Source: a virus
Direction: 5' to 3' (one strand)
Virus record (IMG/VR): IMGVR_UViG_3300023172_003539
Span: 19,621-83,620 of that record
DNA length: 64,000 nt
Under the pieces are notes generated by a model. It saw nothing but the letters and a program-made list of their open reading frames with translations, ran no database searches and had not been told where the DNA came from. Each line of letters starts with the position of its first letter. The first letter of the stretch is position 1. This document shows positions 1 to 64,000 of this stretch, one piece after another. A program made the translations under genes and the position numbers.

Positions 1-26
1 AAGAACTTTTTAAAGATTGGATAATC

Positions 27-524
27 ATGCCCCAAAGTATCAAACCATTAGGACTGATACATAAACCCGGCATCGGTCCCAATAACAGATTTGATTTTAA
101 AAACAAAGGCAACAACAAAGCCAATGAGGAAGCACCTCCGGGCAGAGAGAAGCAGGTCAAAGCACTCAAGGGCAAAGTGGACAATCCATACGCAGTCGCT
201 TGGGCTAGTTACAACAAGAGTAAGAAGAACGAAGATGCCGCAGGTGTGGGCATAATTACAAAACAAAATACCACTAAGGATGTCAAACCCGGGGACGAAT
301 ATAAAAATGTCAAGAAGTTGCACATGGAATGGCAAGAGTTTTCTGAAAATTTTGCAGATAAAAAAATTAAAGGCAAGAGCAGACCGGGTAGAGTTAAAAA
401 AGCAGGTGCCAGTTGTAAAGGTAGTGTGAGTAGTTTGAGAAGCAAAGCCAAGAAGTACGGCGGTGAAAAGGGTAAGATGTATCACTGGTGTGCCAACATG
501 AAGTCAGGTCGTAAAAAGAAATAA
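27..524 (+). CDS. Small basic virion-type protein with Cys-containing C-terminus
   Basis: I do not recognise a named family. The 165-residue product is very rich in Lys, Arg and Gly. Its C-terminal 40 residues hold two cysteines within a basic context (GASCKGSV, then YHWCANMK near the end), a style of tail that recurs in small head or DNA-associated proteins of marine T4-like phages. There is no signal peptide or membrane segment. It opens a run of small late-type genes, with the next ORF starting 12 bases after its stop. Binding of packaged DNA is a guess from charge. The first ATG is used, with no clear Shine-Dalgarno site. Confidence 0.7.
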   Translation: MPQSIKPLGLIHKPGIGPNNRFDFKNKGNNKANEEAPPGREKQVKALKGKVDNPYAVAWASYNKSKKNEDAAGVGIITKQNTTKDVKPGDEYKNVKKLHMEWQEFSENFADKKIKGKSRPGRVKKAGASCKGSVSSLRSKAKKYGGEKGKMYHWCANMKSGRKKK

Positions 525-535
525 TAAGTATCTGT

Positions 536-919
536 ATGGTTAAGCAGATCACAACTAAAAACAAACAATCTTGGGGTTATCACTACATGGTCGATTGTTC
601 AGGTTGTAATGACAACATATCAGATAAAAAACAAATTTCAATTTTTGTAAAAGAATTAATTAAAAAAATAAAAATGAAAGCTCATGGTAAACCCACTATA
701 GAATATCTTTTACCAGGCCATAAGAATGAGGGTTATAGTATGTTGCAGTTGATACACACCTCAAATCTAGCGGCACATTTTATGAGCAAAAGCAAAACTG
801 CTTATTTCGACGTTTTCAGTTGCAAAAAATTTGATACAAAAATCGTTGATTTAACTGTAAAAAAATATTTTGCTCCAAAAAAAACCAAATCAAAATTTTT
901 AACTCGACAAGCACCATGA
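536..919 (+). CDS. S-adenosylmethionine decarboxylase-like (SpeD family) protein
   Basis: The 127-residue protein matches the small bacterial/archaeal SpeD fold in length and active-site layout. Family members self-cleave at a serine to make a pyruvoyl cofactor and decarboxylate AdoMet for polyamine synthesis. Ser76, His81 and Cys96 here have the same spacing (+5, +15) as the cleavage serine, processing histidine and proton-donor cysteine of Thermotoga SpeD (63/68/83). The following segment YFDVFSC also resembles the family's AVDVFTC. The residue before the serine is Thr rather than the usual Glu, which is odd and could alter processing or substrate. Some phage SpeD homologues are known to act on arginine or ornithine instead, so the substrate is open. 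AATAAGTA, a weak late-promoter-like octamer, lies just upstream. Confidence 0.68.
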   Translation: MVKQITTKNKQSWGYHYMVDCSGCNDNISDKKQISIFVKELIKKIKMKAHGKPTIEYLLPGHKNEGYSMLQLIHTSNLAAHFMSKSKTAYFDVFSCKKFDTKIVDLTVKKYFAPKKTKSKFLTRQAP

Positions 920-1563
920 AGTACGTTTTAATTTTATCATTCAGAGCACAAATTTACAGGTACGAACCCAGAGTTAGAGTATACTTCAGAGACTCTATGA
1001 TAGATGAATTTCATGTGTCTGAACATAAATTTGATGATCCAAAAAAACCAAAAATACTTTCGTACATCGTTGAAGTACCCAAAGATCTCCAAGAAACGGA
1101 AATAAAATTAAAAATTTTAAATCATGACAACAACTGGACCAACGGATTCATGACCAAAGATACCAATATCTGGTTGGAAGATATACATTTTTTTCCTGAA
1201 CCCCAAATGGATAACCTCTATCAATTCCATTGGTTTGCCAATAAAGGAGATTCCATTCATGAAAGATTTGAAAATATGAGAGTTAAATTAAGAGGTCATA
1301 ATAATTCCGATGACAAAAACGGACTGTTTAATTTGATTGAATACGTGTCGTTTCATCGTATAGAAGGATTGCATAAGGGTGAAGAAGTTAAAGAAATAAG
1401 ACATCTTAAATTTGGAGGTAGCGGCTATTATTCTGTCAAATTATATAAAAAATATGGAATGTTGATACCTAAAAATATGAAATATCCTCGAAAATTCTGG
1501 ATTAGAAGGCCCGCATTCATACAAAAAGTGTATGAAGGTTACAAAAACTTATTCGATATCTAA
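916..1563 (+). CDS. Unknown phage protein, 215 aa
   Basis: I do not recognise the family. The start overlaps the SpeD-like gene by four bases (ATGA), so translation is probably coupled. The N-terminal half (about residues 1-95) reads as alternating beta-strand sequence with charged turns and contains NHDNNWTNGF and WLEDIHFFPEP, which has the feel of a beta-sandwich or carbohydrate-binding module. The C-terminal third is basic and aromatic. No catalytic motif, signal peptide or membrane segment is visible. The position next to late structural-type genes suggests a virion or late role, which is inference only. Confidence 0.7.
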   Translation: MKYVLILSFRAQIYRYEPRVRVYFRDSMIDEFHVSEHKFDDPKKPKILSYIVEVPKDLQETEIKLKILNHDNNWTNGFMTKDTNIWLEDIHFFPEPQMDNLYQFHWFANKGDSIHERFENMRVKLRGHNNSDDKNGLFNLIEYVSFHRIEGLHKGEEVKEIRHLKFGGSGYYSVKLYKKYGMLIPKNMKYPRKFWIRRPAFIQKVYEGYKNLFDI

Positions 1564-1570
1564 ATAAATA
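1563..1570 (+). promoter_or_regulatory. T4-like late promoter, AATAAATA
   Basis: The octamer AATAAATA differs at one position from the T4 late promoter TATAAATA. It ends 9 bases before the ATG at 1580, and the upstream gene's stop overlaps it. Confidence 0.45.
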
Positions 1571-1579
1571 CTACTAATC

Positions 1580-1834
1580 ATGAGAATCAAAGAAGTTTTA
1601 ATAAAAGAAACAGCGACAGCAGGTGCAACATCATCTGGTAATATTGCTTCTGTTGTATCTCCACATATAGCGATCGGACCCGATAGATTTAAAAAATCAT
1701 ACACAGGAACACCGGGAGTTTCGGGAACCAAGGCACCTAACCTTCCAAAAATCAAGAAACAAACTCCCAAAGATAATGCACTGGACATGACCGGTACATC
1801 CTTGTTTGGAGGACCAGGAGTGGTGAGAAGATAA
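1580..1834 (+). CDS. Small protein with capsid-targeting-like leader
   Basis: The 84-residue product has no recognisable enzyme family. It begins MRIKEVLIKE, which parallels the T4 internal-protein capsid-targeting peptide MKTYQEFIAE. Positions 8-10 (IKE) fit the I/L-x-E cleavage rule of the T4 prohead protease gp21. The remainder is rich in Gly, Thr, Ser and Pro and looks disordered. A late-promoter octamer lies 9 bases before the ATG. The inference is a small internal head protein matured by the prohead protease. The stop codon overlaps the next start (TAATG). Confidence 0.65.
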   Translation: MRIKEVLIKETATAGATSSGNIASVVSPHIAIGPDRFKKSYTGTPGVSGTKAPNLPKIKKQTPKDNALDMTGTSLFGGPGVVRR

Positions 1835-1998
1835 TGAGTGATATTTTATTGTTAAAAAAAGAATGGATATTGACTTGTCAAAATTGCGGACATGACTGTC
1901 ATTGTGGAGGATCTTGTATGCAAGACTTACACGACGGAGATATGAAACCGGTCACTATCGAATGCTGTAAACACTGTAGGCACAAAGATGAAAATTAA
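1834..1998 (+). CDS. 54-aa Cys-rich putative metal-binding protein
   Basis: The ORF starts on the A of the previous stop (TAATG) and overlaps the next start. It encodes 54 residues with eight cysteines (15, 18, 22, 24, 28, 44, 45, 48) and several histidines. Pairs such as CQNC at 15-18 and CCKHC at 44-48 look like two halves of a treble-clef or zinc-ribbon site. No family is recognised. Exact coupling on both sides and the organised cysteine spacing argue that it is a real gene. Confidence 0.6.
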   Translation: MSDILLLKKEWILTCQNCGHDCHCGGSCMQDLHDGDMKPVTIECCKHCRHKDEN

Positions 1999-2419
1999 TG
2001 AAGTCATAAACGAAGGCGCTTCCATGATGCCTTACTACAAAGATCCAAAAGACAAAGAACAGAGAATTTGGACTTTTCCAGATAAATGGCAGAATGATGA
2101 GGAGTTAGACACTCCTTATATGAGCAATGCCAGTATGAGAATTTTTTTGAACACGTTGGGATATGATCCAGATTTTGAAGACATGCCTCCTGTTCCAGCA
2201 AAAGAATTTATTGCCAGAACAACACAATGGCTTCAAAAGAATATTGGCAAACCATCACCAGAAGAGCCAACAACAGTTGACCAAAATCCAGGAGGTCCTA
2301 CAATGTACAGTGGCGGTAGGCCGGAAGGATACATGAATCAACAAGTGAAGTACCATAACGAGTTGGCAAGAAAAATAATTCAAAAATATCCAGAGGTGAC
2401 ACACTTTGGATTTAACTAA
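1988..2419 (+). CDS. Unknown protein with capsid-targeting-like leader, 143 aa
   Basis: The product starts MKINEVINE followed by Gly. It shares the M-K/R-I-x-E-V pattern with the 84-aa protein just upstream and with T4 capsid-targeting peptides. INE at 7-9 fits an I-x-E prohead-protease site, which would release a mature protein from Gly10. The middle is acidic and aromatic, and residues about 86-110 are Pro/Gly-rich (KPSPEEP, NPGGPTMYSGG). I do not recognise a family. It overlaps the Cys-rich gene by 11 bases. The likely role is as a minor internal head component, by analogy only. Confidence 0.65.
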   Translation: MKINEVINEGASMMPYYKDPKDKEQRIWTFPDKWQNDEELDTPYMSNASMRIFLNTLGYDPDFEDMPPVPAKEFIARTTQWLQKNIGKPSPEEPTTVDQNPGGPTMYSGGRPEGYMNQQVKYHNELARKIIQKYPEVTHFGFN

Positions 2420-2425
2420 TAAATA
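2418..2425 (+). promoter_or_regulatory. T4-like late promoter, AATAAATA
   Basis: AATAAATA matches 7 of 8 positions of the T4 late consensus and ends 5 bases before the ATG at 2431, predicting an essentially leaderless message. Confidence 0.5.
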
Positions 2426-2430
2426 TTGAT

Positions 2431-3771
2431 ATGAAAATAAACGAATTGAACACTCCTGTACTGCCTGACACATACGAAGCAAGTATGTTCTTGAACCAAA
2501 CTATCAGGGCAGGAAAGTATGCCATAAAAATTCATAACATGATCGACAACGACCAGGAGATGGAAAGTTGGGTGGCAAAAAAATTAGATCTAGCCAGTTC
2601 ATACATATCATCCGTAGGACACTATCTAGAAGGTCAGGAAATGTCCGAAGATGCCGGCGAAGGACACATGGCCAAGAGCCAAATGTACAAGATTGCAAAA
2701 TATTGTTTAAAAATTTCAACTTTAGTTAAACCGGGTGATGACATAGAGGCATGGGTACAAACCAAAATGAATCGTGCTGTGGATATGTTGGATGCTGTTT
2801 ACCACTATGAGGATTACCAAAGGTTGAATCCTTACAGAGAGCAATTGGAACAAAATGTATTACAAAAGCATTCACAAGTGATTCAAAAAAACATCGATGA
2901 AATCTTATCAAAAGAAACTCCAGCCGATGATATAGAGACCAAACCTGGTATGTTAAACATCTTAAAGAAAAGAGTACAAGAAGTTGAAAAGAAAATGTGT
3001 CGAGAAAAAACAGAAGCAATCAGCAAAGAAGGAATACAACAAGGTTTTGCTGTGAGATATGAACGTGATGGAAAAAGATTAGCACAGGCATACAAAAACA
3101 AAGATGATGCTAAAAAGAGGGCATCGGAATTAAAAAATACAACCGGTGTGAAAGATATCTCAATCACACAACATACATTTGCTTTCAAAGAAAACGATAT
3201 GCTAGATGAAGGCATCAAAGATTGGATGAAAAAATTAGCGGCCGCTGGAATAATTGTTGGTGCTGTTGCGGGCATGGGTTCAATCAATAATGCGATTGAT
3301 AACAGTGTACCTGCGATCCAGGCCATGAACACAGCATACGAAATGGCCGTCGATGCTGGAAATGACGATTTGGCAAAAATGATCAAAACAGATATATCAG
3401 ATGCCAAAGTTAGATTGAGCTCGGGCAAGGACTTGAATCACATAAAATACCTACAAGACAAGTATTCAAAATTCATGAGTACAGAATCGGTAAATGAATA
3501 TTCCATGGCAAAAAATAAAATTGATTTGATAAAACAAAAACAAGACAAAGAAGCATATCAAGATAAAGTACAAACGTTACAACAAATACAAAATGATCCA
3601 AATACAAATAAAGACGAATTATTAAAAAAGATGTTGGTGAAAAGAAAAGAGAAATTAGCAACCACAGGTGAATCAAAAACAGTGCTTTATACCAATAGAT
3701 TAGTGGATATGATGGGTAAAAAACTAGGAGAAACCTGGACATTTGCTTTCAAAAACAGTCTAAAATCATAA
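2431..3771 (+). CDS. Large helical internal or structural protein candidate, 446 aa
   Basis: I do not recognise a family. It begins MKINELNTP, which resembles the leaders of the two smaller upstream proteins but without an obvious I/L-x-E site. Residues about 1-220 are helical and charged. Residues about 265-285 (KKLAAAGIIVGAVAGMGSI) form the only hydrophobic stretch, probably a membrane-active or buried helix. The last third is Lys/Gln-rich coiled-coil-like sequence. The motif TFAFK occurs twice, near residue 250 and near the C-terminus, which hints at an internal duplication. Its position among late small head-type genes suggests an internal virion protein. Confidence 0.68.
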   Translation: MKINELNTPVLPDTYEASMFLNQTIRAGKYAIKIHNMIDNDQEMESWVAKKLDLASSYISSVGHYLEGQEMSEDAGEGHMAKSQMYKIAKYCLKISTLVKPGDDIEAWVQTKMNRAVDMLDAVYHYEDYQRLNPYREQLEQNVLQKHSQVIQKNIDEILSKETPADDIETKPGMLNILKKRVQEVEKKMCREKTEAISKEGIQQGFAVRYERDGKRLAQAYKNKDDAKKRASELKNTTGVKDISITQHTFAFKENDMLDEGIKDWMKKLAAAGIIVGAVAGMGSINNAIDNSVPAIQAMNTAYEMAVDAGNDDLAKMIKTDISDAKVRLSSGKDLNHIKYLQDKYSKFMSTESVNEYSMAKNKIDLIKQKQDKEAYQDKVQTLQQIQNDPNTNKDELLKKMLVKRKEKLATTGESKTVLYTNRLVDMMGKKLGETWTFAFKNSLKS

Positions 3772-3779
3772 AACAATAA

Positions 3780-3787
3780 TATAAATA
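3780..3787 (+). promoter_or_regulatory. T4-type late promoter, TATAAATA (distal copy)
   Basis: This is a perfect TATAAATA octamer, the -10 element read by the T4 gp55 late sigma factor. It lies 22 bases upstream of a second perfect copy in front of the gene at 3816. Confidence 0.7.
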
Positions 3788-3801
3788 ATAGCATAACTCA
3801 A

Positions 3802-3809
3802 TATAAATA
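3802..3809 (+). promoter_or_regulatory. T4-type late promoter, TATAAATA (proximal copy)
   Basis: This is a second perfect TATAAATA octamer. Its last base is 6 bases before the ATG at 3816, so transcription would start at or next to the start codon. Confidence 0.72.
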
Positions 3810-3815
3810 GTTCAT

Positions 3816-4844
3816 ATGGCAAAAAAACATCACAGTGATTGGTTAGATATAGTTGAAAGACTTAAGGAATTGAGCAACATATCTCCTGAACAAGAACGAC
3901 AACAACTGTTGGAAGCGGCAAAGCAAGAACCAAGAATATTAGATGACAAAGATGTGAGTTTGGCCGACATTGCTAAATTGGCCGGGATCAAGGAATACAC
4001 AGAACCAAAAGTTTCCAAAGAAGCAGAAAAATTAATAGAGTCGATTGTTAACGATCAACCGACTAAAGAATCTATAATAACAAAAGCAATAAAAGAATCA
4101 GACACCGATACTTCTATTTCAACCAAGATTAAAAAAGAAGTTACAGAAGATTCAAAGAGACTTGACAAGATTGCTGAGTTGGAGGCACAACTGGCAGAAC
4201 TAAAAGCAGAACAAAAAAATGAGCAAACTCATGATGCTGAATCTTTCAAAAAAATTATTTCTGCAGAAATTGAAGAATATATTAAAAATGCCGACGAAAA
4301 TCAATTGTCAGAACTATACAACAGCATTTCCGACAATGAAGCAGTTTACAACGAAGAACAAAAAACTATTCTAATCAAGACTGCTGAAACTAAAGAAATT
4401 ATAGCAGACGCTGAGAAAAACGAAGAAAAAGTTGTACAAGAAATCGATAACGATAAAGAGATAGAAGAGATGGAAGCAGAACCGGCAAAATGCACACACT
4501 GTGACGGAACAGGTAAACACGGAGAAGATGACTGTGAAGTGTGTGGTGGTTCAGGAATAATAAGAGAAGCAGGTTACGAAGGACAAAGTGACCCACACGC
4601 ACACGAAATTACTTTAGCAGGTGATTACAATCAAGAAAATGCTGTAAGTGACGAAGACGCTATGAGAATTCAATCAATGTTAAAAAAAGCAGGTATTGAT
4701 GCTGAAGTACATCCAAGCGAACAAGCACATAATAAAATTCATGTTCATACCATGGCAAGTAAAGACGCTGTATTAGACGTGTTAGGTGATGGCATTGACG
4801 AGCAGGTGAGTTACAAAGACGAGTTGTCCGAAAACAAAAAATAA
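3816..4844 (+). CDS. Acidic coiled-coil protein with DnaJ-like zinc motifs, 342 aa
   Basis: The protein is dominated by Glu/Lys-rich coiled coil (about residues 70-220). It then shows two DnaJ-type zinc-finger repeats: CTHCDGTG at 226-233 and CEVCGGSG at 240-247. In DnaJ proteins such CxxCxGxG repeats bind zinc and unfolded clients. Only two repeats are present instead of four, and there is no J domain, so it is not a full Hsp40. The C-terminal 90 residues contain an HAHEITLAG segment and a ferredoxin-like fold pattern. A scaffold-like or chaperone role in late assembly is plausible, given the tandem late promoters directly in front. I am sure of the gene but not of the function. Confidence 0.7.
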   Translation: MAKKHHSDWLDIVERLKELSNISPEQERQQLLEAAKQEPRILDDKDVSLADIAKLAGIKEYTEPKVSKEAEKLIESIVNDQPTKESIITKAIKESDTDTSISTKIKKEVTEDSKRLDKIAELEAQLAELKAEQKNEQTHDAESFKKIISAEIEEYIKNADENQLSELYNSISDNEAVYNEEQKTILIKTAETKEIIADAEKNEEKVVQEIDNDKEIEEMEAEPAKCTHCDGTGKHGEDDCEVCGGSGIIREAGYEGQSDPHAHEITLAGDYNQENAVSDEDAMRIQSMLKKAGIDAEVHPSEQAHNKIHVHTMASKDAVLDVLGDGIDEQVSYKDELSENKK

Positions 4845-4874
4845 AACTTTCTTCTTTTTTCATCAAATATTAGA

Positions 4875-5033
4875 ATGAAAAAAAGAAACAAAAAAACACA
4901 CAATAAAAATTATAAAGAACAAACCACATTCGATCCTAAAATACATATAAGAACGGGTAGCGGATACCACATGAAGCACAATGCTCCTGCTGGTAACATG
5001 AGTGGTTCTCAGTTGAAGCATATACTGAAATAG
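4875..5033 (+). CDS. 52-aa basic protein
   Basis: This short ORF starts at the ATG after TATTAGA and encodes 52 residues with a strongly basic N-terminus (MKKRNKKTHNKNYK) and a Gly/His-containing C-terminal half. It fills the space between two larger late genes, and its stop runs into the GATAAATA element of the next gene. No family is recognised. Codon use resembles the neighbours. There is no strong Shine-Dalgarno site, so it is less certain than longer genes. Confidence 0.5.
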   Translation: MKKRNKKTHNKNYKEQTTFDPKIHIRTGSGYHMKHNAPAGNMSGSQLKHILK

Positions 5034-5040
5034 ATAAATA
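5033..5040 (+). promoter_or_regulatory. T4-like late promoter, GATAAATA
   Basis: GATAAATA matches 7 of 8 late-promoter positions and ends 7 bases before the ATG at 5048. Confidence 0.5.
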
Positions 5041-5047
5041 TCAGTAT

Positions 5048-5842
5048 ATGAGTAATATACCAATATTTTCTTACAAACAATACCTAGACGACATGAGTCG
5101 TATGACTCAGACAGGCACCATTGATGCTGGGCAACAAGCAGAAGCACCTGTGTCCGCAGGCTCTAGAGGATTAAAAAAAACAAAAGAATTTATAAAAGAT
5201 CCAACACAAATGAAGATGGGAGAATCGATCACTATGGAAGACATGAAAAATTTAATAAACAGAATAGATGGGTTGAACGTGCCAACAAACGAGATCAACG
5301 AACTGGCGGATGACGACAAGATTGAATTCACAAAGGTGATGCTGGACATATCACAGATCAAGGACAGGGTCGAAGCACTGTCAGTGGACGAGGAAGCCAA
5401 GAAATCTGCCATACAGTCACTGACCAACGCAGAGGAGGCCCTAGTGGCCCTGGACGAAAGTGAATACGATCCATTCCCAGAAGAGGACGAGATGACGTTC
5501 GAGGACGATGATGCGTTCTTTGAAGCATTCGGTTACCTAGGCTTTCCAGAAGACGAAACGGAACTGTTCGACGCAGAATACAGAGGCAGAAAAGTACCAC
5601 TGAACAAACCCATGCGTGGTGATATTAAAAAATTCAAAGTTTATGTGAAAGATCCCAAATCTGGAAACGTGAAGAAAGTTAATTTCGGACATGGTGGAAG
5701 TTCAGCGAGGAAAGCCGGACAGAAAACCATGAAGATTAGAAAGTCTAATCCAAAGGCGAGAAAAAGTTTTAGGGCGAGACACAACTGTGCTAACCCAGGA
5801 CCGAAAACCAAAGCAAGATATTGGTCATGTAGGAAGTGGTAA
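5048..5842 (+). CDS. Virion-type protein with basic DUF5872-like C-terminus, 264 aa
   Basis: There are three visible parts. Residues 1-80 are polar. Residues about 80-178 are very acidic (FPEEDEMTFEDDDAFF). The last 85 residues are strongly basic with the pattern KKFKVYVKDPKSGNVKKVNFG, then RARHNCANPGPKTKARYWSC. That C-terminal module recurs in T4-like marine phages and some large DNA viruses, and I recall it as DUF5872. An acidic body with a basic Cys-containing tail suits a scaffold or DNA-condensing head protein. The stretch 5280-5600 is visibly richer in G and C than its surroundings. It is followed within two bases by the next small gene. Confidence 0.72.
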   Translation: MSNIPIFSYKQYLDDMSRMTQTGTIDAGQQAEAPVSAGSRGLKKTKEFIKDPTQMKMGESITMEDMKNLINRIDGLNVPTNEINELADDDKIEFTKVMLDISQIKDRVEALSVDEEAKKSAIQSLTNAEEALVALDESEYDPFPEEDEMTFEDDDAFFEAFGYLGFPEDETELFDAEYRGRKVPLNKPMRGDIKKFKVYVKDPKSGNVKKVNFGHGGSSARKAGQKTMKIRKSNPKARKSFRARHNCANPGPKTKARYWSCRKW

Positions 5843-5843
5843 T

Positions 5844-5996
5844 ATGAGAATATACGAAGTTACAGAAAAACACCTACCAGAAGAGAAACAAAAAGGCGTT
5901 GACGGCAAGGCTTGTTGGAAAGGCTACAAGAGAATGGGCACAAAGAAAAAAGGTGGCAAGACTGTAGACAACTGCGTTCCAATTAAGAAAAAATAA
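5844..5996 (+). CDS. 50-aa basic protein with CWKGYK...NCVP motif
   Basis: The start is the ATG two bases after the previous stop, giving MRIYEVTEKHLPEE followed by a basic Gly/Lys tail. The tail contains KACWKGYKRMG and NCVPIKKK, a small module I know from many marine phages and giant viruses without an assigned role. The N-terminus resembles the other M-K/R-I-x-E-V leaders nearby, and LPE at 11-13 fits an L-x-E prohead-protease site. An in-frame ATG at 5787 exists but lies inside the previous gene, so I prefer 5844. The stop overlaps the next start (TAATG). Confidence 0.65.
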   Translation: MRIYEVTEKHLPEEKQKGVDGKACWKGYKRMGTKKKGGKTVDNCVPIKKK

Positions 5997-6598
5997 TGAA
6001 ATTTATTATTATAAACGGAACACTTAAACCAAGTACAGAATCAAACACTTCAGTTGTTTGTGAAATGGTCAAAGTAGGTTTTGAAAAGTTAGGCCACGAG
6101 TGTGAAATCGTTAACATGGCAGAGTTAAACTATAAAAATACCACAGAAGATCACGACGACGACTTACGTCCGATAATCCACAAAATGATACAACCTGAAA
6201 TGAGTGGAATTATTATTGCCACACCTATTTGGTGGGGTATGTTCAGTAGTCATACACAGGCATTGATAGAAAGATTAGACTATATTGATACGTGGAGTTT
6301 GGATAACAACCATTACAAACCCATGATGGGCAAAGTGTTTGGCAGTATTGTTTCGGGAGGAGTTGATGGTTGGCAACATATCACAGGTACCTTATACAGT
6401 TTTGCATCAAACTTATCTTTGACTACACCACCTTTGTGTAATATAGAATCAGAAGCACAGGGTAGAAATAACATACTGAAGGATTCCGAAACTATCGGTA
6501 TGGTCAAAAGTTTGGTCAACAACATGATAGTCTGGGCAGAAGCCATGCAAAAAGGCGAAACTGCCAAAAAAGGTCGTCACAAAGGAAACGTAGAGTAA
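5996..6598 (+). CDS. NADPH-dependent FMN reductase / flavodoxin-fold protein
   Basis: The 200-residue protein has the FMN-reductase fold. Its first strand and phosphate loop read IIINGTLKPSTESNTS (residues 4-19), where FMN phosphate would bind. The segment IIIATPIWWGMFSSHTQALIERLD (about 73-96) is the classic second flavin loop. A third loop, GSIVSGGVDGWQH, follows. Such proteins reduce FMN or quinones with NAD(P)H in the cytoplasm, and several marine phages carry one. It is coupled to the small basic gene upstream by a one-base overlap. Substrate and physiological partner cannot be told from sequence. Confidence 0.8.
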   Translation: MKFIIINGTLKPSTESNTSVVCEMVKVGFEKLGHECEIVNMAELNYKNTTEDHDDDLRPIIHKMIQPEMSGIIIATPIWWGMFSSHTQALIERLDYIDTWSLDNNHYKPMMGKVFGSIVSGGVDGWQHITGTLYSFASNLSLTTPPLCNIESEAQGRNNILKDSETIGMVKSLVNNMIVWAEAMQKGETAKKGRHKGNVE

Positions 6599-6666
6599 TG
6601 TATAAATTAATTTTCTGGATGTTAATTATATCAACAGCGGTATATTGTGGTATCTACATTTGGTAA
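6598..6666 (+). CDS. 22-aa hydrophobic peptide (possible small membrane protein)
   Basis: This tiny ORF begins on the TAATG overlap with the flavoprotein gene and encodes 22 residues, almost all hydrophobic (MYKLIFWMLIISTAVYCGIY, then IW). It would form one transmembrane helix. The exact stop-start coupling is the main support. Length alone could be chance. Confidence 0.35.
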   Translation: MYKLIFWMLIISTAVYCGIYIW

Positions 6667-6674
6667 TATGAAAT

Positions 6675-7343
6675 ATGCAAACTCTAAAACTCATAGAAAA
6701 TAGATCTCCGTACTTTATCAAATTCGAGATACCTAATTTAGAAGACATTAAGAAACGTGTAGTGCAAAGTCTTGCAATAAAAACAGCGACTATGAAAAAA
6801 GACGACGGTAACTTGTCTAAAACATACAATCACGTTAATCTAGATCCTATAGACGGACAGAAAATAATAGATATGTTTCCATTATCTAAACTGTATAACT
6901 TTGATGCCAACAGAGTGGCGCTGTTCATAACTCCTGCTTACGGAGGAGGAGGAGTACACAAAGATGGTCCCGTCCTAGAAAAAGGCAGAGCGGGTCCACA
7001 TAATATAAGTTTCAACATACCTATCAAGATATCTGATGATAAATGTGTTACAAAATGGTACGATGATCAAACCTTTGAAAAAGAAAAAATACAGCACAGT
7101 AGATATTCTCGTAATGTATTTTTAGATTTTACCAATACTGATAAATTTGAGGCAAAGGCACAAACCATAATGGATCCCAATAATGTTCTTTTCATGACCA
7201 CTGAACAATGGCATAGTTTTTATAACAATAGTAGACACACAAGGATAGTTTTAACACTTAGATTGGCTAGACAAGAAAGAAAGAATCATTCTTTTGTTTC
7301 GATGGCGAATAACTTAATAGATAACAACTACCTGGTAAATTAA
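6675..7343 (+). CDS. 2-oxoglutarate/Fe(II) oxygenase-like protein
   Basis: The 222-residue protein shows a plausible double-stranded beta-helix iron site: His95-x-Asp97 (GVHKDGP), distal His180 (EQWHSF) and Arg190 for 2-oxoglutarate (HTRIVLTLR). Intervening strands NISFNIPI and NVLFMTTEQ fit the fold. Enzymes of this group hydroxylate proteins or small molecules using O2 and 2-oxoglutarate. The layout resembles the aspartyl/prolyl hydroxylase branch common in marine phages. The window has a second, clearer oxygenase at 56146-56823. Substrate is unknown. The fold call is from motif spacing only, and a cupin without catalysis remains possible. Confidence 0.6.
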   Translation: MQTLKLIENRSPYFIKFEIPNLEDIKKRVVQSLAIKTATMKKDDGNLSKTYNHVNLDPIDGQKIIDMFPLSKLYNFDANRVALFITPAYGGGGVHKDGPVLEKGRAGPHNISFNIPIKISDDKCVTKWYDDQTFEKEKIQHSRYSRNVFLDFTNTDKFEAKAQTIMDPNNVLFMTTEQWHSFYNNSRHTRIVLTLRLARQERKNHSFVSMANNLIDNNYLVN

Positions 7344-7345
7344 TA

Positions 7346-7365
7346 CAACCGATTATAATCAGTTG
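7346..7365. repeat. Imperfect inverted repeat overlapping a promoter
   Basis: CAACCGATTA / TAATCAGTTG form a 10-bp arm inverted repeat with one mismatch and no loop. It ends inside the -35 box of the dsbA promoter, as an operator would. Confidence 0.35.
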
Positions 7366-7391
7366 ATCTATTTAAAAATCTAATGTATAAT
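7363..7391 (+). promoter_or_regulatory. Sigma70-like promoter for dsbA-polymerase genes
   Basis: TTGATC (7363-7368), 17 bases, then TATAAT (7386-7391). A leader of 24 bases with AAAGGAG precedes the ATG at 7416, so this is a leadered promoter. Confidence 0.7.
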
Positions 7392-7415
7392 AAACGATTA
7401 ACAAAGGAGACATAT

Positions 7416-7673
7416 ATGTCAGGTAAAAATTTTAATGACGCAGAAAAACAAAAAATAATACAAATCATAAGAGAAGGTTCTCAGGTGCTGGGAGAGATTG
7501 ATGATCTCAAAGGCGGATTGAGAGACACAGTCAAGGCCATAGCAGAAGAATTAGAAATCAAACCAGGATTAATCAATAAGGCAATTACCATTGCACACAA
7601 AGATTCTTACAAAACTGTGACAGATGATATGGACATGGTTGATTCTATATTAGCGGCCGCTGGAAAAATCTAG
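7416..7673 (+). CDS. dsbA: DsbA-like dsDNA-binding protein of T4-type phages
   Basis: The 85-residue, highly charged helical protein has the length and character of the T4 double-strand binding protein DsbA, which binds DNA near late promoters and assists late transcription. The start is set at the ATG 6 bases after AAAGGAG. An in-frame ATG 33 bases upstream lies within the promoter -10 region and is rejected. The segment KAIAEELEIKPGLINKAITI resembles the family's helix-turn-helix-like stretch, followed by HKDSY like HKDNR in T4. The gene directly precedes a membrane protein and the DNA polymerase. Assignment rests on size, the helix pattern and context. Confidence 0.7.
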   Translation: MSGKNFNDAEKQKIIQIIREGSQVLGEIDDLKGGLRDTVKAIAEELEIKPGLINKAITIAHKDSYKTVTDDMDMVDSILAAAGKI

Positions 7674-7957
7674 TGTATGGTGATATCAAAAAATTCTGGA
7701 TAAAAAGTTATCAATCAGATAATGTAGCCTTTTACTTTGAATTAATAAGTTTTATTTTCACTGTTGGAGCAAGTTTAACTTTGGCAATAACAGCCGATAA
7801 TCCTGATCTGACCGTCATATATCCTGCATTTTTTGTTGGTGCCACAACTCAATGTTATGCCGCTTACAGAAGAGGAGCCGCATTCGTAATGGTGCTCACA
7901 GGATATTTTTCGATCATAAACATATATGGGTTTGGTGTTGCAAGTTATTGGTGGTAA
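7673..7957 (+). CDS. Small integral membrane protein, 94 aa
   Basis: The gene starts at a GTG overlapping the dsbA stop (TAGTG), a coupled start. The product has about three transmembrane helices: roughly residues 22-40 (FELISFIFTVGASLTLAI), 47-62 and 70-90. A YRRG loop lies between the second and third. I do not recognise a characterised family. Similar membrane proteins sit beside replication genes in other marine T4-like phages. The function could involve the host envelope or a small transporter, but nothing in the sequence decides this. Four bases separate it from the polymerase start. Confidence 0.6.
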   Translation: MYGDIKKFWIKSYQSDNVAFYFELISFIFTVGASLTLAITADNPDLTVIYPAFFVGATTQCYAAYRRGAAFVMVLTGYFSIINIYGFGVASYWW

Positions 7958-7960
7958 AAA

Positions 7961-10621
7961 ATGAGTTATATTGATGCATATTACAAGAGAGATCAAGACA
8001 AAGTTTTTGTTGTCGAAAGAAACAAAAATGGAGAAAGAAAATTTGTAGAATATGATGCCAGATACGTATTTTATTATCCCGATAACAAAGGAAAACACAG
8101 AAGCATATTTGGTGAACCTTTACAAAAAGTTCAATCCAACACATATAGCAATTTCATAAAAGAACAACGTATAAGATCAAATAAAAAACTTTATGAGCAG
8201 GATATTAATCCTGTGTTCCGTTGTCTCGAAGAGAATTATCTAGGCAAAGATGCTCCCAATCTAAATGTAGTATTTTTTGATATTGAGGTAGACTTTGATC
8301 CTGAACGAGGATATTCTACCACGGATGATCCATTTATGCCTATAACAGCAATTACTTGTTATTTGAATTGGACCGATCAATTAGTCACTTTTGCTGTACC
8401 ACCTAAAAAATTGGGTTTTGAAAATGCCAAATTACAAGTAGAACGTTTCAGCAACGTGATGTTGTTTGAAAAAGAAAAAGATATGCTTGATGCTTTTTTA
8501 ACATTGATCGAAGAAGCAGATATATTATCAGGATGGAACTCGGAGGGATACGATATACCCTATACCGTAGGCAGAATACAAAAAGTGTTAAGTTCCGATG
8601 ACACAAGGCGTTTATGTTTTTGGGGTGAGAAACCCAGAAAAAGAACCTTTGAAAAATATGGCAGAGAACAGATCAGTTACGACTTAATTGGAAGAGTACA
8701 TTTAGATTTACTTGAACTATATAGAAAATACACTTATGAGGAAAGACATTCGTATAGATTAGATGCCATAGGCGAGCATGAACTAGGAGAAAGAAAAACT
8801 GTGTACGAAGGATCACTAGATGCTCTGTATAATAACGATTTTGGATTGTTCATAGAATATAATAGACAAGACACGGCACTGCTGGCCAAACTTGAGAAGA
8901 AATTGAAGTTCATAGAACTGGCGAATGAGATCGCACACCAAAACACTGTTTTACTTCAAACAACAATGGGTGCAGTGGCGGTCACAGAACAGGCTATTGT
9001 GAATGAAGCACATCGAAGAGGAATGATTGTTCCGGGTAGAGTCAAAAGACAAGAAGGAGAGTCGACCCAGGCCGCAGGAGCATATGTGGCAACACCTAAA
9101 AAAGGATTGCATGATTGGATAGGAAGTTGTGATATAAACAGTCTATATCCTAGCGTGATTCGTGCATTGAACATGGGACCTGAATCTATTGTGGGACAAA
9201 TACGTCCAATTATAACATCAGCAGAAATTAACAGAGCAATACATCAGAAGAAATCATTCGCATCGGCATGGGATAATCAATTTGGTTCATGGGAGTATCA
9301 AGCAGTGATGAAACAAGATCGTGGTGTAGAAATTACAGTGGACTGGGAAGACGACACATCAGTCAAAATGTCCGCGGCACAATTATACGAAATAATTTTT
9401 AATAGTAATAATCAATGGATGCTGTCTGCCAATGGTACGATTTTTACATACGAGTTTGAAGCCATCATTCCAGGACTATTGAAACGTTGGTATGCTGAAA
9501 GAAAAGAGATGCAACGCAAAATGCACGATGCCGGAGACAACGATATTGAACGAGAATTTTGGGACAAAAGACAACTGGTTAAAAAAATTAACTTGAACAG
9601 TTTGTATGGTGCAATCTTAAATCCAGGTTGCAGGTTCTTTGACATACGTATCGGACAATCTGTGACACTGACAGGCAGATGTATCACAAAACACATGGCG
9701 GCAAAAACTAATGAAATTATAACGGGCGAGTATGATCACAAAGGAGATTCTATCATATATGGTGATACAGATTCTGTGTATTTTTCTGCTTATAAGCCAT
9801 TACAGAAAGAAATAACAGCAGGACAAATCCCATGGGAAAAAGAAAACGTTATTGCTTTATATGATAAAATATCATCTGAGGTGAATTCATCTTTTGCTGG
9901 ATTCATGACCAAAGCATTTCATTGTCCAAAAAGCAGAGGAGAAGTCATAGCGGCAGGACGAGAACTTGTTGCGAGCAAAGGACTTTTTATCACAAAGAAA
10001 AGATATGCAGTTCTATATTTTGATAAAGAAGGACAAAGAACAGATACCGAAGGTAGCATGGGTAAAATGAAGGCAATGGGTCTTGATCTAAAAAGATCAG
10101 ACACACCTGTATTTGTACAAGATTTTTTGAGTGAATTGTTGATGATGGTATTAACAAATAAAACCGAAGAAGATGTTCTCAAAAGAATATCAGAATTTAG
10201 GGCTGAATTCAAATCAAGACCCGGTTGGGAGAAGGGTTCTCCAAAAAGAGCCAATAAGATAACAGAATATCTCGGAAAAGAAAACAAACAAGGTCGTGCC
10301 AATATGCCAGGTCATGTTCGTGCCAGCATCAACTGGAATAAATGTAGAGAACTATACGGAGACAAATATTCTATGCCTATCACAGATGGTGCAAAAGTAA
10401 TTGTATGTAAATTAAAAAACAATCCATTAGATTATACTTCCATAGCATATCCAGTGGACGAGTTACGTATTCCAAAATGGTTCCAAGAATTACCATTTGA
10501 TTCTGAAGCGATGGAATCTACCATCGTTGATCAAAAAATAGATAATCTAATAGGAGTATTAAATTGGGACGTACAATCGACAGAAACAACCAATACGTTT
10601 AACAAACTTTTTGAATTTTAG
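7961..10621 (+). CDS. 43: DNA polymerase, family B (gp43-like)
   Basis: At 886 residues it is close to T4 gp43 (898). The N-terminal proofreading exonuclease is intact: exo I FFDIEVD (Asp107, Glu109) and exo II GWNSEGYDIP (191-200). Polymerase motif A is DINSLYPSVIR (391-401). Motif B is KKINLNSLYGA. Motif C is YGDTDS with catalytic Asp602 and Asp604. A basic thumb and a C-terminal hydrophobic-acidic tail FNKLFEF, typical of a sliding-clamp-binding peptide, complete it. It replicates the phage genome with the gp45 clamp encoded 0.9 kb downstream. No intein or split is present. Confidence 0.97.
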   Translation: MSYIDAYYKRDQDKVFVVERNKNGERKFVEYDARYVFYYPDNKGKHRSIFGEPLQKVQSNTYSNFIKEQRIRSNKKLYEQDINPVFRCLEENYLGKDAPNLNVVFFDIEVDFDPERGYSTTDDPFMPITAITCYLNWTDQLVTFAVPPKKLGFENAKLQVERFSNVMLFEKEKDMLDAFLTLIEEADILSGWNSEGYDIPYTVGRIQKVLSSDDTRRLCFWGEKPRKRTFEKYGREQISYDLIGRVHLDLLELYRKYTYEERHSYRLDAIGEHELGERKTVYEGSLDALYNNDFGLFIEYNRQDTALLAKLEKKLKFIELANEIAHQNTVLLQTTMGAVAVTEQAIVNEAHRRGMIVPGRVKRQEGESTQAAGAYVATPKKGLHDWIGSCDINSLYPSVIRALNMGPESIVGQIRPIITSAEINRAIHQKKSFASAWDNQFGSWEYQAVMKQDRGVEITVDWEDDTSVKMSAAQLYEIIFNSNNQWMLSANGTIFTYEFEAIIPGLLKRWYAERKEMQRKMHDAGDNDIEREFWDKRQLVKKINLNSLYGAILNPGCRFFDIRIGQSVTLTGRCITKHMAAKTNEIITGEYDHKGDSIIYGDTDSVYFSAYKPLQKEITAGQIPWEKENVIALYDKISSEVNSSFAGFMTKAFHCPKSRGEVIAAGRELVASKGLFITKKRYAVLYFDKEGQRTDTEGSMGKMKAMGLDLKRSDTPVFVQDFLSELLMMVLTNKTEEDVLKRISEFRAEFKSRPGWEKGSPKRANKITEYLGKENKQGRANMPGHVRASINWNKCRELYGDKYSMPITDGAKVIVCKLKNNPLDYTSIAYPVDELRIPKWFQELPFDSEAMESTIVDQKIDNLIGVLNWDVQSTETTNTFNKLFEF

Positions 10622-10627
10622 TAAATA
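10599..10627 (+). promoter_or_regulatory. Possible promoter, leaderless geometry
   Basis: TTAACA (10599-10604), 17 bases, then TAAATA (10622-10627), which ends 6 bases before the ATG at 10634. The -10 box is weak for sigma70. AGTAAATA could instead be a degenerate late promoter. Confidence 0.35.
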
Positions 10628-10633
10628 ACATAT

Positions 10634-11449
10634 ATGTTAAGCATCGAAGAAATTAAATTACTCATAGAAAAACTTAAAAAAATAAAAGGTACAGATTTCC
10701 AAAAAATACTTGATGATAATTTATCAATATTGGAAAACCTGGCTGAATCTGTCGACATCAATAATCAACAGGAAATAAATCGACTAGACAAAACCAAAGA
10801 ATGGTATGCTAAAGATTTAGATTTCACATATGAAAGAAAAGATCAGTTTGATGAAATGTTAACTAAAAAAGTCGAAGATAAGATCAAGATGTTTGCAAAA
10901 ACTGGTGCTCAATCTATTCTTTATAATAGTTTAGAAATAGGCCCGGGATATGGAAGATTCAGTAGATTTTTCTTACCATGGAGATTAAATTATTATCTAG
11001 ATCTGTTACCGCATTGTCAAGAAAAAATAAAAGCACTTTTTAAACCACAACAACACAAACTGATAAAATTTTATACAACCAACAGAACCAGTTGTCCAGA
11101 AATTGACGACAACGCAGTAAATTTTGTCTTCAGTTGGAACACATTTACTTTTTTTACTCAAGAACATATAAAAGAATATCTAACAGACATCAATAGAGTA
11201 TTGTTACCAGGCGGATATGGATTTATACACTATGCAGATTGTCATTACGATTTCGATCTTCATGAAGCAAAACGTGGATACTGGAATTATAATACCAAAA
11301 CATCAATGAAAGAGATCACAGAAAGTTGTGGATATGAAGTAATTGAAATGGATCAATTTCGTCCTGGTGCCAACTATATAATTTTCAAAAAACCTGGTAA
11401 TAAAAATCCAGTATTATATAGTGCTTTAGAATTACCTGTAGAAAAATAA
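10634..11449 (+). CDS. Class I SAM-dependent methyltransferase
   Basis: The 271-residue protein has a helical N-terminal extension of about 90 residues and then a Rossmann methyltransferase core. Motif I is LEIGPGYGRFSRF, with the acidic end of strand 2 in LDLLPHC. Motif IV region is VNFVFSWNTFTFF, followed by LTDINRVLLPGGYGFIHY, the usual post-strand-4 signature of small-molecule or lipid-type methyltransferases. No DNA-methylase motif (DPPY) is seen, so a small molecule, lipid or glycan substrate is more likely. It lies between polymerase and clamp, where it is not part of the T4 core. Start at the first ATG, 6 bases after a possible promoter box. Confidence 0.8.
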   Translation: MLSIEEIKLLIEKLKKIKGTDFQKILDDNLSILENLAESVDINNQQEINRLDKTKEWYAKDLDFTYERKDQFDEMLTKKVEDKIKMFAKTGAQSILYNSLEIGPGYGRFSRFFLPWRLNYYLDLLPHCQEKIKALFKPQQHKLIKFYTTNRTSCPEIDDNAVNFVFSWNTFTFFTQEHIKEYLTDINRVLLPGGYGFIHYADCHYDFDLHEAKRGYWNYNTKTSMKEITESCGYEVIEMDQFRPGANYIIFKKPGNKNPVLYSALELPVEK

Positions 11450-11458
11450 ATTAAACAT

Positions 11459-11487
11459 TTGACTTTAATCTAAATAATCTATATAAT
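11459..11487 (+). promoter_or_regulatory. Sigma70-like promoter for the sliding clamp
   Basis: TTGACT (11459-11464), a 17-base spacer, and TATAAT (11482-11487), ending 9 bases before the clamp ATG. No Shine-Dalgarno site is present, so the mRNA is probably leaderless or nearly so. Confidence 0.75.
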
Positions 11488-11496
11488 AGTTTTATT

Positions 11497-12234
11497 ATGA
11501 TAGATATCTTAAAAGACATAGTCAAACACACACACGGTTTAGGCTTTCTAGACCTTGTTAAAATTACAGGCAACGAATCTGAAACAACAATAGATTCTAT
11601 GGCTGAAGACAGATCAGTGATCTTGCAAGGATCTTTTCACAAACCACAAGCAGAAATGACGGGTACTTTTGGTATGCCTCAGTTGAACAAACTGGACATA
11701 CACTTGAAGTGTCCTGAGTATAAAGACAAAGCAAACATCACTGTAATCACAGGTACTAGAAATGGTGCAGAAACTCCTACAGGTATTCATTTTGAAAATG
11801 AAAAAGGAGATTTTAAAAACGATTACAGATTTATGAATGCTGAAATTATCAACGAAAAACTTAAAACTGTAAAATTTAAAGGTGTTAAGTGGAATGTTGA
11901 AATTGAGCCTACTGTGGCCAGTGTACAAAGATTTAACTTCCAGGCAACTGCAAATACAGAACACAATACATTTGTTGTGAGAACCGAAGATGGAAAACTT
12001 ATTTTCACTTTTGGTGATCAAGCATCACACGGTGGAGAATTTGTATTCGCTGATAATGTATCAGGTAGTCTTAACAAAGGGTGGAGTTGGCCGGTAGCAC
12101 AGGTATTACAGATATTGAAATTATCAGATTCGGCAAAAGTTACTTTACACTTCTCTAATGAGGGTGCGATGCAGGTCACTGTTGACTCTGGACTTGGAAA
12201 ATATCAATATATCATACCAGCACAGGCACAATAA
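11497..12234 (+). CDS. 45: Sliding clamp (gp45-like)
   Basis: The 245-residue, mostly beta-strand protein fits the T4 clamp family (228 residues in T4), a ring-forming processivity factor for polymerase and an essential activator of late transcription. Supporting features are the acidic surface strands, the FNFQATANTEHNTF segment in the middle and a C-terminal region (GKYQYIIPAQ) like the final clamp strand. It sits downstream of gp43 with its own strong promoter. Its stop overlaps the DpdA-like gene start (TAATG), so the two are co-transcribed. The call rests on length, pattern and context rather than on one catalytic motif. Confidence 0.8.
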   Translation: MIDILKDIVKHTHGLGFLDLVKITGNESETTIDSMAEDRSVILQGSFHKPQAEMTGTFGMPQLNKLDIHLKCPEYKDKANITVITGTRNGAETPTGIHFENEKGDFKNDYRFMNAEIINEKLKTVKFKGVKWNVEIEPTVASVQRFNFQATANTEHNTFVVRTEDGKLIFTFGDQASHGGEFVFADNVSGSLNKGWSWPVAQVLQILKLSDSAKVTLHFSNEGAMQVTVDSGLGKYQYIIPAQAQ

Positions 12235-13682
12235 TGACTGAACAAAATAACAGGCAGGAACATTTAGGAGAATTGAGTCGAGACTTCGCAGTGTTCTTGC
12301 CTGCTATATCAAATTTTTATAATACCTTTATTAGCAAACAAAGAGTCACAGAAGGTACACATATTCCCAAAGAAAGAATACCTGTTGGATTTGAAAATGG
12401 TGTGGAAGGACTAAACTTTATAAATCCAGAAAAAGGTATGTTCACTTATCCTACAGCATTATACTCGGCGGGTCATGCTTGTCTAGACATGGACAAAGTG
12501 GGAGATCGAGATCATATGTTTGTAAACAGGGATCGTAAATTCAGCACCATAGTGGGAGATTCGGGTGGATATCAAATTGGTCGAGGCGTAATACAATTTG
12601 ATTGGAAAGATTTTGAAGGTAACAAGGCCAACAAAGTTAGAAGTGATATATTAAATTGGTTAGAACTCACATCAGACTGGGCAATGACTTTGGATGTTCC
12701 AACTTGGGCGGCAGATGATTTAAATTCACCTAAAACAGGATTAAAAAGTTTTCGAGATACACTAGACGGAACAATCTATAATAACAATTTTTTTCAAAAG
12801 AACAGATTGGGTCAAACTAAATTTTTAAATGTACTACAAGGCGACGACTGGGAAACAGCACAAACTTGGTACGATGCCGTAAAAGATTTTGAATTCGAAG
12901 GATGGGCAATGGGCGGTATCAATATGTGTGATATGGAAGTCATGTTGAAGCGTTTGATCATAATGAGAGATGAGAAAAAACTGGACGGTAAAGACTGGAT
13001 GCACGTACTGGGTACATCGCAACTGGATTGGGCTTGTTATCTAACACAAATACAAAGACAAGTTAGAAAATATATTAATCCTAATTTTACAATAAGTTTT
13101 GATTCAGCATCCGCTTTCTTATCAACAGCGAATGGATTAGTTTACACTCATAATGTGTTCACACCATCTAGATGGTCATTTATAATGGACAAGGCACCGG
13201 ATGATAAAAGATTAAAGAATTCAAAAATACCTTTTCCTTTCCAAAGTGCTATTGGTAATAGACTTACCATGGGAGATGTCTGTTGGTACGGAGAGGGAGA
13301 TCTAAATAAAAACAACAAAGAAGGTAAAACTTCGTGGGACTCTTTTTCATATGTATTAATGATGGCTCACAATGTGTATAATCAAATTAGAGCAGTACAG
13401 GTTGCCAACGACATGAACGATATAGAAAGTGTCGTGCATAGACCAGAAGTAAAACACTGGCGTAAAACCAAAGCATCAGATACCACAGACGAGCATAGTG
13501 TTTATGTTCCTAGAAATATATTATATTTCAATACATTTGTTGAAGAAGTATTCACCAGCGAAAAACCAATGGAATTAATAGAAAATGCGAGAAGTTATCT
13601 TGCAGATATAAGAGGAACAAGATGGGCAAGAGCCACAGGTGGTGGTAAAGGTAAAAACAATTTTAGTTCATTATTTGAATAG
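12234..13682 (+). CDS. dpdA: DpdA-like DNA guanine transglycosylase (7-deazaguanine DNA modification)
   Basis: The 482-residue protein carries the tRNA-guanine transglycosylase signature in order. It has VGDSGGYQ with general Asp109, NVLQGD (199-204), EGWAMGG (222-228), VLGTS, and ISFDSAS with the presumed nucleophile Asp290. The zinc-binding CxCxxC motif of tRNA enzymes is absent, as in phage DpdA proteins, which exchange guanine in DNA for preQ0 or a derivative. FolE, a QueD-like protein, QueE and a YhhQ transporter in the same window supply the matching pathway. Modified phage DNA resists host nucleases in characterised systems. Coupled to the clamp gene by a one-base overlap and followed by an AGGAGG site. 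Confidence 0.88.
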   Translation: MTEQNNRQEHLGELSRDFAVFLPAISNFYNTFISKQRVTEGTHIPKERIPVGFENGVEGLNFINPEKGMFTYPTALYSAGHACLDMDKVGDRDHMFVNRDRKFSTIVGDSGGYQIGRGVIQFDWKDFEGNKANKVRSDILNWLELTSDWAMTLDVPTWAADDLNSPKTGLKSFRDTLDGTIYNNNFFQKNRLGQTKFLNVLQGDDWETAQTWYDAVKDFEFEGWAMGGINMCDMEVMLKRLIIMRDEKKLDGKDWMHVLGTSQLDWACYLTQIQRQVRKYINPNFTISFDSASAFLSTANGLVYTHNVFTPSRWSFIMDKAPDDKRLKNSKIPFPFQSAIGNRLTMGDVCWYGEGDLNKNNKEGKTSWDSFSYVLMMAHNVYNQIRAVQVANDMNDIESVVHRPEVKHWRKTKASDTTDEHSVYVPRNILYFNTFVEEVFTSEKPMELIENARSYLADIRGTRWARATGGGKGKNNFSSLFE

Positions 13683-13690
13683 GAGGAAAC

Positions 13691-13885
13691 ATGGCAAAAA
13701 AAAGTAAAAAAATAAAAAAACTTCAAGATCATCATTCTTATCTAGATCGAAAGGTAAAAGAACTTACCGAAGAAAGAAAAAAAGATCGTAGTGATGAAAG
13801 CAAAACATTATTAATAAGATTAAAAAAAACCAAACTTGCTTTAAAAGATGCCATCACGAGAGCCTCAAAAGCATTGACAAATTAG
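13691..13885 (+). CDS. DUF465 (YdcH-like) small coiled-coil protein
   Basis: The 64-residue product is a Lys/Glu-rich helical hairpin with the DUF465 pattern. HSYLDRKVKELTEER comes first, then a turn, then LLIRLKKTKLALKDAITR. Bacterial YdcH proteins of this family are of unknown function and common in proteobacteria. The start is secured by AGGAGG, 4 bases before the ATG. It lies at the end of the clamp-DpdA transcript and just before the next promoter. Possible host origin. Confidence 0.75.
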   Translation: MAKKSKKIKKLQDHHSYLDRKVKELTEERKKDRSDESKTLLIRLKKTKLALKDAITRASKALTN

Positions 13886-13902
13886 TCATACAGTAATATA
13901 AT
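13874..13902 (+). promoter_or_regulatory. Sigma70-like promoter, leaderless geometry
   Basis: TTGACA (13874-13879, perfect), 17-base spacer, TATAAT (13897-13902, perfect), then exactly 6 bases to the ATG at 13909. No Shine-Dalgarno site. It overlaps the end of the DUF465 gene. Confidence 0.85.
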
Positions 13903-13908
13903 ATAAAG

Positions 13909-14460
13909 ATGCAAAGAGATTATAAAAATGGACAAAGTGAGAGTGTAGGTATTTTTTCAGGTATCGAAATAGAACACACACAGGCCTATGGTTTACAAAC
14001 ATTATTTTTAGCACGTAATGATCTTTCATACGACGAGATCAAGACATACGCAGAAAAAGTAAATGCCAAAGCAATTTACTATGGAGCAAATAGAACATAT
14101 ATGCACAATCATGGAATGCAACTAGCACAGATGAAACGATTAATCGATGACGGTTATTTTGTGACAGTTGATTATCCTCATGATATCCACAAAGAAGTAA
14201 AAGAAAAATTTAAGATATTGTGGAACAACGAAAAGTTTATTCCTTTTTGTTCAATAATATTTCCAAATTCCGAAGATGATGATCAACTTTGCATCAAAGT
14301 CGATGACGTTGACTTTAATAAGACCAATCCTGGAGTCTGGAGCATGAGCATGAATCATTTTAAACAGACCGCAGGATTTACGTCATGGAACGAATACAAA
14401 CAAGATGAACCAATAGAGGAGAACAAATGGATACTGAGCACCAACATGATCAAGCACTAA
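13909..14460 (+). CDS. Unknown phage protein, 183 aa, beside 7-deazaguanine genes
   Basis: I do not recognise a characterised family, but similar proteins occur in marine T4-like phages. Features are an N-terminal SGIEIEHTQAYGLQTLFLA segment, KAIYYGANRTY in the middle, VTVDYPHD, and KTNPGVWSM near the end. The mix of conserved Glu/His and Asp/Asn positions suggests an enzyme. It is the first gene after a strong promoter, between DpdA and a QueD-like protein, with which it overlaps by 34 bases. A role in the deazaguanine pathway is suggested only by this position. Confidence 0.7.
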   Translation: MQRDYKNGQSESVGIFSGIEIEHTQAYGLQTLFLARNDLSYDEIKTYAEKVNAKAIYYGANRTYMHNHGMQLAQMKRLIDDGYFVTVDYPHDIHKEVKEKFKILWNNEKFIPFCSIIFPNSEDDDQLCIKVDDVDFNKTNPGVWSMSMNHFKQTAGFTSWNEYKQDEPIEENKWILSTNMIKH

Positions 14461-14849
14461 AAGAACAGGCCAACAAGGCTAGTAAAATGATATGGGTAAC
14501 CTTTCAAAAAGAAGGTATGCACAAATACCCAGCGGCACTTACTGATCCCAAATTAGCAACAGGTGACGAATATGATGTCAGTTTTCTAGGACATCCACAT
14601 AGACACATATTTCATTTCAAAGTAGCCATAGAGGTGTTCCATGATGACAGGGATATAGAATTCATACAGTTCAAGAGATGGTTGTTGAATCTGTACAAGG
14701 AAGGCACATTACAGAACGACTTTAAGAGTTGTGAGATGATGAGCGATGATTTATATGTAGAAATAGCAAAGAAATATCCAGGAAGACGTATCGAAATAGA
14801 CGTGTCAGAAGATGGAGAGAATGGATCACACGCAGTCTATGACAAGTAA
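14427..14849 (+). CDS. QueD-like T-fold protein, tentative
   Basis: The 140-residue protein shows an arrangement like 6-carboxytetrahydropterin synthase (QueD). There is a first strand with a histidine (WVTFQKEGMHKYPAA, His31). Next comes a His cluster where QueD has HGH (HPHRHIFHFKVAIEV), then IEFIQFKRWL where QueD has DF--LK. A C-terminal RRIEIDVSEDGENGSHAVY follows, like its V-V-E--T--a-Y strand. QueD makes the pterin that QueE converts to CDG. Spacing of the zinc histidines is not canonical, so I treat this as a hypothesis. Start at the ATG after GAGGAG, overlapping the upstream gene by 34 bases. Confidence 0.45.
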   Translation: MDTEHQHDQALKEQANKASKMIWVTFQKEGMHKYPAALTDPKLATGDEYDVSFLGHPHRHIFHFKVAIEVFHDDRDIEFIQFKRWLLNLYKEGTLQNDFKSCEMMSDDLYVEIAKKYPGRRIEIDVSEDGENGSHAVYDK

Positions 14850-15780
14850 GCACACAAAAGTTTTGATTATAGGTTCTGGTCCTGCAGGATACACTGCGGC
14901 AATATATGCCTCTAGAGCAATGTTAAAACCAATTTTAGTACAAGGCACTCAACCCGGTGGACAATTGACTATAACCACAGATGTTGAAAACTATCCGGGT
15001 TTCGGAGACGTTATACAAGGACCATGGTTAATGGAACAAATGGAAAAACAAGCACGTGCAGTTGGAACAGATATTATTTTCGATATGATCAATAAGGTAG
15101 ATTTCAGTAAAAAACCTTTCGAAGCAGTGGGAGATAGTGGAACAATTTATACGGCAGATTCTGTGATCATATCAACAGGTGCTCAAGCGAGATGGTTGGG
15201 TTTAGAAAAAGAAAAAAAATTTTCGGGTTTTGGTGTAAGTGCCTGTGCCACGTGTGATGGATTCTTTTTCAAGGATAAAGAAGTTGCTGTTGTTGGTGGA
15301 GGAAATAGTGCAGTTGAAGAAGCATTGTACCTATCACACATAGCCAGCAAGGTGCATCTGATACATCGAAGAGATAGCCTAAGAGCAGAAAAAATAGCAC
15401 AAGATAGATTGTTTGCAAATGAAAAAATTAATGTGGTATGGAACTCTAGAGTTAAGGACATCATAGGAACGGATGATCCTATAAATGTCACGGGAATAAA
15501 ACTCGAGAACACAAAAGATGGCACAGAGTCCACAATGAACATCGACGGTTTATTTGTGGCCATAGGACATGATCCAGCAACAAAACTTTTTAAAGAACAA
15601 ATTAACATGGATGATGAGGGTTATATCATAACCAAACCCGATTCAACTGCTACTAACATACCGGGAATTTATGCGGCGGGCGATGTCAAGGACAAAACAT
15701 ACAGACAGGCAGTCACAGCGGCGGGCATGGGTTGTATGGCGGCCTTGGAAGCAGAAAAATTTGTGGCAGGAAATTCATGA
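14839..15780 (+). CDS. trxB: Thioredoxin reductase
   Basis: The 313-residue protein is a full-length bacterial thioredoxin reductase. It has an N-terminal FAD site IIGSGPAGYTAA (10-21), GGQL at 40-43, and the redox pair CATC at 136-139. An NADPH site VVGGGNSAVEEAL and the C-terminal FAD motif GIYAAGDV follow. It transfers electrons from NADPH to thioredoxin. I chose the ATG at 14839, which overlaps the upstream stop by 11 bases, over an in-frame ATG at 14812. It is followed by a small gene and a peroxiredoxin, so the unit looks like a peroxide-detoxifying or reductive module. No thioredoxin is visible in the window. Sequence style is alphaproteobacterial, suggesting host acquisition. Confidence 0.95.
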   Translation: MTSKHTKVLIIGSGPAGYTAAIYASRAMLKPILVQGTQPGGQLTITTDVENYPGFGDVIQGPWLMEQMEKQARAVGTDIIFDMINKVDFSKKPFEAVGDSGTIYTADSVIISTGAQARWLGLEKEKKFSGFGVSACATCDGFFFKDKEVAVVGGGNSAVEEALYLSHIASKVHLIHRRDSLRAEKIAQDRLFANEKINVVWNSRVKDIIGTDDPINVTGIKLENTKDGTESTMNIDGLFVAIGHDPATKLFKEQINMDDEGYIITKPDSTATNIPGIYAAGDVKDKTYRQAVTAAGMGCMAALEAEKFVAGNS

Positions 15781-16097
15781 AAGAAATCAGCATAAAAGAA
15801 AAGAGAGTAACAACAAGACAAGAAAATCTACCCATAGAGGGTGGTGGCTTGAATGCTTCATACACGACAGTGGACGCAGTGGCCAATATATGTACCACCG
15901 CTGGAAACCTAGGCATGAAGTATGGCAAAGACTTCATCTGGTCACATACCGATTACGATGACGACATGGACGAGTGTATCACTCTGTTGGTAAAGGAAGA
16001 CAAATACGAGTCATTCCTGCACCTGGCCCTACAGAATGAACACAGAATCAAACACACATTTACGGGTCAAATAAAACTTACAAAGGAGAGAAAATAA
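15777..16097 (+). CDS. Unknown protein between trxB and peroxiredoxin, 106 aa
   Basis: The gene begins at an ATGA overlap with the trxB stop. The product has no recognised family. Its two parts are a basic N-terminus (KEISIKEKRVTTRQ) and a compact alpha-beta region with an acidic run HTDYDDDMDECITLL and one or two cysteines (residues about 44 and 66). An in-frame ATG 45 bases upstream lies within trxB and is less likely. Coupling to trxB suggests joint expression, but the link to redox chemistry is not shown by sequence. Confidence 0.6.
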   Translation: MKEISIKEKRVTTRQENLPIEGGGLNASYTTVDAVANICTTAGNLGMKYGKDFIWSHTDYDDDMDECITLLVKEDKYESFLHLALQNEHRIKHTFTGQIKLTKERK

Positions 16098-16098
16098 A

Positions 16099-16644
16099 AT
16101 GAAAGGTTTAAAAATACCTAAAGTAACATTCAGAGTCAGAGAAGGTGATTCTGTTTTAGAAGAAGGCTGTTCGTTTGACGAAGGAAAATGGATAGACAAA
16201 ACAACTGATGACTATTTCAAAGGAAAAAGAGTGGTATTGTTCAGTTTACCTGGTGCATTTACACCCACTTGTACATCAACACAACTTCCGGGATTCGAAG
16301 AGAACTATGATAAAATCAAAGGTTTAGGAATCGATGAAGTGTATTGCTGTTCAGTCAATGATACATTTGTAATGAATGCATGGGCAGAAGTGCTTAAAAT
16401 TAAAAATGTAAAAGTTATTCCAGATGGATCTGGTAACTTTACAAGATTTATGGGTATGCTTATTGGTAAAAATCATTTAGGTTTTGGAAGCAGAAGTTGG
16501 AGATACATGGCAGTAATCAATGATGGCACAGTTGAGGCATGGTGGCAAGAACCAGGAATCAACAACGACGGTTCGGATAATGATCCATATGTTGAGTCCA
16601 CACCTGAAAATATGTTAAAGTATCTAGAACAAAACAATGGCTAA
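16099..16644 (+). CDS. Peroxiredoxin, Prx5/AhpC-TSA type
   Basis: The 181-residue protein has the Prx5 active-site loop PGAFTPTCTSTQLPGF with peroxidatic Cys58, and the expected Thr and Arg surroundings. No clear resolving cysteine in the usual Prx5 place is obvious, so it may use a 1-Cys mechanism or an external thiol. Such enzymes reduce hydrogen peroxide or alkyl hydroperoxides in the cytoplasm. It follows trxB and a small gene on the same strand with a GGAGAG site before the ATG, forming a likely redox cassette. Phage-borne peroxiredoxins are uncommon but plausible in sunlit seawater. Confidence 0.9.
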   Translation: MKGLKIPKVTFRVREGDSVLEEGCSFDEGKWIDKTTDDYFKGKRVVLFSLPGAFTPTCTSTQLPGFEENYDKIKGLGIDEVYCCSVNDTFVMNAWAEVLKIKNVKVIPDGSGNFTRFMGMLIGKNHLGFGSRSWRYMAVINDGTVEAWWQEPGINNDGSDNDPYVESTPENMLKYLEQNNG

Positions 16645-16825
16645 TTGGGACGGTAAATCTAGACCAACTAATGAATCATACCGCAAGAATTACGATGACA
16701 TTTTTAAAAAGAAATCTTGTCCTTGCGGTAGATCACCAACTGGTAAATGTATCGGCTGGCACGGATTGACAGAAAGCGAGTATCAAGTTAAACTACAAGA
16801 GTGGAATAATAAAAATGAATATTAG
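16637..16825 (+). CDS. 62-aa CPCG-motif protein
   Basis: This small protein contains CPCGRSPTGKCIGWHGL, with Cys residues at about 28, 30 and 38 plus a His, compatible with binding one metal ion. I recall the same motif in small proteins of marine bacteria and phages but no assigned function. It overlaps the peroxiredoxin end by 8 bases and the following gene by 11, which supports it as a real coupled gene. Confidence 0.6.
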   Translation: MANWDGKSRPTNESYRKNYDDIFKKKSCPCGRSPTGKCIGWHGLTESEYQVKLQEWNNKNEY

Positions 16826-17168
16826 ATTAATGTTTGAGCCTGAACCAAAAGTAAAATGCAACGTGGATGCTATGTTCCGATGTTATGCTGAAAATTATCT
16901 AAGTGATTATCCAGAATTCCAATGGGGTGGTTACATTGTGATGAATGTGTTTGAAATGAAATACAACGATAATGCGGCGGGAGAACCTTTGTATCAATTT
17001 GTTGCTTCTAATGTTGATGATAAATTGTTGCAAAATATTCAAGATTATGTGAATCAAAATCCAATGCACGGTTATTACACACACATACACTATTCTAAGA
17101 ATGGTGAAAACGAGCAATCAGTGATGCCACTAGAAGGCACACCTTATATTAGAGGAGAAGGCATATAA
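16815..17168 (+). CDS. Unknown protein, 117 aa
   Basis: No family is recognised. The protein is soluble, with acidic and aromatic character. It starts MNIRLMFEPEPKVKCN and contains a conserved-looking GGYIVMNVFEMKYND stretch and HGYYTHIHYSKNGENEQ. There is no signal peptide or membrane segment. Its gene overlaps the neighbours on both sides (11 bases upstream, 1 base downstream with the glycosyltransferase), so it is probably translated as part of the same message. Confidence 0.6.
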   Translation: MNIRLMFEPEPKVKCNVDAMFRCYAENYLSDYPEFQWGGYIVMNVFEMKYNDNAAGEPLYQFVASNVDDKLLQNIQDYVNQNPMHGYYTHIHYSKNGENEQSVMPLEGTPYIRGEGI

Positions 17169-18337
17169 TGAAAATATTTTACATGGGTCTAGAACCATAC
17201 GAAGGCAGATATACTCTACAACTACAAGAGTGGACTGAACGTGTGTATAAAAAAAGAGGTATAGACTATGTGGTTGTGCCAGGCACCACAATAGACGATA
17301 CAAAAGCAATCAGTGTTGGACAAGTGCTTGACGCACACGGCAGATCATATTTTGGCATGAGCCAGATGATGAATCTTGTACAGATGATGCGTAATGGTAG
17401 TGTCACAAGTAAAGACATTGTGTTCTTTGAAGACATGTTCCAACCAGGTATGGAGTCACTACCTTACATATTACACCAAGTGGAAGAAAAACACAGACCA
17501 ACAATATACCTAAGATGTTTGGCACAAGCGATCGACCCAGATGACTTCGTACACGTGTGGGGCATGAGCAAGTGGATGAGTATGTACGAACAGATGTGTA
17601 ATGAAATTCCTAATGTTCACATATTGGCCACCAATGAAGAAATGGTGGCACATATGCGTATAGCAAATTGGCGAGCACCCATCTATAACATCTCGGGTTT
17701 GAGTTTTGGAAAACAAGAAGTGCTATCAAGAGTCAAATCAATAAAGCCTTTTGATCAAAGAGCAAAAAGAGTTTGTTTTGCGGCTAGATTTGATCAAGAA
17801 AAACAGCCAGACTTTTATATGGATCTGGCAACTAGAGTCAGAAAGCAAGATCCATCTGTTGAGTTTGCAGTTTTCTCAGGAGGACCTTTAAGAAGTAATA
17901 ATGAAAAATACCTTACAAGAGCAAGAGAACTTGAATCCAAAGGAGATTTAAAAATTTACGAAAATTTGAAAAAAGATCAATATTATGAACTGTTAGCAGA
18001 TTCAAGAGTGCTGTTTAATTGTGCATTGCAGGACTGGGTATCAAACACAGTGTCAGAAGCAGACACATTAGGTTGCAACGTATTATTTCCAGCATACAGA
18101 TCATTTCCAGAAACGTTTTCTAATGACAGGGATAGATTGTATATCCCATGGAGCCAAGAGGACGCATACCAAAAATTAAATATTTTATTAATGAGGCCTC
18201 ATAACAATATTGGCAAACTGTCAGATTGGACCGACGGAACAATCGATAGAATGATCGATATCATGACCGGAAAAGGCGAGCAATGGAGAAGAGATGGAAA
18301 ACATTACAGAGACTGGGTCTCAGAATCTAAATATTAA
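17168..18337 (+). CDS. GT-B type glycosyltransferase
   Basis: The 389-residue protein has a GT-B shape. The N-terminal domain (MKIFYMGLEPYEGRY, later VFFEDMFQPGME) leads to a C-terminal nucleotide-sugar domain. There, RVCFAARFDQEKQPDFYMDLA matches the family's strand with its donor-binding Arg/Lys, and ALQDWVSNTVSEADTLGCNVLFP replaces the usual E-x7-E motif. It is followed by galE, a source of UDP-galactose or a related sugar. Phage enzymes like this glycosylate DNA bases or surface glycans. The nearby base-modification genes make DNA a possible acceptor, but this is not shown by the sequence. Confidence 0.75.
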   Translation: MKIFYMGLEPYEGRYTLQLQEWTERVYKKRGIDYVVVPGTTIDDTKAISVGQVLDAHGRSYFGMSQMMNLVQMMRNGSVTSKDIVFFEDMFQPGMESLPYILHQVEEKHRPTIYLRCLAQAIDPDDFVHVWGMSKWMSMYEQMCNEIPNVHILATNEEMVAHMRIANWRAPIYNISGLSFGKQEVLSRVKSIKPFDQRAKRVCFAARFDQEKQPDFYMDLATRVRKQDPSVEFAVFSGGPLRSNNEKYLTRARELESKGDLKIYENLKKDQYYELLADSRVLFNCALQDWVSNTVSEADTLGCNVLFPAYRSFPETFSNDRDRLYIPWSQEDAYQKLNILLMRPHNNIGKLSDWTDGTIDRMIDIMTGKGEQWRRDGKHYRDWVSESKY

Positions 18338-19334
18338 AGGAACTAATAAATCTGTATTAGTGGTCGGTGGTGCCGGATACATTGGTTCTCACACAGCAAA
18401 AGAATTAAAGAAAAACGGATACACTCCTGTTGTTGTAGATAGAGACATCACTTCCAAGCCATGGGCAACTCAATATGGTCCAGCCTATGAGTTAAATCTT
18501 CCACAAAACATCGAAACCATAGATGAGATTGTTAAAAGACACAACATTGACAGTTGTATACACTTTGCGGCTCACACTAAAGTTGGTGAAAGTGTAGCCG
18601 ACCCATCAAAGTATTATATTAATAATGTACTAATGACGTTTAGATTAATTGAAAAATTAAAATCACTTGACGTAAACACATTTGTTTTTAGTTCTAGTGC
18701 CGCTGTCTACGGAGTACCAGAAAATGGAACTGCATACGATACGCAAGAAAAACTACTTCCTATCAATCCATATGGTAGATCAAAACTAATGATTGAACAT
18801 ATATTACAGGACTATCATCGTGCGTATGGATTTGCCAGTGTAAGTTTACGATATTTCAATGCCGCGGGTGCAGATGCTGAAGCAGAAATTGGAGAATTAA
18901 GAGAAGATGAATCACATATTATACCACTTGCCATCGAAGCAGGAAAAAATGTAAAAGAATTTAGATTATTCGGGACAGATTTTGATACACCCGACGGAAC
19001 CTGCGTCAGGGATTATGTACACGTAACAGATCTTGCTCACGGACACGTGCTGGCTTTACAAAAAGCTCATAAAGAAAAAATATGTGCAAGTTATAATTTA
19101 GGATCTGGTATTCCAACCAGCAACAGAGAACTTCTAAATACTGTACAAAAATTTACAGGTGCTATGAAAATAAAAGAAGAAAATAGAAGACCGGGTGATC
19201 CTCCTGTGCTGGTAGCAGATATTTCTAGAACTACCAAAGAATTAAATTGGAAACCTACACAAAGTTCTATTGACAACATAGTAGGAACTGCTGTAAAATG
19301 GTACAATAAGATAAATCAAAAAAAGATAAATTAA
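18294..19334 (+). CDS. galE: UDP-glucose 4-epimerase (GalE-like)
   Basis: This 346-residue extended short-chain dehydrogenase has the NAD site GGAGYIGS (25-32), the SSSAAVYG serine strand, the catalytic YGRSK, and the GalE-type RYFNAAGAD and YVHVTDLA segments. It would interconvert UDP-glucose and UDP-galactose in the cytoplasm. The start overlaps the glycosyltransferase by 44 bases and is chosen because GGAGAAG precedes the ATG. No later ATG precedes the NAD motif. The gene pair suggests that it supplies donor for the adjacent glycosyltransferase. Confidence 0.92.
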   Translation: MENITETGSQNLNIKGTNKSVLVVGGAGYIGSHTAKELKKNGYTPVVVDRDITSKPWATQYGPAYELNLPQNIETIDEIVKRHNIDSCIHFAAHTKVGESVADPSKYYINNVLMTFRLIEKLKSLDVNTFVFSSSAAVYGVPENGTAYDTQEKLLPINPYGRSKLMIEHILQDYHRAYGFASVSLRYFNAAGADAEAEIGELREDESHIIPLAIEAGKNVKEFRLFGTDFDTPDGTCVRDYVHVTDLAHGHVLALQKAHKEKICASYNLGSGIPTSNRELLNTVQKFTGAMKIKEENRRPGDPPVLVADISRTTKELNWKPTQSSIDNIVGTAVKWYNKINQKKIN

Positions 19335-19335
19335 A

Positions 19336-20064
19336 ATGGATGAAAATATATTAAAAGATAGTTGGTTACCACCAAAACCCGTTAGCGAAGAAATCAAAGA
19401 AAGAATTAAAAAGGCCGGAAAAAGATTTTATGCGGCTGATAATATTAGCGAATTTATTGAATCGGGTGAAAAAGAAAAATTAATTGACGAGTTGCAACAA
19501 AAATTCGAATCTGTTTTGGACAGTTTAATCATTGACAGGGAAAACGATCCCAACAGCAACGGTACAGGTAGAAGACTTGCTAAAATGTATGTTAATGAGA
19601 TAATGTCTGGTAGATATTATCCAAAACCAGATGTGACAGCATTTCCAAACGAGGACGGAAGATATGATCAATTAATTGTGGTAAGAGCAGATATTAAAAG
19701 TATGTGTTCTCATCATCACCAACCGGTAACGGGAGTTTGTTATATCGGTTGTTTACCTGGCAAAAAACTGATAGGATTAAGCAAATACACAAGGATAGCA
19801 CAGCATTTAGGACATAGAGGTCATTTACAAGAAGAATTAACGGAAATGATTGCCTATGAAATCACGAAACTAACCGACAGTCCGGCTGTGGGAGTTTATA
19901 TACGAGCAAGACACGGCTGTTGTGAAAATAGAGGAATCAGAAGTGCCAACTCAAGCACACAGACCACAGTGTTAAAAGGATTATTGAAAAATGATCCAGC
20001 ACTGAAAAACGAATTTATGCACAATATACAATTACAAGAAACACAGTGTGGACCAATTGGGTAA
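19336..20064 (+). CDS. folE: GTP cyclohydrolase I (FolE)
   Basis: The 242-residue protein has the GTP cyclohydrolase core with zinc ligands in SMCSHHHQP and in RHGCCENRG, and the family segment IGLSKYTRIAQHL. The last part, SANSSTQTT, is also typical of FolE ends. The N-terminal extension is longer than in E. coli. It converts GTP to dihydroneopterin triphosphate, the first step to both folate and 7-deazaguanines. With QueE and DpdA in the window, the second route is likely. It starts one base after galE, and its end overlaps the next small gene. Confidence 0.94.
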   Translation: MDENILKDSWLPPKPVSEEIKERIKKAGKRFYAADNISEFIESGEKEKLIDELQQKFESVLDSLIIDRENDPNSNGTGRRLAKMYVNEIMSGRYYPKPDVTAFPNEDGRYDQLIVVRADIKSMCSHHHQPVTGVCYIGCLPGKKLIGLSKYTRIAQHLGHRGHLQEELTEMIAYEITKLTDSPAVGVYIRARHGCCENRGIRSANSSTQTTVLKGLLKNDPALKNEFMHNIQLQETQCGPIG

Positions 20065-20314
20065 AAAAAAGAAAACAAAAGAAAAACTAACATCAGACGG
20101 AATATGGTCTTATTCTGGAGATTATGGAGATCTTAATGTAGGAACATTATCCGAGTCAATGTCTGTTGATTTTGGTGATTTACACACACAACTGAATCTA
20201 GATTTTGATGATGAAAAATTAAAAAACAAATATCCTGCATTAAAAGATGCATGGGAACACTATAATAATGTATTAGATATGTGTAGAGCAAAGGAAAAAG
20301 AAGATGAGAATTGA
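20048..20314 (+). CDS. Unknown small phage protein, 80-88 aa
   Basis: The frame is open from a GTG at 20048. A TTG at 20057 is an alternative, and the first ATG is too far in, so the start is uncertain. The product has a basic beginning (GKKKKTKEK), a middle GIWSYSGDYGDLNVGTL, and an acidic helical end. It resembles small conserved proteins of T4-like marine phages without known role. It overlaps folE by 17 bases and guaC by 11 bases. Confidence 0.55.
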   Translation: MDQLGKKKKTKEKLTSDGIWSYSGDYGDLNVGTLSESMSVDFGDLHTQLNLDFDDEKLKNKYPALKDAWEHYNNVLDMCRAKEKEDEN

Positions 20315-21362
20315 TTATAACATACATTTAGATTATTCGGATGTGTTATTACAACCAAAAAGATCTACGTTGAGTTCAAGACGTGATGTAGATATATTGA
20401 GAGAATTTAAATTTAGAAATAGTGGCAAGACACTTTCATATGTGCCCATCATGGCATCAAACATGGATGGTGTTGGCACGTTTTCTATGGCAAGAGTGCT
20501 ACAAGAATTTAAAATGTTGACTGTGATCAGGAAACACTATACCCTGGATGATTGGAAACAAGCCGCAGGCACAGGACTTAAATTCAAATATGTATCTGCC
20601 TGTGTTGGAACAGGTGCCATATGGGACGAGAACGCACAGGACTATCAAACACTCAAACAGGTAATGAGTGCATTTCCAGACATACCTTGTATCACAATTG
20701 ATGTTGCCAATGCTTATCATGAATCATTTGTGGACTTTGTTGATAGAATTAGAACAGAATATCCAGACAAAGTGATCATAGCAGGCAATGTGGTTACACC
20801 AAACATGACAGAAGAATTAATTATCAAAGGTGCTGATGTGGTCAAAGTTGGAATAGGTCCAGGCTCGGTTTGTACCACAAGAACACAAACAGGTGTAGGT
20901 GTTCCACAATTTTCAGCAATCATGGAATGTTCAGATGCCGCAAATGGAGTTGGTGGACACATCATTGCTGACGGTGGTTGTACACAACCAGGCGATGTTG
21001 CCAAAGCATTGGGCGGAGGTGCTCATTTTGTGATGTTGGGTGGAATGTTGGCAGGACACGATGAAGGTGAAACAGAATTAAGAGATGGCAAGAGATATTT
21101 TTACGGAATGAGTTCTCAAACAGCATTGGACACACACGGACAAAGAAAAGATGGATACAGAGGCACAGAAGGTAAAACCGTTGTATTGGATGACAAAGGT
21201 CCGGTCAAAGACACTGTGGAACAGATACTGGGCGGAGTGAGAAGCACCTGCACTTACATTGGAGCAAGAAGAATTAAAGATATGCCCAAGGCGGCACATT
21301 TTGTTAGAGTTAATAATGTGATCAATAGAGTTTATGACAGATACGAAACTGACAACAAGTAA
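20304..21362 (+). CDS. guaC: GMP reductase (IMPDH/GMPR family)
   Basis: The 352-residue TIM-barrel protein opens with DYSDVLLQPKRSTLSSR and has the active-site loop VGIGPGSVCTTR with Cys190, then phosphate-binding IIADGGC and VMLGGM. Lack of CBS domains and the overall length favour GMP reductase over IMP dehydrogenase. The reaction is GMP plus NADPH to IMP plus ammonia. In context it could recycle host guanine nucleotides or balance purines while FolE drains GTP. It overlaps the following phosphoribosyltransferase by 29 bases. Confidence 0.88.
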   Translation: MRIDYNIHLDYSDVLLQPKRSTLSSRRDVDILREFKFRNSGKTLSYVPIMASNMDGVGTFSMARVLQEFKMLTVIRKHYTLDDWKQAAGTGLKFKYVSACVGTGAIWDENAQDYQTLKQVMSAFPDIPCITIDVANAYHESFVDFVDRIRTEYPDKVIIAGNVVTPNMTEELIIKGADVVKVGIGPGSVCTTRTQTGVGVPQFSAIMECSDAANGVGGHIIADGGCTQPGDVAKALGGGAHFVMLGGMLAGHDEGETELRDGKRYFYGMSSQTALDTHGQRKDGYRGTEGKTVVLDDKGPVKDTVEQILGGVRSTCTYIGARRIKDMPKAAHFVRVNNVINRVYDRYETDNK

Positions 21363-21804
21363 ATTATACTTCACAAATATACAAATGAGGAATGCTCTCA
21401 TTCAGATCGAAGACAAAATGGTTCACACTCCGTGGATGCCTACAGTGATTATGGGTATCAACAGAGGAGGTTGTATTCCTGGTGTATATTTGTCTCATAG
21501 ATTAAAAGTTGCACACGAAGTACTTGATATTAGATTGAGAGATCATAAAAGCACACCTAACTTAAACAATCTAAAATCAAATCATGAACAAGGTCATAGA
21601 ATATTAATCATAGACGACATCAATGACAGCGGAGCAACATTTCAATACATCATTGACAACTTCGGAAAACATGACAACATAAAATTTGCTTCTCTAATCA
21701 ATAATAAACCATCACCGGTAAAAATGGATTTTCATGGTTACGATATTGATAAGGATACCAATCCACAATGGGTAGTATTTCCATGGGAAGAATGGGACAA
21801 GTAA
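21334..21804 (+). CDS. Purine-type phosphoribosyltransferase
   Basis: The 156-residue protein has the PRPP-binding motif ILIIDDINDSGAT (90-102) and, upstream, VIMGINRGGCIPG, typical of type I phosphoribosyltransferases of the hypoxanthine/xanthine/guanine group. It would join PRPP to a purine base. The C-terminal WVVFPWEEW resembles the xanthine-guanine branch. The start at 21334 overlaps guaC. An ATG at 21385 would remove 17 residues and lacks a better ribosome site. Together with guaC it forms a purine-salvage pair next to folE. Confidence 0.8.
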   Translation: MTDTKLTTSKLYFTNIQMRNALIQIEDKMVHTPWMPTVIMGINRGGCIPGVYLSHRLKVAHEVLDIRLRDHKSTPNLNNLKSNHEQGHRILIIDDINDSGATFQYIIDNFGKHDNIKFASLINNKPSPVKMDFHGYDIDKDTNPQWVVFPWEEWDK

Positions 21805-21817
21805 CGTCAAAGTTGTA

Positions 21818-21847
21818 TTGACAACATCATATAAAAACTGTTAAAAT
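21818..21847 (+). promoter_or_regulatory. Sigma70-like promoter for the YhhQ-type transporter
   Basis: TTGACA (21818-21823), 18 bases, TAAAAT (21842-21847). A leader of about 25 bases with TAGGAGG precedes the ATG at 21879, so this transcript is leadered. Confidence 0.7.
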
Positions 21848-21878
21848 ATTGAACATTAACTAACCTATAGGAGGCTTA

Positions 21879-22526
21879 ATGTTTAAATCACTACTAGCAG
21901 GTGTAGATAAGACACTTGTAAGAAATCTAGTAATTCTACACACACTCGTTATCGCTGTGTCGAACTATCTAGTCACGATCAGATTTGATTTATTCCCCGG
22001 TGCGGATCTTCCATTATTTGGATCGTTTCCATTAGCGGCGGCGGCATTCACATTTCCGATTGTTGTAGTAGCAACTGACTTGACTGTAAGGTTGGTCGGC
22101 AAGGAAGCGGGAAGGGCCGTTGTAGCAATGGCGATCATTCCGGCTATCGTGGCATCAGTACTGGTACTGTTGGCACTGGGTGATCCACACGCATACAGAG
22201 TTGGATTCGCATCAGGTACAGCATACGCGATCGGTACCATGCTGGACGTGTACGTCTTCCAAGCGATCAGAGAAAGATCTGACAACTGGTGGGCGGCACC
22301 GGCACTTTCGACCATCGCGGCAAACATAATCGATACATACTCATTCTTTTATGTTGCGTTCGCAGGATCCCTCGACGCAGAGGGCAAACTGAGTTGGATT
22401 GGTGCCAACTGGCATATCGTTGCACAGAACAACACATTGACCAAGATTGTGGTTGGCTTGATAGTATTCTTACCAGCATATGGTATACTATTGAACAGAC
22501 TGCAAGTTATAGGCAAGAAAAAATAA
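21879..22526 (+). CDS. yhhQ: YhhQ-family queuosine-precursor transporter
   Basis: The 215-residue protein has about six transmembrane helices and YhhQ/DUF165 features: VSNYLVTI in the first helix, AAAFTFPIVVVATDLTVRLVGKEAGR, and SGTAYAIGTMLDVYVFQAI. Family members import 7-cyano- or 7-aminomethyl-7-deazaguanine across the inner membrane. Its presence beside FolE, QueE and DpdA suggests the phage both makes and imports the modified base precursor. Base composition is visibly more G+C-rich than the neighbours, hinting at separate acquisition. It has its own promoter and a strong GC hairpin after its stop. Confidence 0.85.
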   Translation: MFKSLLAGVDKTLVRNLVILHTLVIAVSNYLVTIRFDLFPGADLPLFGSFPLAAAAFTFPIVVVATDLTVRLVGKEAGRAVVAMAIIPAIVASVLVLLALGDPHAYRVGFASGTAYAIGTMLDVYVFQAIRERSDNWWAAPALSTIAANIIDTYSFFYVAFAGSLDAEGKLSWIGANWHIVAQNNTLTKIVVGLIVFLPAYGILLNRLQVIGKKK

Positions 22527-22532
22527 TCTCTA

Positions 22533-22554
22533 GGGGGGAGTTTTTTCTCCCCCC
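22533..22554. terminator. Strong GC hairpin after the transporter gene
   Basis: GGGGGGAG - TTTTTT - CTCCCCCC form an 8-bp near-all-GC stem with a six-T loop. No U-tract follows. The hairpin abuts the -35 box of the next promoter, so it may insulate two transcription units or stabilise a 3' end. Confidence 0.6.
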
Positions 22555-22555
22555 A

Positions 22556-22584
22556 TTGACTATGAAATTAAATAATGTTATAAT
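22556..22584 (+). promoter_or_regulatory. Sigma70-like promoter, leaderless geometry
   Basis: TTGACT (22556-22561), 17 bases, TATAAT (22579-22584), then exactly 6 bases to the ATG at 22591. No Shine-Dalgarno site. Confidence 0.85.
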
Positions 22585-22590
22585 TGTATT

Positions 22591-22974
22591 ATGAAAGCAG
22601 GAAAAATTTGGGGAAACACGGAACTTGTACACGCAAATGGTGTGTTAGAATTCCATAGAATAGAATATAAAAAAGGCGGTGTTTGTTCTAAACATCTGCA
22701 CGAATACAAATGGAACGGTTTTTTTGTTGAATCAGGAAAAATGAAAATTCGTGTATGGCAAAAAGATTACGATCTAGTAGATGAAACAATATTAAATGCA
22801 GGAGACTTTACAAGAGTCAAACCTGGACTGTATCACTCATTCGAAGGTCTAGAAGACGGAGTTGCATTTGAACTGTACTGGGCGGAATTCAATCACAACG
22901 ATATAAAAAGAGAATCAGTCGGTCATATCAAAACTGATAACGTAGTACGTTTGGACAAAAAGAAAGGGAAATAA
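22591..22974 (+). CDS. Cupin-domain protein
   Basis: The 127-residue single-domain cupin has motif 1 in GGVCSKHLHEYKWNGFFVESGKM, with His ligands and a Glu, and motif 2 in AGDFTRVKPGLYHSFEG with the distal His. Such small cupins bind a metal and act as isomerases, dioxygenases or sugar-binding proteins, and sequence does not settle which. Its stop overlaps the amidinotransferase-like gene (TAATG), so the two are co-translated from a leaderless-type promoter. Confidence 0.8.
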   Translation: MKAGKIWGNTELVHANGVLEFHRIEYKKGGVCSKHLHEYKWNGFFVESGKMKIRVWQKDYDLVDETILNAGDFTRVKPGLYHSFEGLEDGVAFELYWAEFNHNDIKRESVGHIKTDNVVRLDKKKGK

Positions 22975-23996
22975 TGATCCCTATCAAAGGTTATGCAACC
23001 TTTCATCCTTTAAAACATTGTTTAATTGGGAAAAATTTTTCAAGCAACTTCTTTGAAAAAATTACAAAAAATACAAAAGTTTCTGATCCATTAAAAAAAA
23101 TCGCCGATGAAACAGAAGAAGACTATCAAATACTCGAAAAACTTTTAAAAGATGCCGGTGTTGAAACACACAGACCAGAATTTGACGAATCGTTGTATGA
23201 CGGTAACTTTCATGGTAGACCTCCTGTGTGTCCTAGAGATCATTTTGGAGTGATCGGAGAAACTTTTTATGCCACACAACCCACTAGTTTTTATTCTCAT
23301 ACATTAAAACAGATTGATCCAAAATCATTATTTTTACAAAACTGGGATTATGAAACAGCCATAGTTAGCACAGCAAATATTTGTAGAGTCGGAAAAGACA
23401 TATTCTGGGATAGAAAGATTACAAAATTATGGGATGGCACAGGAACAGAACAACAATGTATGGATCGTATCAATCAAATAAAAGAAAAATGGATCAATGA
23501 AGGATTTCGTGTACATGAATCAGACAGAGGATATCACTCGGACGGTGCTTTTTGTGTGGTCAAACCGGGCTGTATAGTATCCTTGTTTGATGTACAGGAT
23601 TATAAAACAGAATTTCCCAATTGGGACGTATTATATCTACCAGACCAATCATGGGACAAAATGAGTTCTTTTTTAAAAATGAAAGAAAAGGTTGGAGGGA
23701 GATGGTGGTTAAAAGGAGAAGAACACAACAATCAATTAATAGAATTTGTCAATACTTGGCTAGATAAGTGGGTGGGTTTTGTTGAGGAAACTGTGTTTGA
23801 TGTTAATATGTTATCTATCGATGAAAACACAATAATCTGTAACAATTATAACAAAGAAGTTTTTGAACATTTTAAAAAACACAAAATAGAACCAATCATA
23901 TTTAATTTTAGACATCGATATTTTTGGGACGGTGGTGTACATTGTATCACACAAGATTTATACAGAGAAGGAACACAGGAGGATTATCTTGGCTGA
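22974..23996 (+). CDS. Amidinotransferase / guanidine-modifying (GME) fold protein
   Basis: The 340-residue protein looks like a member of the guanidine-modifying superfamily (glycine amidinotransferase, DDAH, arginine and agmatine deiminases). It has an early acidic loop RPPVCPRDHFGVIGE, a central SDGAFCVVKPG, and a C-terminal RYFWDGGVHCITQDLYREG whose Cys324 fits the catalytic nucleophile. These enzymes form a covalent amidino-Cys intermediate from arginine-like substrates. Amidinotransferase-like genes are known in marine T4-like phages. It is preceded by a cupin and followed by a DUF6614-like gene that overlaps it by 8 bases. Confidence 0.75.
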   Translation: MIPIKGYATFHPLKHCLIGKNFSSNFFEKITKNTKVSDPLKKIADETEEDYQILEKLLKDAGVETHRPEFDESLYDGNFHGRPPVCPRDHFGVIGETFYATQPTSFYSHTLKQIDPKSLFLQNWDYETAIVSTANICRVGKDIFWDRKITKLWDGTGTEQQCMDRINQIKEKWINEGFRVHESDRGYHSDGAFCVVKPGCIVSLFDVQDYKTEFPNWDVLYLPDQSWDKMSSFLKMKEKVGGRWWLKGEEHNNQLIEFVNTWLDKWVGFVEETVFDVNMLSIDENTIICNNYNKEVFEHFKKHKIEPIIFNFRHRYFWDGGVHCITQDLYREGTQEDYLG

Positions 23997-24336
23997 CATA
24001 TATCATATTTTCGCGGATCATAACAAAAATGTAGATGCCAAAGAATTTGCAAAAAAAATGAGAATTTTTTTAGACAAATTAGTAGAAATGAAAAGGATGA
24101 AAAGTTATCGTTTGACAAGAGCAAAATTGGGATTCCGTTCAATGAATTTACCAGAATTCCATGTGATGATGGAATTTGACAATATGCAACAACTCGATGA
24201 TGCCATGACCTCGGTAATACGCAACGAAGAAAGTATCGACGAATCACACGTGGCATTTAATCAATTAGTAGACACGGAAACAATACAACATTTTTTGTAT
24301 AGAGATTTTCCAGACGGAGTTGACCAATCTAAATAA
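23989..24336 (+). CDS. DUF6614-like small protein (TTG start)
   Basis: The start is a TTG placed 6 bases after a perfect AGGAGG site (23977-23982), giving MADIYHIFADHNKNVDAKEF. The ATG at 23932 lies deep in the upstream gene and has no such site. The 115-residue product follows the pattern I recall for DUF6614: an initial ferredoxin-like strand, YRLTRAKLGFRSMNLPEFHVMMEF, and a final FLYRDFPDG. The function of that family is unknown. Translation is coupled to the amidinotransferase-like gene. Confidence 0.7.
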   Translation: MADIYHIFADHNKNVDAKEFAKKMRIFLDKLVEMKRMKSYRLTRAKLGFRSMNLPEFHVMMEFDNMQQLDDAMTSVIRNEESIDESHVAFNQLVDTETIQHFLYRDFPDGVDQSK

Positions 24337-24348
24337 ACATAGTATTAT
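24320..24348 (+). promoter_or_regulatory. Sigma70-like promoter for queE, leaderless geometry
   Basis: TTGACC (24320-24325), 17 bases, TATTAT (24343-24348), then exactly 6 bases to the ATG at 24355. No Shine-Dalgarno site. The -35 overlaps the end of the upstream gene. Confidence 0.75.
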
Positions 24349-24354
24349 TATATA

Positions 24355-25248
24355 ATGGAAAAAAAATATTATTATTCAGAGATATTCTATTCGATACAAG
24401 GCGAAGGACATTATACCGGTATTCCCACTGCTTGGATACGTTTCTTCTTGTGTAATCTACAGTGCAACGGATTTGGACAATTAAATCCAACCAATCCAGA
24501 CACTTATGAATTGCCATTTGAAGAGTTTGATGTTTCTACTGTGACAAGAGTAGAGGATTTACCTGTATGGAATAAAGGATGTGATTCGTCATACACTTGG
24601 GCAAAAAAATATAAACATTTAATGGGTCAGGCTACTGCATCGGAACTAGCAGACAAAGTCATTGATATATTAAAAAATGATTCTAATCCAACAGGATCGT
24701 TTCTGCATCCTGTGTCTAGGCAACAACAACATCTTTGTATCACAGGTGGGGAACCACTTATGCCTCAGTCTCAAAAAGCATTTATAGAAGTCTACAAAGA
24801 ACTAGTGAAAAGAAATAACATACCGGAATCTATTACATTTGAAACTAACGGCACACAAAAACTCACAGATGAATTTAAAGAACTTGTTAGAACTATAGAT
24901 ACAGAGATATTTTTTTCAATATCACCTAAACTATGGACCGTAGCCGGAGAAAAACGAGAAAAAGCAATAAGGCCTGATATAGTTAAGGAATACAGAGAAT
25001 TATCATTACAAGGACAACTAAAATTTGTTCTAGGCAACAAAGACGAACAATGGAATGAAATGGAAGAGGTTCTGAAACTGTTTAGGTCGACAGGTATCGA
25101 TTATCCTGTATGGATCATGCCAGTGGGTGCTAGGGAAGAAGAACAGTCAGCAACAGCAGGTGAAGTGGCAAAAAGAGCCTTCCAGAGAGGATATAATGTG
25201 GCGGCAAGAGTACACGTTCACTTGTTTGGTAATGCTATTGGAACATAA
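24355..25248 (+). CDS. queE: 7-carboxy-7-deazaguanine synthase (QueE), radical SAM
   Basis: The 297-residue protein has the QueE opening YSIQGEGHYTGIPTAWIRF, the radical SAM segment CITGGEPLM (128-136), FETNGT, and the late VHVHLFGN. It would rearrange 6-carboxytetrahydropterin to CDG using a 4Fe-4S cluster and AdoMet. The cluster motif is unusual. Cys33 and Cys37 fit CNLQC, but the third cysteine appears only at Cys76, in GCDSSYTW, after a 38-residue insertion rich in Pro, Asp and Glu. GCDSSYTW matches the WCDT-YTW region of ordinary QueE. The insertion looks like a phage-clade feature. The promoter ends 6 bases before the ATG. Confidence 0.9.
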   Translation: MEKKYYYSEIFYSIQGEGHYTGIPTAWIRFFLCNLQCNGFGQLNPTNPDTYELPFEEFDVSTVTRVEDLPVWNKGCDSSYTWAKKYKHLMGQATASELADKVIDILKNDSNPTGSFLHPVSRQQQHLCITGGEPLMPQSQKAFIEVYKELVKRNNIPESITFETNGTQKLTDEFKELVRTIDTEIFFSISPKLWTVAGEKREKAIRPDIVKEYRELSLQGQLKFVLGNKDEQWNEMEEVLKLFRSTGIDYPVWIMPVGAREEEQSATAGEVAKRAFQRGYNVAARVHVHLFGNAIGT

Positions 25249-25249
25249 T

Positions 25250-25278
25250 TTGACAATAAACAAAAAAATATATATAAT
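25250..25278 (+). promoter_or_regulatory. Sigma70-like promoter, leaderless geometry
   Basis: TTGACA (25250-25255, perfect), 17 bases, TATAAT (25273-25278, perfect), then 6 bases to the ATG at 25285. No Shine-Dalgarno site. Confidence 0.85.
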
Positions 25279-25284
25279 ATAGAT

Positions 25285-25602
25285 ATGAAAGTTAAAAAAA
25301 CTACAAAAAGTAAAAAAACTAAAAAAGACAAAAACAAAAGCGAAGAACCATGGGTCAAAGTATTGAACATGAATGTCAATCCGGAGAATCCCAAGAATGG
25401 TTTTTTCGAGTTGGATTGGAATGACGAATTTGTGAATATGTTGAAGCAGAATGGTTACACAGGAGAATCACAGGAAGAGATAGTAGATCGTTGGTTTCAA
25501 TCTCTTTGTAGAACAATCGGCAATGAACAAGGTATGGATATTACCGGAGCCGGATATGTTCAGATCAACAGACGAGACGACGGCAAAACCGAAGTATCGT
25601 AA
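25285..25602 (+). CDS. Unknown phage protein with Lys-rich N-terminus, 105 aa
   Basis: The first 25 residues are almost all Lys, Thr and Ser, a likely disordered basic tail. The rest is an acidic-aromatic domain with FFELDWNDEFVNMLKQNGYTG and WFQSLCRTIGNEQGMD. Similar proteins occur in T4-like marine phages without assigned function. It is the first gene after a perfect promoter, and its 3' end overlaps the next gene. The basic tail could contact nucleic acid, which is only a guess. Confidence 0.68.
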   Translation: MKVKKTTKSKKTKKDKNKSEEPWVKVLNMNVNPENPKNGFFELDWNDEFVNMLKQNGYTGESQEEIVDRWFQSLCRTIGNEQGMDITGAGYVQINRRDDGKTEVS

Positions 25603-26548
25603 AGTGGATCCACAAGTTTATATCTTTAATAGTGCAGGGTGTCATGGTCATTATTTGACATATCTAATTGATCGTCTGAGTAGGAAAACACCGGAACTGA
25701 AAGAACTTCCATTTAATAGTTTAGGAAACTCCCATCTCAAAGTAAATTACTCAGGATTTTCTCAATTTGTTGATTCTCATAAACACACCGCGGCTATCGG
25801 TCTTTTAAATCAAAATATAATAAAACTTGTTTTTACAAATGATGTACTGTATTATGAACGGGCGGCCATGAACAGAGCCGAGGATTCGGATAGAGATATC
25901 AACAACATAAACAAAGACATATCGTTTTTAAAACAATACAACTTAGAATTTTATAACAAGATTCGTGAACTGTACTCTATAAAAAATGACAACGTGCCCA
26001 AATGGATGTTGCGTGACGCATTCAAAATAGGATTCTTGGATTGGAAAAATCAGGGTAGTGTGAAAAGAGATAGAGAACAAATCATATGGATGAATGAAAA
26101 TTTCAAAAATAACAAATTGCACTTTACCCACGTGAATGTATTTTTTAGTTACGAATCTTTAAAAACAGAATTAGAAGAACTAGATAAAAAATTTGATTTA
26201 GATTTAAATTTTGAGGAATTAGAAATGCTCTACAACGAGTTTTCAAAGAGAAATAAAATATTACATTCACATAGAAATACGGACATGGTGTTAAATGCTG
26301 TACGTGATCACAAAGATATTTCCATTCCAAATTTGGATATAATACAACAGGCCTATGTTTATGCCCAACTAGAAAAATTACATAGATTTATAGTGATGCC
26401 AATGACTGACTATTTTTTTACGACTACCGGTGAAATATTGGATTTTGTAAATCTATATCCCCAACACTATAAAGCAATGAACCCTAATTTACCAACATTC
26501 AATAACATACCCAATCCGTTCTTTTTACATAGACAGAATAAAAAATAA
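25556..26548 (+). CDS. Sulfotransferase-like phage protein, tentative
   Basis: I chose the ATG at 25556 because GGAG lies just upstream. An in-frame ATG at 25523 would add 11 residues. The 330-residue product begins its folded part with QVYIFNSAGCHGHYLTYLIDRL, which resembles the PAPS phosphate-binding beginning of sulfotransferase-fold proteins. It continues with long helical, charged segments and ends with the Tyr- and Phe-rich ILDFVNLYPQHYKAMNPNLP. No complete second PAPS motif is evident, so the family is uncertain. A sulfotransferase would be interesting beside the APS kinase-like gene at 39494, but they are far apart. Confidence 0.5.
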   Translation: MFRSTDETTAKPKYRKVDPQVYIFNSAGCHGHYLTYLIDRLSRKTPELKELPFNSLGNSHLKVNYSGFSQFVDSHKHTAAIGLLNQNIIKLVFTNDVLYYERAAMNRAEDSDRDINNINKDISFLKQYNLEFYNKIRELYSIKNDNVPKWMLRDAFKIGFLDWKNQGSVKRDREQIIWMNENFKNNKLHFTHVNVFFSYESLKTELEELDKKFDLDLNFEELEMLYNEFSKRNKILHSHRNTDMVLNAVRDHKDISIPNLDIIQQAYVYAQLEKLHRFIVMPMTDYFFTTTGEILDFVNLYPQHYKAMNPNLPTFNNIPNPFFLHRQNKK

Positions 26549-26558
26549 ATGTTATAAT
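26530..26558 (+). promoter_or_regulatory. Sigma70-like promoter, leaderless geometry
   Basis: TAGACA (26530-26535), 17 bases, TATAAT (26553-26558), then 6 bases to the ATG at 26565. It overlaps the end of the upstream gene and lacks a Shine-Dalgarno site. Confidence 0.8.
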
Positions 26559-26564
26559 ACTATT

Positions 26565-27551
26565 ATGACTCACATATTAGTAGACACTGCCAATACTTTC
26601 TTTAGAGCTCGACACGTTTTCCGTGGAGATACTTCTGAGAAAATTGGTATGGCTATACATATCACATTAAATTCTATCAAAAAAGCATGGAATGATTTTG
26701 ATGGTTCTCATCTTATATTTTGTCTGGAAGGACGTAGTTGGCGTAAAGATTATTATCCTCCATACAAAAGAAATAGAAAAGAAACAGTGGATGCGATGTC
26801 TCCTACCGAACAAGAAGAAAATAAAGTGTTCTGGGAATGTTATGATGATTTTTGTGACTTCATAAAAACAAAAACAAATGCAACTGTTTTACAAAACTCA
26901 CAAGTAGAAGCCGACGACTTGATTGCTAGATGGATTGATAGAAATCCTGATAAAAAATGTGTCATAATTAGTACCGACAAAGATCTAAACCAATTGGTAA
27001 ATCAAAATGTTTCTCAATATAACGGTATCACTGAAGAAACTATGAAGATAGACGGTGTGTTTGATAAAAAAGGAAATCCAATTATTGACAAGAAAACAAA
27101 ACAACCCAAAAAATTAGACGAAAAAGAATGGATGCTATTTCAGAAGGCAATGAGAGGTGACCCATCGGACAATATTTTTTCAGCATATCCTGGTGTGCGT
27201 ACCAAAGGAACAAAAAACAAAATTGGATTAACGGAAGCATTCGCGGACAGAGAAGCAAAAGGTTATACTTGGAATAATCTAATGTTAAGCAAATGGGTGG
27301 ATGCGGACGGCAAAGAACACAGGGTGTTAGACGATTACACAAGGAATATGCAACTAGTGGACCTACACGCACAACCTGAAAACATAATACAAGAATTAGA
27401 TCAAACAATAGATCAGGCCAGAGCAGATAATAAACAAATTTCACAAGTAGGAGTACGATTTATGAAATTTTGTGCCAAATACGACCTACAAAAAATTACA
27501 GAACAAGCACAATTATATGTAGAACCCTTCAACGCGGTGCTCAATGAATAA
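26565..27551 (+). CDS. rnh: T4 RNase H-like 5'-3' exonuclease (FEN family)
   Basis: The 328-residue protein has the flap-endonuclease arrangement of metal-binding acids. It starts HILVDTANTFFRARH (Asp7). Next come FCLEGRSWRKDYYPPYKRNR with the basic arch, VEADDLIARW, and VIISTDKDLNQLV. The last group is RGDPSDNIFSAYPGVRTKG with the helix-hairpin-helix DNA contact. T4 RNase H removes RNA primers from Okazaki fragments together with the gp45 clamp and gp32. It is expressed from a leaderless-type promoter and overlaps the next membrane protein gene by 8 bases. Confidence 0.92.
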   Translation: MTHILVDTANTFFRARHVFRGDTSEKIGMAIHITLNSIKKAWNDFDGSHLIFCLEGRSWRKDYYPPYKRNRKETVDAMSPTEQEENKVFWECYDDFCDFIKTKTNATVLQNSQVEADDLIARWIDRNPDKKCVIISTDKDLNQLVNQNVSQYNGITEETMKIDGVFDKKGNPIIDKKTKQPKKLDEKEWMLFQKAMRGDPSDNIFSAYPGVRTKGTKNKIGLTEAFADREAKGYTWNNLMLSKWVDADGKEHRVLDDYTRNMQLVDLHAQPENIIQELDQTIDQARADNKQISQVGVRFMKFCAKYDLQKITEQAQLYVEPFNAVLNE

Positions 27552-27957
27552 TCTATATCTTTTTCCTGCATTGCTATTTCCGGTCATACCGTTGATGATG
27601 ATCAGTTTTGGAAATAGATATACTGCTATGTCCACTCTAATCAGAAAATTACACGACGATTTTATAAAACAGAAAAAGAAATTATCAAAAAAGTCCAAGG
27701 AACGTACATTGGCCGAAATAAAAATACTCACGACCAGATTAAAAATTAATCGTTATGTACAAACCCTGGGAGGATTGGCACTTGCTCTCAATCTCTTGGC
27801 TATTTTTTGTTTATATAAACAAAATGATGAGATGTTCTATTGGGTTTTTGGCACAGCATTAGGATTTTTTACAGTGTCGATACTGTTATTTGTGGCAGAA
27901 TTACAGGTTTCTGTACTTGCTTTGAAAAAACATCTTGAAGATTTGGGAGATTTATAG
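27544..27957 (+). CDS. DUF2721-like membrane protein
   Basis: The 137-residue protein has an N-terminal membrane helix (about 3-22). A cytoplasmic helical hairpin follows, with FGNRYTAMSTLIRKLHDDF and a Lys-rich stretch to about 70. Two more membrane helices lie at about 77-95 and 104-122. This layout, with N-R-x-x-x-x-x-x-L-I-R-x-L after the first helix, fits the bacterial family DUF2721, whose function is unknown. It is encoded with an 8-base overlap after RNase H. Possible host origin. Confidence 0.7.
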   Translation: MNNLYLFPALLFPVIPLMMISFGNRYTAMSTLIRKLHDDFIKQKKKLSKKSKERTLAEIKILTTRLKINRYVQTLGGLALALNLLAIFCLYKQNDEMFYWVFGTALGFFTVSILLFVAELQVSVLALKKHLEDLGDL

Positions 27958-27963
27958 TAAAAT
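27935..27963 (+). promoter_or_regulatory. Sigma70-like promoter, leaderless geometry
   Basis: TTGAAG (27935-27940), 17 bases, TAAAAT (27958-27963), then 6 bases to the ATG at 27970. Weaker boxes than its siblings but identical spacing. Confidence 0.65.
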
Positions 27964-27969
27964 ATCTTT

Positions 27970-28482
27970 ATGTCAATTAATGCAAAAACACTGATAAAAG
28001 ACAAATTTTGGATCGTGGAAAGCAACGGTCACAAATTGGGCACTTTACAAAAAGAAGACACCAATGGTTGGATATTTCTAGGTAAAAATCAAGGAAAGGA
28101 AGTATTTCATACAAAAGATAGTTTATATAAAAAATTTGGTGAAAAACTTTTTTCCAGTGACATAACAATACCTAGTGATGTTGAACCCGAGAACACTGAC
28201 ACAAATTGGGAAGTACACGGATTTCCTGTAAATCAAAAACCTTTCAACCCAATATTTGACGTGCAAAAAAAATTACCAATATATACAAAAGCAAAAAAAA
28301 GTAAAAGCCAATTTTGTGCAGGGTACTACATAATAGACTTTCCTAAAGGATGGCGTAAAGCATACTGTCCAAAATTGATTACATTGCAAAGATATGATTA
28401 TAAAGGACCTATAAAAACAAAAATTGAGATGCAACAGATTTTGAACAATGCAATCAAAGAGAACATATCAGCCAATATTTGA
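27970..28482 (+). CDS. Unknown phage protein, 170 aa
   Basis: No characterised family is recognised. The sequence has a beta-rich N-terminus (KDKFWIVESNGHKLGTLQK) and a middle WEVHGFPVNQKPFNPIFDVQKKLPIYTK. Its end carries two cysteines in SQFCAGYYIIDFPKGWRKAYCPKL. Similar proteins sit near replication genes of T4-like marine phages. There is no signal peptide or membrane segment. A leaderless-type promoter precedes it. It overlaps the next gene by 35 bases. Confidence 0.7.
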   Translation: MSINAKTLIKDKFWIVESNGHKLGTLQKEDTNGWIFLGKNQGKEVFHTKDSLYKKFGEKLFSSDITIPSDVEPENTDTNWEVHGFPVNQKPFNPIFDVQKKLPIYTKAKKSKSQFCAGYYIIDFPKGWRKAYCPKLITLQRYDYKGPIKTKIEMQQILNNAIKENISANI

Positions 28483-29062
28483 TTTTGAATCTGCCCTAGC
28501 AGATTACACAGGTGCTCCTTATGTGGTGGCCACCGATGGATGTACACACTCCATAATGCTCGCAATGAAATTGTATGGTGTTAAAAAATGTGAGTGTACA
28601 GCATTTACATATCTTTCAGTTATACAAGCATTACAACACATCCACGTGGACTACACACTGACAGACGAACAATGGATCGGAGAATATCAATTCCATTCCA
28701 CTAACATATGGGATTCTGCTAGAAAATTAGAACCGAAGATGTATAGAAAAAATCAAATACAATGTTTGAGTTTTGGAATAAACAAACCGATGAGTATAGG
28801 AAAAGTTGGTGCTATCTTGCTAGATGATGAAAAAGCATATGTAGAATTGAGTAAGATGAGAGCCGATGGCAGAGATTTGAAAACTTATCCATTGACAGGA
28901 GCAACCGAGTGGAGTGAACAACAACAATTTAAAAACGGTTATCATTTTTGTCCCACACTGGATGATTGCACACGTGGGATAGAAATGCTCAAGTCACACA
29001 AACCAGAAAGTCAACAAATAATATATCCCGACTGCCGAAAATTAGTGATAAGTACAGAATAA
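28448..29062 (+). CDS. Miniature DegT/DnrJ-like aminotransferase fold protein
   Basis: The 204-residue protein resembles only the large (PLP) domain of DegT-family sugar aminotransferases. FESALADYTGAPYVVATDGCTHSIMLAM matches the cofactor phosphate region. NIWDSARKL has Asp89 where the family has EDAAQ, and SFGINKPMSIGKVGAILL has Lys113 where the PLP lysine lies. Usual family length is about 370, so the C-terminal domain is missing although the gene is intact with a coupled start. It could be a stripped enzyme, a half-partner, or a non-catalytic relative. A full-length DegT gene is at 35292-36362. Confidence 0.65.
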   Translation: MQSKRTYQPIFDFESALADYTGAPYVVATDGCTHSIMLAMKLYGVKKCECTAFTYLSVIQALQHIHVDYTLTDEQWIGEYQFHSTNIWDSARKLEPKMYRKNQIQCLSFGINKPMSIGKVGAILLDDEKAYVELSKMRADGRDLKTYPLTGATEWSEQQQFKNGYHFCPTLDDCTRGIEMLKSHKPESQQIIYPDCRKLVISTE

Positions 29063-29063
29063 T

Positions 29064-29306
29064 ATGTCCAAAATACAAACACAACCCATTGAAGAATTTA
29101 TCAGTAGAGTCAAGAGCTCCAAACAAAGACAAGAAAAAATGCTGTCTCTGTCCCTACAGGATGCCGAACGTTTATCTAACAGTTTAAGCCAGGTCATGAC
29201 ACGACTTGTTTCTGTACAAGAAGAGATAATCGAAGCATTAAAGACAGCCAAAGAAGCACAAACCGTTTCAATTGAGATGGACGGCGGAACTTTCGATAAC
29301 AAATAA
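29064..29306 (+). CDS. Small coiled-coil phage protein, 80 aa
   Basis: The product is almost entirely helical, with heptad-like Leu/Ile/Val spacing (SLSQVMTRLVSVQEEIIEAL), and ends in an acidic Gly tail. Similar short proteins occur among T4-like marine phages, but I know no function. It begins one base after the preceding stop and is on the same transcript. Oligomerisation is likely from the heptads. Confidence 0.6.
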   Translation: MSKIQTQPIEEFISRVKSSKQRQEKMLSLSLQDAERLSNSLSQVMTRLVSVQEEIIEALKTAKEAQTVSIEMDGGTFDNK

Positions 29307-29358
29307 GCATCTATCAACAATCTACCCTTCATAGTTTCTGGTAAATACAGTTACTATT

Positions 29359-29646
29359 ATGAGCAGACCAAAACCCACAGTGCTGTTAACCATCAGCAAT
29401 AAAGAGACCTACAAGCAGGAAGAAGTCCTTGCGGCAGAGGGCATATGGGCAGTGTTTTACGATGGCAAACCAATCAATCTAAAGTCCAGCAGTTTGGTAT
29501 CCAACTACCCAGGTCCCAAGTACAAAAAGGTAAGTTTTTCCAATCCGGGTCATGCAGAGAACTTGGCAAAAAAGTTGAACGCACAGCATAAAACCGACAA
29601 GTTTGGTGTGTATCTATTAAAGACCGGCGAAATATTCAAACGATAA
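29359..29646 (+). CDS. Unknown phage protein, 95 aa
   Basis: The small basic protein has a strand-rich beginning (KPTVLLTISNKETYKQEEVLAAEGIWAVFYDGKPINLK) followed by KYKKVSFSNPGHAENLAKKLNAQ, a strand-helix unit like a small alpha-beta domain. No family is recognised, but it has the look of conserved hypothetical proteins of T4-like marine phages. The 52-base gap upstream holds no clear promoter. TACAGT near 29346 has no matching -35. Confidence 0.65.
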   Translation: MSRPKPTVLLTISNKETYKQEEVLAAEGIWAVFYDGKPINLKSSSLVSNYPGPKYKKVSFSNPGHAENLAKKLNAQHKTDKFGVYLLKTGEIFKR

Positions 29647-29654
29647 TTAAGTGT

Positions 29655-30050
29655 ATGGACACTAAGACTGCCTACACTCGCACATTCATGGAACTATTGA
29701 AATTGCCCATGCACGATGAGAGTGTGAAAAATCATTACTACACCTGGTGGCAAAATGTGAGAGAATCCTATCAAGCACGATCTTTGAGGCTCACCAAAGA
29801 AGGTTTAAAAATGCTGGAAAAATTAGACATCAAAACCTACACCATCAAATTCCCCGACAAGATCATATTCACACCACAGACCTATCTTTGGTTGGATGAA
29901 TTCGTAGATTGTCCATATTTTGTTGACAAGAAACAAATACACGTGACCATGGAAAAAATGGCTTTACAACTGATGATGTTCGCTGGAGATATCACCAAAT
30001 ATGGTCTTGCCCGTGCAATGAGCAAGATTGACGATCAAAAAAGCCAGTAA
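29655..30050 (+). CDS. Unknown helical phage protein, 131 aa
   Basis: This soluble protein is rich in Lys, Met and aromatics. It has an N-terminal helical region (HDESVKNHYYTWWQNVRESYQ) and a middle strand segment TYTIKFPDKIIFTPQTYLWLDEF, then a C-terminal helix with MALQLMMFAG. No family or catalytic motif is recognised. It lies on the plus-strand early block just ahead of the MoxR promoter. Confidence 0.65.
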   Translation: MDTKTAYTRTFMELLKLPMHDESVKNHYYTWWQNVRESYQARSLRLTKEGLKMLEKLDIKTYTIKFPDKIIFTPQTYLWLDEFVDCPYFVDKKQIHVTMEKMALQLMMFAGDITKYGLARAMSKIDDQKSQ

Positions 30051-30069
30051 AACTGCGACTTCTGTGCGG

Positions 30070-30097
30070 TTGACCTATATTATATTTCTGTTATAAT
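30070..30097 (+). promoter_or_regulatory. Sigma70-like promoter for moxR-VWA pair
   Basis: TTGACC (30070-30075), 16 bases, TATAAT (30092-30097). The leader of about 28 bases carries CAGGAGT before the ATG at 30132, so this is a leadered transcript. Confidence 0.75.
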
Positions 30098-30131
30098 GAT
30101 ACTATACAACATTTAAACAGGAGTGTACTAA

Positions 30132-31241
30132 ATGGTAAGAGCAAATAAAAACAACAAAGAAGCAACAATAGGCAGTCAGAATAGAACTGTCACACCAAAC
30201 GAGGCAAAAGCGGCATTGTCGCATTGTTTGAAATTACAAAGACCCCTAATGATGTGGGGTGCACCGGGTATTGGTAAATCAGATATCGTTAAACAGATAG
30301 GCGAAGAACAAGACAGGCAAGTAATAGATATCAGATTACCATTATGGGAACCCACAGACATCAAAGGTATTCCTTATTATAATCAAAAAGAAAATAACAT
30401 GGTTTGGGCATCACCGGCAGAATTGCCCACTGATCCTAAATCTAAAGCAATCATATTTTTAGATGAGTTGAACTCGGCGGCGCCGGCTGTACAGGCGGCG
30501 GCCTATCAATTGATCTTGAACAGAAGAGTAGGACAATACAAGTTACCGGATGGCGTTGCCATAGTTGCCGCGGGTAACAGAGACGCAGACAAGGGTGTCA
30601 CATACAGGATGCCGGCTCCGTTGGCCAACAGATTCGTACACGTTGAATTGAGAGTCGACTATGACGACTGGATGACATGGGCTACAAACAACACTGTTCA
30701 TCCTGATGTTGTTGGTTATGTGACTTTCGCAAAACAAGATTTATATGACTTTGACCCTAAAGGAGCATCGCGATCATTTGCTACACCTAGGAGTTGGAGT
30801 TTTGTATCAGAACTTCTATCTGATGACCTGCCTGAAAGTACGCTCACTGACCTCGTTGCAGGCGCAGTAGGAGAAGGGTTGGCCGTGAAATTTATGAATC
30901 ATCGTAAAATCAGCGGCCAACTACCTAATCCGTCAGATATATTATCAGGTAAAGTAAAAGACTTAAAATGCAAAGAAGTTTCAGCAATGTATTCTTTGAC
31001 TGTGAGTTTGTGTTATGAATTAAGACAGGCACACGAAAAGAAAGACAAGAACTGGAACGAACTAGCAGATAGATTTTTCAACTATATGATGGACAACTTT
31101 GAAACTGAGTTGGTTGTTATGGGTGCCAAGATTGCACTGACAAACTATCAATTGCCATTCGATCCTAGCAAGTTGAAATCATTCGATAGGTTCCATAAGA
31201 AGTTTGGCAAATATGTCATAACTGCTATGGAGTCTAAATAA
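30132..31241 (+). CDS. MoxR-type AAA+ ATPase
   Basis: The 369-residue protein has Walker A GAPGIGKS (43-50), Walker B AIIFLDELN (106-114), sensor 1 VAAGNRD, and a Pro/Arg-rich region PLANRFVHVEL typical of MoxR ATPases. The C-terminal lid is helical. MoxR proteins remodel or activate other complexes and are usually paired with a VWA-domain protein, as here: the next gene overlaps by one base and has a VWA domain. Such pairs occur in several T4-like marine phages with no established role. A Shine-Dalgarno site fixes the start. Confidence 0.9.
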   Translation: MVRANKNNKEATIGSQNRTVTPNEAKAALSHCLKLQRPLMMWGAPGIGKSDIVKQIGEEQDRQVIDIRLPLWEPTDIKGIPYYNQKENNMVWASPAELPTDPKSKAIIFLDELNSAAPAVQAAAYQLILNRRVGQYKLPDGVAIVAAGNRDADKGVTYRMPAPLANRFVHVELRVDYDDWMTWATNNTVHPDVVGYVTFAKQDLYDFDPKGASRSFATPRSWSFVSELLSDDLPESTLTDLVAGAVGEGLAVKFMNHRKISGQLPNPSDILSGKVKDLKCKEVSAMYSLTVSLCYELRQAHEKKDKNWNELADRFFNYMMDNFETELVVMGAKIALTNYQLPFDPSKLKSFDRFHKKFGKYVITAMESK

Positions 31242-32473
31242 TGTCAGACGCAAGAATCATAGACAAACTGGTAACGGCAAGAATCGCTCTGTTATTGAAA
31301 CAACCATTTTTTGGTAATCTTGCCACTAGACTAAAGATAGTCAATGCCGATGACTGGTGCCCGACAGCGGCCACAGATGGTAGATACTTCTACTATAACA
31401 CTAAATTTATTGATTCGTTGACTCCCAGAGAAACTGAATTTTTGTTTGGTCATGAGGTACTTCACTGTGTGTTTGATCATTTTCAATCAAGAGCACAAAA
31501 AAGAGATCCTCAAATTTGGAATATCGCGGCGGATTATGCCGTGAACCAAATTTTAGTTGAAAGTCATATTGGTGAGATGCCCAAAGACACCAAAGGTAAA
31601 GACAAAGGATTCCAAGACGACAAGTACAAGGATTGGCCAGCAGAAAAAATCTACGACGAAATATACAAAAAAGCCAAAAAGAACGGCAAAAAAATGTTGG
31701 AAGAATTAGGACAGTTGTTGGATGAACACATAGACTGGAACAAGGATTCTACCGACGGACCTGGAAAAGAAAACAAAGACAGCAAAGGCAAAGGCAAAGC
31801 ACCAAAATATACCAAGGAAGAATTGAAAAAAATCAAAGACGAAATCAAAGAAGCAATGGTGTCGGCCGCACAGTCAACAGGTACAGGTAATCTACCAGGT
31901 GCTTTGCAAAGGTTAATAAAAAATCTTACAGAACCCAAGATGGACTGGAGAGAGATTATACAACAACAGATCGTTAGCACTATGAAATCCGATTACACAT
32001 TCATGAAGCCCAGTAGAAGAAGTTGGCATATGGATGCCGTATTGCCGGGTATGTTAAACACCGATAAGATAGATATATGTTTGGCCATTGATGCTTCTGG
32101 TTCAATATCAGAAGAACAATGTAAAGAATTTTTATCTGAAGTAAAAGGTATAATGGATCAATACAAAGATTTTACAATACATCTTTGGACATTTGACACA
32201 GAAGTTTTCAATCCAAAAGTGTTCACTCCGGATAATGCAGACGAGATTGAAGATTATGTGTTAGGCTCTGGAGGTGGTACGGAGTTTGAATGTAATTGGA
32301 GATATATGAAGGATGAAGGTATAGAACCAAAAAAATTTATCATGTTCACGGACGGTTGGCCATTTGATAGTTGGGGCGACGAAGACTACTGTGATACAGT
32401 ATTTTTGATCAACAATCCATATGAGAAAAATATCGAGGCTCCTTTCGGACTAACGGTACAATACAATAATTAA
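31241..32473 (+). CDS. VWA-domain protein with metallopeptidase-like N-terminus
   Basis: The 410-residue protein has two domains. Residues about 1-230 resemble the DUF2201 metallopeptidase-like domain, with a zinc motif GHEVLHCVFDH (HExxH-like, His71/His75). A long Lys-rich linker follows. Residues about 275-405 form a VWA domain whose MIDAS motif is DASGS (Asp284), with a later threonine in GGGTEFE and an FTDGWP aspartate. MoxR-VWA pairs assemble or proteolyse target complexes, and the target here is unknown. The start overlaps the moxR stop (TAATG). Confidence 0.88.
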   Translation: MSDARIIDKLVTARIALLLKQPFFGNLATRLKIVNADDWCPTAATDGRYFYYNTKFIDSLTPRETEFLFGHEVLHCVFDHFQSRAQKRDPQIWNIAADYAVNQILVESHIGEMPKDTKGKDKGFQDDKYKDWPAEKIYDEIYKKAKKNGKKMLEELGQLLDEHIDWNKDSTDGPGKENKDSKGKGKAPKYTKEELKKIKDEIKEAMVSAAQSTGTGNLPGALQRLIKNLTEPKMDWREIIQQQIVSTMKSDYTFMKPSRRSWHMDAVLPGMLNTDKIDICLAIDASGSISEEQCKEFLSEVKGIMDQYKDFTIHLWTFDTEVFNPKVFTPDNADEIEDYVLGSGGGTEFECNWRYMKDEGIEPKKFIMFTDGWPFDSWGDEDYCDTVFLINNPYEKNIEAPFGLTVQYNN

Positions 32474-32480
32474 TGGAAAA

Positions 32481-32744
32481 ATGAGGATTAATCCAAAAAA
32501 TTTTCATCAAAGAAAACTAGATAAAATACCACCGTATTTTGTCACATTAAAAATGGATTGGAAAAACGAAGGACAATTGGAGTTTTTATCTAGATGGATT
32601 TACCAAAATTGTTTTGGTCGATTTGCTTTCAGTGACATATCCGATTATGAAAATTCAAAAGATGAAGTGAAACATCGTACATTGGTTGGTTTTGAAGAAC
32701 CAAGCGATCTTACCTTATTTGCCTTAAGTGGTAAAAGCTCGTAA
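32481..32744 (+). CDS. Unknown small protein, 87 aa
   Basis: The product is a compact basic-aromatic protein with FVTLKMDWKNEGQLEFLSRWIYQNCFGRFAFSD and no recognised family. It starts 7 bases after the VWA gene on the same strand, with GGAAAA as a weak ribosome site. It may be the last gene of the moxR transcript. About 90 bases follow before the next gene, and they contain its promoter. Confidence 0.6.
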   Translation: MRINPKNFHQRKLDKIPPYFVTLKMDWKNEGQLEFLSRWIYQNCFGRFAFSDISDYENSKDEVKHRTLVGFEEPSDLTLFALSGKSS

Positions 32745-32762
32745 AAAATTTTTCTAACACCG

Positions 32763-32792
32763 TTGACAGTCATAATTACATAATAGTATAAT
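32763..32792 (+). promoter_or_regulatory. Sigma70-like promoter, leadered
   Basis: TTGACA (32763-32768), 18 bases, TATAAT (32787-32792). The leader is about 36 bases and carries TTAGGAGAA before the ATG at 32836. Confidence 0.75.
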
Positions 32793-32835
32793 ATACGTAT
32801 ATTATAATATTAATTGCAATTATTAGGAGAATCAA

Positions 32836-33150
32836 ATGGCAAGCAAGAAAAAAGAGAAAAAAGAATCAGTAAAAAAAACAGCGACGGCTGAAACAACTAC
32901 TGCTTCTGCAACTCCACAAACAGGACAACAACCTGGTAGTGATTTATCAATATCAGATCTCAAAAACATATCAACTATAATTGATGTGGCTTCTACAAGA
33001 GGCGCATTTAGAGCCAATGAGATGGCTACTGTGGGAGTTATGTTTAACAAGTTATCGGCCTTTTTGGCTAAAGTCGCACCCGAACAAAAACCTGATGTAA
33101 ATCAACAGGTAGAACAAAATGCGACTGAATCCACAGGTGCAAAAAAATAG
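32836..33150 (+). CDS. Unknown phage protein with Lys/Thr-rich tail, 104 aa
   Basis: The first 35 residues are a disordered Lys- and Thr-rich tail. The folded part is LKNISTIIDVASTRGAFRANEMATVGVMFNKLSAFL, which I recall as a recurrent small domain in T4-like marine phages with unknown function. The C-terminal 25 residues are again disordered. TTAGGAG sets the start, and TAGGAG follows for the next gene. The position right after a strong promoter suggests high expression. Confidence 0.7.
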   Translation: MASKKKEKKESVKKTATAETTTASATPQTGQQPGSDLSISDLKNISTIIDVASTRGAFRANEMATVGVMFNKLSAFLAKVAPEQKPDVNQQVEQNATESTGAKK

Positions 33151-33159
33151 GAGAAACAA

Positions 33160-33678
33160 ATGGTACAACCAATGATGCCTTTAGATGTTAACGACACTGC
33201 AAAAACAGTAGAGGCCAATAGACGTAAGATCAAACATATTGGAAAATTAAAAGACGGTGGTGCACCAGTAGCCATTGTGTTTAGAACTGTTCCTGGTGAA
33301 CCTAAAAATTGTCTAGTCGTTGGAACAAAATTTCTAGACACAAACTATCAGGATACATTCATGAAGGCCTTGGAAAGTTTTGAAGGACAAAATGCTTTCG
33401 AATTAGGACATCATTTAATGAAATCTAGATTTTCAGACGGTGTTGAAATTTTACCATTTTTACATAGAAATAATTTTCTTAAAAAATTTTCAACTGATCA
33501 AATAATAGTTACATTTGGTTCGGGAAATTCAGACGAAATTATTCTCTCTGATTTAAATGAACAAATTGCTAAACAAAAAGGTATCTCTGTAGACGAACTT
33601 TCATTATTAGATCAACCTAAAACTTCCGAAAAATCTACAGATGAAACAAAAAAGAAAACAACAAAATCCAAGAAATAA
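33160..33678 (+). CDS. Unknown phage protein, 172 aa
   Basis: The protein has an alpha-beta body with GGAPVAIVFRTVPGEPKNCLVVGTKFLDTNYQDTFMKAL and a Lys/Thr/Ser-rich C-terminal tail. No family with known activity is recognised. Related proteins occur in marine T4-like phages. It follows the previous gene by 9 bases with TAGGAG in the gap and overlaps the last plus-strand gene by 38 bases. Confidence 0.68.
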   Translation: MVQPMMPLDVNDTAKTVEANRRKIKHIGKLKDGGAPVAIVFRTVPGEPKNCLVVGTKFLDTNYQDTFMKALESFEGQNAFELGHHLMKSRFSDGVEILPFLHRNNFLKKFSTDQIIVTFGSGNSDEIILSDLNEQIAKQKGISVDELSLLDQPKTSEKSTDETKKKTTKSKK

Positions 33679-34000
33679 TCGTACTTGGGTTCAACTCACA
33701 CAAGAATTTGTTAAGGAATGGCCCGAGGTATTAGACGGGCTATCCTTTACAAACTTGCCAATTCGTTACGTGAAATGGTGTGATATCATTTTAAGAAATA
33801 GAGTAACTATACACGTTGATGTACAGAAAGATTTAAAAATTAAATCACAGACCCATGTTGCGAATGCTCTAAGAAAATATATAAACGACAATTATAACAA
33901 CATACAAACTGTCGATTTAAAATTTGATGTTCCGAGATTAAAACAAGATATGGAATCTAAAACATCAAAATTAATGAAAAAAACATTTAAAGAAAATTAA
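33641..34000 (+). CDS. Unknown phage protein, 119 aa, last gene of the plus-strand block
   Basis: This basic protein contains WVQLTQEFVKEWPEVLDGLSFTNLPIRYVKW and a helical Lys-rich end. No family is recognised, although similar proteins seem frequent in marine T4-like phages. It starts inside the Lys-rich tail of the upstream gene (38-base overlap), which is a long overlap. The stop codon TAA is directly followed by the stop of the convergent minus-strand gene (TTA), with no terminator hairpin between them. Confidence 0.6.
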   Translation: MKQKRKQQNPRNNRTWVQLTQEFVKEWPEVLDGLSFTNLPIRYVKWCDIILRNRVTIHVDVQKDLKIKSQTHVANALRKYINDNYNNIQTVDLKFDVPRLKQDMESKTSKLMKKTFKEN

Positions 34001-35302
34001 TTAGTTGTATCTTTTTTTATAAAAGACATCAACATAGTCCCATTCATAACTCTTAAAAATAACATCAAAATTATAATCATGAGATTGTACAAATTGTAAG
34101 GCATCTTCTCTTGCGGCATTCACATATGAAGCACCCGGAACAATATCCAAGTCTGACCATTTTTTCAGTATAAAGTTATTCTCAACTGTTGGTTTTAGTT
34201 TTTTATTATAAAGCAACTTGACTATTTCGCGAAAAGCAGTTCTATAACATACTTGTGGATCGGTATAAAAAGTTGTCTCTGCACTCAATAAAGAAATATG
34301 GTCGTGCTTCTGTGATAGTGTAAAGTCCAGACCTTTGCCGTCATTTTCTAATGTAAGTTTTTTATTATAAAGTATGATTGCTTGATGTCCGTAAGTGTAA
34401 TTGATCACAGGATTAAAACAATCAAAAATATAATGTCTTGGAGATTTCAATGTGTCTGGCACAAAATCAAAAGCAAAATCCTTGTTTACTTTTAGTTTGG
34501 CAAAAACGGCATAGAAATATTCTGTTTCACTTGCTCGTGCGGCAGTTTGGTAGGCTTCCTTACGACCTTTGACTCCTTCGATTATGTGAAGTTTGTTTGG
34601 TTTTTTCTTTAGATGTTGTTTTAAAAACATCAAATTTTCTTGTGCCTGCGGTTCTCCGTTGTGTATATAACAAATATCAAAATTTAATTTTTCACTGGGA
34701 TTATCCATCAACAATGTGGGAGAATATTCGTACAACTCTTCTTTCATATCAAATCTCGGTACCAATAAATTTAAACGATTCTTGTCCAACACATATAACT
34801 TTTGATCTTCCCAAAAACTTGGTATTATGCTATGCTGTTTTTTGAAATAATAATTTGCATATCTTGTTTTTTGATTTTTTATTTGTTCTGTCAAATTATC
34901 AAATGTAAATTTAAATGACGGCCATTCGTTGTATTCAAAATTGGTATCATGATAGTTTATATCCTTATAATCTCTCAAAAACTTTATATGATTCATTTGA
35001 GATTTAAATTCGTTAGTGGGCAACAACATTATATCTCCCTCTCTCTGTGATTGAGTATTCCATACATGAATTTGTTTTTGTTGGTGTTGATCGGGAATAA
35101 AATTAAAATCAAAATGTTGTAAATTTACAAGATCACTTGTTAACCAAAAAAAATCAGTTTTTACACCATCAACAAAACTTTTAAGGATGTCAAAGTAACT
35201 TCCTACAAACGGAGTCGAAAGAGCATAAGGAAATTTATTGAATAAAAACTCCTTGTTTTTTTGATCTTTTTGAAAATCGACAATTACACAATCAAATGCC
35301 AT
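34001..35302 (-). CDS. Glycosyltransferase-like protein, 433 aa
   Basis: The last gene of the minus-strand island has two alpha-beta halves. The first includes SFVDGVKTDFFWLTSDLVNLQHFDF. The second has FDICYIHNGEPQAQENLMFLK, HIIEGVKGRKEAYQTAARASETEYFYAVFAKL, and DFVPDTLKSPRHYIFDCFNP. That pattern, a name-your-substrate strand followed by a WYA/FYAVFA acidic region, resembles glycosyltransferase-A-like proteins of phages, but I see no clean DxD. It overlaps the aminotransferase start by 11 bases, so it belongs to the same operon. Assignment is tentative. Confidence 0.55.
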   Translation of the reverse strand: MAFDCVIVDFQKDQKNKEFLFNKFPYALSTPFVGSYFDILKSFVDGVKTDFFWLTSDLVNLQHFDFNFIPDQHQQKQIHVWNTQSQREGDIMLLPTNEFKSQMNHIKFLRDYKDINYHDTNFEYNEWPSFKFTFDNLTEQIKNQKTRYANYYFKKQHSIIPSFWEDQKLYVLDKNRLNLLVPRFDMKEELYEYSPTLLMDNPSEKLNFDICYIHNGEPQAQENLMFLKQHLKKKPNKLHIIEGVKGRKEAYQTAARASETEYFYAVFAKLKVNKDFAFDFVPDTLKSPRHYIFDCFNPVINYTYGHQAIILYNKKLTLENDGKGLDFTLSQKHDHISLLSAETTFYTDPQVCYRTAFREIVKLLYNKKLKPTVENNFILKKWSDLDIVPGASYVNAAREDALQFVQSHDYNFDVIFKSYEWDYVDVFYKKRYN

Positions 35303-36362
35303 TGAATTCTTTTATCCTTTTACAAATATAATCAATTTCACTATCGGTTAGGTATGGATAGATCGGTAAACTTAATGCACGTTTACAAATTTTTTCAGCA
35401 TTTGGATAAGACGTAAGCCAACCGTGGTTCAAGGTTTTTGAATAGTGTATTTTTGTTTCTATCCCGTGCTCCTTGAGATACTTTTGTAAATCATCTCTTT
35501 TTTCATGTAGCAACACCAGTTTATGATAACTGCTTATAGTGTTATTTTTAGATTTTATAAATGATTCAGTAGGTAGATTTTTAAAATACCTTTTGGCCAC
35601 TTTTTCTCTCATACTTTGCAATGAATCAAACTTATCTAATAAAAAATTTAATTGTGCTGAATGATCTTCTGGAATCACACTGTTGTAACCATAATCCATG
35701 TTGTTGTGTAAGCCGTGTCTTCTTAAACTGATCAAGTTTTCGTATACCTGTAAAGAATCGGTTAATATCATGCCGCCTGATCCAAAGCAAGGCATATTCT
35801 TCATAGGATCAAAACTAAAGATCGATATGTCACCCAGTGTTCCAGATGGAATTTTTTTAAACCAGTTTCCTAAATATGCCCCTTGTGACTGTGCGGCATC
35901 CTCTATGAGAAATATTTTATTATCTTCGCAATATTCTTTTAATCGATTGTAGTCCGCTACATTGCCATATAAATTTACGTAAAGTATGGCATTTGGTTTA
36001 GTCTGTAAATTTATACTACCAATATTTCCAATGTCGTCCACATCAACAAAACGTATTTTTGCACCTAACCTTTTGATTGCTCCCGCGGTGGCCACGTAAC
36101 TTAATGCCGGACACACTATGGTCGACGATCTGTTTAGTCCCAGTGCCTTCATTGAAAAGTACAGTCCGTCTGTGGCTGATCCCACTCCGACCGCATATTT
36201 TCTTTTATATTTTTTGCAAATGTTATTTTCTAATTTTTTTAGTTCTGCACCTAACAACACATTTCCAGAGCTCCATACTTTTTTCGCTCTACGAGTCAGT
36301 CTCCACGAGTATGCATCATACAATCTGTCGACACCGTTAAATTTTATTTTGTAACCACTCAT
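35292..36362 (-). CDS. DegT/DnrJ/EryC1/StrS sugar aminotransferase
   Basis: The 356-residue protein is a full-length PLP aminotransferase of the DegT group. AVGVGSATDGLYFSMKALGL is the cofactor phosphate region, FLIEDAAQSQGA has the pyridine-binding Asp, and SIFSFDPMKNMPCFGSGGM has the PLP lysine. A C-terminal domain with YHKLVLLHEKRDDLQKYLKEHGIETKIHY follows. These enzymes add an amino group to a keto-sugar nucleotide. Neighbouring epimerase and carbamoyltransferase genes point to an aminosugar precursor or its decoration. It overlaps both neighbours. Confidence 0.93.
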   Translation of the reverse strand: MSGYKIKFNGVDRLYDAYSWRLTRRAKKVWSSGNVLLGAELKKLENNICKKYKRKYAVGVGSATDGLYFSMKALGLNRSSTIVCPALSYVATAGAIKRLGAKIRFVDVDDIGNIGSINLQTKPNAILYVNLYGNVADYNRLKEYCEDNKIFLIEDAAQSQGAYLGNWFKKIPSGTLGDISIFSFDPMKNMPCFGSGGMILTDSLQVYENLISLRRHGLHNNMDYGYNSVIPEDHSAQLNFLLDKFDSLQSMREKVAKRYFKNLPTESFIKSKNNTISSYHKLVLLHEKRDDLQKYLKEHGIETKIHYSKTLNHGWLTSYPNAEKICKRALSLPIYPYLTDSEIDYICKRIKEFNGI

Positions 36363-37281
36363 AATAGTATTCTAGTCCTTGATCAAAAGTTGTTTCTGGT
36401 TGATAATTCAATAATTTTTTGGCTCTGGATATATCCAATGTTCCTCTACGAGGATAAAGTTTATGAGCACCTGTATCAACTATATCACTCTTACTGCCTG
36501 TGAGTTCTATGATCTTTTCTGCCGCCACACGTAATGATGTGGCATTGCCCGCAGTAATATTGAAACTTTGATTGGCTTCGTCTGATAATGTTGCTTTTAT
36601 GATACCTTCTGCTGTGTCATTGATATAAGTAAAATCTACTTTGTTGTCACCATCGTGTACTTCTATTGTTTCGTTATTCATTGCTTTCTGGAAAAATTTA
36701 CTTAATACCCTGTCTTCCATGTCTCCTGGACCATAGACTCCGCTCGGTCTTACTATTGCATAATTTATTTTATGTTGAGCGTGATAATGTTTGACGAATC
36801 GTTCCGCAGTTAATTTAGATTCTCCATATAAATTGTTCGGTTTGGTATCTGCGTCTTCTTTGGTTCCATCGGAGAAGTGTCCGTATATCATTGACGAACT
36901 AACAAACACAAACTTTTTCACAGGCATATATTGGCAATGAGAAAGAAGATTTACTGTTCCTCCTATAATATTTTGTACTCCCACCCACGGATTATTGTTT
37001 ACTATTTTTGCTCTAGGATATGATGCTAGGTGTATCACATAATCTGGTCTATTTTTAAAAGCAGACAATACATCATCTTGTTTTGTTACATCTCCGTTTT
37101 TACAATAAACGTTTTTCCAGTTTCTCTGTCTCCAAGAATATAATTTTTCGAGATCTTTTTCCGAAATCACTCCATATGTTTCTTTATTATCCATTACTAT
37201 AACACTATGATTCATTTCAATTAATCTTTCAACAATCCTAGATCCTATAAAACCATAACCTCCTGTGACTAAAATTCTCAT
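36337..37281 (-). CDS. NAD-dependent sugar epimerase/dehydratase
   Basis: The 314-residue extended short-chain dehydrogenase has the NAD loop GGYGFIGS (7-14), IHLASYPRA, FVSSSMIYG, and the catalytic NNLYGESK. Later, VRPSGVYGPGDMEDRVLSKF is typical of sugar-nucleotide epimerases and dehydratases. The exact reaction (C4 epimerisation, 4,6-dehydration or reduction) cannot be told. It overlaps the aminotransferase by 26 bases and the carbamoyltransferase by 4 bases, so the three form a tight sugar-nucleotide cassette. Confidence 0.92.
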   Translation of the reverse strand: MRILVTGGYGFIGSRIVERLIEMNHSVIVMDNKETYGVISEKDLEKLYSWRQRNWKNVYCKNGDVTKQDDVLSAFKNRPDYVIHLASYPRAKIVNNNPWVGVQNIIGGTVNLLSHCQYMPVKKFVFVSSSMIYGHFSDGTKEDADTKPNNLYGESKLTAERFVKHYHAQHKINYAIVRPSGVYGPGDMEDRVLSKFFQKAMNNETIEVHDGDNKVDFTYINDTAEGIIKATLSDEANQSFNITAGNATSLRVAAEKIIELTGSKSDIVDTGAHKLYPRRGTLDISRAKKLLNYQPETTFDQGLEYYYEWLQNKI

Positions 37282-38765
37282 AAAACTTTTACTCCATATT
37301 TGTTGGTAAATGCTTTACCATCATCTTTGTCATTTACTATAGGTTGTCCTTTTATATTCAAACTGGTGTTAAGCAGTATAGGGCAACCTGTTTTCTTTTT
37401 CCATTGCGTAAGCAATTCATAAAAACCTGGATTGTCTGCTTTAGACACTGTTTGAACCCTACTCGTGTTATCGTAGTGTATTATGGCAGGAAAGTCTTTA
37501 CCATGCGTACAAACCGCTGTGTGTTGCATATAAGGGGTGTTTTTAACACCTTTAGGTAGGGTAAAATACTCGTTCACATCCTCTTCTAATATGGCTGGTG
37601 CGAATGGTCTAAACTTCTGTCTTTTTTTAATACCATTTACCAAATCCTTGATTTTTGATCCTCTAGGATCAGCAAGTAATGATCTATTACCAAGTGCTCT
37701 TGGTCCAAACTCCGCCCGACCATTGGCCACTCCCACCATTTTATTTTCCAACAATTCCTTTATGAGAGCATCCACAGGATATTCACCCTCTATGTTCGTG
37801 CCCAAAAATGGATGTTTCCAATTTAGGTGTCTGTGCATCGAAGCGGCTATACAACCCAACGAACTACCCGCATCTCCGGGATTGGGCATGATCCATGATT
37901 TATCGTATATTTTCTTGTTCATTAAAATTGCATTGGCCACACAATTCAATGCCACGCCTCCACCATAACATAAATTACGACTTTCACCATATTTGCTCAC
38001 AGCACGTTGTCCGTCTGGTATGTAAGTCGTACTCCATTGCCATATATGAGTGAGTGCTTCTTGTATGACTTTTTGAATGGATGCGGCAAGATCCATGGGA
38101 TCCGCTTCCGGTAACCAATTTCCTATTCCTCTGTGTAAATTTCTTTTTAATTCCAGAGTTCGATAATCCAACAATTCATTGTAGATATTATCTCGGTACT
38201 TTGGTGTTCCGTATGCTGACATTCCCATCAATATGTATTCTTCCTCTGCGGGTTTCAATCCAACTCTTTGTGTAAAAGCAGAATATAAGATTCCCAGTGA
38301 ATGAGGATATTCCATGCTTTCCAGTTTTTCTATTTCGTTGCCTTTGGCTTTCCATATAGTCATAGTTTCCCATTCTCCTATGGCATCCACACACAACACC
38401 ATGGAATCTGTAAAGGGCGATGTGAAAAAACTTCCGGCCGCATGCGAATGATGATGATCTACATACTGGTCAATTTTGATTCCAAACTGTTTTAAATGTT
38501 CCGATGGCAGATTCTGTGTTGTAAAAACTTCCGACCATTGTCCCGCTCTAATCTGTCGTCTCTTTTTTAACCATGGTTTTTCATAATACACCACTTTGTC
38601 AAAAGGACCATAACTCATTGCCTCGTTCACTATCCCCCAGTTCAGGTGATGATCATTTTTTATCTTGCTGTATCTCTCGCTATGTGCGGCCCATAGAATA
38701 TCTCGGCCGTCAACCACAGCCATGGCGGCATCATGATTCATACAATTTATTCCTAATATTCTCAT
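37278..38765 (-). CDS. Carbamoyltransferase (NodU/CmcH/TobZ family)
   Basis: The 495-residue protein has both domains of the family. An N-terminal Kae1-like half has MRILGINCMNHDAAMAVV, HHHSHAAG (104-111) for metal, and GIGNWLPEAD. A C-terminal YrdC-like half has GVANGRAEFGPRALGNRSLLADPR and PILLNTSLNIKGQP. Family enzymes move a carbamoyl group from carbamoyl phosphate, via an adenylate, to hydroxyls of sugars or antibiotics. Carbamoyltransferase genes recur in T4-like marine phages. The overlapping sugar-nucleotide genes suggest a carbamoylated sugar. Confidence 0.94.
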   Translation of the reverse strand: MRILGINCMNHDAAMAVVDGRDILWAAHSERYSKIKNDHHLNWGIVNEAMSYGPFDKVVYYEKPWLKKRRQIRAGQWSEVFTTQNLPSEHLKQFGIKIDQYVDHHHSHAAGSFFTSPFTDSMVLCVDAIGEWETMTIWKAKGNEIEKLESMEYPHSLGILYSAFTQRVGLKPAEEEYILMGMSAYGTPKYRDNIYNELLDYRTLELKRNLHRGIGNWLPEADPMDLAASIQKVIQEALTHIWQWSTTYIPDGQRAVSKYGESRNLCYGGGVALNCVANAILMNKKIYDKSWIMPNPGDAGSSLGCIAASMHRHLNWKHPFLGTNIEGEYPVDALIKELLENKMVGVANGRAEFGPRALGNRSLLADPRGSKIKDLVNGIKKRQKFRPFAPAILEEDVNEYFTLPKGVKNTPYMQHTAVCTHGKDFPAIIHYDNTSRVQTVSKADNPGFYELLTQWKKKTGCPILLNTSLNIKGQPIVNDKDDGKAFTNKYGVKVL

Positions 38766-39145
38766 AAAGATTCTATATATTTTTTTAATTCTTTATCCTG
38801 TACATCGGTAGGTATTTCATTTTTGTAAAATATCCTATAACTATCACTGCCATATTTTCCTATTCCGTGTAGATCCGACGCATCTTCACCATTCCAGTTT
38901 AAAAATTGCTCGCTCATTTTTCTCAATCTTTCCGATCTCACACGCCACATTCCCAAAGGTTTTAATAATTTTTGCTGTGCTGATAATCTACCTTTGAGAT
39001 AACTTTTGGCATTCGGATATCGTTTGAATAATTCACTTAAAACACGTTTGGCTTGTTTTCTGTAAGTTTGATTGAGGCAGATAACACCCACCATGTGTTG
39101 CCATTTGTTTTTGACCTGCTGTTGTACCATTAGATCTTCTCTCAT
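38762..39145 (-). CDS. MBD4-like HhH-GPD DNA glycosylase
   Basis: The 127-residue protein closely follows the glycosylase domain of eukaryotic MBD4, the T/U-G mismatch enzyme. The segment WQHMVGVICLNQTYRKQAKRV is followed by LLKPLGMWRVRSERL. The helix-hairpin-helix LHGIGKYGSDSYRIF (92-106) comes next, then VQDKELKKY, whose Asp117 aligns with the catalytic Asp of MBD4 as I remember it (HPEDHKLNKY). It is shorter than most glycosylases (about 140 residues) but not visibly truncated. It would remove damaged or mismatched bases. It sits between a nucleotidyltransferase and the carbamoyltransferase, an unexpected place for a DNA repair enzyme. Confidence 0.78.
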   Translation of the reverse strand: MREDLMVQQQVKNKWQHMVGVICLNQTYRKQAKRVLSELFKRYPNAKSYLKGRLSAQQKLLKPLGMWRVRSERLRKMSEQFLNWNGEDASDLHGIGKYGSDSYRIFYKNEIPTDVQDKELKKYIESL

Positions 39146-39507
39146 ATCAGTTCTCCACGATCACGCATCTGTTGTCTTATATTTGTTGCGGATATCTTTT
39201 GAGTTTCTTCATCTAACACTATTTCTTCTATTTTGTAACCCACACCCCTGCCATAACATATGTTTGTTATGTTGGGTACTAGTATCACTTTGAACTGCCC
39301 TTCAAACTTGGGATTGAGCCTTTCCTCAATATTTTTCTTAACAGTTTCAAAATCAAATGGATTGTCATCAACACCTTGCACATCTCTGACCATTATCAAT
39401 ACCTGCCCTGTTTTTTTGTGTATCTCCTGGAACAATTTATAGTGCCCGTCATGGAACGGTTGCCATCTTCCTAGCATTTGTGCTGTTGGTTTTTTATTGT
39501 CCCACAT
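39142..39507 (-). CDS. Small HxGH-type nucleotidyltransferase
   Basis: The 121-residue protein has the nucleotidyltransferase start GRWQPFHDGHYKLF (13-26), with the HxGH motif in FHDGH, and the late ISATNIRQQMR (107-117). These are the signatures of the cytidylyltransferase and NMN/phosphopantetheine adenylyltransferase superfamily. It is shorter than typical members (about 150-190). It would transfer NMP to a phosphorylated metabolite such as a sugar- or polyol-phosphate. The neighbouring kinase could make that phosphate. It overlaps the glycosylase and kinase genes. Confidence 0.82.
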   Translation of the reverse strand: MWDNKKPTAQMLGRWQPFHDGHYKLFQEIHKKTGQVLIMVRDVQGVDDNPFDFETVKKNIEERLNPKFEGQFKVILVPNITNICYGRGVGYKIEEIVLDEETQKISATNIRQQMRDRGELI

Positions 39508-39931
39508 TTTTCTTCTCCCATATTATATCTCGTATTTCCTGTGTTATCAAAAATGCCCAAGTCTCAGCATCTTTTGATGTACATCTAAAATCAAACGTTG
39601 TCGGTGGCTGAAAAAGTTTGTTGGTGTCCTCAAATCTACCCTCTTTGATTGTGTCCATCCATATCAGATAATCTGCTTTGAATTGTGCTCTTGTTTCTTC
39701 AGTGGGGCAAACAAAATCAGCGATCACAACTCTGCCTTTGTCTAACGCCTCTTCGGCGTACGTCCACATCCTCAGTGCTTGTCTCTTTCTGCCTTCGTCT
39801 GAGAAATCCCAATCATTGCATTCTTCTCTTATCTTGTCAGCATTTAGCCATACAGCATTCAACCTTGGTGCTATCATTTTTGCCAATGTAGTTTTGCCCG
39901 ATCCGGGTAGTCCCATTATCAATATTTTCAT
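39494..39931 (-). CDS. APS kinase-like P-loop kinase
   Basis: The 145-residue protein has Walker A GLPGSGKT (7-14) and then NAVWLNADKIREECNDWDFSDEGRKRQALRM, close to the CysC (adenylylsulfate kinase) segment. RVVIADFVCPTEETRAQF is like the family's P-loop partner strand. It lacks the longer C-terminus of CysC (about 200 residues). The substrate could be APS, which would give PAPS for a sulfotransferase, or another small hydroxyl compound. It is encoded immediately before a nucleotidyltransferase and after a GNAT-like gene, all overlapping. Confidence 0.78.
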   Translation of the reverse strand: MKILIMGLPGSGKTTLAKMIAPRLNAVWLNADKIREECNDWDFSDEGRKRQALRMWTYAEEALDKGRVVIADFVCPTEETRAQFKADYLIWMDTIKEGRFEDTNKLFQPPTTFDFRCTSKDAETWAFLITQEIRDIIWEKKNVGQ

Positions 39932-40491
39932 TTTAGTTTAAAAAACCCTTTCGCTCTTTCTAAATACTTGTTCCATTGTTCCAGTGTAATGTCATATTCA
40001 AAATTTTGTGTTGTGTCGTTGCGTTGTAATAGTTTTGCTCCGTTCTTTATATGAAACCTTTCGGCCATTTCTGTCAAAGGACTTAAAGTGACTAATCTTT
40101 CTATGTGTTGTTCTCTTTTAAATTTTTTAAAAATTTCGTTTAATATGTGTTTTCCGCCACCTTTCATTTTGGCCCAAACTGTATAAGCAACTGCTATTTT
40201 TCCCACTATGCCTGCCCGCAACACCGACGGACCGGCCGCATCACGACTCAACATATCTAGTTCTTCGACTGTTGTGGGGATTTCATTTGTGAATGCTATG
40301 CATATGATTGCCATGATATCACCATTTTTGTTTTTGAGTCCATAAATTTTTCTTCCGTAGATAGTACGAAATGTGAGAGACAATTCCGGTCTCACCGGAT
40401 CCTCTGTTATATCTATATCATTCATTTCGATCAAATTAAATTTAGAATTCTTTCGAAAAATATTGTTTATTTTTTCTTTTAATTTTTCCAT
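39928..40491 (-). CDS. GNAT-like acetyltransferase
   Basis: The 187-residue protein shows the N-acetyltransferase shape. Its strand IMAIICIAFTNEI is followed by VGKIAVAYTVWAKMKGGGKHILNEIFKKFK with a Gly-rich acyl-CoA loop (KGGGKHIL). A final strand pattern HIERLVTLSPLTEMAERFHIKNGAKLL matches late GNAT sequence. The acceptor could be an amine on a sugar or protein. It is coupled to the kinase by a 4-base overlap and to the FkbM gene by a 13-base overlap. An aminosugar acceptor would fit the DegT gene of the island, but that is inference. Confidence 0.7.
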   Translation of the reverse strand: MEKLKEKINNIFRKNSKFNLIEMNDIDITEDPVRPELSLTFRTIYGRKIYGLKNKNGDIMAIICIAFTNEIPTTVEELDMLSRDAAGPSVLRAGIVGKIAVAYTVWAKMKGGGKHILNEIFKKFKREQHIERLVTLSPLTEMAERFHIKNGAKLLQRNDTTQNFEYDITLEQWNKYLERAKGFFKLK

Positions 40492-41141
40492 TTTGTAAAA
40501 ACTACTTCTTTTTTTCTTGATCTTCCAAATTCTTTATATCCCACACTGTCTAAAAACTCTATTATTTGTTTTCCTTTTCTTCTTTGTGCTTCATTTTTAT
40601 GTTCTATTTCCACGTTCAATACACAGTCATTATTTCGTAGTGTTTCTTCGCCGCCTAATAAGATGTCGTATTCACTGCCTTGTGTATCAATCTTTATTAG
40701 ATCAACATCGGTAAATTTAAAATCATCTAATTTTTTTACTTGTAATTCAGATTTATCAACATTATCTTCAAATATTTGATCTCTAAAAAAACTATGTCCT
40801 CCTGATGTTGTAGGACTGATATAAAATTCTTTGACTTCTTCTTTACTACCTAAACCAACTTCATGTAAAGTGAAGTTTTTATAGGTTTTTAAATTTTCTT
40901 TAAGACATTTAATATTTGACGGATCCGGTTCAAAAATTATCACTTCATTGAACTTATTACAAAAATCTTTGCTCCAAAATCCAATATTGCCACCTATATC
41001 AATTGCTTTTCGAAATTGTTTTACTCTGGCCAATGCATATTCTCGTTGAAGGCGTTGATACGTTGTTTCATTGTTGATACGCATCCATTCTTCATAATGA
41101 ACATCATAGTCTGGCAAAAACCAATTGTGTACTGTTTTCAT
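40479..41141 (-). CDS. FkbM-family methyltransferase
   Basis: The 220-residue protein has the FkbM core: motif I AIDIGGNIGFWS (47-58), VIIFEPDPSNIKCLKENL, the family-specific DLIKIDTQGSEYDILLGGEETL, and NVEIEHK. FkbM enzymes O-methylate sugars, antibiotics or other hydroxyls with AdoMet. In an operon of glycosyltransferases and radical SAM enzymes, a sugar acceptor is most likely. Its start follows the stop of a 34-residue gene by one base. Confidence 0.9.
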   Translation of the reverse strand: MKTVHNWFLPDYDVHYEEWMRINNETTYQRLQREYALARVKQFRKAIDIGGNIGFWSKDFCNKFNEVIIFEPDPSNIKCLKENLKTYKNFTLHEVGLGSKEEVKEFYISPTTSGGHSFFRDQIFEDNVDKSELQVKKLDDFKFTDVDLIKIDTQGSEYDILLGGEETLRNNDCVLNVEIEHKNEAQRRKGKQIIEFLDSVGYKEFGRSRKKEVVFTKWKN

Positions 41142-41142
41142 T

Positions 41143-41247
41143 TTACTTGTAAATAAAAGGGTCTTTTTTCTTTAATTCTTTTAGTCTTTTTCTATAAGCA
41201 ATTTGTTGCTTTACTTTATCAATCAAAGACCTAATCCATTTGATCAT
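41143..41247 (-). CDS. 34-aa basic helical peptide
   Basis: This short ORF has a clear AGGAG site before its ATG and encodes 34 residues, MIKWIRSLIDKVKQQIAYRK followed by RLKELKKKDPFIYK. Its start lies 16 bases inside the end of the SGNH gene and its stop is one base from the FkbM start, so it is embedded in coupled translation. I recall similar KELKK-DPFIY ends on tiny proteins of marine phages. An amphipathic basic helix is predicted. Function is unknown. Confidence 0.6.
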   Translation of the reverse strand: MIKWIRSLIDKVKQQIAYRKRLKELKKKDPFIYK

Positions 41248-42040
41248 TTTTTTCTCCTATTATTTTTTTAAATTCGGGTAACATTAACATTATAGCATCT
41301 TTATGTGCTTGGTCAAGCGGATGAGTTGATGCTCTCGGATAGTCATTTAAAAGTGCCCATTGGTTAAATCCCATATGCCTGTCTCCAAAAGTGAACCATT
41401 TGGTAAAATCTATTTCTTTTAAAAGATTTTTTAATAATTTGTCGTTTTGGTATAATAATTCAAATTCTTCCCAGAATAATGTGTTATCGGCGAGTGTAAA
41501 CATAAATGGTATTTTCTTTTTTTCTAATATATTTTGTAACCAAACGATGCTTTTCCAACTTAGATATGTTTCATGATAACGATTTGCCGCATTCTTATAA
41601 AGTGAATCGGCAAATGCTGTGACTTTCGCATCAGAAAACTCTTTTCTTCTTTTTTTAAAATCTCGTATTACTGAATCATTACCTATCAAAGTTTTTAATA
41701 CTTCTGCTTCGTTTTCTGTACAGTCCCAGGGGGTTATAGTGGCCCAACGAGTATCTTCTAATATGTTATGTCTAGGCATCGCCCAATCATAACGTGAAGG
41801 AAAAGTCCACATGACAGTCACAGCAACCTTTCTGTTATCGTTGTCCGAAACTGCGTTGAACACCCTTCTGGCTATACCGGAGTTCCCTAACCCTCCTTTT
41901 GCCGAATTGACAAAATCCATGCCTGTTTGTTGTGACAACAATGCCGCCCATGACATTTTTGAAGGATTGATACCATCGTCGTCAGATAATTCGTTACCAA
42001 ATGTAAAACTACAACCACCTGCTACCAATACGTCACTCAT
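41231..42040 (-). CDS. SGNH/GDSL-like hydrolase, paired with a radical SAM gene
   Basis: The 269-residue protein has SGNH-type landmarks: a first strand VLVAGGCSFTFGNEL (the serine position in GCSFT), SAKGGLGNSGIARRV with Gly and Asn, and a final ASTHPLDQAH with Asp and His. Such enzymes hydrolyse or transfer acyl groups on glycans or lipids. The serine motif is C-S rather than G-D-S, so identification is by block pattern. It overlaps the radical SAM gene at 42033 by 8 bases. A second SGNH-like protein (47142-47741) lies between two other radical SAM genes. Confidence 0.75.
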   Translation of the reverse strand: MSDVLVAGGCSFTFGNELSDDDGINPSKMSWAALLSQQTGMDFVNSAKGGLGNSGIARRVFNAVSDNDNRKVAVTVMWTFPSRYDWAMPRHNILEDTRWATITPWDCTENEAEVLKTLIGNDSVIRDFKKRRKEFSDAKVTAFADSLYKNAANRYHETYLSWKSIVWLQNILEKKKIPFMFTLADNTLFWEEFELLYQNDKLLKNLLKEIDFTKWFTFGDRHMGFNQWALLNDYPRASTHPLDQAHKDAIMLMLPEFKKIIGEKNDQMD

Positions 42041-43232
42041 AAATCTTTAATAGATTATTTAAATCCTTAAAAGTTTCTCCAAAATTTTCTTTCCTGACGG
42101 AATCGATTGATTTTATTTTTTCAGTTAATGCTTTTTTCCAATCCTTAATCTTGTAGTCAGGTTCTCCGTTAATATAGTCAATAGCCGTCTGTATTTCTTG
42201 TTGGTATATTTCAGTTTTTCTAAGTTTGTCAATTATCTGTTGCTTGAGCTCTCTAGGAATCTGTTGTATATCAAACTCCACAGGATGATGCAATATGTTT
42301 ATGTACCAAAAATCTGGATTCCATTCTTTTACTTTATGTGCTAACTCGTCAATGTTCCATATGTTAAAAAAATTTAGAGTTGTGCATATCTGCGTAGAAA
42401 GATTTTTTAATCCTGAATTTAAAAATCGATTTATGTTTGAATCAACTTCTGTCCATACAGCAGGATGTCTTTGATACTCAAAACGTTTTTCAATATCGTC
42501 AATGCTGAATGCTATTTCTACCCTTTTAAAATGTGGCCAAATGTCTTTTACTGCTTCTTCCGGATACTGTGTACCATTGGTGTTGTAATGAACTTCTATT
42601 TTATCTGCCACTCCTGCTTCCACACACTTACGTAAAATTGAAAATTGCTCTTTTATCATTAATGGCTCTCCGCCCGTGATCTCAAAAAATCTTATCGAGT
42701 CTATGTGCTTCTCTAGATCTTCATAAAATTTGTTAGGCTGTCTTGGCCATAATCCATCTCGATTGAATTTTTTCCAATAGTCTTTTCTGTTTGGGTCTAT
42801 CCTGATCATGTCGTTCGTCCATTGAGAACTTGAGTGAGGCGAACATATTCTACATTTTAGATTACAAATATTCCCTAACTTTAAATCAATAAATCTAGGC
42901 GAAACTATATTTTTTTGTATATGAGTTTGACCTATTACTCCTGCCTTTAACCACATATGTTGTCTCTTTGAAGTTTTACCTACTGCTTCTTCTTTCCAAC
43001 AACTGCTACAACTACTGGGTTTTTCTCCATTTAAAAATTGTTTTCTCAAATCATCCATGGCATCGGAATTCATTACTTCCGATATCGAATGTTCCGTTGT
43101 ATTGTATTTTTTCCCGGAAGTGTCTTTTAATTCTTCCCTATACAAACAGCAAGGCTTGTACCTGCCATCGGGCCTAGTTTCTAAACTAGTCCATGGAAGA
43201 TGACACATATTACTTTTTAAATATTTTTCCAC
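42033..43232 (-). CDS. Radical SAM enzyme with N-terminal Cys domain, copy 1
   Basis: The 399-residue protein has the standard CxxxCxxC cluster, CNLKCRIC at 123-130, and TGGEP (186-190). Before the core it carries an extra Cys module: Cys10 in CHLPW, Cys28-Cys29 after PDGRYK, and Cys75-x-x-Cys78. This could ligate an auxiliary Fe-S cluster like the SPASM/twitch domains that anchor peptide- or sugar-modifying enzymes. Here the module is N-terminal, not C-terminal. It is one of five tandem paralogues and the one next to an SGNH-like gene. Substrate is unknown. Confidence 0.85.
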   Translation of the reverse strand: MEKYLKSNMCHLPWTSLETRPDGRYKPCCLYREELKDTSGKKYNTTEHSISEVMNSDAMDDLRKQFLNGEKPSSCSSCWKEEAVGKTSKRQHMWLKAGVIGQTHIQKNIVSPRFIDLKLGNICNLKCRICSPHSSSQWTNDMIRIDPNRKDYWKKFNRDGLWPRQPNKFYEDLEKHIDSIRFFEITGGEPLMIKEQFSILRKCVEAGVADKIEVHYNTNGTQYPEEAVKDIWPHFKRVEIAFSIDDIEKRFEYQRHPAVWTEVDSNINRFLNSGLKNLSTQICTTLNFFNIWNIDELAHKVKEWNPDFWYINILHHPVEFDIQQIPRELKQQIIDKLRKTEIYQQEIQTAIDYINGEPDYKIKDWKKALTEKIKSIDSVRKENFGETFKDLNNLLKIYE

Positions 43233-44530
43233 CAGTCTAATATCCTTTTATCTTTTTCAAGTATTTTTGTTATGTCTTGATTCCTTAATTTATCGATTGA
43301 TTCTTGTCTGCTCTTACCACTCTTTTTTCCCCTGAAAGCATCAAATCCCAAAAACATATCATCGATATTTTCTCTCATCTTTAAATTTTTGAGAGTGTCT
43401 ATCAATGCCTGTTGTTTTCTGTTTGCCTTTGGTTCCATGTATTCTAATGCTTCATCTATAATTTCGCACATGAGTTCTCTAGGCAATGCCAACGGACTCA
43501 ACACAGCCGATGCACTAAAAGTGAACATCACTTTGGTCAATATTTCTACATCTAATTCCTGGCTCAGATCAAACATATTTTTTAATTCTAATAATCCTGG
43601 CATTGTGATTGTGAAATCTAATCTCATTTCCCTTGATGTTTTTGCTACCGCCAATCCTTTTTTAAAATTACCTAACCATTCTTTGTAATTCAATCCATCA
43701 CGTATGTATTCTCCCACATCTCCTGTTCCGTCGATCGAAGCACATATTTGCCAATCCTGAAACTGTGGCAACAACTTAAAAAGATCAATATTCTTAAATG
43801 TTGTTCTACTTAAATTGGTATTATATCTAACATAAACATCCTTTGAAAATCCCAAATCAATTATCCTTTGCATACTGTTCCAGTGTATTTCCCACATCAA
43901 CGGTTCTCCGCCACACCAATATATTTCTTTTATTTTTTTTGTTTCTATCGCATCAGTAAACTCTTGTACTATTTGTGTGTCTTGAAAATTTTTAATTTGT
44001 TCACGCAACGGAGAAGCCATCCATGGTTGAGAATCTTCGTTCCATGTTTTGTTTTTCCTCGACTCGGCTTCCCAACTGGAACTCAACATATCTCCGCACA
44101 TTCTACATTTGAAATTACATAGATTATTAAATCTATAATCAAAACTTATCGTAGGCATTGTGGTTGCTCCGTTTTCGTCTGTGCTTTCAAATGCTTCGTC
44201 TATTTTATTAGCAAAGAGTTTGTTCCAATAAGATCTATAGACATTTGTATTCAACAGTTTATGATCACATACCTGGCATTCGGATAATTCTTCTCCGGCT
44301 AGCATTCTTCGTCTCACAGAACGCATATGTTCTGAATTCCAATGTTCTTCTAACGTTAGAGGTTTATACTCATTGGCATCATTTCCTGTATCTATGTACT
44401 GCTTAAAACTTTGTGCTGGTTCTCTTGAAGCACAACACATACGCCTTTCTGTTTGTGGAGAAAGGTATGTGTGCGTCCAAGGCGCCATACAAAATGTTTT
44501 ATTGCCTTCGTTAGGCTTAATTTTTTTCAT
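43217..44530 (-). CDS. Radical SAM enzyme with N-terminal Cys domain, copy 2
   Basis: With the start set at the ATG at 44530, overlapping the end of the upstream radical SAM gene by 14 bases, the protein has 437 residues. An in-frame ATG at 44581 would extend it into the upstream gene. Radical SAM cluster: CNFKCRMC, Cys138, 142 and 145. Extra N-terminal Cys: 14 in CMAPW, 32-33, 85 and 88. The segment YNTNLSRTTFKNIDLFKLLPQF is nearly repeated in copy 3, so the two are recent or structurally close paralogues. The GGEPLMW substrate-side motif is intact. Function is unknown. Confidence 0.85.
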   Translation of the reverse strand: MKKIKPNEGNKTFCMAPWTHTYLSPQTERRMCCASREPAQSFKQYIDTGNDANEYKPLTLEEHWNSEHMRSVRRRMLAGEELSECQVCDHKLLNTNVYRSYWNKLFANKIDEAFESTDENGATTMPTISFDYRFNNLCNFKCRMCGDMLSSSWEAESRKNKTWNEDSQPWMASPLREQIKNFQDTQIVQEFTDAIETKKIKEIYWCGGEPLMWEIHWNSMQRIIDLGFSKDVYVRYNTNLSRTTFKNIDLFKLLPQFQDWQICASIDGTGDVGEYIRDGLNYKEWLGNFKKGLAVAKTSREMRLDFTITMPGLLELKNMFDLSQELDVEILTKVMFTFSASAVLSPLALPRELMCEIIDEALEYMEPKANRKQQALIDTLKNLKMRENIDDMFLGFDAFRGKKSGKSRQESIDKLRNQDITKILEKDKRILDWWKNI

Positions 44531-45809
44531 ATTTGTCAAATAACTCTTTCCATTCTGGAAATATTTCAAGAGTATTTTCATTTCTTATCTTATCATATCT
44601 CCGTGTATTAACAAAAAATAGATCTAGATGTTTTTGGTTATCTGTTGAGAACATCCAATCCAATGCAGATTCAAAACCTTTTGTTGCCCTAGTAAGGGAA
44701 TCCTGGTCCTTCAACCATTTGATGTGTTCATTGTATTTCTCTTTCACTTGTTCTTTATATTCCGGCGGCAATATGTCCATCCGTTGCCATATAGGATGTT
44801 GTAATAAATTAAAATTAAAATCTTGTGGTTTAATCAGACCTTGTTCTACCCAACTTTTATGGAAATCAGTGACATGAAGACTGTTTATAAGTCCCACCGT
44901 TGAACTGATATAAAAGTCCACTTGCGGACATATTTCCATCATACGCTTTCTATTGGCTATTGTTTGTTCCCACACTGTGCCTTTACGCATTAATTCTGCT
45001 CTAGGACCCTCGGCATCGAGACTGGCTCCAACTGACACTGAATCAAATTTATTCCATAATTCAAAAACATCTATGTCCTTAAATGTCGTTCTACTAAAGT
45101 TGGTATTGTATATAAGCCTAACATGATACATTTTACGTTTGTCTAGTTCTTTTAAAATACGATAATGTTCTTCCATTATTATTGGCTCTCCACCAGCAAA
45201 ATAAAACTGTTCTGTGTGCTCAAACTGTTCTAGCATCTGTTCCCATAGATCATTTGTGCTTCTACCAACTTTCATTACCTTGGCGTGTGGAGGAGGACTA
45301 CCTGTAAGTTTTTTGTGATCTTCATACCAGTTACTACTGAACCATGTTCCGCAACTCCTACAAGCCATGTTACATAAATTTGAAAAACGTATATCCCAAT
45401 ATTTCATAACAAAATCTGCTTTGCCGTCTGGAAGCGTGTTGTGTACTAACGGAATGTTATGACCAAAATGTTTGTTAGAACTTAGACGTAGGCTAAAAAA
45501 TCCAGATTTCTCTTGATCGTAACATTTCATACATTCTCGAGATTTCTGATTGTTCAGCATACGTATTCTCATGTCTTTCATTTTGTCACCGTTGAAAACT
45601 TCTTCCATGCTGTTTTCATTTAGATTTCCCACCGGATAAGGATCAAACGCAAAACAACAAGGATACGCTCTGCCATCAGGATATGCATGAAGATGCATCC
45701 AAGGTAGTATACAGAAAGTGTCACTTTCGATCAGTAACTCTTTCTCCCTATCGGTCATGTCTTTTATTTTTAATTTTTCAGGCTCTTTGGCCCCGTACTC
45801 ATATGCCAT
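44517..45809 (-). CDS. Radical SAM enzyme with N-terminal Cys domain, copy 3
   Basis: The 430-residue protein has its radical SAM cysteines at 146, 150 and 153 (CNMACRSC). The N-terminal module is at Cys33 (CILPW), Cys51-52 after YPDGRAYP, and Cys93/96. The motif YPDGRAYPCC is very close to PDGRYKPCC of copy 1. Substrate-side GGEPIIMEEH and YNTNFSRTTFKDIDVFELW link it to copy 2. The start is the first ATG and overlaps the upstream gene by 11 bases. No signal peptide is present, so the enzyme acts in the cytoplasm. Confidence 0.85.
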   Translation of the reverse strand: MAYEYGAKEPEKLKIKDMTDREKELLIESDTFCILPWMHLHAYPDGRAYPCCFAFDPYPVGNLNENSMEEVFNGDKMKDMRIRMLNNQKSRECMKCYDQEKSGFFSLRLSSNKHFGHNIPLVHNTLPDGKADFVMKYWDIRFSNLCNMACRSCGTWFSSNWYEDHKKLTGSPPPHAKVMKVGRSTNDLWEQMLEQFEHTEQFYFAGGEPIIMEEHYRILKELDKRKMYHVRLIYNTNFSRTTFKDIDVFELWNKFDSVSVGASLDAEGPRAELMRKGTVWEQTIANRKRMMEICPQVDFYISSTVGLINSLHVTDFHKSWVEQGLIKPQDFNFNLLQHPIWQRMDILPPEYKEQVKEKYNEHIKWLKDQDSLTRATKGFESALDWMFSTDNQKHLDLFFVNTRRYDKIRNENTLEIFPEWKELFDKYEKN

Positions 45810-47142
45810 TGTACCATTCTCCTATAATTGGGAAAGTTTTTTTGAAATCCTTGCCCCTACGTTTGTCATATTGACTATAAAATGCCTTAAAATCTTTTTG
45901 TAATTTATCCTGTGTGGCCGCACCTGCGTGTGGTGTTTTGACCACATCAAGGTAATCTATTAATCGTGTTGTGTGATTTATTTCCATTTGTTCCAACCAT
46001 TTTTCGTTGTTCGTTAAAAATTTTTCAATGTCACCTTTAAATCTGTTTCTTAATTCGTCGGGCAATACTAACGGTGATTGGAAACTAGGAAATCTTAATA
46101 TGTTGAGTGTGTAATTAATCTTTGGTCCATAGACCTTGCTAGAATGTTTGAACCAAACAATCTTTTCAAGAAATTCCGGTAACGACTCTAAACATAATGC
46201 ATTGATTGTACACATATTGTGGATCTCTACCGGCACTTTATCTACCATCATGTGTAACACTCTGCTGAACCAATCTCCATAATCCAATCCATCTCTGATA
46301 TATTCTGCTTGTTTAAAAGTTGCTTCATTACTGGTGTATAAATGAAAGTTTTTAAATCCTTTTAGTTTAGTTTTAAAATCATCGATTATGCTTTGTTTTG
46401 CTCCTAGATTAGAATTGATAGCAATACGCATATCTGGATTCATTTTATCACCTTGGGTTTCTATCCAATCTAGCAATCTCCATAGGTGAGGAGACATCAT
46501 TGGTTCTCCACCTGTTATTCTTAGTTCATCTAAAGTTTTATGTAGGTCCGAATCCCACCATTTAAAAAATGCTTCCACATACGGATTGGTCTCATTCAAT
46601 TTATACGGTTGTGATTCTTCATGAGAATGTGTGAAATGATTACGTCCGTCTGATTTTAAATCTGTATAGGGTCCTTTTTGTTTGATGTCGTTTGCCCATG
46701 TCGACGAAAATGCAGGATTACAGTAAGAACAAGCAAAATTACAAGTTCTATCAAATGCAATTTCTAAAGTTTTGAGATTGATATCTTCGGTTATAGGAGT
46801 CTGGCTTGCTGTTATCATGTCTGCATTAGAATATATTTTGCTTTTATATACTCTATCGCTTACAGCATCTCTTTTCATGTCCTCTATCTTCCAACAATAT
46901 TCACAACCTGCGGGTCTTTCTCCCGCGATCATTTTGGCACGATCGTTTTTCTTTTCCGGAGTATTGTGTAACAATTTTGGATTCTGCGTTACTTTAGCAA
47001 GATCAACTTTGTGTGCTGGCGGATGGTGGCAACTTGTGGTCATGCCAGATCCCAGCCATATGGTAGCATTGTACCATTTTGCTCCACAAAACGATGGAGA
47101 TATCGAATCTAAAAACTGTTTTTTGTAATCTATATCTTTCAT
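45799..47142 (-). CDS. Radical SAM enzyme with N-terminal Cys domain, copy 4
   Basis: The 447-residue protein has radical SAM cysteines 134, 138 and 141 (CNFACSYC). The N-terminal module differs from copies 1-3: Cys19 in CGAKW, a single Cys38 followed by HHPPAHK, and Cys80/83 in GCEYCW. Segments RAKMIAGERPAGCEYCWKIED and ELRITGGEPMMS are close to copy 5, so copies 4 and 5 form a second subfamily. The start codon overlaps the stop of the upstream SGNH-like gene (TAATG). Function is unknown. Confidence 0.85.
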   Translation of the reverse strand: MKDIDYKKQFLDSISPSFCGAKWYNATIWLGSGMTTSCHHPPAHKVDLAKVTQNPKLLHNTPEKKNDRAKMIAGERPAGCEYCWKIEDMKRDAVSDRVYKSKIYSNADMITASQTPITEDINLKTLEIAFDRTCNFACSYCNPAFSSTWANDIKQKGPYTDLKSDGRNHFTHSHEESQPYKLNETNPYVEAFFKWWDSDLHKTLDELRITGGEPMMSPHLWRLLDWIETQGDKMNPDMRIAINSNLGAKQSIIDDFKTKLKGFKNFHLYTSNEATFKQAEYIRDGLDYGDWFSRVLHMMVDKVPVEIHNMCTINALCLESLPEFLEKIVWFKHSSKVYGPKINYTLNILRFPSFQSPLVLPDELRNRFKGDIEKFLTNNEKWLEQMEINHTTRLIDYLDVVKTPHAGAATQDKLQKDFKAFYSQYDKRRGKDFKKTFPIIGEWYNGI

Positions 47143-47741
47143 TATATGTACTTAAACACTTTCTCTGCCCACTGTTTATTTTGTTCAATCGTCATATGAT
47201 TTATTTTTCCTTTGCCCCAATGATCTCGGCCACCACTGAAACTGAACATACTTTCATCGATGAATATTCCTGTTGTTAATTTTATATTGGCATTTTTGTC
47301 TGCCGTTTCAAATGGTTTAAAACTCCACATCTGTATTATTTTTTTGTTTTGTAATTTAGATAAAACGTGTTGATCATAATATTTCAAAGCATACTCGTAT
47401 GCTAATTCGTCTTTGTCATAATTGTGTAAATGTTTCCAATAATTTTCCAGTGTTTTATAAATGTCTGGGTCTACTCCTTCCAGTGGTTCTGTGTTGGCAC
47501 TCAATATCAAATTCGGATGGTATAGTCTATATGGTTCTGTCCAACAAAATATCGAATAATCCGGAACACGATCTTGTTCTATCAATTTGTTAAACCTAAA
47601 AAATACACTCCATATGCTTCTTCCAGGTTCGCCAAACCATCGTATACGATCACAACCTAATTTCTCTTGAAGTATATTACACCAACTCTCGGATTGATTG
47701 CTGGCACAGAAACTATCTCCAAAAAAACCTATTGTGCTCAT
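47142..47741 (-). CDS. SGNH-like hydrolase between two radical SAM genes
   Basis: The 199-residue protein has the SGNH opening STIGFFGDSFC, the GDSF nucleophile block, GEPGRSIWSVFFRFN with the second Gly block, and a terminal GKGKINHMT with the Asn-His that stands for the catalytic His. Its length is typical. It would hydrolyse or transfer an acyl or carbohydrate ester. ATGA and TAATG overlaps join it to copies 5 and 4 of the radical SAM family, so its product is expected in comparable amounts and may act on the same substrate. Confidence 0.72.
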   Translation of the reverse strand: MSTIGFFGDSFCASNQSESWCNILQEKLGCDRIRWFGEPGRSIWSVFFRFNKLIEQDRVPDYSIFCWTEPYRLYHPNLILSANTEPLEGVDPDIYKTLENYWKHLHNYDKDELAYEYALKYYDQHVLSKLQNKKIIQMWSFKPFETADKNANIKLTTGIFIDESMFSFSGGRDHWGKGKINHMTIEQNKQWAEKVFKYI

Positions 47742-49108
47742 GAGTTTCTACACTCCTCCCAAAACTCTCGCATTTCAGGAAATATTTTTTCAAAATTTGT
47801 TCTTCGTCTACGATCGTGTTCTGTAAAAAATGTGTAAAAATTCTTTTTTTGTTTTTTATCATCGGTATAATTTTTTTGCCAATAAGAAAGATTACGTTGC
47901 ATTTTTTGTATTTCAAAATCTTTAAACAACGAAAAATCTTTTTGATTCTCTCCCGAATTCGATTTCATCCATTCGATATTGTCTTTGTGTATCTCTTGAT
48001 ACGATTCGGGTAATAGTGTTACTTGTTGCCATTCTGGTTGACGTAGTATGGGTATATCGAACCATACTCGTTGATACGTGGTTGAATGTTTTTCTCGAAG
48101 ATGCTTGATATCTTCAAGTAACTTTCTTAGACCCGTGACACTAAGATTGTTATAGGTTATTATGAAGGTAACTGAATTACGTACAGGAATCATTGTCAAA
48201 AAATGATCTACGTTGTCTAACATTTTGTTGTAATCAAGACCATTACGAATATATTCTGCTTGTTTACCCCAGGTATCTACAGAGACGAACTGCATGAAAT
48301 GTTCTACTTTTTCTTCATGGCAAATACGACTAACTGCATTAAAATATCTTGTTTTTAACTTGGGATCAGGTGGACACATATTCGAAGTTACATTTAGGTG
48401 TAGATCTTTTTTTGGATTATCTATGATGTAATCAAATACCTTGTAAGTGTTCACATCCATCATGGGCTCTCCTCCAGTCATTCTAAAATGTTTCAATCCC
48501 TTATACAATTCAGGCCACCATTTCCAGAATGCTTCCACATACGGATTAGATTCTCTATTTGGTATGGGTTGTCTTCTTCCTGAGAAATGTGTCGGGTCAT
48601 TGTGTACAGGTGATGTAGGATATCCACCGTACATATTGATTTCTTTACCCCACGTTGTTGAAAATTGAGGAGAACAATAGGAACAAGCAAAATTACAGGC
48701 ATTGTTAAAATTGACTTCTACATAACGAGGAGTATGTGTTGTATTAAAAGGATCTTGCTTAATTTTATCAAAATCCTCCATGGCCCATGGCTCACCAGAA
48801 CGATAGTGTCGGTCACTCATTTCGCCAGTGTCTTCCATTTTCCAACAGTAAGAGCAACCTGCAGGTCGTTCACCTGCGATCATTTGTTTTCGTTGTCGAA
48901 TTTTTTCTTCGGTGTTGTGCAATGCCGCTGGATTTGATGCCAGCGAATCTTTATCAATCTCATGCAGTGGAGGATGATAACATGAATTGGTTAATCCAGT
49001 GGGTAGATGTAAAGACACCTGATTCCATTTTGCTAGACACATCGTAGGCGAAATTGAAAGTAATTTTTCCTTGGCTTTCTCGGCATCTGATTTGTAAACA
49101 CTACTCAC
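47738..49108 (-). CDS. Radical SAM enzyme with N-terminal Cys domain, copy 5
   Basis: I place the start at a GTG at 49108, 9 bases after AAAGGAG. Upstream in-frame ATGs at 49132 and 49174 lie inside the preceding glycosyltransferase gene. The 456-residue product has radical SAM cysteines 138, 142 and 145 (CNFACSYC). Module cysteines are 24 in CLAKW, 43 before YHPPLHE, and 85/88 in GCSYCW. The HFRMTGGEPMMD motif and the NPYVEAFWKWW segment are nearly as in copy 4. The C-terminus is basic. Function is unknown. Confidence 0.85.
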   Translation of the reverse strand: MSSVYKSDAEKAKEKLLSISPTMCLAKWNQVSLHLPTGLTNSCYHPPLHEIDKDSLASNPAALHNTEEKIRQRKQMIAGERPAGCSYCWKMEDTGEMSDRHYRSGEPWAMEDFDKIKQDPFNTTHTPRYVEVNFNNACNFACSYCSPQFSTTWGKEINMYGGYPTSPVHNDPTHFSGRRQPIPNRESNPYVEAFWKWWPELYKGLKHFRMTGGEPMMDVNTYKVFDYIIDNPKKDLHLNVTSNMCPPDPKLKTRYFNAVSRICHEEKVEHFMQFVSVDTWGKQAEYIRNGLDYNKMLDNVDHFLTMIPVRNSVTFIITYNNLSVTGLRKLLEDIKHLREKHSTTYQRVWFDIPILRQPEWQQVTLLPESYQEIHKDNIEWMKSNSGENQKDFSLFKDFEIQKMQRNLSYWQKNYTDDKKQKKNFYTFFTEHDRRRRTNFEKIFPEMREFWEECRNS

Positions 49109-49988
49109 GATCCTGCACTCCTTTATTAACATAAGGTTTTTGACAAAATTTAAAAAAACGACTGCCTTCGGCATTAAAAGTGCTGATTGGAATATCTAAT
49201 TTTTGTTTCAGACTATTTCCGTACATTTCTATATCTTCATCCAAATCATTGATTGCATGAAAAAAACTTTTACAACTGTCTAAGTTTCTAACATTTTCTA
49301 AATTAAAATTACTTTTTATGGTTGCTTGATAACAACCAACTCTTGCACCTAACATGGCGTATTTTCCATATTCAACATCTGCCCCGATGCTTTGCCATAT
49401 GGACAATATTCGTAAATTGTGTTGATGTATCTTATTTGAAAAATCCAAAGGTGAAATTCTATTACCTTGATCTAAACTCATCTTTACACCTTCTCGAAAT
49501 CCGGCAACAAATGCCTGCTCCGGTGAAAAGTTGATTACTGTATTACTATAAACATTATGTAAATTTTCATGAGGTACTGTCCAACAAAAATCTATTTTGG
49601 CTTTTTCGTCCTCTGCATTTTCGTGGGTTTTCATTTTCAAACAGGTTTCTTTATCCCATCCAACGACTCCTCCGTTGCCATATATCAATCCGTTTATTGA
49701 ATTTTTTGCTTTCCATCTGTGTACTGCTTTTTTATTAGTTTTCGTCCAATCTAATTTTTGTAATAAAAATGAAGGATCAATAACATTGTCTCCGTCTATG
49801 GATATAAAAAAATCTGTTTCTGCGATCTCTGCCGCGGCTTTGTGTGCATTATCAAAACCTTTGACTCCATCCACACGTTTTGCCCAAGGCACGATGTTTA
49901 ATAGATTAGCATAATTTTCTTCCTTGTTGGGTTCATAAAAAGATATTAACACAAAATCTAAATCACTTATTCTAACGGTGTCTGCCAT
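49101..49988 (-). CDS. GT-A-like glycosyltransferase with DGD motif
   Basis: The start is the ATG at 49988, preceded by a purine-rich GGAAGGGGG. An in-frame ATG 33 bases upstream lies in the neighbouring gene. The 295-residue product has a GT-A style donor site: FFISIDGDNVIDPSF with Asp65/Asp67, then NGLIYGNGGVVGWDKETCLKM. It would transfer a nucleotide-activated sugar. The protein ends in a helical region with several cysteines. It leads directly into the first radical SAM gene by an 8-base overlap. Confidence 0.75.
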   Translation of the reverse strand: MADTVRISDLDFVLISFYEPNKEENYANLLNIVPWAKRVDGVKGFDNAHKAAAEIAETDFFISIDGDNVIDPSFLLQKLDWTKTNKKAVHRWKAKNSINGLIYGNGGVVGWDKETCLKMKTHENAEDEKAKIDFCWTVPHENLHNVYSNTVINFSPEQAFVAGFREGVKMSLDQGNRISPLDFSNKIHQHNLRILSIWQSIGADVEYGKYAMLGARVGCYQATIKSNFNLENVRNLDSCKSFFHAINDLDEDIEMYGNSLKQKLDIPISTFNAEGSRFFKFCQKPYVNKGVQDRE

Positions 49989-50272
49989 GTGTATCCCCCT
50001 TCCTTGAATCCTACGGGCCAATATGGATCTCCATCTAAGAACACATATCCTTCTTTTGATTTTTTAAGTTCATTAAATATTCTGCCGGTCTTTTTGATAG
50101 GTTTTTTTACAATCTTGCCATCACTGTCCAACATCCATTGTTCTATTCCTGATTTTTGTATTTCTAACATTGTTTCGTGAGACACTTCCATAATTTTTCC
50201 ATCTATGGTCACCAGATCTGGTTTTCTTTTCCTAGGCTTGAAATTACCTAATGCGTTAAAAAATTCGGTCAT
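49967..50272 (-). CDS. Unknown phage protein, 101 aa
   Basis: This small basic protein contains KPDLVTIDGKIMEVSHETMLEIQKSGIEQWMLDSDGKIV and YVFLDGDPYWPVGF. I do not know its family, although similar short genes occur beside glycosyltransferases in marine T4-like phages. It overlaps the upstream glycosyltransferase-like gene by 17 bases and the downstream one by 22 bases. No membrane or signal sequence is seen. Confidence 0.65.
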   Translation of the reverse strand: MTEFFNALGNFKPRKRKPDLVTIDGKIMEVSHETMLEIQKSGIEQWMLDSDGKIVKKPIKKTGRIFNELKKSKEGYVFLDGDPYWPVGFKEGGYTWQTPLE

Positions 50273-51062
50273 TCAATAACTCCGTTGTGTCTTTTTGATA
50301 ATAATGCCATACCCTGTTTAATCTCTTACCTCCCAGATACATCCTATCAGCGAGTCGTGTTGGATAAAGATAATTGTGTTGATCCATGACACTTTCTGTG
50401 TTGTTTATTCCAGGTTTATTATGTATAAATTTAAACCATGGATAGTCTACTAATAATTGATTCGTGGGATCTAAAATTCTCAATGAAAGAGCATAAACTA
50501 CATCTGTTGTCGGTACGTCGTCATGACAATTAATCAACATTTCATCTCTTACTGTGCTCCAATTTAGTGTAATTGTTTTGCAAATATCAAAAAATTTTTT
50601 AGATAAAACACTTTTTCTAAAATAAAACATTCCGTTATAAACATCTGCCAATAAATTTTTATTAAATATTTTTCTATAAGGACTATTATTAATAATTTCA
50701 TCTTTATAATTTCTACAATTGATCGAGAACACCATGTCGTGCTGTCCTAAATGATTCCACCATTCGTCAGTGCAGGATGTGAACAACATATCGGCTTCTA
50801 ATTTAATTGTATGTGTAAACGGTGTCAAACTAAATGCTTTGTATTCGTTTGAAAATTTGTTTGAATGCTTCTCGCTGTTGTCATCTTTTAAAACAACAAC
50901 ATAATCTATATAATCGCTATTAATTTTTGTCAGTTTATCCGTGACAACACATATTAGGTTTTCATTATTGTGTTGTTTAATAGATTTTGCCAACTCGATA
51001 CTTAATTTAGCATAATCTGTTTTTTCGTTGTTCTGTGCAAACCATAGAAAACCTTTAGACAT
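50256..51062 (-). CDS. GT-8-like glycosyltransferase
   Basis: The 268-residue protein begins like a GT-A domain (SKGFLWFAQNNEKTDYAKLSIELAKS). Its metal site HTIKLEADMLF has Glu89-Ala-Asp91 in place of DxD. It continues with MVFSINCRNYKDEI and VYNGMFYFRKSV, a typical acceptor-side pattern in glycogenin-like enzymes, and GMFYF is shared with that group. A transferase for a surface or virion glycan is likely. It overlaps the neighbouring 249-residue paralogue by 8 bases. Confidence 0.7.
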   Translation of the reverse strand: MSKGFLWFAQNNEKTDYAKLSIELAKSIKQHNNENLICVVTDKLTKINSDYIDYVVVLKDDNSEKHSNKFSNEYKAFSLTPFTHTIKLEADMLFTSCTDEWWNHLGQHDMVFSINCRNYKDEIINNSPYRKIFNKNLLADVYNGMFYFRKSVLSKKFFDICKTITLNWSTVRDEMLINCHDDVPTTDVVYALSLRILDPTNQLLVDYPWFKFIHNKPGINNTESVMDQHNYLYPTRLADRMYLGGKRLNRVWHYYQKDTTELLNDRIF

Positions 51063-51804
51063 CGATTGGTATCTCCTTGTTTAGAATGTGTACATCTTGT
51101 TTTTCCGTCATACCAACACAATCAGCATATCGGAACTTAATTGAAGAATCATTAATTTCTAATATGTCAACATCTGTGGGTAACATACTCATTTTAACCG
51201 GTATGTAATTTTTGATGTTCAGTTGATGCATAGCAATCGCAAAAGCATAATCATTGCGGAAGTTCTTAAAATCTATCCTGTATAGATTACAAAAATAATT
51301 GTAATTGTGTTGTATGTGTTGTATCAATCGAAATATGTTTTCGGTTGTTTTATTTTTTTTAAAAATAGTCACTGTTGCCCAAACAATAGGTAACATACTT
51401 AACGAACTGTATTCGAATTTATTTCTACCGGTTAGGTCATGTACTTTGTTGTGTAATAAAAAATCATAACCAGTATCAACAAATTGTAACAAATTATCTG
51501 TGTAAACAAAATAGTCGGCATCTAATAGTATTGTTGTGTCATAGGGAGTGTACTCATAGGATTTTGCTCTTTCTAAATTGAACCAATCCACAGTTTTATT
51601 TTTATAAACTCTTTTATTTCCTGACTTATTTTCTATGACCACTGTGCTGTCAACATCCTTTAAAAATTTTTTTGTCGATTCATTAGTGACCACTGTCACG
51701 GGAAGATTTAAATGTTTTTTGATCTGCTGAATGCAGAAATTAGTAACTGTATGATATTTGATTTTTTCCGAATCAAAACAGTAGATTAATACACCTGCTG
51801 ACAT
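51055..51804 (-). CDS. GT-8-like glycosyltransferase, second copy
   Basis: The 249-residue protein has GVLIYCFDSEKIKYHTVTNF at the start and TILLDADYFV with a perfect DAD metal motif (95-97). A VHDLTGRNKFEYSSLSMLPIVWATV acceptor-side segment follows. It is built like the following gene but diverged. It would add a sugar from a nucleotide donor. It is the second gene of the operon, two bases after the end of the 104-residue gene, and is followed by an 8-base overlap. Confidence 0.7.
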   Translation of the reverse strand: MSAGVLIYCFDSEKIKYHTVTNFCIQQIKKHLNLPVTVVTNESTKKFLKDVDSTVVIENKSGNKRVYKNKTVDWFNLERAKSYEYTPYDTTILLDADYFVYTDNLLQFVDTGYDFLLHNKVHDLTGRNKFEYSSLSMLPIVWATVTIFKKNKTTENIFRLIQHIQHNYNYFCNLYRIDFKNFRNDYAFAIAMHQLNIKNYIPVKMSMLPTDVDILEINDSSIKFRYADCVGMTEKQDVHILNKEIPIDV

Positions 51805-51805
51805 A

Positions 51806-52120
51806 TCAAACCCTTTTTTTTAATTGATTATATAATTGATGATATTCGTTTAGTGCTTCTTGATTTCGTTTTAACAGTATTTCTAAAAATTCTTCTGGGT
51901 TGGTTATTTCGCAGGGATTTTCGTTGCTGTCTAGAATGAAAAATGTTTTGTGTGTTTTTTTTAATGTGTCAACTAGGTTGATGGTATCAGCATCCGCAGA
52001 AAATATAGAACCGTTATAAGCAACAACTTGTCTGGACCTTGCTCTTTCCAGAGCATTCCTTTTGGCCGTTGCTACTTCGAAACTTAGATCCGATTGTTTT
52101 TTTAAGTCAGATAAATCCAT
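51806..52120 (-). CDS. Unknown helical protein, first gene of the minus-strand island
   Basis: The 104-residue product is helical at both ends. The middle carries VVAYNGSIFSADADTINLVDTL and FFILDSNENPCEITNPEEFLEILLKRNQEAL, which resembles a small domain known from phage tail-fibre assembly proteins (DUF4376-like). That is only a resemblance. It is the first gene behind the single recognisable promoter of the 18-kb operon, with -10 box and start codon only 6 bases apart. Confidence 0.55.
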   Translation of the reverse strand: MDLSDLKKQSDLSFEVATAKRNALERARSRQVVAYNGSIFSADADTINLVDTLKKTHKTFFILDSNENPCEITNPEEFLEILLKRNQEALNEYHQLYNQLKKRV

Positions 52121-52126
52121 ACCACA

Positions 52127-52155
52127 ATTATAACATAATTATGGCTAGAACTCAA
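52127..52155 (-). promoter_or_regulatory. Sigma70-like promoter for the minus-strand island, leaderless geometry
   Basis: On the minus strand: TTGAGT (52155-52150), 17 bases, TATAAT (52132-52127), then exactly 6 bases to the ATG at 52120. No Shine-Dalgarno site. It is the only promoter I recognise for genes down to 34001. Confidence 0.75.
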
Positions 52156-52172
52156 CCTGGTAAAATTAATTA

Positions 52173-53144
52173 CTAGGCAGTACTGTTTGATGTTACCGCA
52201 GTCGAAGACGGAACATACGCTGTTGTTAAACCGTTTGTTGTGTTAGGGTCTAAAGTCAACAATGTGTGTCTTGTCTGACCAATGAAGTTGGCATATTGAT
52301 CAACACCTGAAGTGTTACCAGATGTAAATGTGCCATCTCCGCCGTCTGGATCATTGAACTCTACTCTCACTGTGATCGCTGTTGCTGTTCCCACTGCACC
52401 ATTCAATTTTGCTTGTATGTCTAGGTACATTGAAGTGTAACTGCCACCATCTTGTGTGAGTCTAAGTATTGTTTGATAAGACGTTGTTAGGTCATGATAA
52501 CCAAGAGCAAGTCCGTTTGTACTTACTGTTTCAGTTGAACCTGATCTTGTAGATTCTTTTGAACCAATCGCAAGTCTTCCCAACCCAGTTACTAATTCGC
52601 TGAGTGAGTTGTCTTTTGATGTTGCTGAAGAACCACCATTACCTATTCTTGATGTGTCTATTTGAATTTTTCCGCCAGCGTTAAAGAACCATCTCATTTC
52701 ATTACCACTTGAAAAGTTTGTAGTAAGTTCTGATACATGGCTACCTGTCCATCTTGTGCTGGAGTCTGCATTTTGTAATGCCGCTGATTGTGTTAGTCCT
52801 CCTGATGCTGATGGGCATCCTGCCGCAACCGCTGTGGCTAGATTTGCCAAGTCAGTTTGTAATGCTGAAATGATCGCAACATTATCACCTGCCGCTTTTG
52901 CTGTTGTTGATGTTAATGAAACTTCTGCATGGTTGGCAAGGTTATCCATGGCACCGAATAGTGAGTTCCATTGGGCCGCTGTTACCGTGTTACCTGCTGT
53001 TACTGTTGAAATTGTCGTTTGTCCTAAACCATAATCACCTGATCCTGTTCCGATCATGTGGTTGATTCCGTAAGGTGATGAGCTACTCGCCGCGAACGAG
53101 TTATATTCATCATCTAAAATTGTGTCACCTGCTGTATACGCCAT
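52173..53144 (-). CDS. Tail-fibre-like virion protein, 323 aa
   Basis: The protein begins MAYTAGDTILDDEYNSFA, a start shared by many marine phage fibre proteins. It continues with Ser/Thr/Gly-rich beta-strand sequence lacking any catalytic motif. Repeated short hydrophilic strands and the GVDQYANFIGQTRHTLLTLDP end are in keeping with a trimeric fibre or tip. It is the last gene of the late fibre operon and follows the upstream fibre gene by one base. Host-receptor contact is likely by analogy. Confidence 0.7.
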   Translation of the reverse strand: MAYTAGDTILDDEYNSFAASSSSPYGINHMIGTGSGDYGLGQTTISTVTAGNTVTAAQWNSLFGAMDNLANHAEVSLTSTTAKAAGDNVAIISALQTDLANLATAVAAGCPSASGGLTQSAALQNADSSTRWTGSHVSELTTNFSSGNEMRWFFNAGGKIQIDTSRIGNGGSSATSKDNSLSELVTGLGRLAIGSKESTRSGSTETVSTNGLALGYHDLTTSYQTILRLTQDGGSYTSMYLDIQAKLNGAVGTATAITVRVEFNDPDGGDGTFTSGNTSGVDQYANFIGQTRHTLLTLDPNTTNGLTTAYVPSSTAVTSNSTA

Positions 53145-53145
53145 G

Positions 53146-54756
53146 TTATTTAACTCCTATTGCACATTGTACTAATTGTGTTATCTTTGTATATTTATCT
53201 ACTAACAGTCTTCCTAGCACGTTAAACGGTGTACAATCGTCTAATTGTGCTACTTTTGCCACTCCAGGGGTGCTACTGCTAACAATACGATCACCTTTTT
53301 TGCCTGTGCCCGTAACTTTTACATCTACCCTGCCTTTTAGAGCAATCATTGGGTGCGAATCGTTGTTTCCGGCATCTTTGTTCATTAAAAATGCTGGTTT
53401 TTCCGAAACAACACCAAATACTTGATTAGATAATTCCTCTTTGCAAATCGTCACTTCTTTTTCACCACCCAATATCACAACATCGCCGGGCTCTGTTGCC
53501 ATATCTGCTTCGTACCTTTCCGCCAAATCTGCGTATTGTGCCGATGTTGATGTTGCGTGTACTATGTTGGCTCTGATGTCTGTCAGTGTCGGTGCACTTA
53601 AATTATCTGTGGATGATCTGAATGCAGTCCAGGCACCACCGGCGTTGCCATAAATTGTGCTTCCGTCGTCTGCAAATGTTTCATCCCATACCCAATATAA
53701 ATCTTCTTCCACAGGAGACGTTCCCACACCCCTATTAACTTTTAATCCTGTATGATTCGGCATACTGGCATTGTTGGATATATTTCTATTCAACTCGATA
53801 ATGTTGTCCTCTACCGATAAAGTAGTTGTATTGATAATGGTCTGTGAACCTTCAACTGTCAATGTTCCTTTGACTCGTAGATCTCTTGGAATGATAACTG
53901 ATGCTGTTCCACCGTCTATTGTTAATGCATTAGTTGACAACACACTGCCCGAATTGACATTTAATTTTATGTCTCCATCATTGATATTGTTTTCTAATAT
54001 CAAATCATCTGATATCATTGATAGAGATCCGTTAAGGCTTGCTCCAACAGATATTCCGTTTGTTATTGATAAACTTCCAGTTATGGCACCACCTGTTGTT
54101 TCTATGTAGGCGCTAGCCGATGTGCCATCTAAAGCATCGGAGTTAGTTGATGTACCGTGTAATTTTGCTCCGGAAAGAGATGTTGAGTTCAATGTGATCC
54201 CAACAAAAATTGTTGAGAATCCAGAAATTGTTGTTTTTGGTACAAACTGTACTTGACTGACTATTGCCACTATGATATCGTTTGTGATCATTTTTAAAAT
54301 CGATCTATTAACACCCACACTATCTTCCACTGTGTCTGAAACTATTTGTGTGACTCCAGAACCAGATACTGAGGTTGGGCCGATCAATGTCCAACCTGAA
54401 CCGTTGTACACATACAATTGATTGTTTGTTGTATCAAACCAAGTATCACCTAGGTTTCCTGATGTGGGTTGTGTAGAAGAATTTCGACTGCTACCCACCG
54501 GTTTAAATTCTGTTCCATTATAAACATTGACTTGGTTGTTTAAAGAATCGTACCATAACTGTCCTTTGATTTTATTTGCAGGAGCAGTGGTGTTAGAAAA
54601 ATTTTCTAACATCTTGACAAAGTTCTCATTCAATCTTTCACCGAAGCCGGCATACCCTTTACCAAAAAGTGCTAGATCAGTTGATGCAAGATCAATTGTT
54701 CCATCTTGTAACACAATTAATGTTGTACCGTCTGTTTTGTTTACTGTATATGCCAT
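53146..54756 (-). CDS. Tail-fibre protein, 536 aa (paralogue A)
   Basis: The N-terminal domain MAYTVNKTDGT, LFGKGYAGFGERLNENFVKMLENFSNTTAP, and IKGQLWYDSLNNQVNVYNG is shared with the fibre genes at 58236 and 59749, so all three come from one ancestor. The centre is repetitive beta-strand sequence. The C-terminal module, from QYADLAERYEADMATEPGDV to VQCAIGVK, is shared with the 59749 gene and occurs in many marine phage fibres. I cannot say whether it is a chaperone or a protease. Late structural protein. Confidence 0.85.
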   Translation of the reverse strand: MAYTVNKTDGTTLIVLQDGTIDLASTDLALFGKGYAGFGERLNENFVKMLENFSNTTAPANKIKGQLWYDSLNNQVNVYNGTEFKPVGSSRNSSTQPTSGNLGDTWFDTTNNQLYVYNGSGWTLIGPTSVSGSGVTQIVSDTVEDSVGVNRSILKMITNDIIVAIVSQVQFVPKTTISGFSTIFVGITLNSTSLSGAKLHGTSTNSDALDGTSASAYIETTGGAITGSLSITNGISVGASLNGSLSMISDDLILENNINDGDIKLNVNSGSVLSTNALTIDGGTASVIIPRDLRVKGTLTVEGSQTIINTTTLSVEDNIIELNRNISNNASMPNHTGLKVNRGVGTSPVEEDLYWVWDETFADDGSTIYGNAGGAWTAFRSSTDNLSAPTLTDIRANIVHATSTSAQYADLAERYEADMATEPGDVVILGGEKEVTICKEELSNQVFGVVSEKPAFLMNKDAGNNDSHPMIALKGRVDVKVTGTGKKGDRIVSSSTPGVAKVAQLDDCTPFNVLGRLLVDKYTKITQLVQCAIGVK

Positions 54757-54760
54757 AATA

Positions 54761-54928
54761 TTAGTTGTCTCTTATCTCTGTTAAAAATGCAACATCTCCC
54801 AATAATTTAATTAAGATTGTTGCAATCTCTGGTGTGATCACTCCACGAAGAATTTCTTTTTCGCTTTCACTCAATACTTCATGTATATTTAAATTTATAT
54901 AATCTGCTGTTTGTTGTTTAGTGATCAT
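54761..54928 (-). CDS. 55-aa small protein, paralogue of the next upstream gene
   Basis: MITKQQTADYINLNIHEVLS is followed by ITPEIATILIKLLGDVAFLT. The second half is nearly the same as in the 58-residue product encoded just upstream (NPEIADILIKVVGEVEFLK), so the two are tandem duplicates. It starts one base after the stop of that gene and ends 5 bases before the fibre gene start. Helical. Function is unknown, possibly a fibre-associated peptide. Confidence 0.6.
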   Translation of the reverse strand: MITKQQTADYINLNIHEVLSESEKEILRGVITPEIATILIKLLGDVAFLTEIRDN

Positions 54929-54929
54929 T

Positions 54930-55106
54930 TTAATTACTTTTATTACCCGCTACTTCTTTTAAAAATTCTACCTCGCCAACAACCTTGATTAATATGTCTG
55001 CGATTTCAGGATTAAGCATGGCATCTATCTTTGACTCTTCATCACTAGTCCATGCTTCAGACCAGGTTGAATCAATATATGCTGTTACTTCTGCTTTTGT
55101 TGTCAT
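54930..55106 (-). CDS. 58-aa small protein, tandem paralogue
   Basis: The product MTTKAEVTAYIDSTWSEAWT and following residues ends like its 55-residue neighbour with N-PEIADILIKVVGEVEFLK. AAGGAT lies before the ATG, and a late-promoter-like AATAAATA lies 21 bases further upstream. It is encoded at the head of a fibre transcript. No family is recognised. Confidence 0.6.
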   Translation of the reverse strand: MTTKAEVTAYIDSTWSEAWTSDEESKIDAMLNPEIADILIKVVGEVEFLKEVAGNKSN

Positions 55107-55126
55107 TTTTTATAGTATCCTTACTG

Positions 55127-55597
55127 CTATTTATTAGAATAACGTTTGCTTATTTGCTCATCATCCTGTATCCAATCCAATTTTTTATAGGTGTTACCTT
55201 TAAGGTCTTTAAGATAGGTTTTGACTGCATTTTCAGTTAATTCCATGCCATGATATTTGGTATATCTTTTCTGTAATGCTTCTTGTCCGGTGGTTGTAAA
55301 CACTAAATCCATTCCTTTGTCCTTTGCCAATTGAAATAAGGAGTCGATACAGAGTTTGAGACCTGTGTGTAGATCTCTTTTATTCGCTTCTTTGTTTCCT
55401 ACTACCCATTCCATGAAGGCAAATCTCGTACCTTTACCTATGTACAAACCACCTGCACAAATTGGAACTCCGTCTTTTTCAATCATTATTCCGTCCGGGG
55501 GTAAAACTTCTTGAGGTACCACTCCAAACTCATGTTGATTCCACCATTTGACCAGTGTTTCGTAGTCTTTTTTTCTATGCCATTTTCTACTTTTCAT
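55127..55597 (-). CDS. GNAT-like acetyltransferase in the tail-fibre operon
   Basis: The 156-residue protein shows a GNAT-like order: W-rich first strand (ETLVKWWNQHEFG), GVPICAGGLYIGKGTRFAFMEWVVGN as the central strands, and KGMDLVFTTTGQEALQKRYTKYHGM as the late acetyl-CoA part. The Gly-rich loop is poor, so activity is not certain. It lies among fibre genes and overlaps the short-chain dehydrogenase by 11 bases. Acetylation of a virion or glycan component is one possibility. Confidence 0.6.
   Translation of the reverse strand: MKSRKWHRKKDYETLVKWWNQHEFGVVPQEVLPPDGIMIEKDGVPICAGGLYIGKGTRFAFMEWVVGNKEANKRDLHTGLKLCIDSLFQLAKDKGMDLVFTTTGQEALQKRYTKYHGMELTENAVKTYLKDLKGNTYKKLDWIQDDEQISKRYSNK
55128..55135 (-). 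promoter_or_regulatory. T4-like late promoter, AATAAATA
   Basis: AATAAATA on the minus strand, 7 of 8 to the late consensus, overlaps the stop of the upstream gene. The leader to the ATG at 55106 is about 21 bases and carries AAGGA. Confidence 0.45.
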
Positions 55598-56171
55598 ATT
55601 TCTGAATCACTATTTTGTTTATATTATATTTGTTTGTTGAAAAAACCAAGTCAACACATTCTGCCACATCTGTTGCTTTTAGTTTGGGATAATCTTCCCA
55701 CAGTCCTTTTGACATTTCTGTTCTTACTGTATCTGGGCATATGTCATGTACCGACATTGTTCCTGGTTGTAACAATTCCTGTTGTAATTCTGATATATAA
55801 CCTATCAATTGTTTTTTCATTTTACAATACTCTATATAAGTTTTAGTTGTGTGTTCGGAATCTTGACCTGCTGATGTTCCTGATGTGCTTGTGATCACAG
55901 CAACTTTTTTGTTCGAATATAGATATTTTCCATAAATTCTTTTTAATAACTCTAATTGTCCTTTTTTGGCGTATGCATTGATGACGATCAAACGACAATC
56001 ATCTAATTTTTCTAATATTTCATTCTGTTGTTTTTCTAGATCAAAACCGTTGCTTCGGCTAAATCCAACGACAGTATAATTTTTTTTCTTGTATAAATCA
56101 GAGATGGCTTTACCAATTCCCTTGGTGTGACCCACTATTGCTATCTTATTTTTGATTTTTTCTGTCCTCAT
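55587..56171 (-). CDS. Short-chain dehydrogenase/reductase
   Basis: The 194-residue protein has an SDR nucleotide site GHTKGIGK (14-21), VVGFSRSNGFDL, a strand LIVINAYAKKG, VAVITSTSGTSAG with the serine, and a YIEYCKMK that fits the YxxxK catalytic pair. It ends shorter than usual (about 240). It would oxidise or reduce a hydroxyl with NAD(P). It overlaps its neighbours and sits inside the tail-fibre block, where a sugar-nucleotide or cofactor enzyme is unexpected. Confidence 0.75.
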   Translation of the reverse strand: MRTEKIKNKIAIVGHTKGIGKAISDLYKKKNYTVVGFSRSNGFDLEKQQNEILEKLDDCRLIVINAYAKKGQLELLKRIYGKYLYSNKKVAVITSTSGTSAGQDSEHTTKTYIEYCKMKKQLIGYISELQQELLQPGTMSVHDICPDTVRTEMSKGLWEDYPKLKATDVAECVDLVFSTNKYNINKIVIQKYEK

Positions 56172-56823
56172 AAACTTTTACCAAATTGTCTAAACCCTCA
56201 AAACATTCTGAATAATTTTGATAATATTCATCAAATTTTTCTTTAGTGTATTGCGATTCTTTATAAAAGTCAATGAGTAATGTGGTTCTATGTCCTGGAT
56301 TGTTGTTGAATCCATTATGTAACTGCAATCCAGGTTGAAAAACATATGCTTCACCTGTTTTCCATGTGTATAGTTCTTGTTTATTGGTTTTTAAATTTGT
56401 TACCCACATACCACTATCGGAACCTCCACCGTCATCGATACACAATTGATATCTCCATCCTCCCTCGTTGTCTGTATGATTACCAATTTTGGTATTTGGT
56501 CCAACTGTCATAAATGCTACATTTGTTTTATAGGGAAATTTTCTTAGTATCGAATACAACATAGGATAGTCGTTGTATTCCTGTCCTTCATGCTCACCTG
56601 ATTGTATTCCTAATGCTTTCCATTCACCGTGAACATAATCCCCGGGCCTGTCTGTGTCGGAAAAATCTTCCGGCAATCCCCTAACACCATCTGAGAAATC
56701 TTCAGGATCTAAAAAAACTTTGTTGGGCTGTGACTCAAATTCGTATTTGATTTCTTGAAAATGTTTTTCTAATTTTTTAAAACATTCTCCTTGTTCGCCG
56801 TGGTAAAAACTTTTATCAAGCAT
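56146..56823 (-). CDS. Aspartyl/asparaginyl beta-hydroxylase-like oxygenase
   Basis: The 225-residue protein carries the Asp/Asn hydroxylase pattern: GPNTKIGNHTDNEGGWRYQLCI with His116 and Asp118, then TGEAYVFQPGLQLHNGFNNNPGHRTTLLIDFYK with His169 and Arg179. These match the iron and 2-oxoglutarate sites of the family. The N-terminal part is helical and acidic. It may hydroxylate fibre proteins encoded in the same late operon. The overlaps with SDR (26 bases) and the glycine-rich protein (8 bases) support shared translation. Such oxygenases are frequent in marine phages. Confidence 0.85.
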   Translation of the reverse strand: MLDKSFYHGEQGECFKKLEKHFQEIKYEFESQPNKVFLDPEDFSDGVRGLPEDFSDTDRPGDYVHGEWKALGIQSGEHEGQEYNDYPMLYSILRKFPYKTNVAFMTVGPNTKIGNHTDNEGGWRYQLCIDDGGGSDSGMWVTNLKTNKQELYTWKTGEAYVFQPGLQLHNGFNNNPGHRTTLLIDFYKESQYTKEKFDEYYQNYSECFEGLDNLVKVYEDRKNQK

Positions 56824-58231
56824 TTAGTATATTAACATTTTTATCATGTATTTGTCTATCATGATTTTGCCAATTACTGAATATTCCTTCGCCGTGATTT
56901 ATTAATTCTTGCTGTTCGCTTAATTCGAAGTAGTCGGTAAATTCTATACCATTAATAATTATTCTTCTATTTTCTGATCCAAACACATAAACTATATGCT
57001 CGTCATCACCTAGCGATACTCCGTGTTTGCTGTTTTCAACCCTTGTCCATTTACCGTCTTCTTTGACCATGTGTGTGCCTGCAACCTTGATTCCTTTGTA
57101 ATCGTATAAATTATCAACCAAGAATTTACCAGTGGCAAAAACAAATCCTCCCACTGCTACCTCGTCTTTGATATCTACCTGTTCGACTGGTTTGAATGAT
57201 CCATCTGCCATTGTGATCATTGTGCCTGCCAAGAAACAACCACCGCCACCAGATCCTGATGAAGCCGATGTAGAATTACCTGTTGAATCTCCAAAATCTG
57301 CCGAAGTGGGAGAAAATGTAACTCCCGAATTGAACATTGCTTTCCATATTCCACCAACTTTTGTGTAAGCGGCAGTTATGGTCTTCCAGGCACCGTCAAC
57401 CTTTGTGTACATTTCGTTAATTTTTTTCCAGTCTCCGCCAACTTTTGTGTGTGCGTCAACATTGATATTAAAAGTTATTCTTACTAGACCGTTTCCTCCT
57501 GATCCTCCACGACCTCCACCGTATGCTATAGACGAAGGATAGTATGGTGATCCTGTGCCACCTGGAGTTGTTCCAGAAGCCAATGTTACTGTTCCTCCCG
57601 CACTGGTTCCTGTGTAACCACCTTGACCACCTGTGTCACCACTTGCTCCTGCTCCACCTCGGCCTCCATTGGCTCCGCCGCCTCCGGCTCCGCCACCACC
57701 TCCGTCTCCAGAGTGTCCGGCACCGTTTTCTCCCAATGTTCCGGGTGTTCCTGCTGTGGCCGATGTTGATCCTGTTGCTGACGCTCCTATGCCATGGTTT
57801 CCACCACCGCCACCAGCACCACCACCGCCTGCTACTGCTATTTGTGTTCCACCGATAGTGATCACAGAGGCTCCGCCTCCTCCACCACCAGCACCTGACG
57901 AACCTGCCGGTCCAGAATTACCACCGACTCCGCCTGAATATCCTGTTAAACTTTTTCCGTTGGTACCACCTGCCGCGTTACCGCCACCAGATCCTCCAGC
58001 GCCTCCGCCACCAACACCAATTTTTATCGTCTGTCCAACCAATGCACTTACATCTATACCTGTTGCCACAACATAAGATCCACCAGCACCCGTACCTCCT
58101 GGATTCCTGTCGGCACCGCCGCCGCCTCCGCCGCCGCCCCATAATTCTATGTCTATCGTGGATGTGCCTGGCAACACTGTTGCCTGTTGTGTAGTACCTG
58201 TGTATGAAAATGTTTTGGTTATAGTTGGCAT
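56816..58231 (-). CDS. Glycine-rich tail protein with C-terminal Hint domain
   Basis: The 471-residue protein has three parts. Residues 1-25 are a beta N-terminus, then a long poly-Gly/Ala/Ser region with GGGG, TGAGG and GGSG runs extends to about 255. Next come three 14-residue repeats (HTKVGGDWKKINEM, YTKVDGAWKTITAA, YTKVGGIWKAMF). Finally a Hint domain starts at Cys332: CFLAGTMITMADGSFKPVEQ, block-B-like KVAGTHMV, and a C-terminal strand region IIINGIEFTDYF. Hint domains cleave or splice by an N-S acyl shift at the first Cys. A preceding Gly-rich linker and no C-extein suggest self-processing or a covalent attachment rather than splicing. Confidence 0.82.
   Translation of the reverse strand: MPTITKTFSYTGTTQQATVLPGTSTIDIELWGGGGGGGGADRNPGGTGAGGSYVVATGIDVSALVGQTIKIGVGGGGAGGSGGGNAAGGTNGKSLTGYSGGVGGNSGPAGSSGAGGGGGGASVITIGGTQIAVAGGGGAGGGGGNHGIGASATGSTSATAGTPGTLGENGAGHSGDGGGGGAGGGGANGGRGGAGASGDTGGQGGYTGTSAGGTVTLASGTTPGGTGSPYYPSSIAYGGGRGGSGGNGLVRITFNINVDAHTKVGGDWKKINEMYTKVDGAWKTITAAYTKVGGIWKAMFNSGVTFSPTSADFGDSTGNSTSASSGSGGGGCFLAGTMITMADGSFKPVEQVDIKDEVAVGGFVFATGKFLVDNLYDYKGIKVAGTHMVKEDGKWTRVENSKHGVSLGDDEHIVYVFGSENRRIIINGIEFTDYFELSEQQELINHGEGIFSNWQNHDRQIHDKNVNILNA
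57340..57460 (-). repeat. Three 42-bp repeats encoding YTKVGGxWK units
   Basis: The three adjacent coding repeats of the glycine-rich tail protein each encode about 14 residues with a T-K-V-G/D-G-x-W-K core, just before the Hint region. Such units occur as beta-hairpin repeats in phage fibres. Confidence 0.6.
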
Positions 58232-58235
58232 TGTA

Positions 58236-59738
58236 TTATGCCTCCCTTACAAACCAAATGTCTCCGTCTGAAGTTCCGGCATCGTTTACGCCGGCTGACG
58301 GTGCCACTAAACCAATGTATCGTTTTCCAGCAATGTTATTACTTGCATCTGTATCTGCTCCACCGCCTGTAGTGACAGATCCGCCCCATCTGCCAATTGA
58401 TTCAGCAACTTGTCCTGTGGTAGGAACGTTTAAATTTGATGTATCTGTTGTGGAGATATTAGAACCAACAGCACCCAACTGTAAAGTTGTGACTTTCACA
58501 AGTCCTGCTGATGTGGTCTTTAAAACTCTCTCTGGGTTAGAATGTCCATCTGTGACTGCGTCAGTCAATGTGATGAGTTGTGAATATGTTCCTCCTTCAC
58601 CTGCTACCCAATTGTTATCTGACACTCTGTAAAATAATCTGGCATCGTCGGTGTCTGATGTTTCTACGATGATTCCAGCATCTGCTTCTGCATTTCCTGA
58701 ATTCAATTTAATGAAAGCATTTTCTACCAAATTGATTTGTGATGATAATTGTTCGTATTCACCCGTGATACTTAAATTTCCTGTGATTTTAACATTACCT
58801 GTTATATCAAGATCCGCTGTTGGCGCCGATGTATGAATTCCCACTCTGTTGTTTGTTCCGTCCAGTGTGATTGGTGTTTTATCACCACTTGAATGTTTTA
58901 CACCTAAATTTAAAAATCCACCTTGTGACTTGTTGGCAATTGTGTTATTGATACCTGTTATAGACATCTCTAATCCGCCTGCAGGACTAGATACATCCGA
59001 CACCAGTGTAATTGATGTTTCTGCTGTTAGTCTACCATCTAGTGTTTGATCGGTGTCTTTTCTCATCATGTTACCACCAGCAATGATTGTCGCTGAAGCA
59101 TTGGTTGTATCTGATATATCCACTGCCGATGCTGATGTTGTTGATCCGGCAAATGATGCTCCCAGTGTACTGTTTAACGTTAATCCTGCTGTTATTGAGG
59201 CAAATCCTGTTATGGCCACTTGAGGTGTAAATGTCACATTTGATAATATTGCAACTCTGATTGCTCCGTTGTAAAGAGAAGATATAACTATTGCAACTCC
59301 GCCGTTGTCGTTGATCGTTTCAATTTTAAATCCTGATTGTCCTTGACCTGATGAATAAACTGGTCCTACCAACACCCAAGCACTGCCTGAGTAGACATAA
59401 ACTTGATCTGTTGTTGAATTGTGCCATAGGTCACCTGCTGATGGTGACGATGGTTCTGTTGTCGTGGTTCTGGCACCCCCTGATGGTTTAAATGATGTTC
59501 CGTCGTAAACTTTTAATGAATTACTGACAGTGTCAAACCATAACTCTCCTTTTAGAGGAGCAGTTGGAGCCGATGTAGATGCTGAATTTTCTAATAATTT
59601 TACAAGGTTTTCGTTTAATAATTCACCAAAACCCGAATAACTTTTTCCAAATAGTGTTAGTGATGTTGTGTTATCAATCGTGCTGTCTACGATTGTAGTT
59701 ACTACTGTACCATCTGTTTTGTTAACTATGTATGCCAT
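58236..59738 (-). CDS. Tail-fibre protein, 500 aa (paralogue B)
   Basis: The N-terminus MAYIVNKTDGTVVTT and LTLFGKSYSGFGELLNENLVKLLENSASTSAP, then LKGELWFDTVSNSLKVYDG, mirror the fibre genes at 53146 and 59749. The C-terminus differs: it ends in GRWGGSVTTGGGADTDASN and a YIGLVAPSAGVNDAG region, without the YADLAE module. The centre is Ser/Thr-rich beta sequence. It is separated by 4 bases from the Hint-carrying protein. A modular adhesin with a distinct tip is probable. Confidence 0.85.
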   Translation of the reverse strand: MAYIVNKTDGTVVTTIVDSTIDNTTSLTLFGKSYSGFGELLNENLVKLLENSASTSAPTAPLKGELWFDTVSNSLKVYDGTSFKPSGGARTTTTEPSSPSAGDLWHNSTTDQVYVYSGSAWVLVGPVYSSGQGQSGFKIETINDNGGVAIVISSLYNGAIRVAILSNVTFTPQVAITGFASITAGLTLNSTLGASFAGSTTSASAVDISDTTNASATIIAGGNMMRKDTDQTLDGRLTAETSITLVSDVSSPAGGLEMSITGINNTIANKSQGGFLNLGVKHSSGDKTPITLDGTNNRVGIHTSAPTADLDITGNVKITGNLSITGEYEQLSSQINLVENAFIKLNSGNAEADAGIIVETSDTDDARLFYRVSDNNWVAGEGGTYSQLITLTDAVTDGHSNPERVLKTTSAGLVKVTTLQLGAVGSNISTTDTSNLNVPTTGQVAESIGRWGGSVTTGGGADTDASNNIAGKRYIGLVAPSAGVNDAGTSDGDIWFVREA

Positions 59739-59748
59739 TTGTTTATAT

Positions 59749-61275
59749 TTAGCACCTTCCTACTACAATATTAATTGCGCCTATTTCTGCGGAATCGTAA
59801 TCTTCTAATGCTTTTCCTATGATTGTTCCAGGATCGGGCGAAGATATTTTTTTAGCCACACCAGGTAATGTGTTGTGTGTTCCTAACATATCACCTTTTC
59901 TAATGAATCCCTGTACTTTACATTTGACTTTTCCTAACAATGCCACTGCTTGGCCTGTAGCATTTGAATTCATTAGATAAGCAGGATTTTCACTGATTAC
60001 CCCTGCCACTCTAGTATCATTTCCTCCATTACATTGAGTAATTTCTTTGTCTCCACCAAATATTACAACAGTTCCTGGCTCGTACTCGGCATCTGATTCG
60101 TATATCTCTGCCAAGTCAGCGTACTGCGCCGCCGACGCTGTTGTTGTGAGAATATTTGTTGATGGATTATAACTTAGACCACTATCTGTATATAGACTTT
60201 GCGATCCTGTTCCTGTGACAAAGGTCGGATATACTGTTGTATTTTCTGTGTTCTTTGCCGTGACGGTGACCGCATTTGCCGTTGATGCTGTTCCTGTTAA
60301 ATTTCCTGTGACGTTACCTGTTATTGTACCTGTTGATGTTATTGTACCTTTGACATCAATGGAACTAGGATATGTCGTTGTTCCTACTTCAACTATATTT
60401 TCTGCCGCATTTAAAGTCAATATTGGTTTTATGATACCACCATCTGTGATTTTAAAAATTATATCTTTGTTGTTTTCGATGTTACTGATAACACCTTCGT
60501 ATGTTGCCTGTGATGTAAATTTGAAATTGTTCTGACCTCCAACTGTCAATCCTGTTGTATCCAAAGTTACCCCGGCAGGTTTTAAAACAAAATCAGACGC
60601 TTGATAATCACCCACTGAATCAGCATTTGTTGCCGTGCCATAAAATTTATATGTGGACGATTTAGGTAAAGATGTGCCAGGCACATATTCTGTTCCTGGT
60701 CTGTTTATTGTGATACCTTTATAGATTGTATGAAATCCTGCTATCGAAGTTTTTGGTTGGTAGTTGTCCTCTTTGCTGAATACTGCAATAGTTGTGGCAT
60801 TGTCTTTGAGTTGTTGCAATTGAACATCCGAATCATCTGATGCTTTTTTTATATCATTGAAAAACAAACCCGATGCTGTTGTAGAAGCCGGGCCTACCAA
60901 AACGTGTTCGACCCCGTTGTTAAAATATAATTGTTGTGTTGATTCTTTTACCCAAAGGTCTCCTGCTGTTGCCTGAGATGGTTCTGTGTTTTGATATGTG
61001 GCACCGCCCGCAGGTTGAAAAGATGTTCCTGCATATACTTTTAATTTACCTGAGGTTTCATCGAACCAAAGTTGTCCTTTTACTGGTTTTGTGGGTGCTG
61101 TTGTGTTTGAAAAATTTTCTAGCAAGTGTAAAAAATTTTCAGCAATGACCTCTCCGTAACCGGAATAACCTTTTCCTACTAACCTTAAATCTGTCTGATT
61201 GTTTACTGTTCCGTCTGACACCACGAACTGATTTGGTGAAGCAGAACTATTTGTTTTGTTTACTATGTAAGCCAT
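59749..61275 (-). CDS. Tail-fibre protein, 508 aa (paralogue C)
   Basis: The start MAYIVNKTNSSASPNQF and RLVGKGYSGYGEVIAENFLHLLENFSNTTAP belong to the same N-terminal family as the other two fibres. The C-terminal 130 residues, from QYADLAEIYESDAEYEPGTV to INIVVGRC, align with paralogue A, including GGDKEI and the GVISENPAYLMN segment. The middle has beta-strand repeats. It probably forms a long or short tail fibre. Duplication and domain exchange within the operon are evident. Confidence 0.85.
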   Translation of the reverse strand: MAYIVNKTNSSASPNQFVVSDGTVNNQTDLRLVGKGYSGYGEVIAENFLHLLENFSNTTAPTKPVKGQLWFDETSGKLKVYAGTSFQPAGGATYQNTEPSQATAGDLWVKESTQQLYFNNGVEHVLVGPASTTASGLFFNDIKKASDDSDVQLQQLKDNATTIAVFSKEDNYQPKTSIAGFHTIYKGITINRPGTEYVPGTSLPKSSTYKFYGTATNADSVGDYQASDFVLKPAGVTLDTTGLTVGGQNNFKFTSQATYEGVISNIENNKDIIFKITDGGIIKPILTLNAAENIVEVGTTTYPSSIDVKGTITSTGTITGNVTGNLTGTASTANAVTVTAKNTENTTVYPTFVTGTGSQSLYTDSGLSYNPSTNILTTTASAAQYADLAEIYESDAEYEPGTVVIFGGDKEITQCNGGNDTRVAGVISENPAYLMNSNATGQAVALLGKVKCKVQGFIRKGDMLGTHNTLPGVAKKISSPDPGTIIGKALEDYDSAEIGAINIVVGRC

Positions 61276-61280
61276 TTATC

Positions 61281-61937
61281 TTATTCCGTAAATGTTGTTA
61301 ATGACTGAATTCTCAATGTGTAGTCAATTTGTATTAGCCTATTCAAAGATTTTTGTACAGGGTGGAATATGACATGAGTCAATAATTTGTTTGTTGTTCC
61401 ATTTTCTGTACCTTCCCAACTTACTAATCCTAACTCATCAAACACATAATCACCATTAAAATTTGTTGTGTTATCAAATGCGGCTTGACCTGTTGGTTCT
61501 CCATAATCCAGTGTACAAGTCACCACTATGTCTGTGTACTTGTTTCCTGCTGTATGTCTTGTTTCAATTTTATTTCTCGTTGTGTCTTTATTCGATGTTG
61601 AATTATCATCGATTACTTTATAATAAGTTTTGTTATACAATGATGCATTTGTTCCTGTGGTATTTGGTGTTAGATACGTGATTATTCCTGTTTCGTCCAC
61701 TGATGTTCCTCCATTACCAAATGCCATCTCGTGTATGAATCCTGTGCTTTTGTTGGCCAAACTTTTTGCAAGAGATATACTCATATTTTCATAATGGATT
61801 GCATTTCTTTTATCCACAATCACTTCGCCGGATGTTGGATCCCAAATTTTAATATGCCCTTCCATTTTGATACCACTCTTGTCTTGAGGCTTTTTTTCTT
61901 CTATTTTTATGTTTTTAGTATTTTCTTGATCAGTCAT
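61281..61937 (-). CDS. Virion structural protein, 218 aa
   Basis: I chose the ATG at 61937. The in-frame ATG at 61961 lies in the end of the upstream gene and upstream of the late promoter element. The N-terminal 35 residues are charged and disordered. The rest is beta-strand sequence such as MEGHIKIWDPTSGEVIVDKRNAIHYENMS, EMAFGNGGTSVDETG and VFDELGLVSWEG. A similar protein is frequent just before fibre genes in T4-like marine phages. Function in tail or baseplate is inferred. Confidence 0.75.
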   Translation of the reverse strand: MTDQENTKNIKIEEKKPQDKSGIKMEGHIKIWDPTSGEVIVDKRNAIHYENMSISLAKSLANKSTGFIHEMAFGNGGTSVDETGIITYLTPNTTGTNASLYNKTYYKVIDDNSTSNKDTTRNKIETRHTAGNKYTDIVVTCTLDYGEPTGQAAFDNTTNFNGDYVFDELGLVSWEGTENGTTNKLLTHVIFHPVQKSLNRLIQIDYTLRIQSLTTFTE

Positions 61938-61944
61938 CTTATTG

Positions 61945-61952
61945 TATTTATT
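61945..61952 (-). promoter_or_regulatory. T4-like late promoter, AATAAATA
   Basis: AATAAATA on the minus strand ends 7 bases before the ATG at 61937. It lies between the stop of the upstream gene and that ATG, so the late message would again be nearly leaderless. Confidence 0.5.
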
Positions 61953-64000
61953 CAGGTGCATTTGTTGGTTCTCCGTCTATGAATTTAGCCTGTATTGTTG
62001 TAGCATTTTGTAAACCTGTTCCATCAGAAGCAGAGTTTTCGCCCTGTGCATACCATACTTGACCACGTTTTTGTAATATTTTTACCTGTGTTCCAGATGC
62101 AGGTGCTGACGATAAAGTCACTGATGCTGTTGATCCGTCCACAGTGTAATTAGTTGTGCTACCATCTTCGCCAGTGATTAACAATCGTTGACCACCAATG
62201 AATATGTCTAATTCGCTGGCAGAAGATGGTGCATATGTTGTGGTAAATGTAACTGTGCTACCGTCACCTGTGTATGTTTTGATGTGTATAGCATCAGCAT
62301 AAGGCACCGTTTGTTGGGCTCCTGCGTCTACCACTTTTGCGCCGGAGGCATGTGCCTTAATTCCTGTTCCGAGTGTTCCTCTACGTAAATTTCCTAATAC
62401 ATTTCCATTCTTGTAAAAATATTCAATTCTTTCTTTGTCTATGAACACCACTCCCGGTTTCAATGTACTACCATCAACCGGATTCAACCTGCTACCTTCC
62501 TCAACTGTTATGGTTTCATCACCAATATCTAATGGTAACGACAGTTTTGTCGTGTGTGTTTGACTTATTCTTTTGTAGAACGTTCTATTCAACATATCTT
62601 TAAAAATTCTATAGCCAACAGCATTGATCGCCGAAACTGCCTTGAAGTACATCACATCTATCCTGTCTGTGAGTAGTATGTTTCTTGAATAAATCTTAAT
62701 CCTATTTCCTTCCACTAGATAATCATGTCCTGCTACCAAGGTCTCGCCATTTAACCAAACAAAAACATAATCACTCTTTGTGGGAGTATTTTCTAAATAA
62801 AACTCGCCGGAGTATACTCCTTCAAAAACTTCTCTCTGTTGAGTTGCTCCCAAGGCATTGTTAAATGTCGTGACTGTCAGAGTACTATTTTGTGTTAATG
62901 ATAACCCGTCGGTTGCGATTTGTGTAGGATCTAGTATTATGTCAGATCCTTCGTTGTAATAATGATTACCTATCAAGGTTGTGATGGCTATACTATCTGT
63001 CGATAACGGAACTGATAACATTTCTACACTCTGTGTGGCAGTGTTTATTCTATAATCCGAATATAATACTTTTTGTCTGCCATTTACATAAACTTTGATT
63101 TTTGTTAAATCATTAATCGATGACGTTGAAGGAGATATTAATACTCCAAATCTATAAACACTTACAGAAGTGTTCGAACCCGCATTTGATGATGCTTTCA
63201 AAGATAATGTGTTTCCGGTAATGCTGGATGAAAAGTTTAACTGATTTGTTCCGCCACTTGTTGTTATTGAAGGATCAGCATTCAAATAAACATTAGTACT
63301 TCCGTTGTGTATCAAATTGACTTGATGAATCGATGATTCTCCTGTGTCGGTATTTTTACTAACAATCACATAAAATCCAGCATAGTAATTAGTAATCAAG
63401 AAACTATCAATAGTTTGTTCTGCAGATCCAATAACAACAGATCCACGATTGTTGGTACCATCTGATATTTCATCATGTTTCAATAATATTCTATAAGCAC
63501 GAATCTCTAAACCAGGTTCGTGTCCTGTAACTCGCAATCTCACGTCGGTTCCTGAAATGTCTGCATCAACGCTGACAAGATCATTACTACCTGTATTCAC
63601 GTTATTAAACTCACTAACAAAAGCATCAACGTCATTATGAACTGCTAATACTTCCAAGTTAGAATATTCAGATTTACTAGAATTTTTAACTGATATGAAA
63701 TATTTTGCTCCTCTGTATGTGCTTTTATTCCAACTGTCAAATGTTATTGTAGAACTATCAGTGGTTGATCCAGTGATCGTGGATTCTGTACCCAACGCCG
63801 ATGATGATGTGCTGGTACCTAATCCTATACGAATGAATGACGAAGTGTTCGAATCACTACTACCTGTTCCGTAAACTTCTAAATTCGATCCATTGATGCC
63901 AGTGCTGTATGTTGTATGACTGCTGGATCCAGTGTTGACTCTGAACGCATCTGATATTACTGCGATTGTGCCGTTGTGTGTGACGGACATCACTGATGTT
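61948..64000 (-). CDS. Large tail/baseplate structural protein, 5' end outside the window
   Basis: The frame is open to the window edge, so the N-terminus is missing. At least 681 residues are present, almost all beta-strand sequence rich in Ser, Thr and Asn. Motifs such as IKVYVNGRQKVLYSDYRINT, SDYVFVWLNGETLVAGHDYLVEG and VVFIDKERIEYFYKNGNVLGN occur. The last part repeats the pattern ELDIFIGGQRLL. Similar long proteins lie at the end of the fibre regions of T4-like marine phages, and attachment to the baseplate or a long fibre is likely. Confidence 0.8.
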   Translation of the reverse strand, partial: TSVMSVTHNGTIAVISDAFRVNTGSSSHTTYSTGINGSNLEVYGTGSSDSNTSSFIRIGLGTSTSSSALGTESTITGSTTDSSTITFDSWNKSTYRGAKYFISVKNSSKSEYSNLEVLAVHNDVDAFVSEFNNVNTGSNDLVSVDADISGTDVRLRVTGHEPGLEIRAYRILLKHDEISDGTNNRGSVVIGSAEQTIDSFLITNYYAGFYVIVSKNTDTGESSIHQVNLIHNGSTNVYLNADPSITTSGGTNQLNFSSSITGNTLSLKASSNAGSNTSVSVYRFGVLISPSTSSINDLTKIKVYVNGRQKVLYSDYRINTATQSVEMLSVPLSTDSIAITTLIGNHYYNEGSDIILDPTQIATDGLSLTQNSTLTVTTFNNALGATQQREVFEGVYSGEFYLENTPTKSDYVFVWLNGETLVAGHDYLVEGNRIKIYSRNILLTDRIDVMYFKAVSAINAVGYRIFKDMLNRTFYKRISQTHTTKLSLPLDIGDETITVEEGSRLNPVDGSTLKPGVVFIDKERIEYFYKNGNVLGNLRRGTLGTGIKAHASGAKVVDAGAQQTVPYADAIHIKTYTGDGSTVTFTTTYAPSSASELDIFIGGQRLLITGEDGSTTNYTVDGSTASVTLSSAPASGTQVKILQKRGQVWYAQGENSASDGTGLQNATTIQAKFIDGEPTNAPE

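Follow-up and report, generated by a model that had tools for sequence, protein, structure and literature searches.

Radical SAM genes are already known to occur in large numbers near the tail-fibre genes of phages. The Aeromonas giant phage 332-Vera (PQ474292) encodes eight of them in a structural cluster with five tail fibre genes, an arrangement that its authors call highly unusual (PMC12390700, in the part available), and the T4-like virus TARA_ERS488813_N000010 alone carries 12, together with an A-type Fe-S carrier (PMC5332604, available section). In Tasman Sea phages, radical SAM and glycosyltransferase genes are among the main AMGs (PMC7150976, available part), and the host recognition cluster of pelagimyophages brings tail fibres, glycosyltransferases and radical SAM cassettes into one region, as is also seen at the locus described here (PMC7029224, available part). 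The N-terminal module of the present enzymes is itself catalogued; the new part is the neighbourhood, a five-enzyme block inside a larger conserved operon. In open-licence PMC text, NF033640 (N_Twi_rSAM) is not mentioned, and no paper pairs any of radical SAM, N-terminal twitch and N-terminal SPASM, joins radical SAM, carbamoyltransferase, phage and tail fiber, or joins carbamoyltransferase, cyanophage, lipopolysaccharide and glycosyltransferase.

The window, that is the whole stretch of 64,000 nt that was analysed, contains five radical SAM open frames on its minus strand between positions 42033 and 49174 (Table 1). The true start of copy 5 may be internal, for example the GTG at 49108, and residues 1-19 of its model have a pLDDT below 50 (94.4 for the whole model). 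An earlier note on this DNA had described five neighbouring genes, each with a CxxxCxxC motif, a GGEP motif and an N-terminal cysteine module, and the open frames confirm all of these elements, GGEP being intact in every copy. The genes indeed form one minus-strand block, but an SGNH-like gene (47142-47741) splits copies 4 and 5; likewise the N-terminal CxxC is present in all five, but lies 41 to 52 residues from the second cysteine and not the 45-50 first given. The features by which the radical SAM superfamily is recognized are CxxxCxxC and a GGE motif, found in all five, and a partial barrel, found in the core of the copy 5 model. The Pfam Radical_SAM profile scores over its own cut-off for copy 1 only in one Pfam search and for three of the five copies in a separate genome search.

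Table 1. Features of the radical SAM cassette and its flanks in the window
Feature	Position	Strand	Evidence and occurrence
DegT-type sugar aminotransferase	35292..36362	-	family in 20/136 cassette loci
NAD-dependent sugar epimerase/dehydratase	36337..37281	-	family in 19/136 cassette loci
NodU/TobZ-type O-carbamoyltransferase, family K	37278..38765	-	Carbam_trans_N E 1e-43, Carbam_trans_C E 7.7e-53
FkbM-type methyltransferase	40479..41141	-	family in 6/136 cassette loci
SGNH/GDSL-like hydrolase or acyltransferase, family H	41231..42040	-	family in 85/136 cassette loci
Radical SAM copy 1 (orthologue group c1)	42033..43232	-	399 aa; NF033640 E 1.5e-107; Pfam Radical_SAM 119-299, SPASM 10-79; CNLKCRIC; N-terminal C10/C28/C75/C78
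Radical SAM copy 2 (group c2)	43217..44581	-	454 aa; NF033640 E 3.5e-94; Pfam SPASM 31-106; CNFKCRMC; N-terminal C31/C49/C102/C105
Radical SAM copy 3 (group c3)	44517..45809	-	430 aa; NF033640 E 5.2e-119; Pfam SPASM 33-97; CNMACRSC; N-terminal C33/C51/C93/C96
Radical SAM copy 4 (group c4)	45799..47142	-	447 aa; NF033640 E 5.1e-89; no Pfam match at E 0.01; CNFACSYC; N-terminal C19/C38/C80/C83
SGNH-like gene between copies 5 and 4	47142..47741	-	FGDSF near start by eye; no Pfam match at E 0.01
Radical SAM copy 5 (group c5)	47738..49174	-	478 aa; NF033640 E 2.3e-97; CNFACSYC; N-terminal C46/C65/C107/C110
Glycosyltransferase-like G	49101..50021	-	by motif, conserved DGDN
Small protein p	49967..50272	-	101 aa; p or counterpart q in 51/55
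GT-A-like, family T	50256..51062	-	family profile weakly matches glycogenin, E 0.018
GT-A-like, second family T copy	51055..51804	-	two T genes in 80/84 loci
Small protein s	51806..52120	-	104 aa; in 50/55
Virion protein W, candidate acceptor	52173..53144	-	in 53/55
Tail-fibre-like F	53146..54756	-	PHROG tail fiber protein E 3.4e-6; 23/23

All five proteins belong to the NCBIfam family NF033640 (radical SAM proteins with a twitch domain): they score 299.1-397.9 bits where the cut-off is 170, and the matches extend over nearly their full length. The extra N-terminal module is real, an auxiliary module of Fe-S type standing ahead of the core, but it is not new; it belongs to a catalogued architecture, whose listing gives the family name only, with no function and no mention of a five-member cassette. 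The twitch motif, CX9-15GX4C-gap-CX2C, is the first half of the SPASM motif, and Pfam SPASM matches the N-terminus of copies 1-3. Among 1170 full-length relatives the twitch motif stands ahead of the core in 928 in its strict form and in 1147 in a relaxed form; the group of copy 2 lacks the motif glycine and has the strict form in 5 of 170 members. Homologues also keep the cysteines: the four N-terminal columns are Cys in 99.1, 99.5, 100 and 100% of these relatives and the core triad is conserved at 99.9-100%, figures that are partly circular, since cysteines of this kind were built into the search patterns of the genome scan and of the first viral scan (most search patterns of the other four viral scans were without them). 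A complete SPASM domain with two auxiliary clusters was rejected, the second half of its motif (CX5CX3C-gap-C) following the CX2C in 0 of 1170 relatives, as was a C-terminal auxiliary module, a CxxC occurring in the last 120 residues of only 2 of 1170.

Against the PDB, the best matches of the N-terminal profile are to the auxiliary domain of BtrN (E 0.018 and 0.028), in which all four cysteines are aligned, and the full-length profile matches BtrN at E 1.1e-4. BtrN, a 2-deoxy-scyllo-inosamine dehydrogenase, differs in that its matched stretch (165-236 of 269) follows the core, whereas here the module precedes the barrel, and the similarity is weak. In the copy 5 model C46 lies before and C65 after a beta-hairpin, with C107/C110 after helices; for this copy the order of elements agrees with the twitch order of Cys, beta-hairpin, Cys, helices and CxxC (PMC6231123, available part). 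A first AF2 model, built from the five window proteins alone, reached a pLDDT of 60.6 and was left uninterpreted. The VIA-align comparison took in model residues 123-435, barely touching the N-terminal domain, and so bears on the core, which resembles both peptide enzymes (SkfB, Z 14.3 over 231 residues at rmsd 3.9; SuiB, 13.7) and sugar enzymes (BlsE, 14.0; DesII, 13.6). The closest PDB chain by sequence is 8vpo, a 'Radical SAM core domain-containing protein' (E 8.7e-10). Each enzyme is expected to hold two clusters: the SAM-cleaving 4Fe-4S cluster in the core and, in the N-terminal half-SPASM module, one auxiliary Fe-S cluster comparable to that of BtrN, where the module follows the barrel.

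Each of the five copies falls in its own orthologue group in two trees, one of them made with IQ-TREE, and a recent tandem duplication was rejected on these grounds. Copies 4 and 5 pair (SH 0.997 in one tree, UFBoot 95 in IQ-TREE), and groups 2 and 3 pair at SH 0.875 in the first tree but not in IQ-TREE; group c1 has no exact bipartition in the smaller IQ-TREE sample and an inner clade of 164 at support 0.968 in the other tree. Of the two subfamilies proposed earlier, therefore, the pair 4-5 stands, while copies 1-3 form no clade in either tree. The further proposal, that the enzymes act in succession on one repeating substrate, fares less well, because five diverged orthologue groups would fit five different reactions better than one repeated.

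That the five belong together is borne out by their distribution: of 216 non-redundant viral loci, 136 have a member of every group, and in 135 of these the order is either 5-4-3-1-2 or 5-4-3-2-1. In the 25 large viral records, at least 5 to 12 proteins per record score over the NF033640 cut-off. The wider operon runs from tail-fibre and virion-protein genes through a small gene, two GT-A-like genes, a further small gene and a glycosyltransferase-like gene to the five radical SAM genes, followed by an SGNH-like or unknown gene and then a NodU-type carbamoyltransferase; in the window, neighbouring genes between 41231 and 52120 touch or overlap one another. Where the flanks allow (counts for W and F in Table 1), T is present in 83 of 84 loci, K in 57 of 62 and U or H in 61 of 62, and G lies within three genes upstream of copy 5 in 102 of 133. 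Exactly one carbamoyltransferase is found in each of 26 viral records, whereas among 14 control genomes 1 has such a gene; the same carbamoyltransferase is found in 9 of 72 cellular loci, although the 13 genomes checked have 0-3 copies. The SGNH-like gene between copies 4 and 5 is less constant, its own family occurring in 14 of 136 cassette loci and other genes often occupying the spot, and the FkbM-type methyltransferase falls outside the conserved core because its family is so rarely present.

The partner assignments differ in strength. The family H profile matches the GDSL structure 4rsh at E 3.4e-4 over its first ~50 positions. Family G has no PDB match below E 0.4 and no Pfam match; one Bdellovibrionales protein begins like G and has a Glycos_transf_2 match, but this match covers residues 314-386, beyond the G-like part by eye, and was not counted for G. 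PDB profile searches with families V and U yielded nothing useful. The carbamoyltransferase was rejected as a NodU equivalog (NF041651; 142.3 bits against a cut-off of 1000). A relative of W, gp360 of phage PA5oct, is annotated ESI-MS/MS and is encoded two genes after a long tail fibre protein. The late-promoter sequence TATAAATA has two exact matches, both at 3780-3809, which is fewer than chance, and none near the operon. Elsewhere in the window, a QueE-like gene lies at 24355-25248 on the other strand, about 16 kb from the cassette, and an Asp/Asn beta-hydroxylase-like gene at 56146-56823. Radical SAM enzymes require Fe-S clusters and strong reductants. An A-type Fe-S carrier (PF01521) is found in 15 of 26 viral records, the window's own fragment being without it, and Fer2 ferredoxin gave no match in the 26 records, several of which are fragments; the host may supply the reductant.

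The preferred reading, to which we would give a probability of roughly 0.4, is that this conserved phage operon with its five distinct N-terminal-twitch radical SAM enzymes builds a modified glycan. The two GT-A-like enzymes and G would transfer sugars, the radical SAM enzymes would remodel them, and the SGNH-like acyl enzyme and the O-carbamoyltransferase would finish the glycan; the likely acceptor is virion protein W or tail fibre F, encoded at the operon head. The earlier note had named a glycan or a peptide as substrate. Because the neighbours include a NodU-type carbamoyltransferase, glycosyltransferase-like and SGNH-like genes, a glycan is favoured over a peptide, but the nearest folds include RiPP maturases and hence do not choose between the two, and the glycosyltransferase assignment of G and T comes from motifs and weak matches. 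Direct modification of a peptide or protein, through cross-links or side-chain changes on W, F, p/q or s, would suit the presence of SkfB and SuiB among the top folds, the peptide substrates of many SPASM/twitch enzymes (PMC6231123, available part) and the beta-hydroxylase-like gene, yet it is improbable: the genes are packed too closely for a separate precursor gene to lie between them, by eye the small proteins p, q and s align along their full length and not as leader plus variable core, a RiPP recognition domain is absent among the Pfam matches at E 0.01, and the ever-present carbamoyltransferase is left unexplained. We consider it very improbable that the cassette makes a diffusible small molecule or modifies nucleotides by viperin-like or queuosine-like chemistry. 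The core does match viperin and MoaA, the genes next to two alphaproteobacterial relatives (L422, L436) resemble cobalamin-type radical SAM genes, one of these relatives also being near a large synthase-like gene (by eye), and the window has its QueE-like gene; but likeness to viperin and MoaA is common across the superfamily, the QueE-like gene is distant and on the opposite strand, and the glycosyltransferase-like and virion partners would go unexplained.

A glycan might also be displayed elsewhere, if the cassette remodels host surface polysaccharide (O-chain or capsule) during infection, so as to prevent superinfection or to keep other phages from recognizing the cell; tail-fibre genes would then adjoin the cassette because both are part of a host-recognition region. 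Bacterial loci pair the radical SAM family with the carbamoyltransferase, mostly without W and F (in two loci that carry the family, L394 and L408, no F or W was found in the stretch), and the copies of Vibrio phage K566 lie near a PagP-annotated gene. Against display on the virion, relatives of W are encoded by phages that lack the cassette, as in PA5oct, where W is present and no protein exceeds the NF033640 cut-off; an exact TATAAATA site is missing near the operon; and the glycosyltransferase genes of the comparable pelagimyophage region are read as host O-chain modifiers (PMC7029224, available part). We nevertheless regard the host surface as an unlikely destination, as F, W, s, the two T genes, p/q and G are nearly always upstream of the block and the overlaps among the window genes look like those of a single operon that includes the virion genes. 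The preferred reading of a phage-built glycan can be extended to a pathway shared by large aquatic phages, in which five radical SAM steps would lead to a carbamoylated unusual glycan on the phage's own tail-fibre-associated virion protein, with relatives in Bdellovibrionota chromosomes; in this full form it is doubtful. With a near-fixed order of five enzymes, a carbamoyltransferase and glycosyltransferase-like neighbours, NF033640 can be placed in a defined pathway setting that lends itself to testing. A product on the virion would mean that phages use radical chemistry to shape the host encounter, and one on the host would represent a new route for surface remodelling.

The likeness to 332-Vera, taken from the published description, consists of radical SAM genes, of whatever family, beside tail fibres, and the word glycosyltransferase is absent from the available text (PMC12390700). 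The available section on TARA_ERS488813_N000010 gives neither domain order, gene order nor glycan partners (PMC5332604). A MoaA/NifB/PqqE family protein of KVP40 (Q6WHP4) is a Foldseek match with a TM of 0.76 by target length, but the three relatives (E 5e-34 to 3e-39) are all below the NF033640 cut-off and lie scattered across 9 kb, interrupted by other genes, with no five-gene block. Distant relatives are also present in QD01, a phage that can be cultured on Vibrio natriegens Vmax. In the pelagimyophage paper 'carbamoyl' is absent from the available text, and the cluster is described as hypervariable and non-syntenic (PMC7029224), whereas the gene order of the present cassette is nearly fixed.

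The valuable result of this analysis is a conserved five-enzyme operon. The window that carries it is 64 kb out of an 83,620-base IMG/VR virus record and encodes a T4-type DNA polymerase, the closest among the matches listed being those of Sinorhizobium (50.6% identity) and Agrobacterium jumbo phages. Five PF04055 matches are found in the record at E <= 0.001, and these are the five neighbouring radical SAM genes, copies 1 to 5. By profile search 5/5 belong to NCBIfam NF033640, 'twitch domain-containing radical SAM protein', which bears out the earlier note's observation of five radical SAM genes with an N-terminal Cys module; the module is not new, being an architecture that this family already catalogues. 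In copies 1-3 the N-terminal region also matches Pfam SPASM. Elsewhere in the window, a QueE-like protein has CNLQCNGF at the CxxxCxxC position, the third Cys being absent from its usual place.

Relatives of the five (the family) were gathered from viral contigs (five scans, best 80 per scan) and genomes (75 loci, 49 with Bdellovibrio-type names), and merging of loci with many exact 60-mers in common left 289: 216 viral, including the window, 72 cellular, and one Vibrio phage. In a FastTree phylogeny of 1170 full-length proteins every window copy falls in a separate orthologue group (c1 to c5, listed in the table), with 205 proteins outside all five. An IQ-TREE sample of 94 gave support of 100, 100, 100 and 98 for c2, c3, c4 and c5, and c1 formed no exact bipartition there. 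Tandem duplicates were rejected as an explanation, as each copy sits in its own group. Resemblance to one query sufficed for fetching a locus, so the presence of all five groups in a locus is not forced by sampling. This full block, or cassette, occurs in 136/216 viral loci; with repeats collapsed, the order is 5-4-3-1-2 in 96 of them and the window's own 5-4-3-2-1 in 39, while one has such an order embedded in a longer string, and two contain an opposite-strand copy. Among the 80 viral loci lacking the full five, 50 may be truncated, as a radical SAM gene lies <=1.5 kb from their end.

The SPASM motif is described as CX9-15GX4C-gap-CX2CX5CX3C-gap-C, and twitch as its truncated form with one cluster bound, which in SkfB is C-terminal and folds back alongside the first barrel strand (excerpts of PMC6231123). 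Half of this motif lies ahead of the radical SAM core in 928/1170 relatives in strict form and 1147/1170 in relaxed form, its glycine being missing from the copy 2 group; the second half was found in 0/1170, and a C-terminal CxxC in only 2/1170. Searched against PDB sequences, a profile built from only the N-terminal part placed BtrN on top, weakly (E 0.018 and 0.028), with 4/4 cysteines in register. The copy 5 model (136 sequences, pLDDT 94.4) has the order Cys, hairpin, Cys, helices, CxxC. Because the canonical twitch packs next to the first strand, N-terminal placement may need no new geometry. Whole-profile sequence search of the PDB ranked chain 8vpo closest (E 8.7e-10), whose name says no more than that it is a radical SAM core protein.

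Neighbours were counted in loci with sufficient flank only, with gene orders taken from our own greedy gene calls, and are given in the table. Family U, conserved and of ~360 residues, follows the cassette in 46/62 such loci; searches of Pfam and PDB gave it no notable match, and none was seen in the window, whose downstream place is taken by the SGNH-like H. A relative of the virion protein W is gp360 of Pseudomonas phage PA5oct, which is marked ESI-MS/MS in its annotation and sits two genes past a long tail fibre protein. Profile search of PA5oct found no family member over the curated NF033640 cut-off (170), and W therefore does not require the cassette. A beta-hydroxylase-like gene lies amid the window's tail-fibre genes, and a similar one in a Bdellovibrionota radical SAM island.

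Features, orthologue groups and operon neighbours (window coordinates unless a locus is named)
Feature	Position	Strand	Count or match
Copies 1-5	42033-49174	-	
Genes overlapping or abutting	41231-52120		
QueE-like gene	24355-25248	+	TIGR03963 E 4e-12, under TIGR03963 cut-off; missed by PF04055, found by other models
Aspartyl/asparaginyl beta-hydroxylase-like gene	56146-56823	-	PF05118
Similar gene, Bdellovibrionota	L467:9315-10058		
Family U, example	L380:13109-14167		
W-, s-, T-, T-, q-, G-like genes (by eye)	L469:11389-15800		
Vibrio phage K566 region	L002:14977-25439		
c1			188 loci; FastTree support 0.86
c2			170 loci; 1.0
c3			203 loci; 0.81
c4			183 loci; 1.0
c5			182 loci; 0.985
F, tail-fibre-like	upstream of copy 5, within 12 genes		23/23
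W, virion protein	upstream of copy 5, within 9 genes		53/55
s, small	upstream of copy 5		50/55
T, GT-A-like	upstream of copy 5		83/84; two copies 80/84
p or q, small	upstream of copy 5		51/55
G, glycosyltransferase-like by motif	upstream of copy 5, within 3 genes		102/133
K, NodU/TobZ-type O-carbamoyltransferase	downstream, within 6 genes		57/62
U or SGNH-like H	downstream, within 6 genes		61/62

Sugars are the usual substrates of NodU/TobZ-type carbamoyltransferases. This partner, the glycosyltransferase-like ones, and a DegT aminotransferase and epimerase also encoded in the window make a glycan the simplest candidate product of the cassette; the modelled core fold resembles sugar and peptide enzymes alike and does not choose between them. 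Because the five radical enzymes have diverged, they might catalyse five different steps. The constant linkage of W and F to the cassette suggests the virion as carrier, and virion glycosylation is reported for mycobacteriophages, as cited in PMC12619734. The main rival to a virion-borne glycan is remodelling of the host surface, the role proposed for glycosyltransferases of a comparable phage region (PMC7029224).

Each of 25 large viral records (156-357 kb) has 7-21 family matches at E <= 0.001; at this threshold 14/14 control genomes match too. Over the cut-off, a hand count among the best 150 matches gave at least 5-12 per record in 25/25, against 0/14 control genomes. Exactly one NodU-type carbamoyltransferase is present in 26/26 records (these and the window's), and any in 1/14 control genomes. 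Fer2 ferredoxin was found in 0/26.

All 12 genomes searched behind fetched loci have family matches (4-33), some over the cut-off in 12/12. A carbamoyltransferase lies within the fetched stretch in 9/72 cellular loci, and 13 genomes, 9 of them picked after one had been seen nearby, hold 0-3 copies each. By eye, two loci appear chromosomal: L394, with members of all five groups, adjoins L21-, Obg- and RsfS-like genes, and L469 (a Bdellovibrionales MAG) adjoins housekeeping-like genes, PheS/PheT-like ones among them. The phage-operon-like genes of L469, after which radical SAM genes come, may be either remnant phage or a domesticated cassette; several other 'MAG' contigs (e.g. L392, L393, L440) look like phage pieces. 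On ~30 kb of Bdellovibrionia chromosome (L466 and L467), twelve genes score >200 bits to the family profile, with unknown genes interspersed. Alphaproteobacterial members in L422 and L436 adjoin, by eye, cobalamin-type radical SAM-like genes, L422 additionally having a 1943-residue synthase-like protein. Vibrio phage K566 has three annotated radical SAM genes near one annotated lipid A acylation protein PagP, and its record gives six family matches at E <= 0.001, of which two exceed the cut-off.

Searches of open-licence PMC text turned up no account of the five orthologue groups, of the order in which they stand or of their link to the carbamoyltransferase. Many radical SAM genes near phage tail-fibre genes are already published, as gene cassettes in pelagimyophages (PMC7029224); Aeromonas phage 332-Vera has eight within its structural cluster (PMC12390700), and a T4-like virus has twelve (PMC5332604). 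An A-type Fe-S carrier, present in 15/26 viral records and absent from the window's fragment, agrees with what the consulted part of PMC5332604 reports on T4-like marine viruses.
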